64,000 nt of DNA, taken from contig NC_053112.1 in the NCBI RefSeq assembly GCF_010015445.1, positions 1,849,789 through 1,913,788 of the forward strand, read 5' to 3'. The notes beneath the pieces were generated by a model. It saw only the letters and a list, made by a program, of their open reading frames with translations. It did no database searches and was not told the DNA's origin. A program made the position numbers and the translations under genes. Shown here one piece after another: positions 1-64,000 of this stretch; the first letter of the stretch is position 1; each line of letters opens with the position of its first letter. Source of the stretch: Perca fluviatilis. Taxonomy: Eukaryota; Chordata; Actinopteri; Perciformes; Percidae.

Positions 1-370
1 GTTTTTCCATCTTCCCCCTGTGGCAAACCCACTACCCCCAAATTATTATGTTTGGAAAGACCTGCATTTATTGTGGATGCAGACTTACTCTTAAATGAAG
101 GTCTCTTTTGAAACTGATTTCTTCTGGAAGTTAAAATAAATGTCTGTGGATTTAACAGAGGTTTTTAAAAATAGATATTCTGATGCAGTGTTGAAAAGGT
201 GAATGCATTAAATGAATTTGTTGACTATGTAATGGAATACCTATAATTTCAAAAATCTTAACAATGAAGTGTACATCAATCACCACATTAAAAAGATAGA
301 AAATAAGATCTAAACTAATTATTAACATTTGTTTCCCTGAATGAAAAATGAATGAATCAAAGTTAAGTGA
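1..370 (-). other. 3' flank of TRIM copy 1
   Basis: Non-coding sequence downstream of TRIM copy 1. It is repeated after all five TRIM copies, for example near 13.86-14.25 kb and, in reverse, near 30.57-30.96 kb. A polyadenylation signal reads AATAAA on the minus strand (TTTATT at 67-72), at the same place as in copies 2, 3 and 4. This is probably 3' UTR plus flank. Confidence 0.6.
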
Positions 371-2035
371 TTAGTTTACTCTGACAGGAGAGATGATCAG
401 AGAGGCAGAGTTTTTACCACCATAATTAACACTGGGACTGAAGAATGGGAAGAGTTTCTCAGTGAAGGAGCAGCCAGTAAAGGAGTAGATAAGAGCTGCA
501 GCATCTACGCCATAAAAGGAGACCAGACCCTCCTCATAATCCACAAACACCCCCACCTTCTGAGGAGGAGACTTCAGAGAGAGAAGGACTGAAGGGCCAG
601 CAGCAGCTTTGTACTCATTTCCATTTCTCAACACTATAGTCCAGTAACCATTCTGAGGGCTCACTGTGATGCTTCCCTTCCTGTTGATCGACTCTCTGGC
701 CACTCCTAAATCCCATTCAGTCTTTCCTTTAACTTGAACCTCAAAGTAAAATCTGCCTGAAGACAAACTCTGTTTTCCTAAAACATTAACACACTTAGAA
801 AATCTCTTTGGGTGGTCTGGGAGATTCTTCTTCACATCACCATGATTCACTTGTTTGCCATCATCAGACAGGATGAGTTTAGGATGTGCTGTATCAGGAT
901 CAAGAGTCACATCCACTGCATACTGTTGGACTCTCTTCAGCTCAGACTCAAGCAGCTTCTTCATCTCTTTACTGATTGTCTCCTCTAGCTGAACCACAGC
1001 TTTCACCACAGTCCTCTCATATGATGATGGACGGACACTGACCTCTGTCCAGTCCTTGGTGGGTGGAGGTTGTTGGATGTTTAGGGACTGGACAATCTGG
1101 AGAAGATAGAGAATGGAGTGTCTTCAGAGCGTGAGAGCTGCTCCACCTCAGTGCTTCTCTTCATCAGCTCAGAGATTTCCTGTTCCAACTCTTTGATGAA
1201 AGCTTCGGCCTGTTTTTCTGTTGTTTTCTGCTTCTCTTTGATCGTGTTGATGAGCTCATTCAGGCCTCTCTCAACAGACTCCTTCAGAGAAGTGAAGACC
1301 TGAACACCTTCTGCTATCTCTCTGTCTGCATCTTCCTCACTGAGGTCGACTGAGTGTTTGATCTCCTGAATCTTCAGTCGTCTCTTCTGGATCATCTGCT
1401 GAATTTCAGCCTCTGTCTTCCCCAGCTCAGCCTTCTTTTCTTCATATTCTTCTTTCAGAGGAACAACATCATGCATCTTGTGATCTAAAACACTGCAGAG
1501 CATGCAGACACATGTCTGGTCGGTCTTACAGAACAGCTCCAGAGGTTTATCGTGCTCCGTACACATCCTGTCTTCCAGGTTCTCCACAGGGTCAATCAGC
1601 TGATGTCTTTTTCAGACCTGACATGGTCAGATGAGGCTCCAGGTGAGTCTCACAGTAGGAGACCAGACACACCAGGCAGGACTTCAGGGCCTTCTGTGTT
1701 GGTTCCAGTGCAGACGTCACAGGGAACTTCTCCTGGTTTGGACACTTGTTGCTCTGAGCTGCTGCTGCTGGCTTTCTGTTGAGCTGACTGTCTGAACTGA
1801 GCAACCATCTCAGAGATGAAAGTGTTGACTCTCAAATCAGGTCTTGTGGTAAAAACTCTCCTTACAGATGGGACAAAGGCACCTGTTACTAGTATTCCAG
1901 TGTTCAGTGATGCAGTTCTTGCAGAAGTTGTGTCCACATGGTGTGCTGACAGGATCAGTGAACACATCCAGACAGATGGAGCACAGAAACTGATCTTCAG
2001 ATGGCAGATAGTTTGCAGCAGCCATAGCTACACAT
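371..2035 (-). pseudogene. btr: Bloodthirsty-related TRIM E3 ligase, copy 1 (frameshifted)
   Basis: This is a single coding exon. The start ATG is at 2033-2035, just after a splice acceptor (pyrimidine tract then TGTGTAG, AG at 2038-2039). Domains in order are RING (CSIC, PCGHNFCKNC, CPIC; about 1990-1850), a B-box1-like zinc module (CDVC...CLVC), B-box2 (about 1560-1450), a coiled coil rich in E/K (to about 1110), and PRY-SPRY (1009-371; LDPDTAHPKLILS, then WDLGVARES, YWTIVLRNGNEYKA and KVGVFVDYEEGLVSFY). RING-B-box-coiled-coil-SPRY proteins of this family are E3 ubiquitin ligases, and the PRY-SPRY binds targets. The reading frame breaks near 1850 (an extra A in a run), 1700 (extra base), 1610 (extra base in a T run) and 1110-1130. 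The PRY-SPRY part is fully open and ends at TAA 371. Similarity to TRIM39-like/bloodthirsty proteins is clear. Whether the breaks are real or assembly errors cannot be told here. Confidence 0.85.
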
Positions 2036-2499
2036 AGTGTGAAAGAAAAGAAAAACATATTCAAAATACAGTTTTATTTATAAAAAAAACTCTGACAAAC
2101 CTTTTCAATTATCAGCTCTAAATCAAGTAAATGTAAATAGTGAGTTTTAATCATACAATTTCCTTTAATTTAGACTGTTTGAAACTAAACAACATGAATT
2201 TCTTATTCAAGTGCTTTAAACAAACATTTCACAACAGATCGTTACTCCTGTTAATTCTTAGAGTTATACCACCTGTTAAAACGATATGCTATGACAACCT
2301 CTATCTTACAGAGGACTTTACATCCACCAAGGTGTACGCGATGTAAGTTTTAACTCATGCCTTATAACTGTGCAACCCTTAAAATGTTAGTAGTATGTAA
2401 ACTCCAACCTAATTAAAGATAGGTTCAAACTAGTCAATGTTTGAACTTACACATAGGTGGTGCAACCCAGTACAGATATTTAGGCAATCTATTATCTCA
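2036..2499 (-). other. Splice acceptor and proximal 5' intron of TRIM copy 1
   Basis: On the minus strand a T/C-rich tract is followed by TGTGTAG and then the start codon context, a standard 3' splice site. The same block occurs before each TRIM copy. No coding potential is seen up to the 46-bp repeat array. Confidence 0.55.
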
Positions 2500-2900
2500 A
2501 ATGTCTTAAAGGTCTTATGACATGCTGGTTTTTGGATGCTTTTATATAGACCTTAGTGGCCCCCTAATACTGTATCTGAAGTCTCTTTTATATAGGCCTT
2601 AGTGGTCCCCTAATACTGTATCTGAAGTCTCTTTTATATAGACCTTAGTGGTCCCCTAATACTGTATCTGAAGTCTCTTTTATATAAGACCTTAGTGGTC
2701 CCCTAATACTGTATCTGAAGTCTCTTTTATATAGACCTTAATGGTCCCCTATACTGTATCTGAAGTCTCTTTTATATAGGCCTTAGTGGTCCCCTAATAC
2801 TGTATCTGAAGTCTCTTTTATATAAGGCCTTAGTGGTCCCCTAATACTGTATCTGAAGTCTCTTTTAATATTTAGTCCTTGGTGGCCCCTAATGAATCTG
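2500..2900. repeat. 46-bp minisatellite, about 8 units (5' intron of TRIM copy 1)
   Basis: Units read, on the minus strand, TATATAAAAGAGACTTCAGA then TACAGTATTAGGGGACCACT and AAGGTC, 46 bp in all. The array begins next to TTAA and AGGTCTTATGACAT, the terminus of the TTAA transposon seen whole at 16120-19895. One unit at about 2915-2955 is in the opposite orientation. Confidence 0.85.
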
Positions 2901-5090
2901 TAGTCACTGAAAGGTCTACGTAAAAGAGAGACTTCAGATACAGTATATGGGAGAAAAGACAGACTTAAAAATAAGACAGGAAACAGAACATATACAAAAG
3001 ACTCAAACATGACACATTGTTCATATAGGTCCTCTTTTACAGTCAGTCCTTCCAGAAATTGCAGAGTTTTTTTACGATTGTTACGACACGTTTTCTTAAA
3101 AAATGCGATGGAATATGAGGGATATTTAAGCAATTTTATGCGATGAAATTGCAGGAACTTGCAAAAACAGCAGTTTGATGAAAAAGAGACAAAAAGGCAA
3201 CAAGGGAAAAAGGGCTGCTCTTGTGTGAAGTAAACGCAACATTTTTCAACTTTCTACTAAGATATATTTTGTGACTTTTTGGCAATGAAAATGCGGGGAT
3301 TATGAAATCATGCAAGCCCTGCATATTTTGCATGGAAATCGGCAATTTTGAGGCAAAAATGCAGACTTTGGCTGATTATTTGTTTAGTTGTCGCGATTGC
3401 ATAATCTGTTTTTGTGGGAGGGACTGGTACAGTACTGCATGTGCTACCATGCGGTCATCCGACACGCTGTATTAACGTTACTGTTTAAAAACGCTTTCCA
3501 GGTTAGTGTGGATGCATAGCGCCCAAAACCAACATTAAAAACGTAGTAATCTTCCCTCAGTGTTTAGTCTTGTTGTTAAACTGTGTGTAAAATGAGCGGT
3601 GACGTTAAATCATCTGTTTCAGGTAATGGCTCACTTGGGTACTGTCTATTTGCTGGATTATTCCGAGGTAACCATCGGTAGCGGACGTTAGCGCAGATAA
3701 GCCTGTTGATAGTAACGGTAGTGTTCATATTTGCACAATGACGCATAAAGCAAACTTGTTAAAAAAGGAACTACGATTACTGTTGACGTTAAAACAGGCC
3801 TGTGTGTGTGTCTTTTGGTAATTGGTTAGTCTACTGTAATTATTAGGCTCCAAATGTACATACTGTTGGTAAATCCGTACCTGTACCTGCCAGCACGCTA
3901 CACATCTGGCCATGACAGGTACATCTTGTCCGCAGCTCCTCCAACCTTTAGAAACACCAGCTAGCAGGGCCGTTCTAAGCTTTTTGGAGGCCCTGTGTAA
4001 AACTTGTTTTTTTTCTTTTGCACTGGGCCCCCACAAGGGTCAAATTGTTCTTAAGAAGGAACAGTCCTGTGGTTGCCACGAAGAGAGCCTGGGCAACCAA
4101 AGTGAGAGAGCTTTACAGACCCGTAAAATGAGATCGTTTCTCAGCGTTTACTTTCTAAATTACAAATATTTTAACATTAACTCAAGATGATTTTCCGGGA
4201 GACAGACACTTTTCCTCCTCTGTATTTCATTAATTGCATTTGGAATATATTTATCACCATTTTAGGATGAGAGGAGAACATTTCTCTTAGTTTGATGAAA
4301 AAGGGTTGCTGTTAGCTTGCCGACTCATTTAAAAAAGACTGCCCGTTTCACCATTTCCAGGAGTCGTACTTTAACAAACTCCTCCTTTAGATTCATTTGA
4401 ATCGACTTCAACATTTTTGCTGTGCAATCTAAAGACCTTAACAATGAAGTTATTCAAAGTTTGAGTTTTAATCGAGGGGGTGTGGCGGTGCTGCTGCAGT
4501 GTTCTCTGCTGTCAACAGGAAGTCAGTTTTATATTGTAGTTGCGACATTTAAACAAACTCCTCCAAGAGATTATTTACGATCAACTTTAAAAAACATTCT
4601 GTGCAATCTAAAGACCTTAAAGACACAAATTACTTTACGATTTAATTTAACTTTGACCCTTTCACTGTATGTTTTCACTTTGTTAATGTTATTTAAACTT
4701 TAAAATGTCTTTTGTAGCACCTTGCAAACCAAGCTAGCTAGCTGGCAATAGCATTAGCTGGTAATTTAAGGGAAAGTCTGCCCATTTTCTCTACTGCCGT
4801 ACATGCAGATAAATGGCACCAGTACCCGGAGGCCTGAGGGCACAACGGCAGGAGCATCTGATCTTGACTGAGACAACCCTCCGTTTGCCAGCTGTCATTT
4901 TGCCAGATTCTTGACTGAAGTTATTTATGTGGCAGTCTTGTCACATGCTAGCCACCCCTCTTTGCCCAAATTAGGATTACCCGGCTCCAGTAACTGACAG
5001 AGACAAACTGCAAGTTTCAACTTGTCCCTTCAGAAACCTCTGGATGTGTTTTTACTGTCTGTACTTCAGGATTAAAAGACTGCTTTGCTG

Positions 5091-5154
<64 letters not shown>

Positions 5155-5632
5155 TCTTTTATCTTGTTGTTGAGGACATGTGTCCACAAATCAAAACCAA
5201 GACAGATTTACACTTTTGATGGGATGAAGTAGTTGTGAAACACACCTGCCGATTAAAAACAATCTCAGCCTTCACAAACGGTTCTGAGTAGTTTTGTAGA
5301 GTCAGAAACAGCTGATCAAGTTTCAGAGAATGAAGTATTCAGGCTGATGGAGAAGTTCTGACTCTCCCTCATATCTCAGCAGTGAAGTCAGCAGAGATTA
5401 AAATCTAACTTGTTTCCTGGTGCTGATTAAACCTGACTCAACTGAACATAAAAGACGCATTTTGGCCAAAACGTCACACTTCATAGAATACTTACTGAGT
5501 TACTTCAGATCTACAAACATTTTACAATAGTGCTGAAAGAATGTATCACTGGTATTTTAGAAGTATTTTATGTAGCCTCCAAAATATCACAAATGATGGC
5601 CGAGTTTCTTCATCAAAGGTGTGTAGTGTTAC
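2901..5632. other. Duplicated intronic block of TRIM copy 1
   Basis: No gene is seen. About 3040-3430 is an AT-rich dispersed repeat (runs on the theme TTGCAT/ATGCGATG), repeated in reverse at 27.6-27.99 kb. The stretch 3430-5630 matches 25.4-27.6 kb in reverse, with short local indels. Short open frames here have no family features. Confidence 0.5.
5091..5152. repeat. (TAA)n microsatellite
   Basis: An uninterrupted run of about 20 trinucleotides. The reverse-duplicated counterpart is the (TTA)n run at 25885-25937, of similar length. Confidence 0.97.
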
Positions 5633-5775
5633 CTGTCAGGCTGCTCCGCTGTTAAAGTCCCGTTCAGATGAGGTCAGAGAGACGTGGTACCTTCATCAGC
5701 AGACTCTGACAGATGCTGCTGCTGTCTGTGTTCATCTGACTGACATCTGTCACATCGTAACACCTTTATATCCAG
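5633..5775 (-). promoter_or_regulatory. Putative promoter and non-coding first exon of TRIM copy 1
   Basis: On the minus strand a TATA-like ATATAAAG (5764-5771) is followed by about 110 bases ending CCTGACAG and then GTAACA, a good splice donor (GT at 5631-5632). The same arrangement occurs upstream of TRIM copy 3 on the plus strand (25271-25409). Linking it to the coding exon at 2035 is inference from orientation and conservation; transcript data would settle it. Confidence 0.4.
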
Positions 5776-6303
5776 AAATGTCATGTTACGTGAGAGCAGG
5801 ACCCAGTCACACCTGTAGTGCTGCCAGTCAGTGCTCTGATTGGACAGTTTTCAGGTTTTTTTTTTGGGGGGGGGGAAAACAAAAAAACAAAAAAACAAGA
5901 AAAAAGGGTTTGGTTCCCCGGAAACTGACGTTAGAATGCTGTACATCCAGTGTTACTCCGTCACTTACTGTAATGGAGTGCTGTGGTATCAGGACTACAT
6001 GTTGCTGTGAGTTTTGTTATTCTGGTAATTTGCTGCGCCACAACTGAACCCATTAACAAACTAACTTTTTTCTTAATCGTCACCTACACAGAGTGTATAT
6101 ATAGGAAACTTTGTTTCTGCAGTTTAACCCACCATAAGTATTAGGAGCAGTGGACAGCTAACAATCTTTTCTTTTTTTACGCGATACCGTAAAAAACAAT
6201 ATACTGGACAAATGTACCAAGACATCATGAAGGCGTATCAGTGTTTGCGTAACAGCACAGTGACTCCATGCTGGTTGTGTCTTTGTGTTGTGGTCCATCC
6301 AGT
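5776..6303. other. Duplicated flank up to the LINE insertion point
   Basis: Contains a T-run/G-run/A-rich tract at about 5857-5910, absent in the reverse copy at 25.1-25.2 kb. It otherwise matches 24.75-25.2 kb in reverse. Homology stops at TCCATCCAGT (about 6294-6303), where the other copy continues straight on. No gene is seen. Confidence 0.5.
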
Positions 6304-6434
6304 GGTCGCTCTGTTCCATAATACCAGGAAGTGGTGTACATGGAAGCTTGGAGCTTCCATGGAGGGGGGAGTTGCAGCCATCTTTGATGCAAGCCTGTTA
6401 ATTACTCCTAAACCTAAATTACATTATAACTCAT

Positions 6435-7103
6435 TTGAAAGTCTTGTTCTTAATCTTCAACATCCAAAATGGAAAACATTACAGCCAATTATATTCGTTG
6501 TATTTACGGGCGCCAGGTCCGTATTCTGAATTTTTATATGAATTCTCAGAGTTTTTATCATGTTTAGTCCTTAAATCAGACCAAGTACTTCTTGTAGGTG
6601 ATTTTAATATCCATGTGGACGTTGACAATGACAGCCTTAGTACTGCTTTCAACTCATTACTGGATTCAATCGGTTTCAGTCAGAGGGTGCACAAAGCGAC
6701 GCACTCTTTTAACCACACCCTCGACCTTGTGCTGGCATATGGTATTGAAATTGAGGATTTAATAATATTTTCGCAGAATTCGGTATTATCAGATCATTCT
6801 TTAATCACTTTCGAATTCTTACTACCTGATTATATTAAATTAGATAAAAGCTCCTACACCAGATGCTTATCTGACAGTGCTATAGCTAAATTTAAAGAAG
6901 ATATTCCAACAGCATTCGACTCTATGTCATGCCTTAACATAACAGAGGACCTTTATGTTAACCTCAGTCCCTCTCAAATTGATGCATTTGTAGACGGTGT
7001 TCCACGACATGCACTAACCTTAGACTCTTCGCCGCTCCCTGAAAAGAAGATGATGAAGCAAAGGAAACTAGCACCTTTGTATAACTCTCAAACTCGAAAT
7101 TAA
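6435..7103 (+). pseudogene. LINE endonuclease fragment
   Basis: This is the C-terminal half of an apurinic-type endonuclease, which nicks target DNA for target-primed reverse transcription. It shows VLLVGDFNIHVD (GDFN at 6597-6608) and SDHS (6789-6800), both landmarks of the active site. The N-terminal part is missing, fitting 5' truncation. The frame ends at a stop near 7103, and LINE sequence continues in other frames. Confidence 0.8.
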
Positions 7104-7772
7104 AACAAATCTCGCGAAACCTCGAATGTAAGTGGCGTTCCACCAAGGTGGAAGAATCTCGTTTGGATTGGCAAGAAAGTCTCAAAACCTATAGGAAGGC
7201 CCCCAGAAAGGCCAGATCAGACTATTACTCATCACTAATAGAAGAAAACAAGAACAACCTAGGTTTCTTTTCAGCACTGTCGCCAGGCTGACAGATAGCC
7301 ACAGCTCTACTGAGCCATCTATTACTCTAGCTCTGAGTAGTGATGACTTCATGAGCTTCTTCAATGATAAAATTACAACAATTAGAGATAAAATTCATCA
7401 CCTTTTACACTCAACTTCTAACGGTTCACCTTTAAACGCAGAGTCGTTAGAAATAAAGACTAGTCTGGACATATACTTAGACTGCTTTATCCTATAGACC
7501 TTCAACAATTAATGTTAAAGATATCCTCAGCTAAGCCATCTACCTGTCTCTTGGACCCCATCCCAACGAGACTACTCAAAGAAGCATTACCTGAGGTTAA
7601 CACCTCATTACTAGATATGAACAATATGTCTCTATTAACAGGTTATGTACCACCAGTCATTTAAAGTAGCTGTGATAAAACCTCTTCTGAAAAACCCACC
7701 CTGGATCCTGAGGTCTTAGCAAACTATAGACCTATATCTAACCTTCCCTTTCTATCCAAGATCCTTGAGAAG

Positions 7773-8264
7773 GTGGTTGCTAATCAGTTATGTGATTTTC
7801 TACATAACAATAGTTTATTTGATGACTTTCAATCAGGATTTAGAAAGAATCATAGCACAGATACGGCACTGGTGAAAATTACTAACGACCTTTTAACTAC
7901 TGCAGACAAAGGTCTTGTCTCCATTCTTGTTTTACTAGATCTTAGTGCTGCATTTGACACTATTGACCATTCAATCCTGTTACAGAGATTGGAACACTTG
8001 GTTGGCATTAAAGGAATTGCTCTGAGTTGGTTTAGGTCCTATTTCTCTGATCGATCTCAATTTGTGAATGTTAATGATAAATCCTCCAACTACGCTAAAG
8101 TTAGCCATGGGGTTCCTCAAGGCTCAGTGCTTGGACCAATTCTATTCTCCTTATATATGCTTCCTCTAGGCAATATTATTAGAAAACACTCAATTAACTT
8201 TCACTGTTATGCGGTGGCCACCCAATTATACTTGTCAATCAAACCAGACGAACCAGTCAGCTAG
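7773..8264 (+). pseudogene. LINE reverse transcriptase core, catalytic box mutated
   Basis: RT motifs are visible in order: FQSGFRKNHSTDTALVKI, then LLDLSAAFDTIDHSILL (first catalytic Asp region), then VSHGVPQGSVLGPILFSLYM. The usual YADD box reads YAVA at 8208-8219, so both catalytic aspartates are gone. L2/CR1-type RTs normally have F/YADDTQLY here. The flanking TQLY is kept, so it is substitution and not a frameshift. Confidence 0.88.
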
Positions 8265-8775
8265 CTAAATTTCAAGCGTGCATTAAGGATATAAAATCCT
8301 GGATGACCTATAATTTTCTGATGTTAAACCCTAACAAAACTTGAAGTTATTGTGCTGGGCCCTAAACACCTCGAACTTCATTATCTAGAGATATAGCTAC
8401 TCTGGATGGTGTTGCCTGGCCTCCAGCACCACTGTTAGAAATTTAGGAGTTATCTTTGATCAGGATATATCCTTTAATGCCAATCTAAAACAAACCTCAA
8501 GAACAGCCTTTTTTCATCTTCGTAACATTGCCAAAATTAGGAATATCCTGTCTCAAAACGACGCTGAAAAACTAGTCCATGCATTTGTTACTTCCAGGCT
8601 GGACTATTGTAATTCCCTCGGCGGTCAGGTTGCTCAAATAAGTCTCTTAAGACTCTCCAGCTGATCCAGAATGCTGCAGCGTGTTGCGCTTCCACAAGAA
8701 CTAAAAGAAAGAAAAAATATTATATCCTGTATTCTGTATTCGTCTGCACTGGCTTCCTGTTGAATCCAGGATTGT

Positions 8776-9117
8776 GTGTTTAAAGTCCTTCTCTTGACCT
8801 ACAAAGCTCTAAATGGTCTAGCACCATCATATCTAGAAGAGCTCCTAATACCCTATTGTCCTACTAGAGCACTGCGCTCCCAGAATGCAGAGTTACTGGT
8901 GGTACCTAGAGTCTCTAAAAGTAGAATGGGAGCTAGCGCCTTCAGTTATCAGGCTCCTCTCCTATGGAACCAGCTCCCGATCTGGGTTCGGGGGCAGAAA
9001 CTGTCACCACATTCAAGAATGAACTTAAAACTCTCCTATTTGATAAAGCTTATAGTTAGGGGGAGGAGTTGCAGTGTTCACCTAACTGGCCCAACTGCTT
9101 CTCTTCATAATTTTTAG
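8776..9117 (+). pseudogene. LINE RT C-terminal tail fragment
   Basis: Shows LLTYKALNGLAPSYL and a tail around RALRSQNAELL, common to the C-terminus of fish L2-type LINE ORF2. It is separated from the RT core by frameshifts. The 3' UTR with GAGGTTTCTTCCCAAGAGGG-type sequence follows at about 9670. Confidence 0.75.
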
Positions 9118-9315
9118 ATTAATAATACATAACAAAGTAGAGGGAGGCAGGCCAGCCAAGCCAGATCCGGCAGGGGAGAGTTCTAAGCCAGAAAAAGCTA
9201 CCTCTCCTTATGACCTGTCTCTCTTAGTTACCTGTTATAGTTACGCTGTTATAGTTCTAGACTGCCGGGGACTTCCTTCCTTTGACACACTGAGCTGCTC
9301 TCTCCTCTCCCTTTC

Positions 9316-9349
9316 TATTACTGTTACTATTACTATTACTATTACTATT
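9316..9349. repeat. (TATTAC)n-type short repeat in the LINE 3' part
   Basis: Tandem TATTAC units, about five. This is local expansion inside the LINE 3' region. Confidence 0.8.
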
Positions 9350-9917
9350 TGTGTGCAGCCCGTCCCAGAAATGCTTGTTACTAATCCTAGCTTCTGGGGA
9401 GTTTACTCCCCGAGTCCTTATGTCCCCAGCGTATTTCCTTGGAGAACGTTGGCACCAAGATCCTGGTTGCAGCTGTCGCCGGTGGTCCTGCTGCACTTCC
9501 TGCTGAGCTCAGCGATGCCCTGCAATGTCATGCTGCGTCCTGCTGAACCCTGCAGCTTCCCGCTACATCCAGTCACTGTTCCATTATTAATGTGACTACT
9601 ATCGCCACTGTTCATCACACCCCCAACCGGCTCGTCAGACACCGCCTACCAAGAGCCTGGGTCGGCCGCGAGGTTTCTTCCCAAGAGGGAGTTTTTCCTC
9701 GCCACTGTCGCACTGCTTGCTCTTGAGGGAATTACTGGAATTGTTGGAATTGTTGGGGCTTTGTAAATTATAGAGTGTGGTCTAGACCTACTCTATCTGT
9801 AAAGTGTCTCGAGATAACTTATGTTATGATTTGATACTATAAATAAAATTGAATTGAATTGAATTGTTGCTGTTGTTACTGTAGTGCAACAATCCAAATG
9901 ACTGTGGAGTCAGCACT

Positions 9918-11010
9918 GAGGTTTTATGGTGTTCACCTGTTTAAATTACATAACACCAGCAATATGTTTTACAACCTCATTTATTAACTATTTAAATTTG
10001 TCTTGACATGGTTTAAATATACAAAAGCATGACCATTTTCATGCACAACGGGCCTCTGTACTTTAACCAGGAGAGTTTAGTTTAGTTTATTGGACACAAA
10101 TAGAAACCTCCACACATCTGCAACATGTCAGTGATATGATAATGTTTTTGTTTTTAAACTTACAGAACAAACGGAGCTAAGTCACGTCCAGCGTTACATA
10201 TGTAACCAGAAGTGAAGTAACTTCTGATTTGAACTGAAACCATGATCCTTTTCTAAACTTAACTTTGTAGTGTGTGTGTCAACATAAACCAAACTGTAGA
10301 CCGTTTCACAACGTTAACGAGTTGTGTAAAACCACGCACCGTACGTTCTCTGGTTTAGATATGAGGATGAAAAACTTTAGAGGTTCCTCTTAGGCCATGT
10401 ATCAGGAATGGATGCACAATTCCTTATTTTCACCTCGCACACACAACAAACAAAGACGCACATACTCAAAAGTGTATATGTGTGTGTGTGTGTGTTGTGT
10501 GTCTGTGTGTCTGCCTGCTTTCTCTCTCTTTGCTATAATGTCATTTTTTCTACCAATATGTAAATATTTACACTTCTCAGGATTCATTTTTAATAACCAC
10601 TGACCACACAATTAGCCATGCTACATATTTAGCATATATACATGTATATGTTGGCGATTAATTTAATAATTGACAACTAATTAACTGATTTATCTTTGCA
10701 ACTCTAAATACCAAAACAAATGTTGGCGTTAATATTTGCTTTGTCGGTTTTAACGGTTATTGTGCTTGTCTTTTTCAATGTTTTTCAAACGTTTTTTATT
10801 GTTTATCCAACTTTTTCCCTTACGGTTTTGGAGATTTATACAATGTTTTGGTGTTTTTTCTACGTTTTTTGTGCTTTATACAATGTTTTTGGTGTTTTTT
10901 CTACGTTTTTTGTCTGTATTGTGAAGCACTTTGTAACGTAGATTACGAAAAGCGCTCTATAAATAAAGATTAGTATTGACAGGGTTTCTTTGTGTGTTTT
11001 TTGTCCTGTG
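9918..11010. other. Duplication junction and intron-like sequence before the snRNP exon
   Basis: 9918-10050 matches 24.6-24.74 kb in reverse. 10060-10960 matches 34.0-35.66 kb in reverse apart from the solo LTR there. The two duplicated blocks abut at about 10050-10065. Two units of a 39-bp repeat (about 10838-10915; ten in the reverse copy) precede GTGAAGCACTTTGTAACG and ATAAATAAAG, which look like a LINE 3' terminus. No gene is seen. Confidence 0.5.
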
Positions 11011-11013
11011 CAG

Positions 11014-11400
11014 GTTTCCTGGTTTCAAAGAGGTGCGACTGGTCCGGGGAAAACAACGACATCTCCTTCGTGGAGTTTGAGAGGGTAGACGAGGCGGCGT
11101 AGCGCTAAAGACGCGACTGCAAGGCTTCCGGGATCACAGCCACCTGCGCCATGAAGATCACCTACGCCAAGAAGTAGTCCCCGAAGTTCAGTCGCTGGAC
11201 ACAGAGAGACTCTGAGGGGAGAAAAGGGGACATGGTCCCTGGATTACCGTTAGGGTCCCACATTGATTTTGTAAATCATACACAGCTGTTTGTTTTTGTT
11301 TTGTTGGTAAAATTCAGTCCCATCGTTCACGAGGTCGAGCGCAGATAATCTCTGGCCTACATCTGGTTTTGTAAAATAAAAGGCTTTTACATAATTGTTG
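11014..11400 (+). pseudogene. Last exon of a U1A/U2B''-type snRNP protein gene, copy A
   Basis: An acceptor (TTTTTGTCCTGTGCAG, AG 11012-11013) is followed by codons for FPGFKEVRLV, and after small indels ISFVEFE, ALQGF-like, then ITAT-AMKITYAKK with stop TAG at 11175-11177. This is the end of RRM2 in the spliceosomal U1A/U2B'' proteins, which bind a U-snRNA loop. KITYAKK resembles U2B'' more than U1A. A 3' UTR with AATAAA (11375-11380) follows. At least two frameshifts lie in the exon, and no other exon of the gene is in the window. It is a partial gene carried by segmental duplication. It has an intron boundary, so it is not a processed copy. Confidence 0.75.
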
Positions 11401-11410
11401 CTCTTTAAGT

Positions 11411-11441
11411 GTGTTGTGTGTGTGTGTGTGTGTGTGTGTGT
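11411..11441. repeat. (GT)n microsatellite
   Basis: About 15 GT units just after the snRNP exon 3' UTR. The reverse-duplicated partner is the longer (CA)n at 33549-33615. Confidence 0.95.
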
Positions 11442-13860
11442 GACACATTCTCTTTCCCATTGCGTAAAAAAGGATGCTTGGTCAGGTGCCTTTGGCGTTG
11501 TTGCCATTAGCAGAACTATGAAAATGATGCATCAAAAACATTTCTGAAGAAGGGTGTGTGTGTATCACAGCCTGATATATTGTAAAAACACATCAGTGAT
11601 TCACGCTGTTGCTCCTTCATCACGATGAACACATGAACACACACACACACTTTATTATATTAACTCGATCCCACACACACACACCATCCCACTGAGTTAG
11701 CTCATACTCACCAGAGCACCAAATGTGGATTAATCCGCCGCTGAAAATAGTTCCAAACTAATACACGATGCTTTTCAACGGCAGGAACTTTCCCCGGAAC
11801 TAGGAACCTTTGAGACTGTGTGACTGGCCCACACAAATCTTTGTTCAAGCAGCAAATAAGACTCATATTTATATATTTATATATTTCTGTGAAAGGAGCC
11901 AAACTGTGGATTGGTTTCCTACCAAATAAATATAAGACTCTAACTAAATTGTCCACTTTTCAAAAAACTAGTAAAAGCATGGTTAATACAGCAGCAGCAG
12001 TGTTATCATGCCATATGAAATGTATAGCTGTGTGTGTGTGAGGTGTGCATCTGTGTGAGTCAGAGTTAATGTTTTTATTTACTACACTTATTTTTATTGT
12101 TGTTAACTGTTTTTTTTTGGACATTTTATTGTATTCACTGTAAAAATCTGACTCCTTTTATTATTTGAACTATTAAAAGCCCTCCTAGGGACAGGTGTTG
12201 CGAATTAGCCATGGCTATAAACACTGTGATGCAGGCATCGGATTGTTATTTGTGTAATAATATATGTTTTTGTATCTGTCCCTATTTAAATAAACTACAA
12301 AAAAAAAAAATAATAATAATATTAATGTTTCTAGTGGCGGCATCCTCTAGTTGAAGTAGTAGTGATGACCGTGTAAAGCAGGAAGTAAGGTGATGAAGTA
12401 TAAGAGCCCCAAATGTCCCGGTAATGAGGCAGGTTGGGGTGGATGGGTCAAACAGGACGTTCACCCAAGAGAACAGGGTTTGTGTCCAGTTTGAAAATCC
12501 TCCACAATCACTATTTGTTTTATACCGTTTAACGGTTCTTTTCACCACCATGTATAAACACCACTAACACCAACTTATCACCACTAGTTTTACACTTTTT
12601 TTGAATTGCATGGTCAATAAACCTCATTTATAGGAAACTATACCTAATCATTGAGTTAAAAAAAGCTGAAATTATGAATTATTTAGACTAATATTAAAGG
12701 AAGGATAATCACAGACTGGTATATGTCAACGTTCAGCGAGGATACTGTTTAGAAACATTTAAAAAAAAATTCAAATGTGTTAAAATATTTTAATAAAATA
12801 CCCCAAATTCACTGAAAGTAGAGATCCGATCTTATGTCGTACTTCGCGACTCGGCTGTATTTGAATCATCCATCCCTGTTATTTTTGGGTAAATATAATT
12901 ATGTAGTTAAAAAGAAACCCACTTTACTCTTATTTTTTTATTTCTTTATGTGACTGTTTGTCTTGTATCACTTGTGGTTTCTTGAATTGTTTCACATTGA
13001 AATAAAAAAATTAAATAAAAATAAAACCAGATTTCTGATATATACATATATAGAAATTTTGATAAAGGGAGCTGGAAAAAAAAAAGGTGAGACCGAATTA
13101 TCCTCCACAATCACTGCTGGTGGAAACAAACATGTCAACTGGTTTATTTTACAGTTTTCATTTTTACAATCACATATTTACAGATTTCTTTGACTTATAA
13201 ACCATCTTACCCACAAAACAAACCAAAAAAATAACCAAAGTGACTAATAATGAACCAAAACACTTTTCAGACAAAATAGAAACATTCATTAACCTTTTAT
13301 ACCCGGTATAATAACGACACATATTGTGTTCTGTAGACACTATAGACATGTAATAGACCTTAAGCTGCGTTCAGACCAAAGAAAGTGATCTGCAGATTTT
13401 TGGCAGAGTTGTGCAGCGGTGGGAGTGTCACTGAAACAGCCTGTTTGTGTGACTTCCCAATGTAGCACAAGTACACTTTATATTTCACACTCACTGTTTT
13501 CTGTCAGATGGTCTATAGATCTCGACATTTCCGACTGAACTTGAAGGCAGCTTTATTTCCCGGGAGAAAGAGAGAAAGAAAAGAGATGAGTGAGATATAG
13601 CGGGCTTTGTTGTTACAGGAAACATTCAGAGGGACTGATGGAGGGACTGAGGAAACAGTCAGCTGTTCCCCAAACTCCCGGGCAGTTCAGAGCCTGTGTT
13701 TGGAGTTTTAAAACGTTCCCGTGGCAGAGATAGAGGCAGTGATGTTTCCTGTTTCCGCACGGGACCCTCACACGCCTCAAAACACTCTGACAACTCTGAT
13801 CTCTGTTACATGATTGGCCACCGCAGCGGGCACGAGGGTTGAATTTGTCCAAAAGTTGAG
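11442..13860. other. Duplicated non-coding block downstream of TRIM copy 2
   Basis: Matches 31.0-33.5 kb in reverse. No gene features are seen. Relative to that copy it lacks about 180 bases (31690-31870 in the other arm), which hold a conserved fold-back motif; the joint is at about 13140. Confidence 0.5.
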
Positions 13861-14254
13861 TCGGTCTCAAACTTTTCACCGCTGTGTTTTTTCCCATCTT
13901 CCCCCTGTGGCAACCCACTACCCCCAATTAATATGTTTGGAAAGACCTGCATTTATTGTGGATGCAGACTGACTCTTAAATGAAGGTGTCTTTTGAAACT
14001 GATTTCATCTGGAAGTTAAAATAAATGTCTTTGGATCTAACAGAGGTTTTTAAAAAAGATATTCTGATGCAGTGTTGAAGAGATGAATGCATTAAATTAA
14101 TTTGTTGACTATGTAATGGAATACCTATAATTAAACAAGTCTTAACAATGAAGTGTACATCAATCACCACATTTAAAAGATAGAAAATAAGATCTAAACT
14201 AATTATTAACATTTGTTTCCCCTGAATGAAAATAAATGAATCAAAGTTAAGTGA
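13861..14254 (-). other. 3' flank of TRIM copy 2
   Basis: Homologous to the 3' flanks of the other TRIM copies. A minus-strand AATAAA lies at 13952-13957. Probably 3' UTR and flank. Confidence 0.6.
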
Positions 14255-15906
14255 TTAGTTTACTCTGACAGGAGAGATGATCAGAGGGGCTGAGTTTTTA
14301 CCATCATCATTAATACAGGGACAGAAGTATGGGAAGAGTTTCTCAGTGAAGGAGCAGCCAGTAAAGGAGTAGATAAGAGCTGCAGCATCTACGTCATAAA
14401 AGGAGACCAGACCCTCCTCATAATCCACAAACACCCCCACCTTCTGAGGAGGAGACTTCAGAGAGAGAAGGACACCAGGACCAGCTAGAGCTTTGTACTC
14501 ATTTCCATTTCTCAACCATATAGTCCAGTAACCATTCTCAGGGCTCAGTGTGATGATTCCCTTCCTGTTGATCGACCTCCTGGCCAATTCCTAAATCCCA
14601 GTCAGTCTTTCCTTTAACTTGAACCTCAAAGTAAAATCTGCCTGAAGAGAAACTCTGCTTTCCTAAAACACAGGGATAGAGAGAAAATCTCTCTGGGTTG
14701 TCTGGGAGATTCTTCCTCACATCACCGTGATTCACTTGTTTCCCATCATCAGACAGGATGAGATTAGGATGTGCTGTATCAGGATCAAGAGTCACATCCA
14801 CTGCATACTGCTGGACCCTCTTCAGCTCAGACTCAGGGAGCAGCTTCTTCATCTCTTTACTGAGTGTCTCCTCCAGCTGAACCACAGCTTTCACCACAGT
14901 CCCCTCATATGATGATGGATGGACACTGACCTCTGTCCAGTCCTTGGTGGGTGGAGGTTGTTGGATGTTTAGGGACTGGACACTCTGGAGAAGATGGAGG
15001 TGGTCTTCAGAGCGTAACACCTGCTCCACCTCAGTGCTTCTCTTCATCAGCTCAGAGATTTCCTGTTCCAGCTCTTTGATGAAAGCTTCGGCCTGTTTTT
15101 CTGTTGTTTTCTGCTTCTCTTTGATCGTGTTGATGAGCTCATTCAGGCCTCTCTCAACAGACTCCTTCAGAGAAGTGAAGACCTGAACACCTTCTGCTAT
15201 CTCTCTGTCTGCATCTTCCTCACTGAGGTCGACTGAGTGTTTGATCTCCTGAATCTTCAGTCGTCTCTTCTGGATCATCTGCTGAATTTCAGCCTCTGTC
15301 TTCCCCAGCTCTGCCTTCTTTCCTTCATATTCTTCTTTCAGAGGAACAACATCATGCATCTTGTGGTCTGAATAAGGGCAGAGCATGCAGACACATGTCT
15401 GGTCGGTCTTACAGAACAGCTCCAGAGGTTTATCGTGCTCCCTACACATCCTGCCTTCCAGGTTCTCCACAGGGTCGATCAGCTGATGTCTTTTCAGACC
15501 TGACATGGTCAGATGAGGCTCCAGGTGAGTCTCACAGTAGGAGACCAGACACACCAGGCAGGACTTCAGGGCCTTCAGTTTGGTTCCAGTGCAGACGTCA
15601 CAGGGAACTTCTCCTGGTTTGGACACTTGTTGCTCTGAGCTGCTGCTGCTGGCTTTCTGTTGAGCTGACTGTCTGAACTGAGCAACCATCTCAGAGATGA
15701 AAGTGTTGACCCTCAAATCAGGTCTTGTGGTAAAACCCTCCTTACAGATGGGACAAAGGCACCTGTTACTAGTATTCCAGTGTTCAGTGATGCAGTTTTG
15801 CGGCGCAGTTGTGACCACATGGTGTGCTGACAGGATCAGTGAACACATCCAGACAGATGGAGCACAGAAACTGATCTTCAGATGGCAGATAGTTTGCAGC
15901 AGCCAT
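14255..15906 (-). pseudogene. btr: Bloodthirsty-related TRIM E3 ligase, copy 2 (two frameshifts)
   Basis: The start ATG is at 15904-15906 behind the conserved acceptor. From mid-RING (NCITEHW) to mid-SPRY the frame is open for about 420 residues: RING second half (CPIC), B-box1-like, B-box2 (CREHDKPLELFC..C..H), long coiled coil, PRY (LDPDTAHPNLILS) and start of SPRY. Two lesions break it. In the RING, near 15795-15805, the segment that should encode the central Cys-His cluster (PCGHNFCKNC) is altered and shifted. In the SPRY, near 14580-14590, an inserted base follows WDLG. The SPRY then runs open to TAA at 14255. If the RING lesion is real the product would lack ligase activity. No candidate first exon of the copy 4/5 type is seen upstream; transposons occupy that place. 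Confidence 0.87.
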
Positions 15907-16119
15907 ATCTACACATAGTGTGAAAGAAAAGAAAAACATATTCAAAATACAGTTTTAGTTATAAAAAAAGTGTTTTGACTTGCATTGAACTGTGAACAAC
16001 AAGGAACATTTAAATCATGCTAACAAAGTCAAGCTCCCTACTCTGACAAAACAGCACTGAATATATCCATACATAGGCTCAGCACGGTTTACAGCGGCTA
16101 AATGCACTATATATTTTAA
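15907..16119 (-). other. Acceptor and 5' flank of TRIM copy 2
   Basis: Splice acceptor as in the other copies, then sequence matching, in reverse, the flank of TRIM copies 4 and 5 (41.25-41.46 kb and 61.69-61.91 kb). Homology ends at TTAA 16116-16119, where a transposon begins. Confidence 0.6.
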
Positions 16120-16599
16120 AGGTCCCATGGCATAAATATTTTCACTTTTTAAGTTTTTTTAACATTAACATGAGTTCCCCCAGCCTGCCTATGGCCCCCA
16201 GTAGCTAGAAATGGTGATAGGTGTAAACCGAGCCCTGGGTATCCTGCTCTGCCTTTGAGAAAATGAAAGCTCAGATGGACCAATCAGGAATCTTCTCCTT
16301 ATGAGGTCATAAGGTGTCACGACTCGGGAATTAGAGGACCCAAAAGCAGAGAGCAGACGAGGGAACGTTTGATCTTGGGGAAGTATTTCACAAAACAACA
16401 AAGTACACACCAAACAAACAGAGTCCCGACTGCAGAGGGCAAAAACTTCTTCCAGAATGTTAAGCAAACGAGAACAGGGAATCCAAAAACCAAAGTAGTC
16501 CAAAACCAGGAACTTGAGACAAAAAGGAAATCCAGGGAGCACAGAACTCGCATCGAAGCTGACACACAGAGACACTACAAAACAAACTGATCTGACACA

Positions 16600-18340
16600 G
16601 GACAAGTATTAGGGGACCACTAAGGTCTATATAAAAGAGACTTCAGATACAGTATTAGGGGACCACTAAGGTCTATATAAAAGAGACTTCAGATACAGTA
16701 TTAGGGGACCAAGAACGTCCTATATAAAATAGACTTCAGATACAGTATTAGGGGACCACTAAGGTCTATATAAAAGAGACTTCAGATACAGTATTAGGGG
16801 ACCACTAAGGTCTATATAAAAGAGACTTCAGATACAGTATTAGGGGACCACTAAGGTCTATATAAAAGAGACTTCAGATACAGTATTAGGGGACCACTAA
16901 GGCCTATATAAAAGAGACTTCAGATACAGTATTAGGGGACCACTAAGGTCTATATAAAAGAGACTTCAGATACAGTATTAGGGGACCACTAAGGCCTATA
17001 TAAAAGAGACTTCAGATACAGTATTAGGGGACCACTAAGGTCTATATAAAAGAGACTTCAGATACAGTATTAGGGGACCACTAAGGTCTATATAAAAGAG
17101 ACTTCAGATACAGTATTAGGGGACCACTAAGGTCTATATAAAAGAGACTTCAGATACAGTATTAGGGGACCACTAAGGTCTATATAAAAGAGACTTCAGA
17201 TACAGTATTAGGGGACCACTAAGGTCTATATAAAAGAGACTTCAGATACAGTATTAGGGGACCACTAAGGTCTATATAAAAGAGACTTCAGATACAGTAT
17301 TAGGGGACCACTAAGGTCTATATAAAAAGAGACTTCAGATACAGTATTAGGGGACCACTAAGGTCTATATAAAAGAGACTTCAGATACAGTATTAGGGGA
17401 CCACTAAGGTCTATATAAAAGAGACTTCAGATACAGTATTAGGGGACCACTAAGGTCTATATAAAAAAGAGACTTCAGATACAGTATTAGGGGACCACTA
17501 AGGTATATATAAAAAGAGACTTCAGATACAATAGTAGGGGACCACTAAGGTCTATATAAAAGAGACTTCAGATACAGTATTAGGGGACCACTAAGGTCTA
17601 TATAAAAGAGACTTCAGATACAGTATTAGGGGACCACTAAGGTCTATATAAAAGAGACTTCAGATACAGTATTAGGGGACCACTAAGGTCTATATAAAAG
17701 AGACTTCAGATACAGTATTAGGGGACCACTAAGGTCTATATAAAAGAGACTTCAGATACAGTATTAGGGGACAATCAAGGTCTATATAAAAGAGACTTCA
17801 GATACAGTATTAGGGGACCACTAAGGTCTATATAAAAGAGACTTCAGATACAGTATTAGGGGACCACTAAGGCCCATATAAAAGAGACTTCAGATACAGT
17901 ATTAGGGGACCACTAAGATCTATATAAAAGAGACTTCAGATACAGTATTAGGGGACCACTAAGGTATATATAAAAAGAGACTTCAGATACAATAGTAGGG
18001 GACCACTAAGGTCTGTATAAAAGAGACTTCAGATACAGTATTAGGGGACCACTAAGGTCTATATAAAAGAGACTTCAGATACAGTATTAGGGGACTACTA
18101 AGGCCTATATAAAAGAGACTTCAGATACAGTATTAGGGGACCACTAAGGTTCATATAAAAGAGACTTCAGATACAGTATTAGGGGACCACTAAGGTCTAT
18201 ATAAAAGAGACTTCAGATACAGTATTAGGGGACCACTAAGGTCTATATAAAAGAGACTTCAGATACAGTATTAGGGGACCACTAAGGTCTATATAAAAGA
18301 GACTTCAGATACAGTATTAGGGGACCACTAAGGTCTATAT
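16600..18340. repeat. 46-bp minisatellite, about 38 units
   Basis: The unit on the plus strand is ATTAGGGGACCACTAAGGTC + TATATAAAAGAGACTTCAGA + TACAGT. Units are nearly identical, with scattered single-base changes (GTC/GCC, AAAA/AAAAA). Shorter arrays of the same unit lie at 2500-2900 and 28083-28395. Every unit contains TATATAAAAG, a TATA-box-like string. Confidence 0.97.
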
Positions 18341-18512
18341 CAGGGTCGGCAACCTTTTTGATATGAAGTGCCCTTTTCAAAATTTCTTGTTTATCAGTGT
18401 GCCATGTTATGTTTTATTATGACATCACATCAAAATGTAATATCCAGGGAATCTGTAATTTTATTCCATAACAACATTTGATAACATTTATTTCTCATAA
18501 TCAGGACCTTGT

Positions 18513-18513
18513 A

Positions 18514-18551
<38 letters not shown>
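18513..18551. repeat. (ATT)n microsatellite
   Basis: About 12 uninterrupted units inside the hAT element. Confidence 0.95.
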
Positions 18552-19287
18552 GGAAACATGGTTTCAGTATGCAGTCCTGATTGGTGGAAAATGGGCTGAC
18601 AAAAATATCACTGTTATAGAGCCTGAAGCGAAAGTTGTGGAAAAGCCCAGCTTTAATGATGAATGGACTGAGAGGTCCTGTATGCCTCATTTTCAATGAA
18701 ACGATGCTGTGGCAAAATAATAATAACACAAGCAGCATCATTATCAAGAATGAAGAACACGAACATAACGATTGCATCATTCACGTGCATATTAAGTAGC
18801 CACATGTATTTTTTGTTTTGGTCTGAAAATGCATCCTTATTTACCGCCCAGCCGGAGAGCACGGTTTCTTCAGCCAGCTTAAGTTTATAAGAATTTGTCC
18901 AAATTTCAACATTCCCTGCAAACTAAGATAAACAGACTACAAACCGACAGCGGTTTTGTTTTAGCTTGTTTTGTAAAAATGCTATGCTATTGCTATGCTA
19001 ATGCTATGTGCAGAGTAGAGCTGTGTTTGCGAAAACAGCGCGGTGGACAAGAGTGGACTGAGCAGACGGAGCAGATTGATATATCGCTTTCTACATGTTG
19101 ATGCTGGTCTACACAGGTGAGTGCATTGATAAGTATTGGCTTTTAACTCACGAAGGTTTAATTGTAGCCTCCTTACAGTAATAAGACTAGCGTTAGTTCA
19201 TCTGCCTCAGCGGCCGTTGGTAATAACTTTGTATTGTTCCCAGTCAGAGATAGGAATCAATCAAACTACCGTAAATAACAGGTCGCT

Positions 19288-19679
19288 CACAGGCGCCGAT
19301 TTATATTTTCCTCCGTGGGTGCTGAAACGCGCACACCCTTTAAAAAAAAAAAAAAAAGTTGTCAAAAATGTTTGCATTTCAGAACCTTAGGAAATGGACA
19401 CAAACACACACGCCATACTAAAGCCGTAAACTCAGGACAGCGCCACTTCTCACAGATAGGCTTACAGATAGGATTGGTGAGGAGAAGTTTAATCAATTAT
19501 ATCAATTTCAATGCCACCGCCATGACCAATCACACTATGACAGACACTCCACTTAGCACCACCTGCAATGTTTAATATTAAATGAATGTAAAAATGAACT
19601 GGCAGTCTGGCACACGTGGGTGCTCAGTATATTCCGTGGGTGCTCGAGCTCCGGAGCACCCACGGTATCGGCACCTATG
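19288..19679. mobile_element. Small hAT-like element nested in the hAT
   Basis: Ends are CACAGGCGCCGAT and ATCGGCACCTATG, inverted with two mismatches. The flanks are AGGTCGCT (19280-19287) and AGGTCGCG (19680-19687), 7 of 8 matching, as an aged 8-bp target duplication. CCGTGGGTGCT occurs near both ends inside. It holds a poly-A run at about 19341-19357 and no coding sequence. Confidence 0.75.
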
Positions 19680-19895
19680 AGGTCGCGCAACTGTGAACGT
19701 TGTAATTTGGCATGCGGATGAGAGAGTGCTTCAGCATTTCAACCATGATTTCAACACATCAATAACTCTCTTGCACACATATTGCCAGCGTGCCATTGGT
19801 TAAGGTCCCGCGCTGCCGATGGTGGCACGCGTGCCTAAGGTTGCCGACCCCTGGTCTATATAAAAGCATCCAAAAAGCAGAATGTCATAAGACCT

Positions 19896-21087
19896 TTAAA
19901 GGGGTGATAGAATGATTATATAGGGTATTTCACACTGTTCCTTATGGTCTCCTAATGGGGTATGTAACATTAGTTGGGCTGAAAATGGCCTGGTTGATAT
20001 TTTATTGGCCCTTATGCATCCCTGTGTTTTGGCCCCTATTTGTAACAAGAGCTTTTCTTCCAAATATGGTATGCTCGTGAATATTTAGATGAGCTGTCGC
20101 TGATTGGTTGATCGAATTGCCATACGCAGACTTTAGAGAAGCGACAGAATGTTATATTCCAGACACTGCAATGTTTCCTTAACAAATTCACTTCTGAGAC
20201 TTTAATAATGTGAGAAATCAACTATATAAAGCTCAAATATGGGCCGTTTACGAAAATTGATGGCTAATTGCAAATATGGTAAGACTGTTTGTCGGACTTC
20301 AGCGGCGGTGCTGCTGCCTCGCCCGGCCTGCCTTCCTCCACAGACCCGGTCTGCTGTGGGCTCCGTTAGGCTGGCAGCCCTGACAGAGCTCCAGGACCTG
20401 CAGCTCCTCTCTTCCTGCTAGCTAAATGGCCCGTTGTGTGTGAGTGAGGCAGCGGTCAGCGAGCTTGTTACACCCATAGATATAGAACAATAGATATGAC
20501 ATGACGTCATAATTTAGGGCATAACTGTCCGCCATCTTACTAGGGTACTGTTGACAATTGTCACCTTTGGCGCAATATGGCTGTGCAGCACCTAACTGCT
20601 TTACCAGAAGGACCAAAGAGACCCAGGAGGCTGCCATCACTTTCCACACGTCAGTAGGAGTAGATAGAGTATTTTTTCTCTTCTTTTTTTAATTATAAAT
20701 ACAGAAACGTTGGTGAACTAGGTAGCTAGCTAGCTAGTTACGTTGCCTAGCAACTGTTAACAGACCGGCTGAGATGTCAGTTATTGGTGATTGCTAGCTA
20801 GCTCTTAACATCATTTATGAACAGAAAACATTGTTTTAGTTGATTGATTTTTACCTCAAATAAGACATTTAGTAACGTTAACGTTATAACAGTTTTTTTA
20901 ACACGTTGTTAATATTGACATACATACATTGACTGCTGCGGCTGATTTCACTCAATCTGTGTTAAGTTTTCAGTTAAATTAAAGTTAACGACAAGTACTG
21001 TAACGTTACACGTTAAACAGACCAGCCGCACTTTTAGCTCCCCAAACATTAGCCATGTTGAATCCTGCTGTCAGTCATCATATATTA
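19896..21087. other. Left arm of an inverted-repeat block (probable DNA element)
   Basis: Begins at TTAA then AGGGGTGATAGAATG, abutting the previous transposon. Parts of 20110-20590 reappear in reverse at 23410-24250: AGCTCAAATATGGG at about 20230 and CATATCTATTGTTCTATATC in reverse at about 20475-20495 are shared. It is probably one arm of a large non-autonomous DNA transposon with long inverted ends. The outer right end was not found. Open frames here are short and not gene-like. Confidence 0.45.
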
Positions 21088-21095
21088 ACTATTCT

Positions 21096-22659
21096 CAGAG
21101 ATGGCAAAAGTACTCACTTCCCGTACTTAAGTAGAAGTACAGATACTTGTGTTAAAAAATACTCTGGTAAAAGTAGAAATACTGATTTAACTTCTTTACT
21201 TAAGTAAAAGTAACAAAGTACAGGCTTTGAAATGTACTTAAAGTATAAAAGTAAAAGTAGCCTTGCGAATAACAACCACTTTTTATGTAAAGCTACCTGG
21301 ACCACACACGTTACTAGAGTGCTAGATGAGAAACTTCAGTGGACATAAAAACCCAGGCTCTTTATATGCCATTGTCTACATTTTAAATGGATGTCTGCCA
21401 AACATCACATATATGATTATTGTGACAGATACTGGGACTCCAGCTTAATAAGATTCTGACTGAGTAGCAAGATATGAATTCAATTGTGATTCTGTGAGAA
21501 TTCACAGATCCAGTTTCTCTTTTTAATCATCCCCTTAACATTTAAAGGGAATCTACATGTATGTGTGTGTGTTTAAATATAGAAAGAAAATAAAGGATAC
21601 AATATGAATTACTAAACATAGATTAATTAAGAAGTTCCCCATACTTTTAGAGTTACACAGCACATTGGCCAGGAGTCATACAGATGCCTCCTAGCCTATC
21701 TCAAACATCTCTCTCAGATAAGGCCAGGGATGATTGGGAATGTCTTGCTGCTTGTCTGCCTAATCTCTGGGATCTCTGTTTTCTTCATTTTCAATCATGT
21801 CGCCTCCATACTACTAGTGCTAACGTTACCCGCCATCAAGCTGCAATTATTTGCTGCAAATGAGTAGAATGCGGCCGAATCTGTCGAAGTCGTCTTGTAG
21901 TGGTGCGTTACATGCAACGTAGCCTACAGTATATTCCCATCCAATTAGATTGAATTCGTATTGATCACGTGAAAATAATAACGGTAACTCCAGTGAAATT
22001 ATTTGAAACTTGTTAGTGAGGACTAGATTAGGACCGTATTTAAAACTGATGCTGGTTTCCAACTTCGCCCCACCCTCCCCCAACTTCGCCCCTCCCCAAC
22101 TTCGCCCCCCTCCCCAACTTCGCCCCCCTCCCCTCAGGTGTGTCTGTAAAACACGGACAGAGACAACTTCTCTCTTTTGATGCTTGGGAATGACGTTACG
22201 TGCGTAGCGACGCGGAGACCTAGCTAACAGGTGAAGAACACCAACAACTAAATCACTAGCTAACCCACTTTAACTGTGCAGGAACTATAGACCAATACAA
22301 CAACAGGCTTACATTAACTGACAACATAAGTTATACGACTTACAGTTCTCAAGGACGCACACACACCATCTCAACTGATTATCCTCCGGACAGCAGTCTT
22401 TTCTTTTTCTCACACGCGCCGCCGTGTGAGGCGCTGGTCCGCGCTTATTCTCCGACATTACGACCTCTTGTACAAAACTAAAGTAACGAGCCAATTTTTA
22501 AAATGTAAGGAGTAGAAAGTACCGATATTCGCGTTAAAATGTAAGGAGTAAAAGTAAAAAGTCGCCACAAAAAAAAATAGTAAAGTTAAGTAGAAATATC
22601 CGAAAAATCTACTTAAGTACAGTAACGAAGTATTTGTACTTCGTTACTTCCCATCTCTG
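21096..22659. mobile_element. Tol2-like hAT element, non-autonomous
   Basis: Starts CAGAGATGGCAAAAGTACTC and ends GTTACTTCCCATCTCTG, in inverted orientation; subterminal TACTTAAGTA-type repeats lie near both ends. An exact 8-bp target duplication, ACTATTCT, lies at 21088-21095 and 22660-22667. These are hAT features, and the TIR resembles the Tol2 group. The 1.56-kb body has no transposase frame. Confidence 0.95.
22062..22136. repeat. CAACTTCGCCCC minisatellite in the hAT
   Basis: About four tandem units of CAACTTCGCCCC(C)TCCC type, C-rich on the plus strand. Confidence 0.85.
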
Positions 22660-23793
22660 ACTATTCTATTAACTATCTATTGTTGTCAGCTTACCTCATG
22701 CCTTTACACGATTTTCCTTTCAGTAAAGCAAATTAAAACTTAATAATCCATGTCTTGACGAGGTAAAGTAACTTCCAGAAAGCGTTCCTACTTCAGCAGC
22801 AAGTCTCCGCATTACTATCGTAAATGTAATTTTCATAACGTTAGCGCAATGAAAATTGCGACAAGTCCATCAGCAGTTCTGGTGAAGTCATTATAGTCTT
22901 TATCAACAAAAACTCATTGAAGCTGCGAGGCTCTCCAACTACTCAGCTCATCATCTAAACTAACTCCATGCCGGCCGGTGACAGTAAGAAAACAAACGCT
23001 AAACAGGAAGTAACGGGGTTGATGGGAAATGTGGTCTTATAGTTGAGATTGACATTAAAAAATATTGTTTAATGTATATTAGCCATTCAGAATACCAAAG
23101 ACAGTTTTTACATATTAAGTTCATGCAAAATTGAAAACATAAAATTATTACCTGCAATATAAATGCAAAATTATGAGATTATCTTCATAATTGAACACAT
23201 TACTTGTTCTCTTGGAGCTATATCAATCAAAATTCCACCCAAATCTCTATTTTTTGTTTCTTTCTAGAAAGGCACAGTTGTCTTACAGTCATTACTTTGA
23301 ATTAAAACCACTATTGATGTATTGGTAGAAAAACATAAGGATTATAAAGACAACATGAGCCTCTCTCCCCATTGATTCCAATGGAAGCAATTCTAAAACT
23401 TAACCCTGGTAAGATGGCCGCCAAGTGCTTCCATCCTGGAATGGTAAGTCAGAATTACATGTCATATCTATTGTTCTATATCTATGGTTACACCAGCAAT
23501 CTCTTACCAGCGTTACACATATGCAGCCACTTAGCTATACAACATCTAAATGTCTTATAAAGCTAACAACGGTGTCCGGATTTCAATTTAATGAATATTT
23601 GTTAGCTATAAATCACGGATAGTTAGCTTCATTTTTGGTCGTAATTGAGTATATTTACTGTTTGAATTTCGTCACACTACATTTACCAACGTCTAACTAA
23701 ATGTCTTATAAAACCTAACAACGGTGTCTGATTTCAAGTTAATGAATATTTGTGAATTCCAGAGGAATTCTAACAGGAGACTAGCCAGCTAGC

Positions 23794-23838
23794 TCTCATT
23801 GATAGAGCTACATCCAGCCGCAGGCTCTATCAATGAGA
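23794..23838. repeat. Perfect 15-bp hairpin
   Basis: TCTCATTGATAGAGC (23794-23808) and its exact reverse complement (23824-23838) with a 15-base loop. Confidence 0.85.
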
Positions 23839-24311
23839 CGGGACAAGAGCCGTGTATTTCACCCATCGTTTGTTTAAATAACCCAACACATTATAATTAC
23901 ACACATTAATAGATTAACTGTGTCCCGTGGTGGTAAGAGATTGCTGGTGTAATAAGTCATTGACCGCCTCACTCAATAATAATAATCTGGCATTAGGAAG
24001 AGGGAACTGCAGGCCCTGGAGCTCTGTCAGGCACCAGGCTGGTATTAGTGCCGGGTTGCCAGCCGTGAACGGAGCTAACAGCAGGTCAAGCCCGGCAGCG
24101 CAGGCCGAAGGGCGCAGGGCAGTAACCCAGGCAGCACTGGTTTCGACGTCCGGCTAATAATAGCCGGACAAAATTTGCAATTACACATCGATGTTTGTAA
24201 ACGCCCATATTTGAGCTTCATAGTTGACGACGATAAAAAGTTTCAGAAGAGAATTTTATAATGGAATAGCAGAGATCTGCCTGACCTAGCTAGAATCAGA
24301 AGACTGCCCGA

Positions 24312-24384
24312 TCTCAGGTCAGTTGTGTAGCCTATGTAAATGTACTACCTGATCTCAGGTCAGTTGTGTAGCCTATGTAATGTT
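24312..24384. repeat. Two-unit tandem repeat of about 43 bp
   Basis: GATCTCAGGTCAGTTGTGTA followed by GCCTATGTAA occurs twice in direct orientation. Confidence 0.85.
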
Positions 24385-24600
24385 TTAAGTGGACTGTTCT
24401 CTTTAATACACCCATGGGCTGACAAAGGTTCCGGTTTTTGGGAGGTTGACGCCAACTTCCAGCTTTGTTGAGATTCGGCCCGCTTTCGTGCTCTTTAAAA
24501 TATGAGATTTCCATAGTAAAGTGCCGCGGGACTTTTGAGTCTATATGTATGTCCTATTTATTCCAATCAACTGTCGTTATTCAACTATGACAGGGTAAAA

Positions 24601-25264
24601 TCAGATGTGTGGTGTTGTGCATGAAAAATGGTCATGCTGTTGTATATATAAGCCCTGTCAAGACAAATTAAATAATAAATTGTTAATAGATGGGGTTGTA
24701 AAACATATTGCTGGTGTTATGCAATTTAAACAGGTGAACACCATAAAAACTGGATGGACCACAACACAAAGACACAACCAGCATGGAGTCACTGTGCTGT
24801 TACCCAAACACTGATACACCTTCATGATGTCTTGGTACAATTGTCCGTTATATTGTTTTTTACCGTATCGTAAAAAAAATATTTTTGCTGTACTGCTCCT
24901 AATACTTAGGGTGGGTTAAACTGCAGAAACAAAGTTTCCTATATACACTCTGTGTAGGTGATGATTAAGAATAAAGTTAGTTTGTTAATGGGTTCAGTTG
25001 TGGCGGCAGCAAATTACCAGAATAACAAAACTCACAGCAACATGTAGTCCTGATACCACAGCACTCCATTACAGTAAGTGACGGAGTAACACTGGATGTA
25101 CAGCATTCGAACGTCAGTTTACTTGGAGTCAAACTCGTTGTACATGTTGTTCTGAGGTTAGATGTTTCCTCCCATTACATAATTAACCTGAAAACTGTCC
25201 AATCAGAGCACTGACTGGCAGCACTACAGGTCCGACTGGGTCCTGCTCTCACGTCACATGACGT
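24601..25264. other. Duplicated block upstream of TRIM copy 3
   Basis: Reverse counterpart of 9918-10050 plus 5.8-6.3 kb. The LINE empty site is at about 24750. No gene is seen. Confidence 0.5.
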
Positions 25265-25409
25265 TTCTGGATATAAAGGTGTTAGGATGTGACAGATGTC
25301 AGTCAGATGAACACAGACAGCAGCAGCATCTGTCAGAGTCTGCTGATGAAGGTACCACGTCTCTCTGACCTCATCTGAACGGGACTTTAACAGCGGAGCA
25401 GCCTGACAG
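25265..25409 (+). promoter_or_regulatory. Putative promoter and non-coding first exon of TRIM copy 3
   Basis: ACGTCACATGACGT-like palindromic sequence (25251-25264) is followed by TATA-like ATATAAAG (25271-25278) and an exon ending CCTGACAG before GTAACA (GT at 25410-25411). It is mirrored for TRIM copy 1 at 5633-5775. The exon contains a short upstream ATG frame (ATGAACACAGAC...) closed by TGA before the donor. The link to the coding exon at 28922 is inferred. Confidence 0.45.
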
Positions 25410-25882
25410 GTAACACTACACACCTTGTGAGAAGAAACTCAGCTATCATTTGTGATATTTTGGAGGCTACATAAAATACTTCTGAAATACCAGTGATACA
25501 TTCTTTCAGCACTATTGTAAACTGTTTGTAGATCTGGAAGTAACTCAGTAAGTATTCTATGATGTGTGACGTTTTGGCCAAAATCGTCTTTTTATATTCA
25601 GTTGAGTCAGGTTTAATCAGCACCAGGAAACAAGTTAGATTTTAATCTCCGCTGACTTCACTGCTGAGTATATGAGGGAGAGTCAGAACTTCTCCATCAG
25701 CCTCAATACTTCATTCTCTGAAACTTGATCAGCTGTTTCTGACTCTACAAAACTACTCAGAACCGTTTGTGAAGGCTGAGAGTTGTTTTACGGCAGGTGT
25801 GTTTCACAACTTCATCCCATCAAAAGTGTAAATCTGTCTTGGTTTTGATTTGTGGTCACGTCCTCAACAACAAGATAAAAGA

Positions 25883-25884
<2 letters not shown>

Positions 25885-25937
<53 letters not shown>
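25885..25937. repeat. (TTA)n microsatellite
   Basis: About 17 units; mirror of the (TAA)n at 5091-5152. Confidence 0.97.
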
Positions 25938-28082
25938 CAGCAAAGCAGTCTTTTAATCCTGAAGTACAGACAGTAAAAACACATCCAGAGGTTTCTGAAG
26001 GGACAAGTTGAAACTTGCAGTTTGTCTCTGTCCGTTACTGGAGCCAGGTAATCCTAATTTGGGCAAAGGGTGGCTAGCGTGTGACAAGACTGCCACATAA
26101 AAACTTCAGTCAAGAATCTGGCAAAATGACAGCTGGCAAACGGAGGGTTGTCTCAGTCAAGATCAGATGCTCCTGCCGTTGTGCCCTCAGGCCTCCGGGT
26201 ACTGGTGCCATTTATCTGCATGTACGGCAGTAGAGAAAATGGGCAGACTTTCCCTTAAATTACCAGCTAACGCTATGTGCCAGCTAGCTAGCTTGGTTTT
26301 GCAAGGTGCTACAAAAGACATTTTAAAGTTTAAATAACATTAACAAAGTGAAAACATACAGTGAAAGGGTCAAAGTTAAATTAAATCGTAAAGTAACTTT
26401 GTGTCTTTAAGGTCTTTAGATTGCACAGAATGTTTTTGAAGTTGATCGGAAATAATCTCTTGGAGGAGTTTGTTTAAATGCAGCAACTACAATATAAAAC
26501 TGACTTCCTGTTGACAGCGAGGAACGCTGCAGCAGCACCGCCACACCCCAATTAAAACTCAAACTTTGAATAACTTCATTGTTAAGGTCTTTAGATTGCA
26601 CAGCAAAAATGTTGAAGTCGATTCAAATGAATCTAAAGGAGGAGTTTGTTAAAGTACGACTCCTGGAAATGGTGAAACGGGCAGTCTTTTTTAAATGAGT
26701 CGGCAAGCTAACAGCAACCCTTTTTCATCAAACTAAGAGAAATGTTCTCCCTCATCCTAAAATGGTGATAAATATATTCCAAATGCAATTAATGAAATAC
26801 AGAGGAGGAAAAGTGTCTGTCTCCGCAAAATCATCTTGAGTTAATGTTAAAATATTTGTAATTTAGAACGTAAACGGCTGAGAAACGATCTCATTACGGT
26901 CTGTAAAGCTCTCTCACTTTGCTTGCCCTGGCTCTCTTCGTTGCAAGCCACAGGACTGTTCCTTCTTAAGAACAATTTGACCCTTGTGGGGGCCCAGTGC
27001 AAAAAGAAAAAACAAGTTTTACACAGGGCCTCCAAAAGGCAACGGAAACGGCCCTGCTAGCTGGTGTTTCTAAAGGTTGGAGGAGCTGCTGGACAAGATG
27101 TACCTGTCATGGCCAGATGTGTGGCGTGTTGGCAGGTACAGGTACGGATTTACCTACAGTATGTACATTTTTCAGCCTAATAATTACAGTAGACTAACCA
27201 ATTACCAAAGACACACACACAGGCCTGTTTTAACGTCAACAGTAACGTAGTTCCTTTTTTAACAAGTTTGCTTTATGCGTCATTGTGCAAATATGAACAC
27301 TACCGTTGCTATCAACAGGCTTATCTGCTAACGTCAGCTACCGATGGTTTCCCCGGAATAATCCAGCAAATAGACAGTACCCAAGTGAGCCATTACGTGA
27401 AACAGATGATTTAACGTCACCGCTCATTTTACACACAGTTTAACAACAAAACTAAACACTGAGGGAAGATTACTACGTTTTTAATGTTGGTTTTGGCGCG
27501 CTATGCATCCACACTAACCTGGAAAGCGTCTTAAACAGTAACGTTAATACCGTGTGTCGGATGACCGCATGGTAGCACATGCAGTACTGTACCAGTCCCT
27601 CCACAACAACATGATTATGCAATCGCATAACTCAACGCATAATCAGCCAAAGTCTGCATTTTTGCCTCATAAATTGCCGATTTCCATGCAAAATATGCGG
27701 GGACTTGCATGATTTCATAATCCCCGCACATTTTTCATTGCAAAAAGTCACAAAATATATCTTAGTAGAAAGTTGAAAAATGTTGCGTTTACTTCACATA
27801 AGAGCAGCCCTTTTTCCCCTTGTTGCCTTTTTTTTCTTTTTCTTCAAACTGCTGTTTATGCAAGTTCCTGCAATTTCATCGCATAAAATTGCGTAAATAT
27901 CCCTCATATTCCATCGCATTTTTTAAAGAAAACGTATCGTATGACAATCCAAAACACCAAAAACTCTGCAATTTCTGGAAGGACTGACTGTAAAAGAGGA
28001 CCTATAGGAACAATATGTGTCATGTTTGAGTCTTTTGTATATGTTCTGTTTCCTGTCTTATTTTGAAGTCTGTCTTTTCTCC
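25938..28082. other. Duplicated intron block of TRIM copy 3
   Basis: Mirror of 2.95-5.09 kb. It includes the AT-rich dispersed repeat at 27.6-27.99 kb. No gene is seen. Confidence 0.5.
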
Positions 28083-28432
28083 CTATACTGTATCTGAAGT
28101 CTCTTTTATATAGACCTTAGTGGACTTCAGATACAGTATTAGGGGACCACTAAGGTCTATATAAAAGAGACTTCACATACAGTATTAGGGGACCACTAAG
28201 GTCCATATATAAAGAGACTTCAGATACAGTATTAGGGGACCACTAAGGTCTTTTTAAAAAGAGACTTCAGATACAGTATTAGGGGACCACTAAGGTCTAT
28301 ATAAAAGAGACTTCAGATACAGTATTAGGGGACCACTAAGGTCTTTTTAAAAAGAGACTTCAGATACAGTATTAGGGGACCACTAAGGCCTATATAAAAG
28401 CATCCAAAAAGCGCCATGTCATAAGACCTTTA
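28083..28432. repeat. 46-bp minisatellite, about 6-7 units, with one inverted unit
   Basis: The first unit (28083-28125) is on the opposite strand to the rest, giving a head-to-head joint at about 28125. The array then runs to GGCCTATATAAAAGCATCC and ends in ATGTCATAAGACCT followed by TTAA, the TTAA-transposon terminus. Confidence 0.9.
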
Positions 28433-28921
28433 ACCTTTAAGACATTTGAGATAATAGATTGCCTAAATATCTGTACTGGGTTGCACCACCTATGGGTAAG
28501 TTCAAACATAGACTAGTTTGAACCTATCTTTAATTGGGTTGGAGTTTACATGCTACTAACATTTTAAGGGTTGCACAATTCTAAGGCATGAGTTAAAACT
28601 TACATCGTACACCTCGCCTTGGTGGATGTAAAGTCCTCTGTAAGATAGAGGTTGTCATAGCATATCGTTTTAACAGGTGGTATAACTGGAAGAATTAACA
28701 GGAGTAACGATCTGTTGTGAAATGTTTGTTCAAAGCACTTGAATAAGAAATTCATGTTGTTTAGTTTAAAACAGTCCAAATGAAAGGAAATTGTATGATT
28801 AAAACTCACTATTTACATTTACTTGATTTAGAGCTGATAATTTAAAAGGTTTGTCAGAGTTTTTTATATTTAAAACTGTATTTTGAATATGTTTTCCTTT
28901 TCTTTCACACTATGTGTAGAT
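28433..28921 (+). other. Proximal intron and acceptor of TRIM copy 3
   Basis: Mirror of 2036-2499. A pyrimidine-rich tract and TGTGTAG end just before the start codon. Confidence 0.55.
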
Positions 28922-30572
28922 ATGGCTGCTGCAAACTATCTGTATCTGAAGATCAGTTTCTGTGCTCCATCTGTCTGGATGTGTTCACTGATCCTGTAAC
29001 CACACCATGTGGACACAACTTCTGCCAAAACTGCATCACTGAACACTGGAATACTAGTAACAGGTGCCTTTGTCCCATCTGTAAGGAGGGTTTTACCACA
29101 AGACCTGATTTGAGAGTCAACACTTTCATCTCTGAGATGGTTGCTCAGTTCAGACAGTCAGCTCAACAGAAAGCCAGCAGCAGCAGCTCAGAGCAACAAG
29201 TGTCCAAACCAGGAGAAGTTCCCTGTGACGTCTGCACTGGAACCAAACTGAAGGCCCTGAAGTCCTGCCTGGTGTGTCTGGCCTCCTACTGTGAGACTCA
29301 CCTGGAGCCTCATCTGACCATGTCAGGCCTGAAAAGACATCAGCTGATCGACCCTGTGGAGAAGCTAGAAGACAGGATGTGTAACAGAGCACGATAAACC
29401 TCTGGAGCTGTTCTGTAAGACACCCAGACATGTGTCTGCATGCTCTGCCATGTTTTTGAACCACAAGATGCATGATGTTGTTCCTCTGAAAGAAGAATAT
29501 GAAAGAAAGAAGGCAGAGCTGGGGAAGACAGAGGCTGAAATTCAGCAGATGATCCAGAAGAGACGACTGAAGATTCAGGAGATCAAACACTCAGTCGACC
29601 TCAGTGAGGAAGATGCAGACAGAGAGATAGCAGAAGGTGTTCAGGTCTTCACTTCTCTGAAGGAGTCTGTTGAGAGAGGCCTGAATGAGCTCATCAACAC
29701 GATCAAAGAGAAGCGGAAAACAACAGAAAAACAGGCCGAAGCTTTCATCAAAGAGCTGGAACAGGAAATCTCTGAGCTGATGAAGAGAAGCACTGAGGTG
29801 GAGCAGGTCTACGCTCTGAAGACCACCTCCATCTTCTCCAGAGTGTCCAGTCCCTAAACATCCAACAACCTCCACCCACCAAGGACTGGACAGAGGTCAG
29901 CATCCGTCCATCATCATATGAGGGGACTGTGGTGAAAGCTGTGGTTCAGCTGGAGGAGACACTCAGTAAAGAGATGAAGAAGCTGCTTGAAGTCGAGCTG
30001 AAGAGGGTCCAGCAGTATGCAGTGGATGTGACTCTTGATCCTGATACAGCACATCCTGAGCTCATCCTGTCTGATGATGGGAAACAAGTGAATCATGGTG
30101 GTGTGAGGAAGAATCTCCCAGACAACCCAGAGAGATTTTCTGAGTGTGTTAATGTTTTAGGAAAGCAGAGTTTCTCTTCAGGCAGATTTTACTTTGAGGT
30201 TCAAGTTAAAGGAAAGACTTATTGGGATTTAGGAGTGGCCAGAGAGTCGATCAACAGGAAGGGAGAAATCTCACTGAACCCTGAGGATGGTTACTGGACT
30301 ATATGGTGGTGAAAGGAAAAAGGGGGGAAGGCTTTTTAAGACCCTTCCCTTCAGTCCTTCTCTCTCTGAAGTCTCCTCCTCAGAAGGTGGGGGTGTTTGT
30401 GGATTATGAGGAGGGTCTGGTCTCCTTTTATGACGTAGATGCTGCAGCTCTTATCTACTCCTTTACTGGCTGCTCCTTCACTGAGAAACTCTTCCCAATC
30501 TTTGGTCCCAGTCTTAATTCTGGTGGTAAAAACTCTGCCCCTCTGATCATCTCTCCTGTCAGAGTAAACTAA
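28922..30572 (+). pseudogene. btr: Bloodthirsty-related TRIM E3 ligase, copy 3 (frameshifted)
   Basis: The ATG at 28922 follows the conserved acceptor, but the frame is lost within about 8 codons (near 28942). The RING itself is intact in the next frame (CSIC, PCGHNFCQNC, CPIC), as is the B-box1-like module, up to about 29390. Further breaks lie in B-box2 (about 29380-29450), at the end of the coiled coil (about 29810) and in the SPRY. At 30305-30355 the stretch coding for the usual LRNGNEYKA loop is replaced by unrelated G/A-rich sequence with a stop. PRY (LDPDTAHPELILS) and the SPRY end (KVGVFVDYEEGLVSFY to TAA 30572) are clear. Confidence 0.85.
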
Positions 30573-33546
30573 TCACTTAACTTTGATTTATTTATTTTCA
30601 TTCAGGGAAACAAATGTTAATAATTAGTTTTGATCTTATTTTCTATCTTTTTAATGTGGTGATTGATGTACACTTCATTGTTAAGACTTGTTTAATTATA
30701 GGTATTCCATTACATAGTCAACAAAATCATTTAATGCATTCATCTCTTCAACACTGCATCAGAATATCTATTTTAAAAAACCTCTGTTAAATCCACAGAC
30801 ATTTATTTTAACTTCCAGAAGAAATCAGTTTCAAAAGACACCTTCATTTAAGAGTAAGTCTGCATCCACAATAAATGCAGGTCTTTCCAAACATATTAAT
30901 TGGGGGTAGTGAGTTGCCACAGGGGGAAGATGGAAAAACACCGCGTGGCGAAAATTTTGAGACCGACTCAACTTTTGCAGAAAAGCAACCCTGCATCACG
31001 CTGCAGTGGCCAATCATGTAACAGAGATCAGAGTTGTCAGAGTGTTTTGAGGAGGTGTGAGAGTCCCGTACAGGAAACAGGAAACATCACTGCCTCTATC
31101 TCTGCCACGAAGTTTTTAAAAGACCAAACACAAGCTCTGAACTGCCCGGGAGTTTGGGGAACAGCTGACTGATTCCTCAGTCCCTCCGTCAGTCCCGCTG
31201 ATTGTTTCCTGCAACAACAAAGCACTCGCTATATCTCGCTCATCTCTTTTCTTTCTCTCTTTCTCCGGAAATAAAGCTGCCTTCAAGTTCAGTCGGAAAT
31301 GTCGAGATCTATAAACCATCTGACAGAAAACAGTGAGTGTGAAATATAAAGTGTACTTGTGCTACATTGGGAAGTCACACAAACAGGCTGTTTCAGTGAC
31401 ACTCCCACCGCTGCACAACTCTGCCAAAAATCACTTTCTTTGGTCTGAACTCAGCTTAAGGTCTATTACATGTCTATAGTGTCTACAGAACACAATATGT
31501 GCGTTATTATACCGGGGTATAAAAGGTTAATGAATGTTTCTATTTTGTCTGAAAAGTGTTTTAGTTCATTATTAGTCACTTTGGTTATTTTTATATTTGT
31601 TTTGTGGGTAAGATGGTTTATAAGTCAAAGACATCTGTAAATATGTGATTGTAGAATAAAAACTGTAAAATAAACCAGTTGTTGAACACAAGGCCTGAGT
31701 AAACAGTGACTTGAACACCAAAGACTGAACAGAAAAGCTGGTTTACACAGAAGTTGTATTTCATTACGAGTACATTGTGTTTCCTGTGGCTGCTTCACAA
31801 TAAAAGCCCCCTCTGTGTTTCATCAGTTGGATGCTTTTAATGTGAAGGAGCGGCAGGAGGAAATGTTTGTTTCACCAGCAGTGATTGTGGAGGATGAATC
31901 GGTCTCACCTTTTTTTTTTTTTTTCAGCTCCCGTTTTCAAAATTGCTTTATATGTAGATATTAGAAATCTGGGTTTCTTTTCATTTAATTTTTTATTTTA
32001 ATGTGAAACAATTCAAGAAACCACAAGTGATACAAGACAAACACTCACATGAAGAAATAAAAAATAAAATAAAAAAATAAGAGTAAAGTGGGTTTCTTTT
32101 TAACTACATAATTGTATTTACCCAAAAATAACACGGATTGATGATTCCATACTAGCCTCTCGAGTACGACAGAAGATCGGATCTCTACTTTCATTGAATT
32201 TGGGGTGTTTTATTAAATATTTTAGCATTTGAAAAAAAATGTAAATGTTTCTAAACAGTATCCTCGCTGAACGTTGACATATACCAGTCTGTGATTATCC
32301 TTCCTTTAATATTAGTCTAAATAATTCATAATTTCAGCTTTTTTTAACTCAAGGATTAGGTATAGTTTCCTATAAATGAGGTTTATTGACCATGCATTTC
32401 AAAAATGAGTGCCAAACTAGTGGTGATAAGTTGGTGTTAGTGGTGTTCATACATGGTGGTGAAAAGAACCGTTAAACATATAAAAACAAATAGTGAGAAT
32501 TTTCAAACTGGAGACAAACCCTGTTCTCTTGGGTGAAAGTCCTGTTTGACCCATCCACCCCAACCTGCCTCATTACCGGGACATTTGGCTCTTATACTTC
32601 ATCACCTTACTTCCTGCTTTGCACCGTCATAACTACTACTTCCACTAGAGGATGCGCCGCCACTAGAAACATTAATATTATTATTATTTTTTTTTTGTAG
32701 TTTATTTAAATAGGGACAGATACAAAAAACATAGATTATTACATAAATAACAATCAATGCCTGTATCACAGTGTTTATAGCCATGGCTAATTCTCAACAC
32801 CTGTCCCTAGGAGGGCTTTTAACAGTTCAAATAATAAAAGGAGTCAGATTTTTACAGTGAATACAATAAAATGTCCAAAAAAAACAGTTAACAACAATAA
32901 AAATAAGTGTAGTAAATAAACACATTAACTCTGACTCACATAGATGCACACCTCACATACACACAGCTATACATTTCATATGATCACACTGCTGCTGCTG
33001 TATTAACCATACTTTTACTAGTTTTTTTAAAGGTGGACAGTTTAGTTAGAGTCTTTATATTTGTAGGAAGCCAGTTCCACAGTTTGGCTCCTTTCACAGA
33101 AATATATAAATATATAAATATGAGTCTTAATTGCTGCTTGAACAAAGATTTGTGTGGGCCAGTCACACAGTCTCAAAGGTTCCTAGTTCCCGGGGAAAGT
33201 TCCTGCCGTTGAAAAGCATCGTGTATTAGTTTGGAACTATTTTCAGCGGCGGATTAATCCACATTTGGTGCTCTGGTGAGTATGAGCTAACTCAGTGGGA
33301 TGGTGTGTGTGTGTGGGATCGAGTTAATATAATAAAGTGTGTGTGTGTGTTCATGTGTTCATCGTGATGAAGGAGCAACAGCGTGAATCACTGATGTGTT
33401 TTTACAATATATCAGGCTGTGATACACACACCCCCTTCTTCAGAAATGTTTTTGATGCATCATTTTCATAGTTCTGCTAATGGCAACAACGCGCCAAAGG
33501 CACCTGACCAAGCATCCTTATTTTACGCAATGGGAAAGAGAATGTG

Positions 33547-33548
<2 letters not shown>
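30573..33548 (+). other. Downstream block of TRIM copy 3
   Basis: AATAAA at 30870-30875 is probably the TRIM polyadenylation signal. The rest mirrors 11.4-14.25 kb. No further gene is seen. Confidence 0.55.
31794..31848. repeat. Conserved fold-back motif, copy 1
   Basis: TTCACAATAAAAGC, a spacer of about 25 bases, then GCTTTTAATGTGAA: near-perfect inverted halves. The same unit occurs at 36313, 36735, 44341 and 46512. Confidence 0.75.

Positions 33549-33615
<67 letters not shown>
33549..33615. repeat. (CA)n microsatellite
   Basis: About 33 CA units; mirror of the shorter (GT)n at 11411-11441. Confidence 0.97.
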
Positions 33616-33616
<1 letters not shown>

Positions 33617-33639
33617 CACACACTTAAAGAGCAACAATT

Positions 33640-34008
33640 ATGTAAAACCCTTTTATTTTACAAAACCAGATGTAGGCCAGAGATTATCTGCTCGACCTGC
33701 GTGAACGATGGGACTGAATTTTACCAACAAAACAAAACCAAACAGCTGTGTATGATTTACAAAAATCAATGTGGGACCCACGGTAATCCAGGGACCATGT
33801 CCCCCTTTGTCCCCCTCAGAGTCTCTGTGTGTCCAGCGACTAAACTCGGGGACTACTTCTTCGTAGGTGATCTTCACGGCGCAGGTGGCTGTGATCCGGA
33901 AGCCTTGCAGTGCGTCTTTAGCCACGCCGCGCCTGCGTCGCTCTCAAACTCCACGAAGGAGATGTCGTGTTTCCCGGGACCAGTCGCACATCTTTGAAAC
34001 CAGGAAAC
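33640..34008 (-). pseudogene. Last exon of a U1A/U2B''-type snRNP protein gene, copy B
   Basis: Mirror of the exon at 11014. On the minus strand, CCTCTGCAG (AG at 34009-34010) precedes codons for FPGFKDVRLVPG. A lost base then breaks the frame, and AKDALQGFRITATCAVKITY follows before TAG (33853-33855). AATAAA (33652-33657 on the minus strand) ends the 3' UTR. It keeps the Gly-Pro part better than copy A, but both copies are frameshifted. Confidence 0.78.
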
Positions 34009-34084
34009 CTGCAGAGGACAAAAACACACAAAGAAACCCTGTCAACACTAATCTTTATTTATAGAGAGCTTTTCATAATCACGT

Positions 34085-34490
34085 TACAAAGTGCTTCACA
34101 AAACAGACAAAAACGTAGAAAAACACCAAAAACATTGTATAAAGGGGCCCAAAACGTAGAAAAAATACCAAAAAATTGTATAAAGCACCAAAACGTAGAA
34201 AAAAACACCCAAAAGATTGTATAAAGCTCCAAAATGTAGAAAAAACACCAAAAACATTGTATAAAGTGCCAAAAACGTAGAAAAACACTTAAAACATTGT
34301 ATAAAGTGCCAAAAACGTAGAAAAAAACACCAAAAACATTGTATAATTTGCCAAAAACGTAGAAAAACACCAAAAACATTGTATAAAGCGCAAAACGTAG
34401 AAAAACACCAAAACATTGTTTAAAGGTCCAAAAATGTAGAAAAACACCCAAAAACATTGTATAAAGCGCGAAAACCGTAGGGAAAAAAAG
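34085..34490. repeat. 39-bp A-rich minisatellite, about 10 units
   Basis: Unit AAAACGTAGAAAAACACC then AAAAACATTGTATAAAGNGCC. Only two units exist in the mirror copy (10838-10915). Read on the minus strand it gives long F/Y/V-rich frames, which are repeat artefacts. Confidence 0.9.
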
Positions 34491-35228
34491 TTGGATAAAC
34501 AATAAAAAACGTTTGAAAAACATTGAAAAGACAAACACAATAACCGTTAAAACGGACAGAGCAAATAATAACGCCAACATTTGTTTTGGTATTTAGAGTT
34601 GAAAAGACAAATCAGTTAATTAGTTGTCAATTATTAAACTAATCGCCAACTATACATGTATATATGCTATATATGTAGCGTTGCTAATTGTGTGGTCAGT
34701 GGTTATTAAAAATGAATCCCGAAAAGTGTAAACATTTACATATTGGTAGAAAAAAATTACATTTTAGCAAAAGAGAGAAAGGCAGAAACAGACAGACACA
34801 CACACACACAGACACAGACACACACACACATATACACTTTTGAGTATGTGTATGCTTTTATGTGTGTGTGCGAGGTGAAAATAAGGAATTGTGCATCCAT
34901 TCTTGATACATGGCCTAAGAGGAACCTCTAAAGTTTTTCATCCTCATATCTGAACCAGAAACGAATGTACGGTGGCGGTTTTACACAACTCGTTAACGTT
35001 GTGAAACGGTCACAGTTTGGTTATGTTTAGACACACACACTACAAAGTTAAGTTTAGAAAAAGATCATGGTTTCAGTTCAAATCAGAAGTTACTTCACGT
35101 TCTGGTTACGTATGTAACGCTGGACGTGACTTAGCTCAGTTTGTTCTGTAAGTTAAAAACAAAAAAACATTATCATATCACTGACATGTTGCAGATGTGT
35201 GGAGGTTTCTATTTGTGTCCAATAAACT
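34491..35228. other. Duplicated non-coding block
   Basis: Mirror of 10.1-10.8 kb, with short CA-rich runs at 34797-34830. No gene is seen. Confidence 0.5.
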
Positions 35229-35627
35229 TGTTGTTTAATTGGTATCGATGATGCGTTGCTGTGTAGAGAGGAATCTGCCGACACTGTTTCTTGATTATAA
35301 AGGTTTATTTACAACAAGGAATTCAGTATCAATTTACAAGCTCTGAAGAGCCCGGAGAGCGACCAGTTTCCCAGATTCTCAAAAGTCACTCTAAAGTTCT
35401 TTGTGTGTTGTGCCACATGTGTATATTCCATGAATTGGGGTGGAATCGATAACTGACCAATGGCTTCATGCCAACTGTCTCTGTCCTGGAGGGCCCCATT
35501 GATAATGCTTTTTCCAGATGTGTTTTCTGAAAGTAGCCCCAAAGTTCATCTGGGTTTCTTTGTTACCCAGAGCTTAAATACAAATCATATGGAATATGCA
35601 GATACAATAAGATGACCATATACCTCA
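35229..35627 (-). mobile_element. Solo LTR of a retroelement
   Basis: A 399-bp block starting TG and ending CA, flanked by an exact 4-bp duplication AACT (35225-35228 and 35628-35631). The mirror locus at about 10080 lacks it. On the minus strand it has a TATA-like TATTTAA (35574-35580) and, downstream, AATAAA (35304-35309), the expected order in an LTR. No internal region is attached. The family (gypsy or retrovirus-like) is not assigned. Confidence 0.85.
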
Positions 35628-35689
35628 AACTAAAATAAACTCTCCTGGTTAAAGTAAAGCTGAGTTACCTTCAAGTTTCAACAAACATA

Positions 35690-36023
35690 ATAAAGGTATA
35701 AGCAACACCTTCTCACACACCTTCCTCCTCCCACCTGTTAGATAAAGACACACCTTTCTCCATATTAGCCAGACAGCATCCTGGTATTTCACAATAAGAG
35801 TGCACATGAGGGGAGGAAACAAACACCAGAGCTGCAGTAAGAGGAGGAGAAACACTGGAAAGAGGAGAGCTTCAACGTCACACTCCAGAAATGAAAGTGA
35901 AGGTTGTCAGAAGTGTCAGCCACGCTGCAGTCGAGACAAGTCTCTGTTTCTCTCTGAAAGAAAACTCAAACTGACTTCATCAGGTCTTTCTCAACAACAC
36001 AGCAGAGTCTCTGCCAAACACTG
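35690..36023 (+). promoter_or_regulatory. Putative promoter and first exon of TRIM copy 4
   Basis: The sequence ends CCAAACACTG before GTGAGT (36024-36029), a consensus splice donor, and is duplicated with its donor at 45890-46221 upstream of TRIM copy 5. The small ATG frame from about 35890 closes before the donor here, so the exon is probably 5' UTR. Joining it to the acceptor at 41466 is inferred from order and duplication. Confidence 0.45.
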
Positions 36024-36312
36024 GTGAGTACAGCTGGTCACATTTACACTTTCTACAACCAGGATTAACACTAAACTTCAGCTCTACTCAGGCAGCAAGT
36101 TCCTCTCTTTTCATGTCTTGTGAAATTGGTAACAATATAACTCTGGCTGTTTGTCTACAGGCCCACTATACAGTAGACCACTTTAACAGCTTTAAACAGT
36201 CTCTCTGTGTCAGTTCTCAGGACTGGAGTTTAGATTACTTCCTACTTTACTGCTATTGTTACTGTTTACGGATCACTTCCTGAATACACCTTCCTCTACC
36301 TTCTCTGGCTGT

Positions 36313-36365
36313 TTCACAATAAAAGCTTTCAAACAGAGAACCAGTGGGAGGCTTTTAATGTGAAG
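36313..36365. repeat. Conserved fold-back motif, copy 2
   Basis: TTCACAATAAAAGC ... GCTTTTAATGTGAA, as at 31794. Confidence 0.75.
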
Positions 36366-36734
36366 CAGCTGGAGGAAATGTAATGTGTTCAAGTAGCTAG
36401 TAGTAGGAGACAAAATGAGCTCTCAAAATGGACAGTTTCAGCCGTTTCCAGCCTATATATACACTGTCTATGATTCCAGCAGCCTTCAGACTGAACAGGA
36501 AGTGACAGAAACACTGTGGTCCGATTGTGATTTAAAATAATGTTATCACACCCATATATCAGATTGTACACAGTCTCCAGTTGTTTTTATTATGACAGAG
36601 TAGCTGTCAAAATGCTCTCCATGTGATCTGTTGCTGATTTTAATTAACAACAGACTGTAGATGATCTGTAATCTGAACAGATTTAGTCTCTCTGACTTCT
36701 AAACATCACTATCAGCCTCACAACATGTGTTCTG

Positions 36735-36788
36735 TTCACAATAAAAGTTTTCCACAAGAAAACTAGTGGGAGGCTTTATTTTTGTGAA
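36735..36788. repeat. Conserved fold-back motif, copy 3
   Basis: TTCACAATAAAAG ... CTTTATTTTTGTGAA, the most diverged copy. Confidence 0.65.
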
Positions 36789-36816
36789 GCAGCTAGAGAA
36801 TATGAACTGTTTGACA

Positions 36817-36817
<1 letters not shown>

Positions 36818-36892
<75 letters not shown>
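36818..36892. repeat. (AT)n microsatellite
   Basis: About 37 uninterrupted AT units. Confidence 0.98.
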
Positions 36893-36894
<2 letters not shown>

Positions 36895-38095
36895 ACAATG
36901 CTTTGCTGAAAGCTAAATAGTTGGTCACTCCTCTTAATTCTTCAAGTTAAAACGGTTACACTATGACAACCTCTATCTTACAGAGGACTTTACATACACC
37001 AAGGTGATGTGTAAGATTTAAGTTTTAACTCATGCCTTAGAACTTTTCAGCTGGTGCAACCCTTAAAATGTTAGTAACTCCAACCTAATTATAGATAGTT
37101 TCAGACTAGTCTATTGTCGCGTTCCAAACACAATTTTAACCCGTAAGGTACGGACTTCAAGTCACAACTCCGCACTCGGTAGTGTTTCAGGCAAAGTCAC
37201 AACAAACCCTTCTAGCTAGCATTAGCTAAGCGTAGCATCCGGATTACCTAATGCTGAGGTTAGCCAGCTAGCTGATACTAGCGATTTCCAGTCGTGACAT
37301 AATTTGTGCTCCATTTAATAAACATAACCTGTAGTAGTTCTAAAGGGTGTCACGATTTCGATTGAAATTAAGTCCCAATCTTGAATATCGAATAAAAAAT
37401 TGAATCGTCGATACCGCCGCCCCCATGTCACGTCCGGTCAGCTTGTCAAGCGGAAAAAACCGTGTTGAAGTGCTGCGCGGTCAGTCAACCTCCTGTAACT
37501 TAGTTACCAGCCAATCGGAAGACACTACGGCAAGTGTGGAAGTATTTTGGATTTCCAGTGAGTTATGTTGACAACGTTTGCGTTGTCAACAAAACAGCTA
37601 CGTATGCAAGCTCTGCTATGCGCGTGCTCCATATTCTGTATGTTTACCATTGCACATTAGCCTAGCAGTTAGCGGATATTCCTTCTGCTTATAGCTTTAT
37701 CCCAACAAAACCGCGACGGTTGAATTTTAGCGCCTGCATGCCGTTTTGTATCCGCAAACAGAGCAGCTTATATTGGTTATATTAGAGAGAACAACAATTT
37801 AGCGGACTGCCCGAGGCCCCTATTTGCTATCATTCTGCTCAGCTGCTGTGCTGGCTCGATGGTGTTTTAAGCCCCCAACCAAGCCTTCAAGGTAGCGCTA
37901 CTACCGTCGTCTTCAACCATAACCATAGTCTAAAAATAGCAGAGCAACCTGTGCTTAAAAAAGAAGAAGTAAAAATCGAGAATGTAATCGAATCGGAGAG
38001 TTTGGGAGATATTGACACCCCTAAGTAGTACACAATCGTTATGTGTATTGTTTTGATTACAGAATGTGCGAATTACTTTACGTTTGCTTATTTAT
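36893..38095. other. Intron block of TRIM copy 4
   Basis: 36.94-37.1 kb resembles the 2.2-2.45 kb block near the TRIM 5' intron. 37.63-38.09 kb is repeated at 46.66-47.15 kb. No gene is seen. Confidence 0.5.
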
Positions 38096-38675
38096 CCCTC
38101 ATGCCCTCCTTAAAAAACATTACTCGACACCTTCGAGGCAAAATGTCTCACACACAAAAACTGTTATTAAATCATCATATATCAATATGCTTTTCTGCTT
38201 TTTTTCATAAATCACTTAAACAACTTCTACCTAATCAAAACTACCAAACATTCAATCATTTTCAGGATTTTAACCCTTTAAATGCCAGTTTATGTATTTG
38301 AAGTATTTCATTTTTATTACAAAAAAATATTTTTTTCCATAATGAATAATATCCAGATGGGGCTTTGGTGGGGATTAGAGGCTTGGATATGTCAAAGATA
38401 AGCAACAAAACTGATTTGATTGCATTAGTATTTTTATGTAATTCCAGATACTCCCTCTGGACACCTTCGAGGCAAAAATGGCCCCATTGACTTCCATTAT
38501 AACCACATGTTTTTGATCTCACTGCCTTTACAGTATAAAACCATGCATTCTGTAATGTCAGCATTTCATTTGGAAGAAAACTAGTCATATTTGACATTTT
38601 TACAATATTTCACCGGATTCACCCCTTTTCCTTGTAACCCAGTGCATGAAATTATAGTTATATTATGGAGCTCTG

Positions 38676-38910
<235 letters not shown>

Positions 38911-39099
38911 GTTTGCGTGAACCTGTAAGCAAGCAATGATCATTTTAGGGCTTAAAAAAGGCATCTTTTTAAGGATGCATTTTATGTGTCTTTGAAGAGG
39001 CGTGCTTGAATGAAAACATTGTCTGCTGCATTTGCTGTAAACTGGCGCTTATCATTTCAAATGGTTTGTGGGACATGGTGGCCCTGAAGACTGGTCTCC

Positions 39100-39489
39100 C
39101 ACTATGGACATTCCCCTTTGGACCGGTCACACACAGCGCCAAGTGAGAAGTCCCATGTATGTTCGAATCTCTTGAGCATCCACATCACTCCATCCTGAGA
39201 TTGAACACCTCCCGTGTAGGTTTGTCATTTCCTGAATCAGCTGGATCAAGTCAAGAGTGAAGAAAGGTGGAAAGAGGATGCCACATCATGGATTCTTGAT
39301 ATGGCATATCTCCTGGGCTCTGGCATCATGCCGGGTCGGTGCTTGAATGTTGCGCGGCGTCTCAGTATTAGATGGAGACCAGACTTGCCGATTCTTCACT
39401 GTCCATTCAATGTTAGGATGGACAGGATCTTCAGTGTCCTCTCCACTTTCAGAGGAAGGGTTAGAGGTGCTTACAGAGTTGGAGGACAC
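39100..39489 (-). pseudogene. piggyBac transposase N-terminal remnant
   Basis: The minus strand reads NIEWTVKNRQVWSPSNTET then, past a stop, FPPFFTLDLIQLIQEMTNLH, GWSDVDAQEIRTYMGLLTW and a stop. The EMTN..G....W.DVD..E..AY.GLL pattern is the start of the piggyBac transposase domain. Only about 130 codons remain with at least two stops, so it is inactive. Confidence 0.75.
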
Positions 39490-39929
39490 CAGTGACCATT
39501 TTGTCAGACTCCAGAAACTTGTGTCATCTTCAGATGAGTCCTGCAGTTGGCTGGAAGATAAAGGCTCCTTCTCTTTGCTCCAGGTCTGTCTCCTTCTCTA
39601 GAGCCAGGTGCATAAACACACTAATAGTTGGTTTTGTTTACAACAAATGCAGGAGACAATGTTTTTTATTCAAGCACGTCTTCAAAGACACATGAAATGC
39701 ATCCTTCAAAAGAAGCCCTTTTTTTCACCCAGATTTACACAAACACACAGACAACACACACACACACACAGCATGCATGCACACACAACACACACACACA
39801 CACACACACACTCACATGGCTCCATAATATAACTGGCAAAAAGTAATGCGCTCTTTTTGACCACTAAAATTATCATTGTTTGTTTTTCAGATTTTCACAA
39901 ACTCTCTCTCACACACAGACATGCATACA

Positions 39930-39934
39930 TGCAT

Positions 39935-39996
<62 letters not shown>

Positions 39997-40150
39997 GCAT
40001 TCATAAAACACACACACACACACACACACACCCACACACAAAACAAATATACACATATACACAGACACACATACACACACACATATACACACACACACAC
40101 CACGCACCGCGCACGCATACGCACACACACACTCACACACAAACACACAG
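39930..40150. repeat. (CA)n-rich microsatellite
   Basis: CA repeats with TACACA and GCACAC interruptions; the inverted partner of the GT run in the other arm. A shorter CA run is at 39736-39816. Confidence 0.95.
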
Positions 40151-40891
40151 AGCTCCACAATATAACTATAATTTCATGCAAAATGGTTGAATCTGGTGAA
40201 ATATTGTAAAAATGTCAAATATGACTAGTTTTCTTCCAAATGAAATGCTGACATTACAGAATGCATGGTTTTATACTGTAAAGGCAGTGAGATCAAAACA
40301 TGTGGTTATAATGGAAGTCAATGGGGACATTTTTGCCTCGAAGGTGTCCAGAGGGGAGTATCTGGAATTACATAAAAATACTAATGCAATCAAATCAGTT
40401 TTGTTGCTTATCTTTGACATATCCAAGCCTCTAATCCCCACCAAAGCCCCATCTACATATTATTCATTATATGGGAAAAAAATATTTTTTGTGTTTTTTT
40501 TGTAATAAAAATGAGAATACTTCAAATACATAAACTGGCATTTAAAGGGTTAAAATCCTGAAAATGATTGAATGTTTGGTGGTTTTGATTAGGTTAGAAG
40601 TTGTGTATGTGATTCATGAAAAAAGCAGAAAGAAATATTGATATATGATGATTTAATAACAGTTTTTTGGCGTGGACATTTTGCCTCGAAGGTGTCCAGA
40701 GGGTACAAAATGAATCATTTAAGTATAAAAGACATGTAAGAGTAAAAAACACTGGATTTAAAAAATTTGACTGAAAAGAAGGATTCCTTCAAAATGTCAT
40801 GCCATAAGAAGTAACACAGCAAAAATGATCACAAAATGAAAAAAACCTTCAGAAAAATGTACAAAAATGACCGAAAAGGGCAGCATAAGGG

Positions 40892-41468
40892 TCTATTTAC
40901 ATGTATACATAGAGTCTATTTATTTCTATTTCTCACCGTTAATCACCGCAGAGCATCAACAGGGGTCACCACTGTTGTTTATGTGTGTGTGACGTTAAAA
41001 CCTGTAACTGGGATTACAACGATCTGCTACAAGGTCACGGGTAGTAACTTATGGGTTTAACGGTAACGGTTTGACAGCCGTTCCAGGGCACTTTCGCGAG
41101 TAGAAGGTTATGTAAACCGGGTTACGGGTTGCCTGGAACACAGCATATGTTTGAACTTACACATACGTCTTGCACCTTACCACGCACCACCAACCACAAC
41201 AACAACCCAGTGCAGATAGTTAGGCATTGTATTATCTCAAATGTCTTAAAATATATAGTGTATTTAGCCGCTGTAAACCGGGCCGAGCCCCAAATTTGTA
41301 CAATGTCTGGCTCCGCCCCGTGTGGATATATTCAGTGCTGTTTTGTCAGAGTAGCGAGCTTCACTGTGTTCCTTGTTGCTCACATTTTGGTGCAAGTCAA
41401 AACACCTTTTTAAATAATTAAAACTCTATTTTAATATGTTTTTCTTTTTATTCACACTATGTGTAGAT
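40892..41468 (+). other. Intron end and acceptor of TRIM copy 4
   Basis: Contains the gypsy empty site (ATGTAAACCGGGTTACGG, about 41112-41129) and the empty TTAA target (41246-41249). It ends in a pyrimidine-rich tract and TGTGTAG before the start codon. No gene is seen. Confidence 0.6.
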
Positions 41469-43113
41469 ATGGCGTGCGCAAACTATCTGTCATCTGAAGA
41501 TCAGTTTCTGTGCTCCATCTGTCTGGATGTGTTCACTGATCCTGTCACCATACTATGTGGTCACAACTTCTGCAAGAACTGCATCACTGAACACTGGGAT
41601 ACTAATGACCAGTACCTGTGTCCGATGTGTAACAAGGTTTTCAACACAAAACCTGAGCTGCACGTCAACACTTTGTTCTCTGAGATGGTTGCTCAGTTCA
41701 GACAGTCAGCTCAACAGAAAGCCAGCAGCAGCAGCTCAGAGAAACAAGTGTCGAAACCAGGAGAAGTTCCCTGTGACGTCTGCACTGGAACCAAACTGAA
41801 GGCCCTGAAGTCCTGTCTGGTGTGTCTGGTCTCCTACTGTGAGACTCACCTGGAGCCTCATCTGACCATGTCAGGTCTGAAAAGACATCAGCTGATCGAC
41901 CCTGTGGAGAACCTGGAAGGCAGGATGTGTACGGTGCACGATAAACCTCTGGAGCTGTTCTGTAAGACCGACCAGACATGTGTCTGCATGCTCTGCACTG
42001 TTTTAGAGCACAAGATGCATGATGTTGTTCCTCTGAAAGAAGAATATGAAGGAAAGAAGGCAGAGCTGGGGAAGACAGAGGCTGAAATTCAGCAGATGAT
42101 CCAGAAGAGACGACTGAAGATTCAGGAGATCAAACACTCAGTCGACCTCAGTGAGGAAGATGCAGACAGAGAGATAGCAGAAGGTGTTCAGGTCTTCACT
42201 TCTCTGAAGGAGTCTGTTGAGAGAGGCCTGAATGAGCTCATCAACACGATCAAAGAGAAGCAGAAAACAACAGAAAAACAGGCCGAAGCTTTCATCAAAG
42301 AGCTGGAACAGGAAATCTCTGAGCTGATGAAGAGAAGCACTGAGGTGGAGCAGGTGTTACGCTCTGAAGACCACCTCCATCTTCTCCAGAGTGTCCAGTC
42401 CCTAAACATCCAACAACCTCCACCCACCAAGGACTGGACAGAGGTCAGTGTCCATCCATCATCATATGAGGGGACTGTGGTGAAAGCTGTGGTTCAGCTG
42501 GAGGAGACACTCAGTACAGAGATAAAGAAGCTGCTTAAAGCCGAAGCTGAAGAGGGTCCAGCAGTATGCAGTGGATGTGACTCTTGATCCTGATACAGCA
42601 CATCCTAATCTCATCCTGTCTGATGATGGGAAACAAGTGTATGATAGTGATGTGAGGAAGAATCTCCCAGACAACCCAGAGAGATTTTCTAAGTGTGTTA
42701 ATGTTTTAGGAAAGCAGAGTTTCTCTTCAGGCAGATTTTACTTTGAGGTCCAAGTTAAAGGAAAGACTGAATGGGATTTAGGAGTGGCCAGAGAGTCGAT
42801 CAACAGGAAGGGAAACATCAACCTGAGCCCCGAAAGGTTACTGGATTATAGTGTTGAGAAATGGAAATGAGTACAAAGCTGCTAATGACCCTCCAGTCCT
42901 TCTCTCTCTGAAGTCTCCTCCTCAGAAGGTGGGGGTGTTTGTGGATTGTGAGGAGGGTCTGGTCTCCTTTTATGACGTAGATGCTGCAGCTCTTATCTAC
43001 TCCTTTACTGGCTGCTCCTTCACTGAGAAACTCTTCCCATACTTCAGTCCCAGTCTTAATTATGGTGGTAAAAACCTGCCCCTCTGATCATCTCTCCTGT
43101 CAGAGTAAACTAA
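41469..43113 (+). pseudogene. btr: Bloodthirsty-related TRIM E3 ligase, copy 4 (most intact)
   Basis: ATG at 41469-41471. The frame is open for 373 codons: RING (CSIC at about residue 17, LCGHNFCKNC, CPMC), B-box1-like (CDVC..CLVC..C..H), B-box2 (CTVHDKPLELFCK..C..C..H), and a coiled coil of about 140 residues rich in E/K/Q. The RING zinc ligands are all present. A single extra A near 42543 shifts the frame at the start of PRY. PRY and the first half of SPRY follow in the next frame to about 42865, the rest in a third frame to 43087. The family stop TAA is at 43111-43113. The three breaks are one or two bases each. It could encode a truncated RING-B-box-coiled-coil protein, or be intact in the animal if the indels are assembly errors. 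Confidence 0.88.
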
Positions 43114-44859
43114 TCACTTAACTTTGATTAATTTATTTTCATTCAGGGAAACAAATATTAATAATTAGTTTAGATCAGATTTTCTATATTTTTAATGTGA
43201 TTGATTTACACTTCATTGTTAAGATGTTTTAAATTATTTGTATTCTATTACATAGTCAACAAATTCATTTAATGCATTCATCTCTTCAACACTGCATCAG
43301 AATATCTATTTTTAAAAACCTCTGTTAAAGCCACAGACATTTATTTTAACTTCCAGAAGAAATCAGTTTCAAACGACATTTTCATTTAAGAGTAAGTCTG
43401 AATCCACAATAAATGCAGGTCTTTCCAAACATATTAATTGGGGGGTAGTGGGTTGCTGCAGGGGAGATGAAGAAAACGCTGTGATGAAAATTTTGAGACC
43501 GACTCAACTTTTGGAGAAACGCAACCCTGCGTCACGCTGCAGTGGCCAATCATGTAACAGAGATCAGAGTTGTCAGAGTGTTTTGAGGCGGTGTGAGAGT
43601 CCCGTACAGGAAACAGGAAACATCACTGCCTCTATCTCTGCCACGAGAACGTTTTAAAACTCCAAACACAGGCTGTGAACTGCCCGGGAGTTTGGGGAAC
43701 AGCTGACTGATTCCTCAGTCCCTCCATCAGTCCTTCTGATTGTTTCCTGCAACAACAAAGCACTCGCTATATCTCGCTCATCTCTTTTCTTTCTCTCTTT
43801 CTCCGGGAAATAAAGATGCCTTCAAGTTCAGTCGGAAATGTCGAGATCTATAGACCATCTGACAGAAAACAGTGAGTGTGAAATATAAAGTGTACTTGTG
43901 CTACATTGGGAAGTCACACAAACAGGCTGTTTCAGTGATACTCCCACCGCTGCACAACTCTGCCAAAAATCTGCGGATCACTTTCTTTGGTCTGAACTCA
44001 GCTTAAGGTCTATTACATGCCTATAGTGTCTACAGAACACAATATGTGTCGTCATTATACCGGTATAAAAACGGTTAATGAATGTTTCTATTTTGTCTGA
44101 AAAGTGTTTTGGTTCATTATTAGTCACTTTGGTTATTTTTGGTTTGTTTTGTGGGTAAGATGGTTTATAAGTCAAAGAAATCTGTAAATATGTGATTGTA
44201 AAATGAAAACTGTAAAATAAACCAGTTGTTGAACACAAAGCCTGAGTAAACAGTGACTTGAGCACCAAACACTGAACAGAAAAGCTGGTTTACAAAGAAG
44301 TTGTATTTCATGATGAGTACATTGTGTTTCCTGTGGCTGCTTCACAATAAAAGCTCCTGTGTGTATCACCAGTTGGATGCTTTTAATGTGAAGGAGCGGC
44401 AGGAGGAAATGTTTGTTTCACCCAGCAGTGATTGTGGAGGATAAATCGGTCTCTCCTTTTTTTTTTTTCTTAGCGCTCGTTTTAAAAATATCTATATATG
44501 TATATATCAGAAATCTGGGTTTGTTTTTTATTTAATTTTTTATTTCAATGTTAAACAATTCAAGAAACCACAAGTGATACAAGACAAACAGTCACATAAA
44601 GAAAAAAAAAAAAAAAAAAAAAAATAAGAGTAAAGTGGGTTTTTTTTAACTATATAATTGGATTTACCCAAAAATAACACGGATGGATGATTCCATACAA
44701 CGGCTTGGCGTAAAACACAGAAGATCGGATCTCTACTTTCATTGAATTTGGGGTGTTTATTAAATATTTTAGCATTTGAATTTTTTTTAAATGTTTCTAA
44801 ACAGTATCCTCACTTAACGCGTTGACATATACCAGTCTGTGATTATCCTTCCTTTAATA
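43114..44859 (+). other. Downstream block of TRIM copy 4
   Basis: AATAAA at 43408-43413. Homologous to 30.57-32.31 kb, ending abruptly at CTTCCTTTAATA, where an L1-type fragment starts. No gene is seen. Confidence 0.6.
44341..44393. repeat. Conserved fold-back motif, copy 4
   Basis: TTCACAATAAAAGC ... GCTTTTAATGTGAA, the direct counterpart of 31794. Confidence 0.75.
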
Positions 44860-45838
44860 GGAGTCAAGCTTTCGCCTTCACAGCTTAATTGCTGCGAAGT
44901 AGAAAGTACAGAGACATTGTTTAAAGGGAAATATTGCTCAGTCACACCATTTAGGGGCTCCGAAATTGCATGCGTTAAAGTATAGAGCTTTAAAATATTC
45001 AAATTCTTCCTGCAATATTTCTTGTGGATTTGTAACTAAGACATCATTTCTATATAAACTCATGATATTCTTTTTACCAGAGTTTCTTTGGTTTAACCGT
45101 AAAAATGTGCTGTACACTTCTCTCCCTTGTCCATCCAAGCAGCGTGTGACCTAAGCATAACTCCGTTTACCCGTTCCTGATAAAGACTCTCCAATTTATC
45201 TTGTTTTCTTTTAATTAATATTTCTGTTTCAAATGCATAACTTCTATCTAATAATTGTTGTAGTTCATTTATTTCATCAGTAAGTTCTTATTCTTGTTTT
45301 AGGTTTCTTTTTTTTTTCTTGATGGATCCCATCTTAATCGCATGTCCTCTAAAGGAACATTTAAAAGCCTCCCAGACATTATGTGGATTAGAGGAGTTTT
45401 CATTATCTTCAAAGAATTCCCTTGATAAATCTCCTGGTAATGTCAACAAATGAATCATCATTTAAAAGCGATACATTGAACTTCCAGTAATCCTCGTCCT
45501 CTGGAACATTGCAGATTATCAATCAGCAATGTAACCAGACTATGATCAGATCTCAAGCTGTCACCAATACAATAGTTTAATACTCTAGGAACCAATGCAA
45601 AGGGAATCAGAAAATAATGGATTCTACCGGCCTGTTTTCCTCTGCGCCTATGTATACCTCTCATTGCATCTTTATTTAGTAAATGCCAGATATCTAATGA
45701 TGCAACCATTTCTTGAATTTCACTAAGTGCATGAGGATGATTGGTTTTGGTCTTTATTAGTATTATTGTTTTGTGATAAGATTCAGGGTTCGTACTACAC
45801 CTTTCCAAGGTCAAATTCAAGCACTTTTTTTGATACAC
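44860..45838 (-). pseudogene. L1/Tx1-type LINE ORF2 endonuclease fragment
   Basis: The minus strand carries WHLLNKDAMRGIHRRRGKQA then GRIHYFLI and IGDSLRSDHSLVTLLI (45838-45458). This is the end of an apurinic-type endonuclease of the L1/Tx1 kind. A further piece (VYSTFLRLNQRNSGKKNIMS) at 45110-45050 fits the region between endonuclease and RT. RT is absent, so both ends are cut. It sits exactly at the boundary between the two direct duplications. Confidence 0.8.
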
Positions 45839-45879
45839 CTGTGCTGTTCCTACTATGACATGTCAACATGTCTGCCGCG

Positions 45880-46221
45880 CCAAAGGCCTATAAAGGTATA
45901 AGCAACACCTTCTCACACACCTTCCTCCTCCCACCTGTTAGATAAAGACACACCTTTGTCTTCATATCAACCAGACAACATCCTGGTATTTCACAATGTA
46001 TATCAGAGGGAGGGAAACCTAACACTAGAGCTGCAGTGAGAGGAGGAGCAACACTGGAAAGAGGGAGAGCTTCAACGTCACACCTCGGAAATGAAAGTTA
46101 AGTTTGTCAGGGTGTCAGCCACGCTGCAGTCGAGCAAGTCTCAGTTTCTCTCTGAAAGAAAACTCAAACTGACTTCATCAGGTCTTTCTCAACAACACAG
46201 CAGAGTCTCTGACAAACACTG
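45880..46221 (+). promoter_or_regulatory. Putative promoter and first exon of TRIM copy 5
   Basis: Direct duplicate of 35690-36023. The donor is GTGAGT at 46222-46227. A small ATG frame from about 46091 stays open up to the donor here, unlike in copy 4, but would meet a stop formed at the junction with the coding exon. The intron to the TRIM coding exon at 61915 now holds a 14.2-kb gypsy array. Confidence 0.45.
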
Positions 46222-46511
46222 GTGAGTACAGCTGATCACATTTACACTTCCTACAACCAGGATTAACACTAAACTTCAGCTCTACTCAGACAGGAAGTTC
46301 CTCTCTCTTTAATTTCTAGTGAAATTGGTAACAATATAATTATGGCTGTTTGTCTGCAGGCCCACTATACAGTAGCCCACTTTAACAGCTTTAAACAGTC
46401 TCTCTGTGTCAGTTCTCAGGACTGGGGTTTAGATTACTTCCTACTTTACTGCTATTGTTACTGTTTACAGATCGCTTCATGAATACAGCTTCCTCTATCT
46501 TCTCTGGCTGT

Positions 46512-46564
46512 TTCACAATAAAAGCTTTCAAACAGAGAACCAGTTGGGAGGCTTTTAATGTCAA
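46512..46564. repeat. Conserved fold-back motif, copy 5
   Basis: TTCACAATAAAAGC ... GCTTTTAATGTCAA, the direct counterpart of 36313. Confidence 0.75.
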
Positions 46565-47338
46565 GCAGCTGGAGGAAATGTAATGTGTTCAAGTAGCTGT
46601 GCTGTTCTTTTGATAAAACTTGGACACAGGAGCTTTATTAGGCTCGTTCTAGAGCCATACCGTGTACCATATTCTGTATGTTTACCATTGCACATTAACC
46701 TAGCAGCTGACGGATATTCATTCTGCTTATAGCTTTATCCCAACAAAACCGCACGGTTGAATTTTAGCCGCATGCACGCTTTGTAGCCTAAACAGAGCAG
46801 CTCATATTGGTTATATTAGAGAGAACAACAATTTAGCCGGACTGCCCGAAGTGGCGCCCTATTTGCTATCGTTCTGCTCAGCTGCTGTGCTGGCTCGATG
46901 GTGTTTTAAGCCCCAACCAAGCCTTCAAGGTAGCCGCCGACCGTCGTCTTCAACCATAACCATAGTCTAAAAATGGCATAGCAACCTATGCTTAAAAAAA
47001 GAAGTAAAGATCGAATCGAATTGTGACCTTAGAATCAAAAATGTAATCGAATCGAGGGATTTGGAGAATCGTTGACACCCCTAAGTAGTACACACTCATA
47101 TGTGTATTGTTTTGATTACAATGTGCGGAATTACTTTTACGTTGCTTATTTATGTCTATTTATTTCTATTTCTCACCGTTAAGCACCCGTGCAGCATCAA
47201 CAAGGGGGCACACTGTTGTTTATGTGTGTGTGGCGTTAAAACCTGTAACTGGGACTACAAACGATCTGCTACGAGGTCACGGATAGTAACTTATGGGTTT
47301 ACGGTAACACTTGCGAGTAGAAGGTTATGTAAACGACG
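46565..47338. other. Intron of TRIM copy 5, 5' part
   Basis: Matches 37.63-38.09 and 40.91-41.11 kb without the piggyBac-type element. No gene is seen. Confidence 0.55.
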
Positions 47339-47861
47339 TGTGACAAGCCCAGGGGTGTGGGTGTCCGCTCACCAGTTCAAGAAGATAAGCCGGCACCAGG
47401 AGTACAGTTGGAAAACAGTTGAAAAGTTTATTGCAGACAATCAGGGGAATTTCCACAACACTTCACCATCTACTGCTGCAATGTCCATAATCCATTCACG
47501 TTGTCTTTAATCCACAGGTCATCCACAAACGGGTCCTCGTCCAGAACAGTTCGGTACACAGGGGGTAGTCAGCCAGTCCAGGTCACAGCTCTTAATCACA
47601 CAGTTTTAGTTCAGTTCACTCCTCAGTAATTTCCACCCTGTCTCACTCAGCTCCCCTCCTTTTTCTCTCTGCTCCTTTTGTTCCCAGTTCAAACCTGCTT
47701 TCCTCTTTTCCCTCCAAAACCCCAATCACCTAATTAATCCCAGCCTCTCCTTGTTGGAAGAGGAAGTCCATAAAAGGCTCCGGGGGTGGAACCAGCCAAC
47801 CGCCAATATACCTCCCGCTTCCGATCACCACTCCCCTCACCTCTCCCTGCAATCTACCACA
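47339..47861 (-). repeat. Gypsy LTR 1 (3' outer LTR)
   Basis: TGTGACAAGC ... CTACCACA on the plus strand. It differs from the other three LTRs at several sites (for example AATCAGG for AATGAGG, ACAGTTGG for ACAGCTGG). The minus strand has AATAAA near the LTR end. Confidence 0.9.
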
Positions 47862-49260
47862 CACCCCCTCAGCTCCGACCTGGAGGGAGGTGCGGTCCAG
47901 CACCCCAGAGCATCCCGCCTGGATAGGGCATTGGCATTCCCATGGGCGCCCCGGACCTGTGGACGACAGAGAAAGCAAAGGGCTGTAAAGACAGAAACCA
48001 GCGAGTAACCGAGCATTACTGTCCTTATTCCGAGACATCCAAACCAGTGGCGCATGGTCCGTAACAAGGGTGAAGTGCCGTCCCAGCACGTAATATTTCA
48101 GTTTCTCAAGGGCCCACTTGATGGCAAGACATTCCTTCTCCACTGTGGAATATCGTTGTTCTCGTGGTAATAGCTTCCGGCTGATGTACAAGATGGGGTG
48201 TTCCTCACCGTCTTTCAACTTGTGATAGGACAGCACCAACCCCAGTTTCAGATGCATCTGTCTGTACAACCAGTGGCTTGGAGAAGTCCGGGGTCGTGAG
48301 TATGGGTCCAGAACACAGCTCCCTTTGGGTCGTGAAAGGCTTTCTCAGTCTCCTCGGTCCACACCACCTGGTTGGGCTGGCAGCTCTTTGTTAGATCTGT
48401 TAGGGGGCCGGCTAGAAAAGCAAAATGTGGAATGAATCTTCGATAGTAACTGGTTAAACCTACAAACGTGCGTACCTGCTTCTTCGTGAGGGGCCGGGGC
48501 CAGTCCCGAATCGCCTCCACTTTCTTCACCTGGGGTTTGACACAACCCCTCCCAATCGTGTAACCCAGGTACTCCGCCTCTACGGAACCGAGCCGACATT
48601 TTTGGGGTTAGCTGTGAGCCCGGCCTCCCTTAAGGCCTGTAGAACCGAGCTCACCTGGTGCAGATGGAACTCCCAATCACTTCCATGGATGACAATATCG
48701 TCGAGGTAAGCCGCCGCATACTCCTGATGGGGGACGGAGAACTCGGTCCATCAACCTCTGGAAGGTAGCTGGGGCCCCATGTAACCCAAAGGGCAGCTTC
48801 TTGTAGTGGAACAGCCCATCAGGGGTGGCAAACGCTGTTTTCTCCGCTTCAAGGGCCAAAGGCACCTGCCAATAGCCCTTTGTGAGGTCAAGCGTGCTGA
48901 TAAAGCAGGCTGTCCCTAGCCTCTCAATCAGTTCGTCAATTCGGGGCATGGGGTAGGCGTCGAATTTGGAGATTTCATTAACCTTTCTGAAGTCGTTACA
49001 GAAACGAGTCGTCCATCTGTTTTTTGGTACCAACACTATGGGGCTACACCACTCGGCTGTTGGACTCTTCTATGATATCCGCTTCCAGCATAATTTTCAC
49101 CTCGGTCCTAACAGCCTCTCTTCTTGCTTCCGGTATGCGGTAGGGTCTCAACTTCACCTTTCTCCGGGTTCAGTGATTATGTTGTGCTCTACCAGATCAG
49201 TTGTCCTGGTACACTGGAAAACACATCCGACTCTGGTCGACAACTCCATTAGCTCTTGCC
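47862..49260 (-). pseudogene. Gypsy RT-RNase H, array member 1
   Basis: RT is seen as CNDFRKVNEISKFDAYPMPR, TLDLTKGYWQVPLA, KLPFGLHGAPATFQRLMDRV and the YLDD box (48697-48708). RNase H follows with YISRKLLPREQRYSTVEKE, CLAIKWALEKL and VTDHAPLVWM. The polymerase makes cDNA from element RNA, and RNase H removes the RNA. This member keeps the RT finger segment missing in members 2 and 3. Frameshifts lie near 48735, 48600, 48290 and 47970. Confidence 0.88.
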
Positions 49261-49272
49261 TCTGTACTGAGC

Positions 49273-50602
49273 TCAGCTGATCTCCCATTGGCACTGCTGC
49301 GAGCTTGGTCCCTGCCGTGGCCTTCCTTGGGGCAAAAGAATAGAGTACATGTAAAACTTACATTCTGAAGTGGGGATCAACACCAACACTTTGTCCCCTG
49401 GCTGGAAGTCTCTTGGTTGTGCTCCTCTGTTGTACACCCGAGATTGGGCCTCCCGCATATGTTCCCGTACCAGGGGCCACAGGGTTGTCATACGGCCTCT
49501 CATGTCTTCCACGTGTTCCACCATGGTGCGATGGGGCGATGGTTGCTGTTCCCAAGCCTCCTTCGCCACGTCCAGCAGTCCTCGGGGTCGTCTTCCATAC
49601 AGGAGTTCAAAGGGAGAGAACCCTGTGGAAGCTTGGGGCACTTCCCGGATCGAGAACATCAGGTAAGGTAGTAGCTGGTCCCAATTCCTTCCGTCCGCCT
49701 CCATTACCTTCTTTAGCATCTGCTTCAGCGTTCGATTGAATCTCTCTACCAGCCCGTCTGTCTGTGGGTGATACACTGAAGTACGTAACTGGGTTATCTT
49801 CATTAGTTTGCAGAGATCCTTCATAATTCGGGACATGAATGGGGTTCCTTGGTCAGTTAATATTTCATCAGGGATTCCCACTCGGAAAACAGCATCACCA
49901 ACTTACGTGCTATCCCCTTGGTAGCCATGGTGCACAGGGGAATGGCCTCCGGCTACCTGGTGACGTAATCCAGAATCACCAGGATATATTGGTGTCCTCG
50001 GTTTGCTCTTGGGTAAAGGTCCCACCAGGTCCATGGCGATCCTGCTGAAAGGGACTGAAATGATAGGCAGGGGAACGAAGGGACTGCGTAAATGTGGCTT
50101 TGGCGCCACCATCTGACACTCCGGGCAACTGGCAGTAATCCTCCACGGCTCTCTTCACCCCCGGCCAGTAGAATCGGGCTTTGATCCGGTCTAGGGTCTT
50201 CTCCACCCCTAGATGAGCACCAAGAAGGTGGGGTGTGCCAACTGCAAGACATGTTGTACAAAGGTACGGGCACCAAACAACTCCACACATTCCCCATTTT
50301 CCTTCACAACCTGATACAATAATTTCTTCTTTATTGCAAAATGGGGATAGGTGATATGACTTAACCCCTCCATGGGTTTGCCGTCCACCACAGTAACCTG
50401 CTGGAGTGCATGGGCCAGGTTGGGGTCTTCTAATTGGGCTGTGCGAACCGGCCTGCCAGAGAGGCAGGGTCTGGCTCCACCTCCGGGTCCATCGAAACGT
50501 AGCGTTCAGAATTGCCTCCCCTTCCTCCTGACTTGCTTCTCCTGATTCACCCTCCGCGAGGGGCTCCTGTTGATACCTGGGGGTCCACTTCCCGAAACCC
50601 AC
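49273..50602 (-). pseudogene. Gypsy integrase, array member 1
   Basis: The zinc-binding H-H-C-C part (LGAHLGVEKTLDRIKARFYW then KRAVEDYC) is followed by the core: first Asp in IAMDLVGPLP, second Asp in TDQGTPF, and Glu in GLVERFN exactly 35 residues after it (D,D35E). The core C-terminal frame of 202 codons (49881-49273) is open. Breaks lie near 49890-49960 and 50140. It inserts cDNA into the host genome. Confidence 0.88.
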
Positions 50603-50846
50603 ACATCCGGGCTTTCACTTTCCGGGAGTCTGTCCCGCCCTTCCGGCTTCCTCTCTTCTACATCCCCATAAATACTGGCCCATAGTGGGTGGAACATAGG
50701 GCAATCCCTCCCAATGAGGACCGGCGAACAAATTCGGGACGATTCCCACTGGCCCCGTACTCTGCCCTTTTGTGGTCTGTAGGTGAAGAAGTGTGGTAGG
50801 GTAGTCTTTGGTCTCACCGGTATGCCCATGATGGGTACAGTGTCAG

Positions 50847-51968
50847 TCAGGGAGGAGGAGACTGGGCGAATTCAGGTCTGATCAGGGTCGCCATACTCCC
50901 TGAGTCCACAAGTGCCGTGGTGTCCTTTCCGTTGGCTCTTACCCGGGTGACCGGGAAGGGCCGCTCTCCGCCAGCCGCGTACGTCCAGCAAGTTGCAGGG
51001 CCGGCCCTACGGCCACCTCGCTGGCTGAGGCGGTAGGCATCGAGACAGCGGTTTGGACACAGGCAATGTGTCCGGGCTCCCCACACTTGTAGCACTTCCT
51101 GCCGTCCAGATTCAGAAAAGCTGTTGTCTCTGGGAGCAGGGTGTGGGTGTTCCCCCTCTCGTTAGCCAGCCGTCCGGCGTGATCCTCTGTCCTTTTTCTC
51201 TCCTTCTGACGAAGGGAGGGTTCGCTTCCGTGTTTGTCCACTGCGTAGAACCTCCAAAGCTACCTGTTGTCCTTCCACTAGTTCCACTAGCTGATCTGCG
51301 CTCTGAGGGTTAGCTTGGCTTGCTAACTTTTTAGCTTCAAACGGTAGAGCGTAGGAATTTATCTATGACCATGTTTTCAATGGGAGTGAGCGTCAGTGGC
51401 TCAGCCGTTAGCCAGCTCTTGGCCAGTCTGATCAGATCATGCATTTGGGCCCGGGGGGTGCTGTGGCATCATACGTCCAATCGTGGAATCTTTGTGCCCT
51501 GCTAATGAGATTAAATCCATAACGGCGCAGGATTTCTTTCTTCAGCACGTCGTAATTTGTCGCCTGGTCAACAGCCAGATCTAGATATGTCCTTTGTGCA
51601 GAGCCTGACAGGAACGGAGCTAGCAGGCTGGCCCATTGCTCAGGTGGCCATTCCTCCCTAGCTGCTGTTCTCCGAAGGCTTGGAGGTAAGCTTCAATATC
51701 GTCTTTTTCGGTCAGTTTTAATATAAACAGGGTTCGTTTGGGACTTGAGACAGTCGGGCCAGCAGCCCTTCCGGCCTGGGCGGCTGTCAACTGGCTGAGT
51801 TCAGCTCGCAGGAGAGAAGTCTGGTGACGTTGTTCCTCCATCAGCTCTCGATGCATAGCTTGCTGTGCTAGGGTTCGACTCCACCGACTGTTGTACCAGC
51901 GCTTCCATTGTACTCGGTGACACGGTGCGGTGCTGAGTCCGGTCAGGTTGCCCGCATTCTCCACCATA
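50847..51968 (-). pseudogene. Gypsy gag-protease, array member 1
   Basis: Gag begins at or next to the primer site (MVENAGNLTGL) and includes a Gln/Leu-rich helical part (MHRELMEEQRHQTSLLRAEL). The zinc knuckle CYKCGEPGHIAC at 51059-51094 has all four ligands. An aspartic protease follows with ALVDSGS (DSG at 50898-50906). Frameshifts separate gag, knuckle and protease. Confidence 0.85.
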
Positions 51969-52481
51969 TGTGGCACGCCCACGTGGGTGTCCACGTCACC
52001 AGTTCAAGAAGATAAGCCGGCACCAGGAGTACAGCTGGAAAACAGTTGAAAAGTTTATTGCAGACAATGAGGGGAATTTCCACAACACTTCACCATCTAC
52101 TGCTGCAATGTCCATAATCCATTCACGTTGTCTTTAATCCACAGGTCATCCACAAACGGGTCCTCATCCAGAACAGTTCGGTACACAGGGGGTAGTCAGC
52201 CAGTCCAGGTCACAGCTCTTAATCACACAGTTTTAGTTCAGTTCACTCCTCAGTAATTTCCACCCTGTCTCACTCAGCTCCCCTCCTTTTTCTCTCTGCT
52301 CCTTTTGTTCCCAGTTCAAACCTGCTTTCCTCTTTTCCCTCCAAAACCCCAATCACCTAATTAATCCCAGCCTCTCCTTGTTGGAAGAGGAAGTCCATAA
52401 AAGGCTCGGGGGGTGGAGCCAACGGGCCGCAATATACCTCCCTTCGATCACCACTCCCCTCACTCCCTGCAATCTACCACA
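51969..52481 (-). repeat. Gypsy LTR 2 (shared between members 1 and 2)
   Basis: TGTGGCACGC ... CTACCACA. One LTR serves as the 5' LTR of member 1 and the 3' LTR of member 2. Confidence 0.92.
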
Positions 52482-53822
52482 CACCCCTCAGCTCCGACCT
52501 GGAGGGAGGTGCGGTCCAGCACCCCAGAGCATCCCGCCTGGATAGGGCATTGGCATTCCCATGGGCCGCCCCGGACCTGTGGACAACAGAGAAAGCAAAG
52601 GGCTGTAAAGACAGAAACCAGCGAGTGACCCGAGCATTACTGTCCTTATTCCGGGACATCCAAACCAGTGGCGCATGGTCCGTAACCAGGGTGAAGTGCC
52701 GTCCCAGCACGTAATATTTCAGTTTCTCAAGGGCCCACTTGATGGCAAGACATTCCTTCTCCACTGTGGAATATCGTTGTTCTCGTGGTAATAGCTTCCG
52801 GCTGATGTAGAAGATGGGGTGTTCCTCACCGTCTTTCAACTGTGATAGGACAGCACCAACCCCAGTTTCAGATGCATCTGTCTGTACAACCAGTGGCTTG
52901 GAGAAGTCCGGGGTGTGCAGTATGGGTCCAGAACACAGCGCTCCCTTCAGGTCGTGAAAGGCTTTCTCAGTCTCCTCGGTCCACACCACCTGGTTGGGCT
53001 GGCAGCTCTTTGTTAGATCTGTTAGGGGGCCGGCTAGAGAAGCAAAATGTGGAATGAATCTTCGATAGTAACTGGTTAAACCTACAACGTGGTATTCGTG
53101 TTCTTCGTGAGGGGCCGGGGCCAGTCCCGAATCGCCTCCACTTTCTTCACCTGGGGTTTGACACAACCCCTCCCAATCGTGTAACCCAGGTACTCCGCCT
53201 CGCGAGACCGAACCGACATTTTGTGGGGTTAGCTGTGAGCCCGGCCTCCCTTAAGGCCTGTAGAACCGAGCTCACCTGGTGCAGATGGACCTCCCAATCA
53301 CTTCCATGGATGACAATATCGTCGAGGTAAGCCGCCACATACTCCTGATGGGGACGGAGAACTCGGTCCATCAACCTCTGGAAGGTAGCTGGGGCCCCAT
53401 GTAACCCAAAGGGCAGCTTCTTGTAGTGGAACAGCCCATCAGGGGTGGCAAACGCTGTTTTCCTCACGGCCAAGGGCCAAAGGCACCTGCCAATAGCCCT
53501 TTGTGAGGTCAAGCGTGCTGATAAAGCAGGCTGTCCCTAGCCTCTCAATCAGTTCGGTCAATTCGGGGCTACACCACTCGCTGTTGGACTCTTCTATGAT
53601 ATCCGCTTCCAGCATAATTTTCACCTCGGTCCTAACAGCCTCTCTTCTTGCTTCCGGTATGCGGTAGGGTCTCAACTTCACCTTTCTCCCGGGTTCAGTG
53701 ATTATGTTGTGCTCTACGGGAAAAGGGTTGTCGTGTTTACCGGAAAACACATCCCGACTCTGGTCGACCAACTCCATTAGCTCTTGCCTCTGTACTGAGC
53801 TCAGCTGATCTCCCATTGGCAC
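52482..53822 (-). pseudogene. Gypsy RT-RNase H, array member 2 (finger segment deleted)
   Basis: RT starts EVKIMLEADIIEESNSEWCS and then jumps to ELIERLGTACFISTLDLTKG. About 95 bases present in member 1 are gone at about 53563, with GGGGC on both sides of the deleted part. YLDD codons are at 53318-53329. RNase H (VQTDASETGVGAVLSQ to VTDHAPLVWM) is well kept in one frame of 230 codons (53166-52474). It cannot make a normal RT. Confidence 0.88.
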
Positions 53823-55159
53823 TGCTGCGAGCTTGGTCCCTGCCGTGGCCTTGCGGGCAAAAGAATAGAGTACATGTAAAAATTACATTCTGAAGTGGGG
53901 ATCAACACCAACACTTTGTCCCCTGGCTGGAAGTCTCTTGGTTGTGCTCCTCTGTTGTACACCCGAGATTGGGCCTCCTGGGCCTCCTGCATATGTTCCC
54001 GTACCAGGGGCCACAGGGTTGTCATACGGCCTCTCATGTCTTCCACGTGTTCCACCATGGTGCGATGGGGCGATGGTTGCTGTTCCCAAGCCTCCTTCGC
54101 CACGTCCAGCAGTCCTCGGGGTCGTCTTCCATACAGGAGTTCAAAGGGAGAGAACCCTGTGGAAGCTTGGGGCACTTCCCGGATTGAGAACATCAGGTAA
54201 GGTAGTAGCTGGTCCCAATTCCTTCTGTCCGCCTCCATTACCTTCTTTAGCATCTGCTTCAGCGTTCGATTGAATCTCTCTACCAGCCCGTCTGTCTGTG
54301 GGTGATACACTGAAGTACGTAACTGGGTTATCTTCATTAGTTTGCAGAGATCCTTCATAATTCGGGACATGAATGGGGTTCCTTGGTCAGTTAATATTTC
54401 ATCAGAGATTCCCACTCGGGAAAAACAGCATCACCAACTTACGTGCTATCCCCTTGGTAGCCATGGTGCACAGGGGAATGGCCTCCGGCTACCTGGTGAC
54501 GTAATCCAGAATCACCAGGATATATTGGTGTCCTCGGTTGCTCTTGGGTAAAGGTCCCACCAGGTCCATGGCGATCCTGCTGAAAGGGACTGAAATGATA
54601 GGCAGGGGGAACCAAGGGACCGCGTAAATGTGGCTTTGGGCCACCATCTGACACCGCGGGCAACTGCGGCAGTAATCCTCCACGCTCTCTTCACCCCCGG
54701 CCAGTAGAATCGGGCTTTGATCCGGTCTAGGGTCTTCTCCACCCCTAGATGAGCACCAAGAAGGTGGGAGTGTGCCAACTGCAAGACATGTTGTACAAAG
54801 GTACGGGGCACCAATAACAACTCCACACATTCCCCATTTTCCTTCACAACCTGATACAATAATTTCTTCTTTATTGCAAAATGGGGATAGGTGATATGAC
54901 TTAACCCCTCCATGGGTTTGCCGTCCACCACAGTAACCTGCTGGAGTGCATGGGCCAGGTTGGGGTCTTCTAATTGGGCTGTGCCGAACCGGCCTGCCAG
55001 AGAGGCAGGGTCTGGCTCCACCTCCGGGTCCATCGGAAACATGTCGTTCAGACTTGCCTCCCCTTCCTCCTGACTTGCTTCTCCTGATTCACCCTCCGAG
55101 GGGGCTCCTGTTGATACCTGGGGGTCCACTTCCTGAAACCCACACATCCGGGCTTTCAC
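53801..55159 (-). pseudogene. Gypsy integrase, array member 2
   Basis: The core frame of 204 codons (54415-53801) holds TDQGTPF and GLVERFN with 35-residue spacing. The zinc-binding part lies at 55159-54512 in a frame with breaks. Relative to member 1 it has QEAQEAQS, three extra residues, near the C-terminal domain; member 3 shares this. Confidence 0.88.
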
Positions 55160-55388
55160 TTTCCGGGAGTCTGTCCCGCCCTTCCGGCTTCCTCTCTTCT
55201 ACATCCCCATAAATACTGGCCCATAGTGGGTGGAACATAGGGCAATCCCTCCCAATGAGGACCGGCACGGGCAAATTCGGGACGCATTCCCACTGGCCCC
55301 GTACTCTGCCCCTTTTGTGGTCTGTAGGTGAAGAAGTGTGGTAGGGTAGTCTTTGGTCTCACCGTGTATGCACATGATGGGTACAGTG

Positions 55389-56506
55389 TCAGTCAGGGAG
55401 GGGAGACTGGGCGATTTCAGGTCTGATCAGGGTCGCCATACTCCCTGAGTCCACAAGTGCCGTGGTGTCCTTTCCGTTGGCTCTTACCGGGGTGACCGGG
55501 GAAGGGCCGCTCTCCGCAGCCCAGCACGTCGTCAGCAAGTTGCAGGGCCGTCCCACGGCCACCTCGCTGGCTGAGGCCGTAGGCATCGGACACATTGTAA
55601 TGATCCGGGCTCCCCACACTTGTAGCACTTCCTGCCGTCCAGATTCAGAAAAGGCTGTTGTCTCTGGGAGCAGGCTGTGGGTGTTCCCCTCTCGTTAGCC
55701 AGCCGTCCGGGCGTGATCCTCTGTCCTTTTTCTCCTCTTCTGACGCAGGGAGGGTTCGTTCTTCCGGTGTTTGTCCACTGCGTAAGAACCTCCAAAGCTA
55801 CCTGTTGTCCTTCCACTAGTTCCACTAGCTGATCTGCGCTCTGAGGGTTAGCTTGGCTTGCTAACTTTTTAGCTTCAAACGGTAGAGCGTAGGGAATTTA
55901 TCTATGACCATGTTTTCAATGGGAGTGAGCGTCAGTGGCTCAGCCGTTAGCCAGCTCTTGGCCAGTCTGATCAGATCATGCATTTGGGGGCCGGGGGTGC
56001 TGTGGCATCATACGTCCAATCGTGGAATCTTTGTGCCCTGCTAATGAGATTAAATCCATAACGGCGCAGGATTTCTTTCTTCAGCACGTCGTAATTTGTC
56101 GCCCTAGTCAACAGCCAGATCTAGATATGTCCTTTGTGCAGAGCCTGACAGGAACGGAGCTAGCAGGCTGGCCCATTGCTCAGGTGGCCATTCCTCCCTA
56201 GCTGCTGTTCTCGAAGGCTTGGAGGTAAGCTTCAATATCGTCTTTTTCGGTCAGTTTTAATATAAACAGACTCGGTTTGGGACTTGAGACAGTCGGGCCA
56301 GCAGCCCTTCCGGCCTGGGCGGCTGTCAACTGGCTGAGTTCAGCTCGCAGGAGAGAAGTCTGGTGACGTTGTTCCTCCATCAGCTCTCGATGCATAGCTT
56401 GCTGTGCTAGGTTCGACTCCACCGACTGTTGTACCAGCGCTTCCATTGTACTCGGTGACACGGTGCGGTGCTGAGTCCGGTCAGGTTGCCCGCATTCTCC
56501 ACCATA
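55389..56506 (-). pseudogene. Gypsy gag-protease, array member 2
   Basis: Gag as in member 1 (56506-56198 is open). The zinc knuckle reads CYKCGEPGSLQC, so the His ligand is lost through a small indel (about 55595). Protease DSG is at 55443-55451. Confidence 0.83.
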
Positions 56507-57022
56507 TGTGGCCACGTCCACGTGGGTGTCCACGTCACCAGTTCAAGAAGATAAGCCGGCACCAGGAGTACAGCTGGAAAACAGTTGAAAAGTTTATTGC
56601 AGACAATGAGGGGAATTTCCACAACACTTCACCATCTACTGCTGCAATGTCCATAATCCATTCACGTTGTCTTTAATCCACAGGTCATCCACAAACGGGT
56701 CCTCATCCAGAACAGTTCGGTACACAGGGGGTAGTCAGCCAGTCCAGGTCACAGCTCTTAATCACACAGTTTTAGTTCAGTTCACTCCTCAGTAATTTCC
56801 ACCCTGTCTCACTCAGCTCCCCTCCTTTTTCTCTCTGCTCCTTTTGTTCCCAGTTCAAACCTGCTTTCCTCTTTTCCCTCCAAAACCCCAATCACCTAAT
56901 TAATCCCAGCCTCTCCTTGTTGGAAGAGGAAGTCCATAAAAGGCTCGGGGGGGGGGCCAACGGGCCGCAATATACCTCCCTTCGATCACCACTCCCCTCA
57001 CCTCTCCCTGCAATCTACCACA
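56507..57022 (-). repeat. Gypsy LTR 3 (shared between members 2 and 3)
   Basis: TGTGGCCACG ... CTACCACA, very close to LTR 2. Confidence 0.92.
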
Positions 57023-58330
57023 CACCCCCTCAGCTCCGACCTGGAGGGAGGTGCGGTCCAGCACCCCAGAGCATCCCGCCTGAATAGGGCATTGGCCTTC
57101 CATGGGCGGCCCCGGGACCTGTGGACAACAGAGAAAGCAAAGGGCTGTAAAGACAGAAACCAGCGAGTGACCCGAGCATTACTGTCCTTATTCCGGAGAC
57201 ATCCAAACCAGTGGCGCATGGTCCGTAACAAGGGTGAAGTGCCGTCCCAGCACGTAATATTTCAGTTTCTCAAGGGCCCACTTGATGGCAAGACATTCCT
57301 TCTCCACTGTGGAATATCGTTTGTCGTGGTAATAGCTTCCGGCTGATGTACAAGATGGGGTGTTCCTCACCGTCTTTCAACTGTGATAGGACAGCACCAA
57401 CCCCAGTTTCAGATGCATCTGTCTGTACAACCAGTGGCTTGGAGAGTCCGGGTCGCGAGTATGGGTCCAGAACACAGCGCTCCCTTCAGGTCGTGAAAGG
57501 CTTTCTCAGTCTCCTCGGTCCACACCACCTGGTTGGGCTGGCAGCTCTTTGTTAGATCTGTTAGGGGGCCGGCTAGAGAAGCAAAATGTGGAATGAATCT
57601 TCGATAGTAACTGGTTAAACCTACAAACGTTGCGACCTGCTTCTTCGTGAGGGGCCGGGGCCAGTCCCGAATCGCCTCCACTTTCTTCACCTGGGGTTTG
57701 ACACAACCCCTCCCAATCGTGTAACCCAGGTACTCCGCCTCTCGCAGACCGAGCCGACATTTTGTGGGGTTAGCTGTGAGCCCGGCCTCCCTTAAGGCCT
57801 GTAGAACCGAGCTCACCTGGTGCAGATGGACCTCCCACTCACTTCCATGGATGACGATATCGTCGAGGTAAGCCGCCACATACTCCTGATGGGGACGGAG
57901 AACTCGGTCCATCAACCTCTGGAAGGTAGCTGGGGCCCCATGTAACCCAAAGGGCAGCTTCTTGTAGTGGAACAGCCCATCGGGGGGTGGCAAACGCTGT
58001 TTTCTCCGCCTAAGGGCCAAAGGCACCTGCCAATAGCCCTTTGTGAGGTCAAACGTGCTGATAAAGCAGGCTGTCCCTAGCCTCTCAATCAGTTCGTCAA
58101 TTGGGCGGGGGGCTAACACCACTCGCTGTTGGACTCTTCTATGATATCCGCTTCCAGCATAATTTTCACCTCGGTCCTAACAGCCTCTCTTCTTGCTTCC
58201 GCGTAGGGTCTCAACTTCACCTTTCTCCGGGTTCAGTGATTATGTTGTGCTCTACCAGATCAGTGTGTCCTGGTTCACTGGAAAACACATCCCGACTCTG
58301 GTCGAACAACTCCATTAGCTCTTGCCTCTG
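57023..58330 (-). pseudogene. Gypsy RT-RNase H, array member 3 (finger segment deleted)
   Basis: Carries the same RT deletion as member 2 (joint at about 58105). From LIERLGTACFISTFDLTKG through YLDD (57859-57870) the frame is open to about 57440. RNase H follows in broken frames. Confidence 0.86.
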
Positions 58331-58338
58331 TACTGAGC

Positions 58339-59707
58339 TCAGCTGATCTCCCATTGGCACTGCTGCGAGCTTGGTCCCTGCCGTGGCCTTCCTTGGGGCA
58401 AAAGAATAGAGTACATGTAAAAATTACATTCTGAAGTGGGGATCAACACCAACACTTTGTCCCCGGGCTGGAAGTCTCTTGGTTGTGCTCCTCTGTTGTA
58501 CACCGGGATTGGGCCTCCTGGGCCTCCTGCATATGTTCCCGTACCAGGGGCCACAGGGTTGTCATATGGCCTCTCATGTCTTCCACATGCTCCACCATGG
58601 TGCGATGGGGCGATGGTTGCTGTTCCCAAGCCTCCCTCGCACGTCCCAGCAGTCCTCGGGGTCGTCTTCCATACAGGAGTTCAAAGGGAGAGAACACTGT
58701 GGAAGCTTGGGGCACTTCCCGGATTGAGAACATCAGGTAAGGTAGTAGCTGGTCCCAATTCCTTCTGTCCGCCTCCATTACCTTCTTTAGCATCTGCTTC
58801 AGCGTTCGATTGAATCTCCTACCAGCCCGTCTGTCTGTGGGTGATACACTGAAGTACGTAACTGGGTTATCTTCATTAGTTTGCAGAGATCCTTCATAAT
58901 TCGGAACATGAATGGGGTTCCTTGGTCAGTTAATATTTCATCAGAGATTCCCACTCGGGAAAACAGCATCACCAACTTACGTGCATATCCCCTTGGTAGC
59001 CATGGTGCACAGGGGAATGGCCTCCGCTACCCTGGTGACGTAATCCAGAATCACCAGGATATATTGGTTATGTCCTCGGTTGCTCTTGGGTAAAGGTCCC
59101 ACCAGGTCCATGGCGATCCTGCTGAAAGGGACTGAAATGATAGGCAGGGGAACCGAGGGACCGCGTAAATGTGGCTTTGGCGCCACCATCTGACACTCCG
59201 GGCAACTGCCGGCAGTAATCCTCCACGGCTCTCTTCACCCCCGGCCAGTAGAATCGGGCTTTGATCCGGTCTAGGGTCTTCTCCACCCCTAGATGAGCAC
59301 CAAGAAGGTGGGAGTGTGCCAACTGCAAGACATGTTGTACAAAGGTACGGGGCACCAATAAACAACACCACACATTCCCCCATTTTCCTTCAAAACCTGA
59401 TACAATAATTTCTTCTTTATTGCAAAATGGGGATAGGTGGTATGACTTAACCCTCCTCATGGGTTTGCCGTCCACCACAGTAAACCTGCTGGAGTGCATG
59501 GGCCAGGTTGGGGTCTTCTAATTGGGCTGTGCCGAACCGGCCTGCCAGAGAGGCAGGGTCTGGCTCCACCTCCGGGCCCATCGGAAACATGTCGTTCAGA
59601 CTTGCCTCCCCTTCCTCCTGACTTGCTTCTCCTGATTCACCCTCCGAGGGGGCTCCTGTTGATACCTGGGGGTCCACTTCCTGAAACCCACACATCCGGG
59701 CTTTCAC
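58339..59707 (-). pseudogene. Gypsy integrase, array member 3
   Basis: Zinc-binding part at about 59400-59200 (LGAHLGVEKTLDRIKARFYW), core at about 59130-58440. A base loss near 58819 removes the frame around VERFNRT, so the core is split. The C-terminal part runs to 58339. Confidence 0.84.
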
Positions 59708-61048
59708 TTTCCGGGAGTCTGTCCCGCCCTTCCGGCTTCCTCTCTTCTACATCCCCATAAATACTGGCCCATAGTGGGTGGAACATAGGGCAATCCCTCC
59801 CAATGAGGACCCACGGGCAAATCGGACGCGATTCCCACTGGCCCCGCAACTGCCCTTTGTGGTCTGTAGGTGTTGAAGTGTGGTAGTAGAAAATGGTAGT
59901 CTTTGGTCTCACCGTGTATGCACATGATGGGTACAGTGTCAGTCAGGGGAGGAGACTGGGCGATTTCAGGTCTGATCAGGGTCGCCATACTCCCTGAGTC
60001 CACAAGTGCCGTGGTGTCCTTTCCTCTCCGCTGGCGTTACGGGTGGACGGGGCAGGGGGGGCTCTCCGCGCAGCCCAGCGTACGTCCAGCAAGTTGCAGG
60101 GCCGTCCTACGGCCACCTCGCTGGCTGAGGCCGTGAGGCATCGGACATTGTGTCCGGGCCCCCCACACTTGTAGCACTTCCTGCCGTCCAGATTCAGAAA
60201 AGGCTGTTGTCTCTGGGAGCAGGCTGTGGGTGTTCCCCTCTGCGCAGCCGTCGTCGCGTGATCCTCTTCCTTTTCTTCCTTCTGACGCAGGGGAGGGTTC
60301 GTTCTTCGGTGTTTGTCCACTGCGTAGAACCTCCAAAGCTACCTGTTGTCCTTCCACTAGTTCCACTAGCTGATCCGCGCTCTGAGGGTTAGCTTGGCTT
60401 GCTTACTTTTTAGCGTTAGAACGCGTGAGGGAAAATTTATCTATGACCATGTTTTCAATGGGGTTGGTGCGCGCCAGGCTCAGCCGTTAGCCAGCTCTTG
60501 GCCAGTCTGATCAGATCATGCATTTGGGGCCGGGGGTGCTGTGGCCATCATACGTCCAATCGTGGAATCTTTGTGCCCTGCTAATGAGATTAAATCCATA
60601 ACGGCGCAGGAGGTTTTCTTCTTCAGCACGTCGTAATTTGTCGCCTAGTCAACAGCCAGATCTAGATATGTCCTTTGTGCAGAGCCTGACAGGAACGGAG
60701 CTAGCAGGCTGGCCCATTGCTCAGGTGGCCCCTCCCCTAGCTGCTGTTCTCTCTAAGCCTGGAGAAGCTTCAATATCGTCTTTTTCGGTCGTTTTATATA
60801 TAAACAGACTCGGTTTTGGGACTTGAGACAGTCGGGCCAGCAGCCCTTCCGCCTGGGCGGCTGTCAACTGGCTGAAGTTCAGCTCGCAGGAGAGAAGTGC
60901 GGGGGACGTTGTTCCTCCATCAGCTCTCGATGCATAGCTTGCTGTGCTAGGTTCGACTCCACCGAACTGTTGTACCAGCGCTTCCATTGTACTCGGTGAC
61001 CGGTGCGGGGAGTCCGGTGCGGTCAGGTTGCCCGCATTCTCCACCATA
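59704..61048 (-). pseudogene. Gypsy gag-protease, array member 3
   Basis: Gag is in broken frames (61048-60721). The zinc knuckle CYKCGGPGHNVRC at 60138-60176 keeps its ligands with changed spacing. Protease DSG is at 59992-60000. This member has the most indels. Confidence 0.82.
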
Positions 61049-61558
61049 TGGGACGCGTCCACGTGGGTGTCCACGTCACCAGTTCAAGAAGATAAGCCGG
61101 CACCAGGAGTACAGCTGGAAAACAGTTGAAAAGTTTATTGCAGACAATGAGGGGAATTTCCACAACACTTCACCATCTACTGCTGCAATGTCCATAATCC
61201 ATTCACGTTGTCTTTAATCCACAGGTCATCCACAAACGGGTCCTCATCCAGAACAGTTCGGTATTGTCAGCCAGTCACGAGGTCACAGCTCTTAATCACA
61301 CAGTTTTAGTTCAGTTCACTCCTCAGTAATTTCCACCCTGTCTCACCTAGCTCCCCTCCTTTTTCTCTCTGCTCCTTTTGTTCCCAGTTCAAACCTGCTT
61401 TCCTCTTTTCCCCTCCAAAACCCCAATCACCTAATTAATCCCAGCCTCTCCTTGTTGGAAGAGGAAGTCTAATAAAAGGCTCGGGGTGGCGCCAACGGGC
61501 CGCCATAATATACCTCCTCTTCGATCACCACTCCCCACCTCTCCCGCATTCTACCACA
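61049..61558 (-). repeat. Gypsy LTR 4 (5' outer LTR)
   Basis: TGGGACGCGT ... CTACCACA; the primer site lies just inside it. AATAAA on the minus strand at 61134-61139. It lacks a short piece near 61265 that the others have. Confidence 0.9.
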
Positions 61559-61914
61559 ACGGGTTACGGTTGCCTAGGAACACAGCGCATATGTTTGAAC
61601 TTACATAATGCCTTCTGCAACTACCACGCACCACCAACCACAACAACAACCCAGTGCAGATAGTTAGGCATTGTATTATCTCAAATGTCTTAAAATATAT
61701 AGTGTATTTAGCCGCTGTAAACCGGGCTGAGCCCCAAATTTGTGCAATGTCTGGCTCCCGCCTCTGTGTGATATATTCAGTGCTGTTTTGTCAGAGTAGC
61801 GGAGCTTCACTGTGTTCCTTGTTGCTCACATTTTGGTGCAAGTCAAAACACCATTTTTGAATAATTAAAACTCTATTTTAATATGTTTTCTTTTTATTCA
61901 CACTATGTGTAGAT
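61559..61914 (+). other. Intron end and acceptor of TRIM copy 5
   Basis: Matches 41.12-41.47 kb. Empty TTAA target at 61690-61693. It ends in the conserved acceptor before the start codon. Confidence 0.6.
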
Positions 61915-63559
61915 ATGGCTGCTGCAAACTATCTGCCATCTGAAGATCAGTTTCTGTGCTCCATCTGTCTGGATGTGTTTACTAATCCTGTCACCACATC
62001 ATGTGGACACAACTTCGCCAAAACTGCATCAATGAACACTGGAATACTAATGACCAGTTCCTGTGTCCGATGTGAACAAGGTTTTCAACACAAAACCTGA
62101 GCTGCATGTCAACACTTTCATCTCTGAGATGGTTGCGTTGTTCCAGACACGTCAACTCAACAGAAAGCCAGCAGCAGCAGCTCAGAGCAACAAGTGTCCA
62201 AACCAGGAGAAGTTCCCTTGACGTCTGCACTGGAACCAAACTGAAGGCCCTGAAGTCCTGCCTGGTGTGTCTGGTCTCCTACTGCGAGACTCACCTGGCG
62301 CCTAATCTGACAACGTCACGTCTGAAAAGACATCAGCTAATTGACCCTGTGGAGAACCTGGAAGGCAGGATGTGTACGGAGCACGATAAACCTCTGGAGC
62401 TGTTCTGTAAGACCGACCAGACATGTGTCTGCATGCTCTGCACTGTTTTAGACCACAAGATGCATGATGTTGTTCCTCTGAGAAAAGGATATGAAGGAAA
62501 GAAGGCAGAGCTGGGGAAGACAGAGGCTGAAATTCAGCAGATGATCCAGAAGAGACGACTGAAGATTCGAGGAGGTCAAACTCTCAGTCAACCTCAGTGA
62601 GGAAGATGCAGACAGAGAGATAGCAGAAGGTGTTCAGGTCTTCACTTCTCTGAAGGAGTCTGTTTGAGAGGCCTGAATGAGCTCATCAACATGATCAAAG
62701 AGAAGCAGAAAGCAACAGAAAAACAGGCCGAAGTCTTCATGCAAGAGCTGGAACAGGAAATCTCTGAGCTGATGAAGAGAAGCACTGAGGTGGAGCAGCT
62801 CTCACGCTCTGAAGACCACCTCTATCTTCTGCAGAGTGTCCAGTCCCTAAACATCCAACAACGTCCACCCACCAAGGACTGGACAGGGGTCCGTGTCCAG
62901 TTCCCCATTATATGAGGGTACTGTGGTGAGAGCTGTGGCTCAGCTGGAGGAGACACTCAGTAAAGAGATCAAGAAGCTGCTTGATGCCGAGCTGAAGAGG
63001 GTCCAGCAGTATGCAGTGGATGTGACTCTTGATCCTGATACAGCATATCCTAATCTCATCCTGTCTGATGATGGGAAACAAGTGAATCACTGGGCAGTGA
63101 GGGGAGGAAACTCCCAGACAACCCAGAGAGATTTTCTTATTGTGTTTGTGTTTTAGGAAAGCAGAGTCTCTCTTCAGGCACATTTTACTTTGAGGTTCAA
63201 GTTAAAGGAAAGACTGATTGGGATTTAGGAGTGGTCAGAGAGTCGATCAACAGGAAGGGACACATCACAGTGAGCCCTCAGAAAGGTTACTGGATTATAG
63301 TGTTGAGAAATGGAAATGAGTACAAAGCTGCTGCTGGCCCTTCAGTCCTCTCTCTGAAGTCTCCTCCTCAGAAGGTGGGGGTGTTTGTGGATTGGGAGGA
63401 GGGTCTGGTCTCCTTTTATGACGTAGATGCTGCGGCTCTTATCTACTCCTTTACTGGCTGCTCCTTCACTGAGAAACTTTTCCCAGTCTTTGGTCCCGGT
63501 CTTAATTCTGGTGGTAAAACTCTGCCCCTCTGATTATCTCTCCTGTCAGAGTAAACTAG
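61915..63559 (+). pseudogene. btr: Bloodthirsty-related TRIM E3 ligase, copy 5 (many frameshifts)
   Basis: ATG at 61915. The RING begins well (SEDQFLCSICLDVF) but loses frame near 62017, inside the central Cys-His cluster. Other breaks lie near 62075, 62150, 62215, 62575, 62665, 62905, 63110 and 63340-63525. B-box1-like to coiled-coil start (62220-62570), coiled coil (62664-62890), PRY (LDPDTAYPNLILS) and SPRY (WDLGVVRES, KVGVFVDWEEGLVSFY) are all recognisable in order. The family stop TAA is TAG here (63557-63559). It is the most damaged copy. Confidence 0.85.
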
Positions 63560-64000
63560 TCACTTAACTTTGATTTATTTATTTTCATTCAGGGTAACAA
63601 ATGTTAATAATTAGTTTAGATCTGATTTTCTATCTTTTAATGTGGTGATTGATGTACACTTAATTGTTAAGATTTTTTAAATTATATGTATTCCATTACA
63701 TAGTCAACAAATTAATTGAATGCATTCATCTCTTCAACACTGCATCAGAATATCTATTTTTAAAAACCTCTGTTAGATCCACAGACATTTATTTTAACTT
63801 CCAGAAGAAATCGGTTTCAAAAGACACCTTCATTTAAGAGTAAGTCTGCATCCACATAAATGCAGGTCTTTCCAAACATATTAATTGGGGGTAGTGGGTT
63901 GCCACAGGGGAAGATGGAATAAAAACACAGCGGTGAAAAATTTTTGGAGACCGACTCAACTTTTGGAGAAACGCAACCCCGCGCCACGCGCGGTGGCCAA
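63560..64000 (+). other. Downstream block of TRIM copy 5
   Basis: Same 3' flank as the other copies. The AATAAA present in copies 1-4 reads CATAAA here (about 63855). The window ends inside this block. Confidence 0.6.

What the first reader, a model, noticed from the sequence alone, without database searches (positions are those of the whole stretch)
47339..61558. Tandem gypsy array in which neighbours share LTRs
The structure is LTR-internal-LTR-internal-LTR-internal-LTR in one orientation. A normal insertion has two LTRs. Sharing of LTRs points to unequal recombination between LTRs of sister copies, or to collapse or expansion in assembly. The flank matches a clean empty site in TRIM copy 4, so the array came from one insertion event at one target followed by growth in place.
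Basis: partly seen in the sequence, partly recalled or inferred. Interest (0 to 1): 0.75.

Follow-up and report, generated by a model that had tools for sequence, protein, structure and literature searches.

The report
Three-unit tandem retrotransposon in perch
In the European perch, one old jumping element beside an immune gene seems to have been copied head-to-tail where it sat, giving three units that share their end repeats; this kind of structure is already known from plants and kangaroos, but here shared mutations hint at the order in which it grew.

Summary
Observation confirmed: window 47339-61558 reads LTR1-INT1-LTR2-INT2-LTR3-INT3-LTR4, one element, one orientation (coding strand minus). 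Host: Perca fluviatilis. The element is a low-copy Ty3/gypsy retrotransposon with integrase upstream of reverse transcriptase (Gmr1-type order). All three units have broken frames and lack the same stretch of the integrase C-terminus that the three informative other copies keep wholly or partly; this points to one founder. The flanks close on an empty site beside TRIM copy 4 with a 5-bp net gain, but the expected duplicate does not match cleanly. With other perch copies as outgroups, LTR2+3+4 share four derived changes absent from LTR1, and INT2+INT3 share a deletion of about 93 bp plus eight substitutions absent from INT1. That nesting fits stepwise growth in place by recombination after insertion. 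Cautions: assembly reads (ONT, N50 11.9 kb) are shorter than the 14.2-kb array, so the number three is unproven; the last third of INT3 and most of LTR4 carry too many private changes for their age, probably consensus error, so LTR1-LTR4 divergence is not a clock. Tandem LTR retrotransposons with shared LTRs are already described: a new member of a known kind.

The parts
47339..47861 (-). LTR1, the element's 3' LTR and left edge of the array; keeps the ancestral state at the four characters shared by LTR2-4
47862..51968 (-). INT1, internal region 1 (4107 bp); keeps the ~93-bp segment lost in INT2 and INT3
   Evidence: RT, RNase H, integrase and CCHC matches
48936..49031 (-). segment of INT1 aligned to a gap in INT2 and, but for 9 bases, in INT3; C6 and C20 align through it without a break
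51969..52481 (-). LTR2, shared by units 1 and 2
52482..56506 (-). INT2, internal region 2 (4025 bp)
56507..57022 (-). LTR3, shared by units 2 and 3
57023..61048 (-). INT3, internal region 3 (4026 bp)
59809..61048 (-). last third of INT3 with excess private change (7.5 per 100 columns against 1.7 in the rest); probably low-quality consensus
61049..61558 (-). LTR4, the element's 5' LTR and right edge of the array; most of its right part also has excess private change
47140..47338 (.). left flank of the insertion, matching TRIM copy 4 at 40914-41067 (from 47154 on)
61559..64000 (.). right flank with TRIM copy 5; a percid TRIM protein matches from 61915, about 360 bp from the array
40900..41260 (.). 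paralogous empty site beside TRIM copy 4

Best explanation
A single Gmr1-type gypsy retrotransposon, already lacking part of its integrase C-terminus, inserted about 360 bp from the start of a TRIM gene copy in the perch lineage. After insertion its two LTRs and the duplicated units drifted. Homologous recombination out of register, by unequal exchange or repair between LTRs or units of sister chromatids or homologues, then added units in place: first LTR1-INT1-LTRx-INTb-LTR4, then a second round that duplicated the INTb unit into INT2 and INT3. Shown: the array, the empty site, the shared integrase loss, and the nested shared changes (INT2+INT3; LTR2+3+4). Inferred: that exchange occurred through the LTRs, the two-step order, and that exactly three units exist. 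A crossover near LTR columns 204-222 is only suggested.
For: Structure and boundaries. Empty site with 5-bp net gain. All three units lack a ~132-bp integrase C-terminal stretch kept in C6 and C20; a 43-aa probe of it finds C6 (43 aa), C20 (43 aa) and C23 (30 aa), and in the whole window only one chance-level match outside the array. LTR2+3+4 share a 4-bp deletion (0 of 7 outgroup LTRs have it), two substitutions (0 of 7) and one more (1 of 7), all in LTR columns 15-204; no substitution is shared by LTR1+2+3 alone. INT2+INT3 against INT1=C6: 11 candidate substitutions, 8 of 11 held on recheck with C6, C20, C23 or C12, plus the ~93-bp deletion. LTR2-LTR3 differ at 2 of 512 sites, fewer than INT1-INT2 would predict, p 1e-4. 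Substitutions between units are flat over codon positions, 20/24/25 and 29/40/38, as for decay in place. The family is low-copy: the gag piece finds one other copy at 94% and older or partial ones, so many near-identical copies confusing the assembler are less likely.
Against: No reads seen; read N50 11.9 kb against a 14.2-kb array, and the gap-closing and polishing steps could leave errors here. Target duplication not clean. Conflicting characters: 4 INT1+INT2 sites (3 rechecked, 1 held), 6 INT1+INT3 sites in one 7-bp clump (not rechecked), an LTR column where LTR3+4 alone share a derived state, one where LTR1 and LTR4 share a state, one where LTR2 and LTR4 differ from the outgroup. No change is shared by LTR1 with the inner LTRs, so the LTR1 half of the predicted chimera is unproven. 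The LTR tree does not hold all four array LTRs together: LTR1 joins C20/C6 at support 0.72, and the gag tree puts INT3 with INT1 at 0.59. INT3's last third and LTR4 are not clock-like.
Confidence: 0.7

Rival explanations
1. Assembly artefact: the locus holds a normal two-LTR element or a different number of units, and the assembler or gap closer walked through the repeat, adding copies built from noisy reads, alleles or another family member.
For: ONT R9.4 reads with N50 11.9 kb, reads over 9999 bp assembled with SmartDeNovo, then LR_Gapcloser and short-read polishing (passages). Differences in the array are more clumped than in 11 control paralogous pairs of the window (internal-region ratio 2.1-2.8 against 1.3-2.2) and lie nearer to gaps (0.41-0.45 against 0.16-0.36). 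INT3's last third has 98 private substitutions against 14 and 14 in INT1 and INT2 over the same pieces.
Against: Each unit has its own differences along its length (53, 49 and 147 private substitution columns). Gap density in INT pairs (11.3-13.2 per kb) lies inside the control range of 4.8-20.0. Random error would not give INT2+INT3 the same deletion and 8 rechecked substitutions, nor LTR2+3+4 the same deletion. The C6 copy lacks the array-specific integrase loss, so it was not simply copied in. Two adjacent units with LTRs (about 9.6 kb) fit within reads of the length used.
Confidence: 0.16
2. The tandem formed during or by retrotransposition: a multimeric cDNA was inserted as such, or new cDNA of the same element recombined into the LTR of the resident copy, as reported for yeast Ty5.
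For: Both routes are named in PMC11899658 (passages and section 3), whose authors could not choose between insertion as a tandem and later recombination from flanking SNPs. Array anatomy is the same under each route.
Against: Insertion as a finished tandem starts all LTRs and units equal; the nested sharing then needs later exchange anyway. cDNA recombination needs a donor with the same integrase loss, seen in none of C6, C20, C23. Flat codon positions give no sign of change accumulated in an active lineage.
Confidence: 0.11
3. Two or more independent insertions recombined or were nested.
For: LTR1 lies slightly nearer to C20 and C6 (3.1-3.5%) than to LTR4 (7.1%).
Against: No intervening flank, one pair of flanks at one empty site, and all units share the integrase loss. 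LTR4's distance is inflated by its private changes.
Confidence: 0.03

Closest known systems
Tandem LTR retrotransposons of plants (TLI1, TLI2, IDENTAM set; PMC11899658, abstract, passages and sections 3 and 8 seen)
   Same: Alternating LTRs and internal regions, inner LTRs shared, single flanking insertion site, mostly gypsy.
   Different: Fish host; three units rather than the two of TLI1 and TLI2; target duplication not clean; no read support available here; shared mutations allow an ordering of units.
Kangaroo endogenous retrovirus megasatellite (KERV, Koga et al. 2023; seen only as a reference entry and as described in PMC11899658)
   Same: Vertebrate LTR element in head-to-tail units with provirus structure kept; LTR recombination proposed.
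   Different: KERV arrays are centromeric; this is a short array beside a TRIM gene.
Gmr1-type Ty3/gypsy elements (Goodwin and Poulter 2002, seen only as a reference entry; described in passages of PMC8220671 and PMC3587641)
   Same: Gypsy-type RT and RNase H with integrase upstream of RT; present in fish.
   Different: Units of about 4.5 kb plus one LTR, shorter than the 6.1-6.5 kb Gmr consensus lengths listed for pufferfish relatives in PMC11117352; integrase C-terminal stretch lost.
Ty5 LTR-mediated tandem elements in yeast (Ke and Voytas 1997, seen only as a reference entry)
   Same: Tandem elements formed through LTR homology.
   Different: That route uses new cDNA; here the shared changes fit chromosomal growth better.

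Membership tests
Tandem LTR retrotransposon array | Two or more internal regions alternating with LTRs in one orientation, inner LTRs shared | tested here: met
Tandem LTR retrotransposon array | One insertion site with target duplication around the whole array | tested here: inconclusive
   empty site and 5-bp net gain found, duplicate copies do not match
Tandem LTR retrotransposon array | Confirmed by reads spanning array and flanks | not testable with these tools
   no reads held; published read N50 11.9 kb
Ty3/gypsy superfamily | Gypsy-type RT (RVT_1) and RNase H (RT_RNaseH) with retroviral-type integrase | tested here: met
   RVT_1 in 3 of 3 units; RT_RNaseH in units 1 and 2, only a weak partial RT_RNaseH_2 in unit 3; integrase zinc domain in 3 of 3; integrase core matches in 3 of 3 but below Pfam's cut-off
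Gmr1 clade | Integrase upstream of reverse transcriptase | tested here: met
   order CCHC, integrase zinc, integrase core, RT on the minus strand in 3 of 3 units, RNase H next in units 1 and 2; the CCHC match in unit 2 is weak (E 0.021)
Gmr1 clade | Clusters with Gmr1 elements in an RT or integrase tree | not tested
   no tree with named Gmr1 elements was built
Satellite or megasatellite DNA | Long array of many monomers | tested here: not met
   three units only

The most novel reading that the evidence does not exclude
The array is an incipient, still length-variable LTR megasatellite inside a TRIM immune gene cluster: perch haplotypes carry different numbers of units, the order of growth is written in nested shared mutations, and the same out-of-register exchange could also change TRIM copy number beside it.
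Probability: 0.12. Interest if true: 0.6.

Novelty: new member of a known kind. Interest (0 to 1): 0.4.

Why it matters
Tandem LTR elements with shared LTRs are considered a possible first step towards satellite DNA, and the rice study could not tell from flanking SNPs whether they grow in place or are inserted ready-made. A case with a paralogous empty site, few other family copies and nested shared mutations can be used to test the order of growth. It is also a warning that base-level consensus error in repeats can imitate great age.

Tried and rejected
Old edges, young core: the first count gave 39 private events in the outer LTRs against 3 in the inner ones, and INT3's last third looked old. 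Outgroups changed this. At least 4 of LTR1's 15 'private' events are ancestral states lost by LTR2-4. INT3's last third has 72 private substitutions where both outgroups side with the majority, against 11 and 10 for INT1 and INT2 in the same piece, which equal age cannot give. I therefore dropped LTR1-LTR4 divergence as a clock. The first pairwise LTR1-LTR4 count (47 mismatches) was inflated by alignment; the four-row alignment gives 34 of 504.

Indel excess as a mark of error: blastn output suggested it, but MAFFT with 11 control pairs put gap density inside the control range; only clumping and nearness to gaps are raised.

Crossover inside the LTR: a change-point test gave p 0.009 on events and 0.047 on clumps; after polarisation, Fisher p 0.0007 for shared against LTR4-only changes left and right of column about 210. 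The second test leans on LTR4's suspect right part, so I call it a hint only.

Different source subfamilies: codon positions are flat when pooled; RNase H of INT2 against INT1 alone leans to third positions (5/6/13), and frames are broken, so this test is weak.

Outgroup choice: of 32 LTR matches (a lower bound by the tool's own note), 4 are the array; I used 7 of the other 28, those full-length at 84% or more; C22 (partial) was fetched but left out, C23 (72%) was left out of the LTR alignment. LTR column 9 was set aside because outgroups disagree.

A genome search with a pol piece did not complete, so the count of internal copies rests on the gag piece alone. Rfam gave no match. Paper searches for a teleost or percid case (listings of 20, 10 and 10) showed none; that is not proof of absence from print.
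Full report
Where it is. The window is contig C1 positions 1849789-1913788 of a 951,185,382-base genome in 297 contigs. C1 is 48,724,115 bases long, the same as the contig length given for Perca fluviatilis TRIM proteins, and a published P. fluviatilis assembly has a total length of 951,362,726 (PMC11209984, passages). The host is therefore European perch. The surroundings are a cluster of TRIM gene copies: Pfam finds RING, B-box, TRIM coiled-coil and PRY domains in the two ORFs scanned, and the nearest proteins listed are percid TRIM21- and TRIM39-like proteins at 84-94% identity among the percid rows.

What is there. Four LTRs and three internal regions alternate in one orientation over 47339-61558. 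The coding strand is minus. On that strand the order is CCHC zinc knuckle, integrase zinc domain, integrase core and reverse transcriptase in 3 of 3 units, with RNase H next in units 1 and 2; unit 3 gave only a weak partial RNase H match in the ORFs scanned. The integrase core, the aspartyl protease (unit 2) and some CCHC matches are below Pfam's cut-offs. Integrase upstream of RT with gypsy-type RT is the mark of Gmr1-type elements (passages of PMC8220671 and PMC3587641). Beside each inner LTR the sequence on the 5' side resembles a primer-binding site for tRNA-Ala, by recollection and not tested. Every unit is split into several ORFs.

One insertion. The left flank matches 40914-41067 at 91% and the right flank matches 41118-43549 at 92%. 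Joined, they align to the copy beside TRIM 4 with 5 extra bases at the junction. A 5-bp target duplication would give that, but the two copies do not match, 3 of 5 at the best offset. A percid TRIM protein begins to match at 61915, about 360 bp to the right of the array. All three units lack the same stretch of about 132 bp at the integrase C-terminus. C6 and C20 keep it and C23 keeps part of it; a 43-aa probe found nothing of it in the window beyond one chance-level match outside the array. A shared loss is expected if all units descend from one founder.

Order of growth. LTR1 and 7 other genomic LTRs served as comparison (C20, two of C6, C16, C18, C1 at 13.42 Mb, C12). LTR2, LTR3 and LTR4 share a 4-bp deletion and substitutions at alignment columns 19, 72 and 204. 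None of the 7 outgroups has the first three; 1 of 7 has the last. Among polarised substitutions, 19 are LTR4-only, 8 LTR1-only, 4 shared by LTR2-4 (one of them column 9, later set aside), 2 by LTR3+4, and single sites give LTR1+3+4, LTR2+4 and LTR3 alone; none is shared by LTR1+2+3. In the internal regions, against C6, INT2+INT3 share 11 substitutions, INT1+INT2 share 4 and INT1+INT3 share 6, the last all within one 7-bp clump. On recheck with more outgroups 8 of the 11 held, and 1 of 3 rechecked INT1+INT2 sites held. INT2 and INT3 also lack about 93 bp that INT1, C6 and C20 have. So unit 1 stands apart and units 2 and 3 are sisters. LTR2 and LTR3 differ at 2 of 512 sites on the four-row alignment and by 1.0% on the 11-row one. 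The simplest account is a one-unit insertion that became two units and then three in place.

Results against this reading. The gene trees are weak: FastTree joins LTR1 to C20/C6 at 0.72 and LTR2-4 together at 0.92, and the gag tree puts INT3 with INT1 at 0.59 because of INT3's long branch. The prediction that inner LTRs are chimeras, left part from LTR4 and right part from LTR1, is met on the left only; no change marks an LTR1 origin on the right. Homologous recombination of units in place is better supported than any exact crossover point.

Sequence quality. INT3 changes behaviour at about 59809: 1.7 private substitutions per 100 columns before, 7.5 after. In a 1-kb piece there, 72 INT3-private substitutions have both outgroups siding with the majority, against 11 in INT1 and 10 in INT2; over the last two pieces the counts against C6 are 98, 14 and 14. 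Units of one array cannot differ so much in age. The published assembly used ONT R9.4 reads with N50 11.9 kb, SmartDeNovo, Racon, Pilon, LR_Gapcloser and a freebayes step (passages), so residual error in a repeat is likely. Each of the five TRIM copies also matches a percid TRIM protein in two or more frames, which fits pseudogenes or error. Differences in the array are more clumped and closer to gaps than in 11 control pairs, while gap density is ordinary.

What is known. Tandem LTR elements with shared LTRs have been described in rice and other plants, with 266 tandems in a pangenome of 76 rice accessions; kangaroo centromeres and Drosophila are named as further cases (PMC11899658: abstract, passages, sections 3 and 8). 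The authors weigh recombination between LTRs against insertion of tandem structures and leave the choice open. The perch array belongs to this kind. Searches for a fish case showed none, without proving that none is in print. What it adds is an old enough case, with outgroup copies and an empty site, in which nested shared changes favour growth in place.

Noticed in passing
window 1-2088, 13889-15969, 28860-31013, 41118-43549, 61560-64000: Five TRIM gene copies in both orientations; a percid TRIM protein matches each in two or more frames, so all five look broken or mis-sequenced.
   Followed up: partly
window 16605-18340, 2539-2893, 28123-28400: A 46-bp minisatellite, 37.6 copies in the longest array, with smaller arrays beside other TRIM copies in the opposite or same orientation.
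   Followed up: no
window 38123-38970 and 39838-40699: An inverted repeat of about 0.85 kb at 87% identity with long TG/CA runs, inserted between the two halves of the TRIM-4 left flank.
   Followed up: no
G000 C19:3913510-3995080: Nine partial matches to the LTR within about 82 kb, 73-80% identical: perhaps an old cluster of the same family.
   Followed up: no
G000 C6:2727761-2733111 (L005, L006, L021, L022): An ordinary two-LTR copy of the same family, LTRs 1.0% apart, sitting in an AT repeat.
   Followed up: partly
window 59809-61558: Excess private change in INT3's last third and LTR4, with a quiet stretch in LTR4's left 205 bp between two bad stretches.
   Followed up: partly
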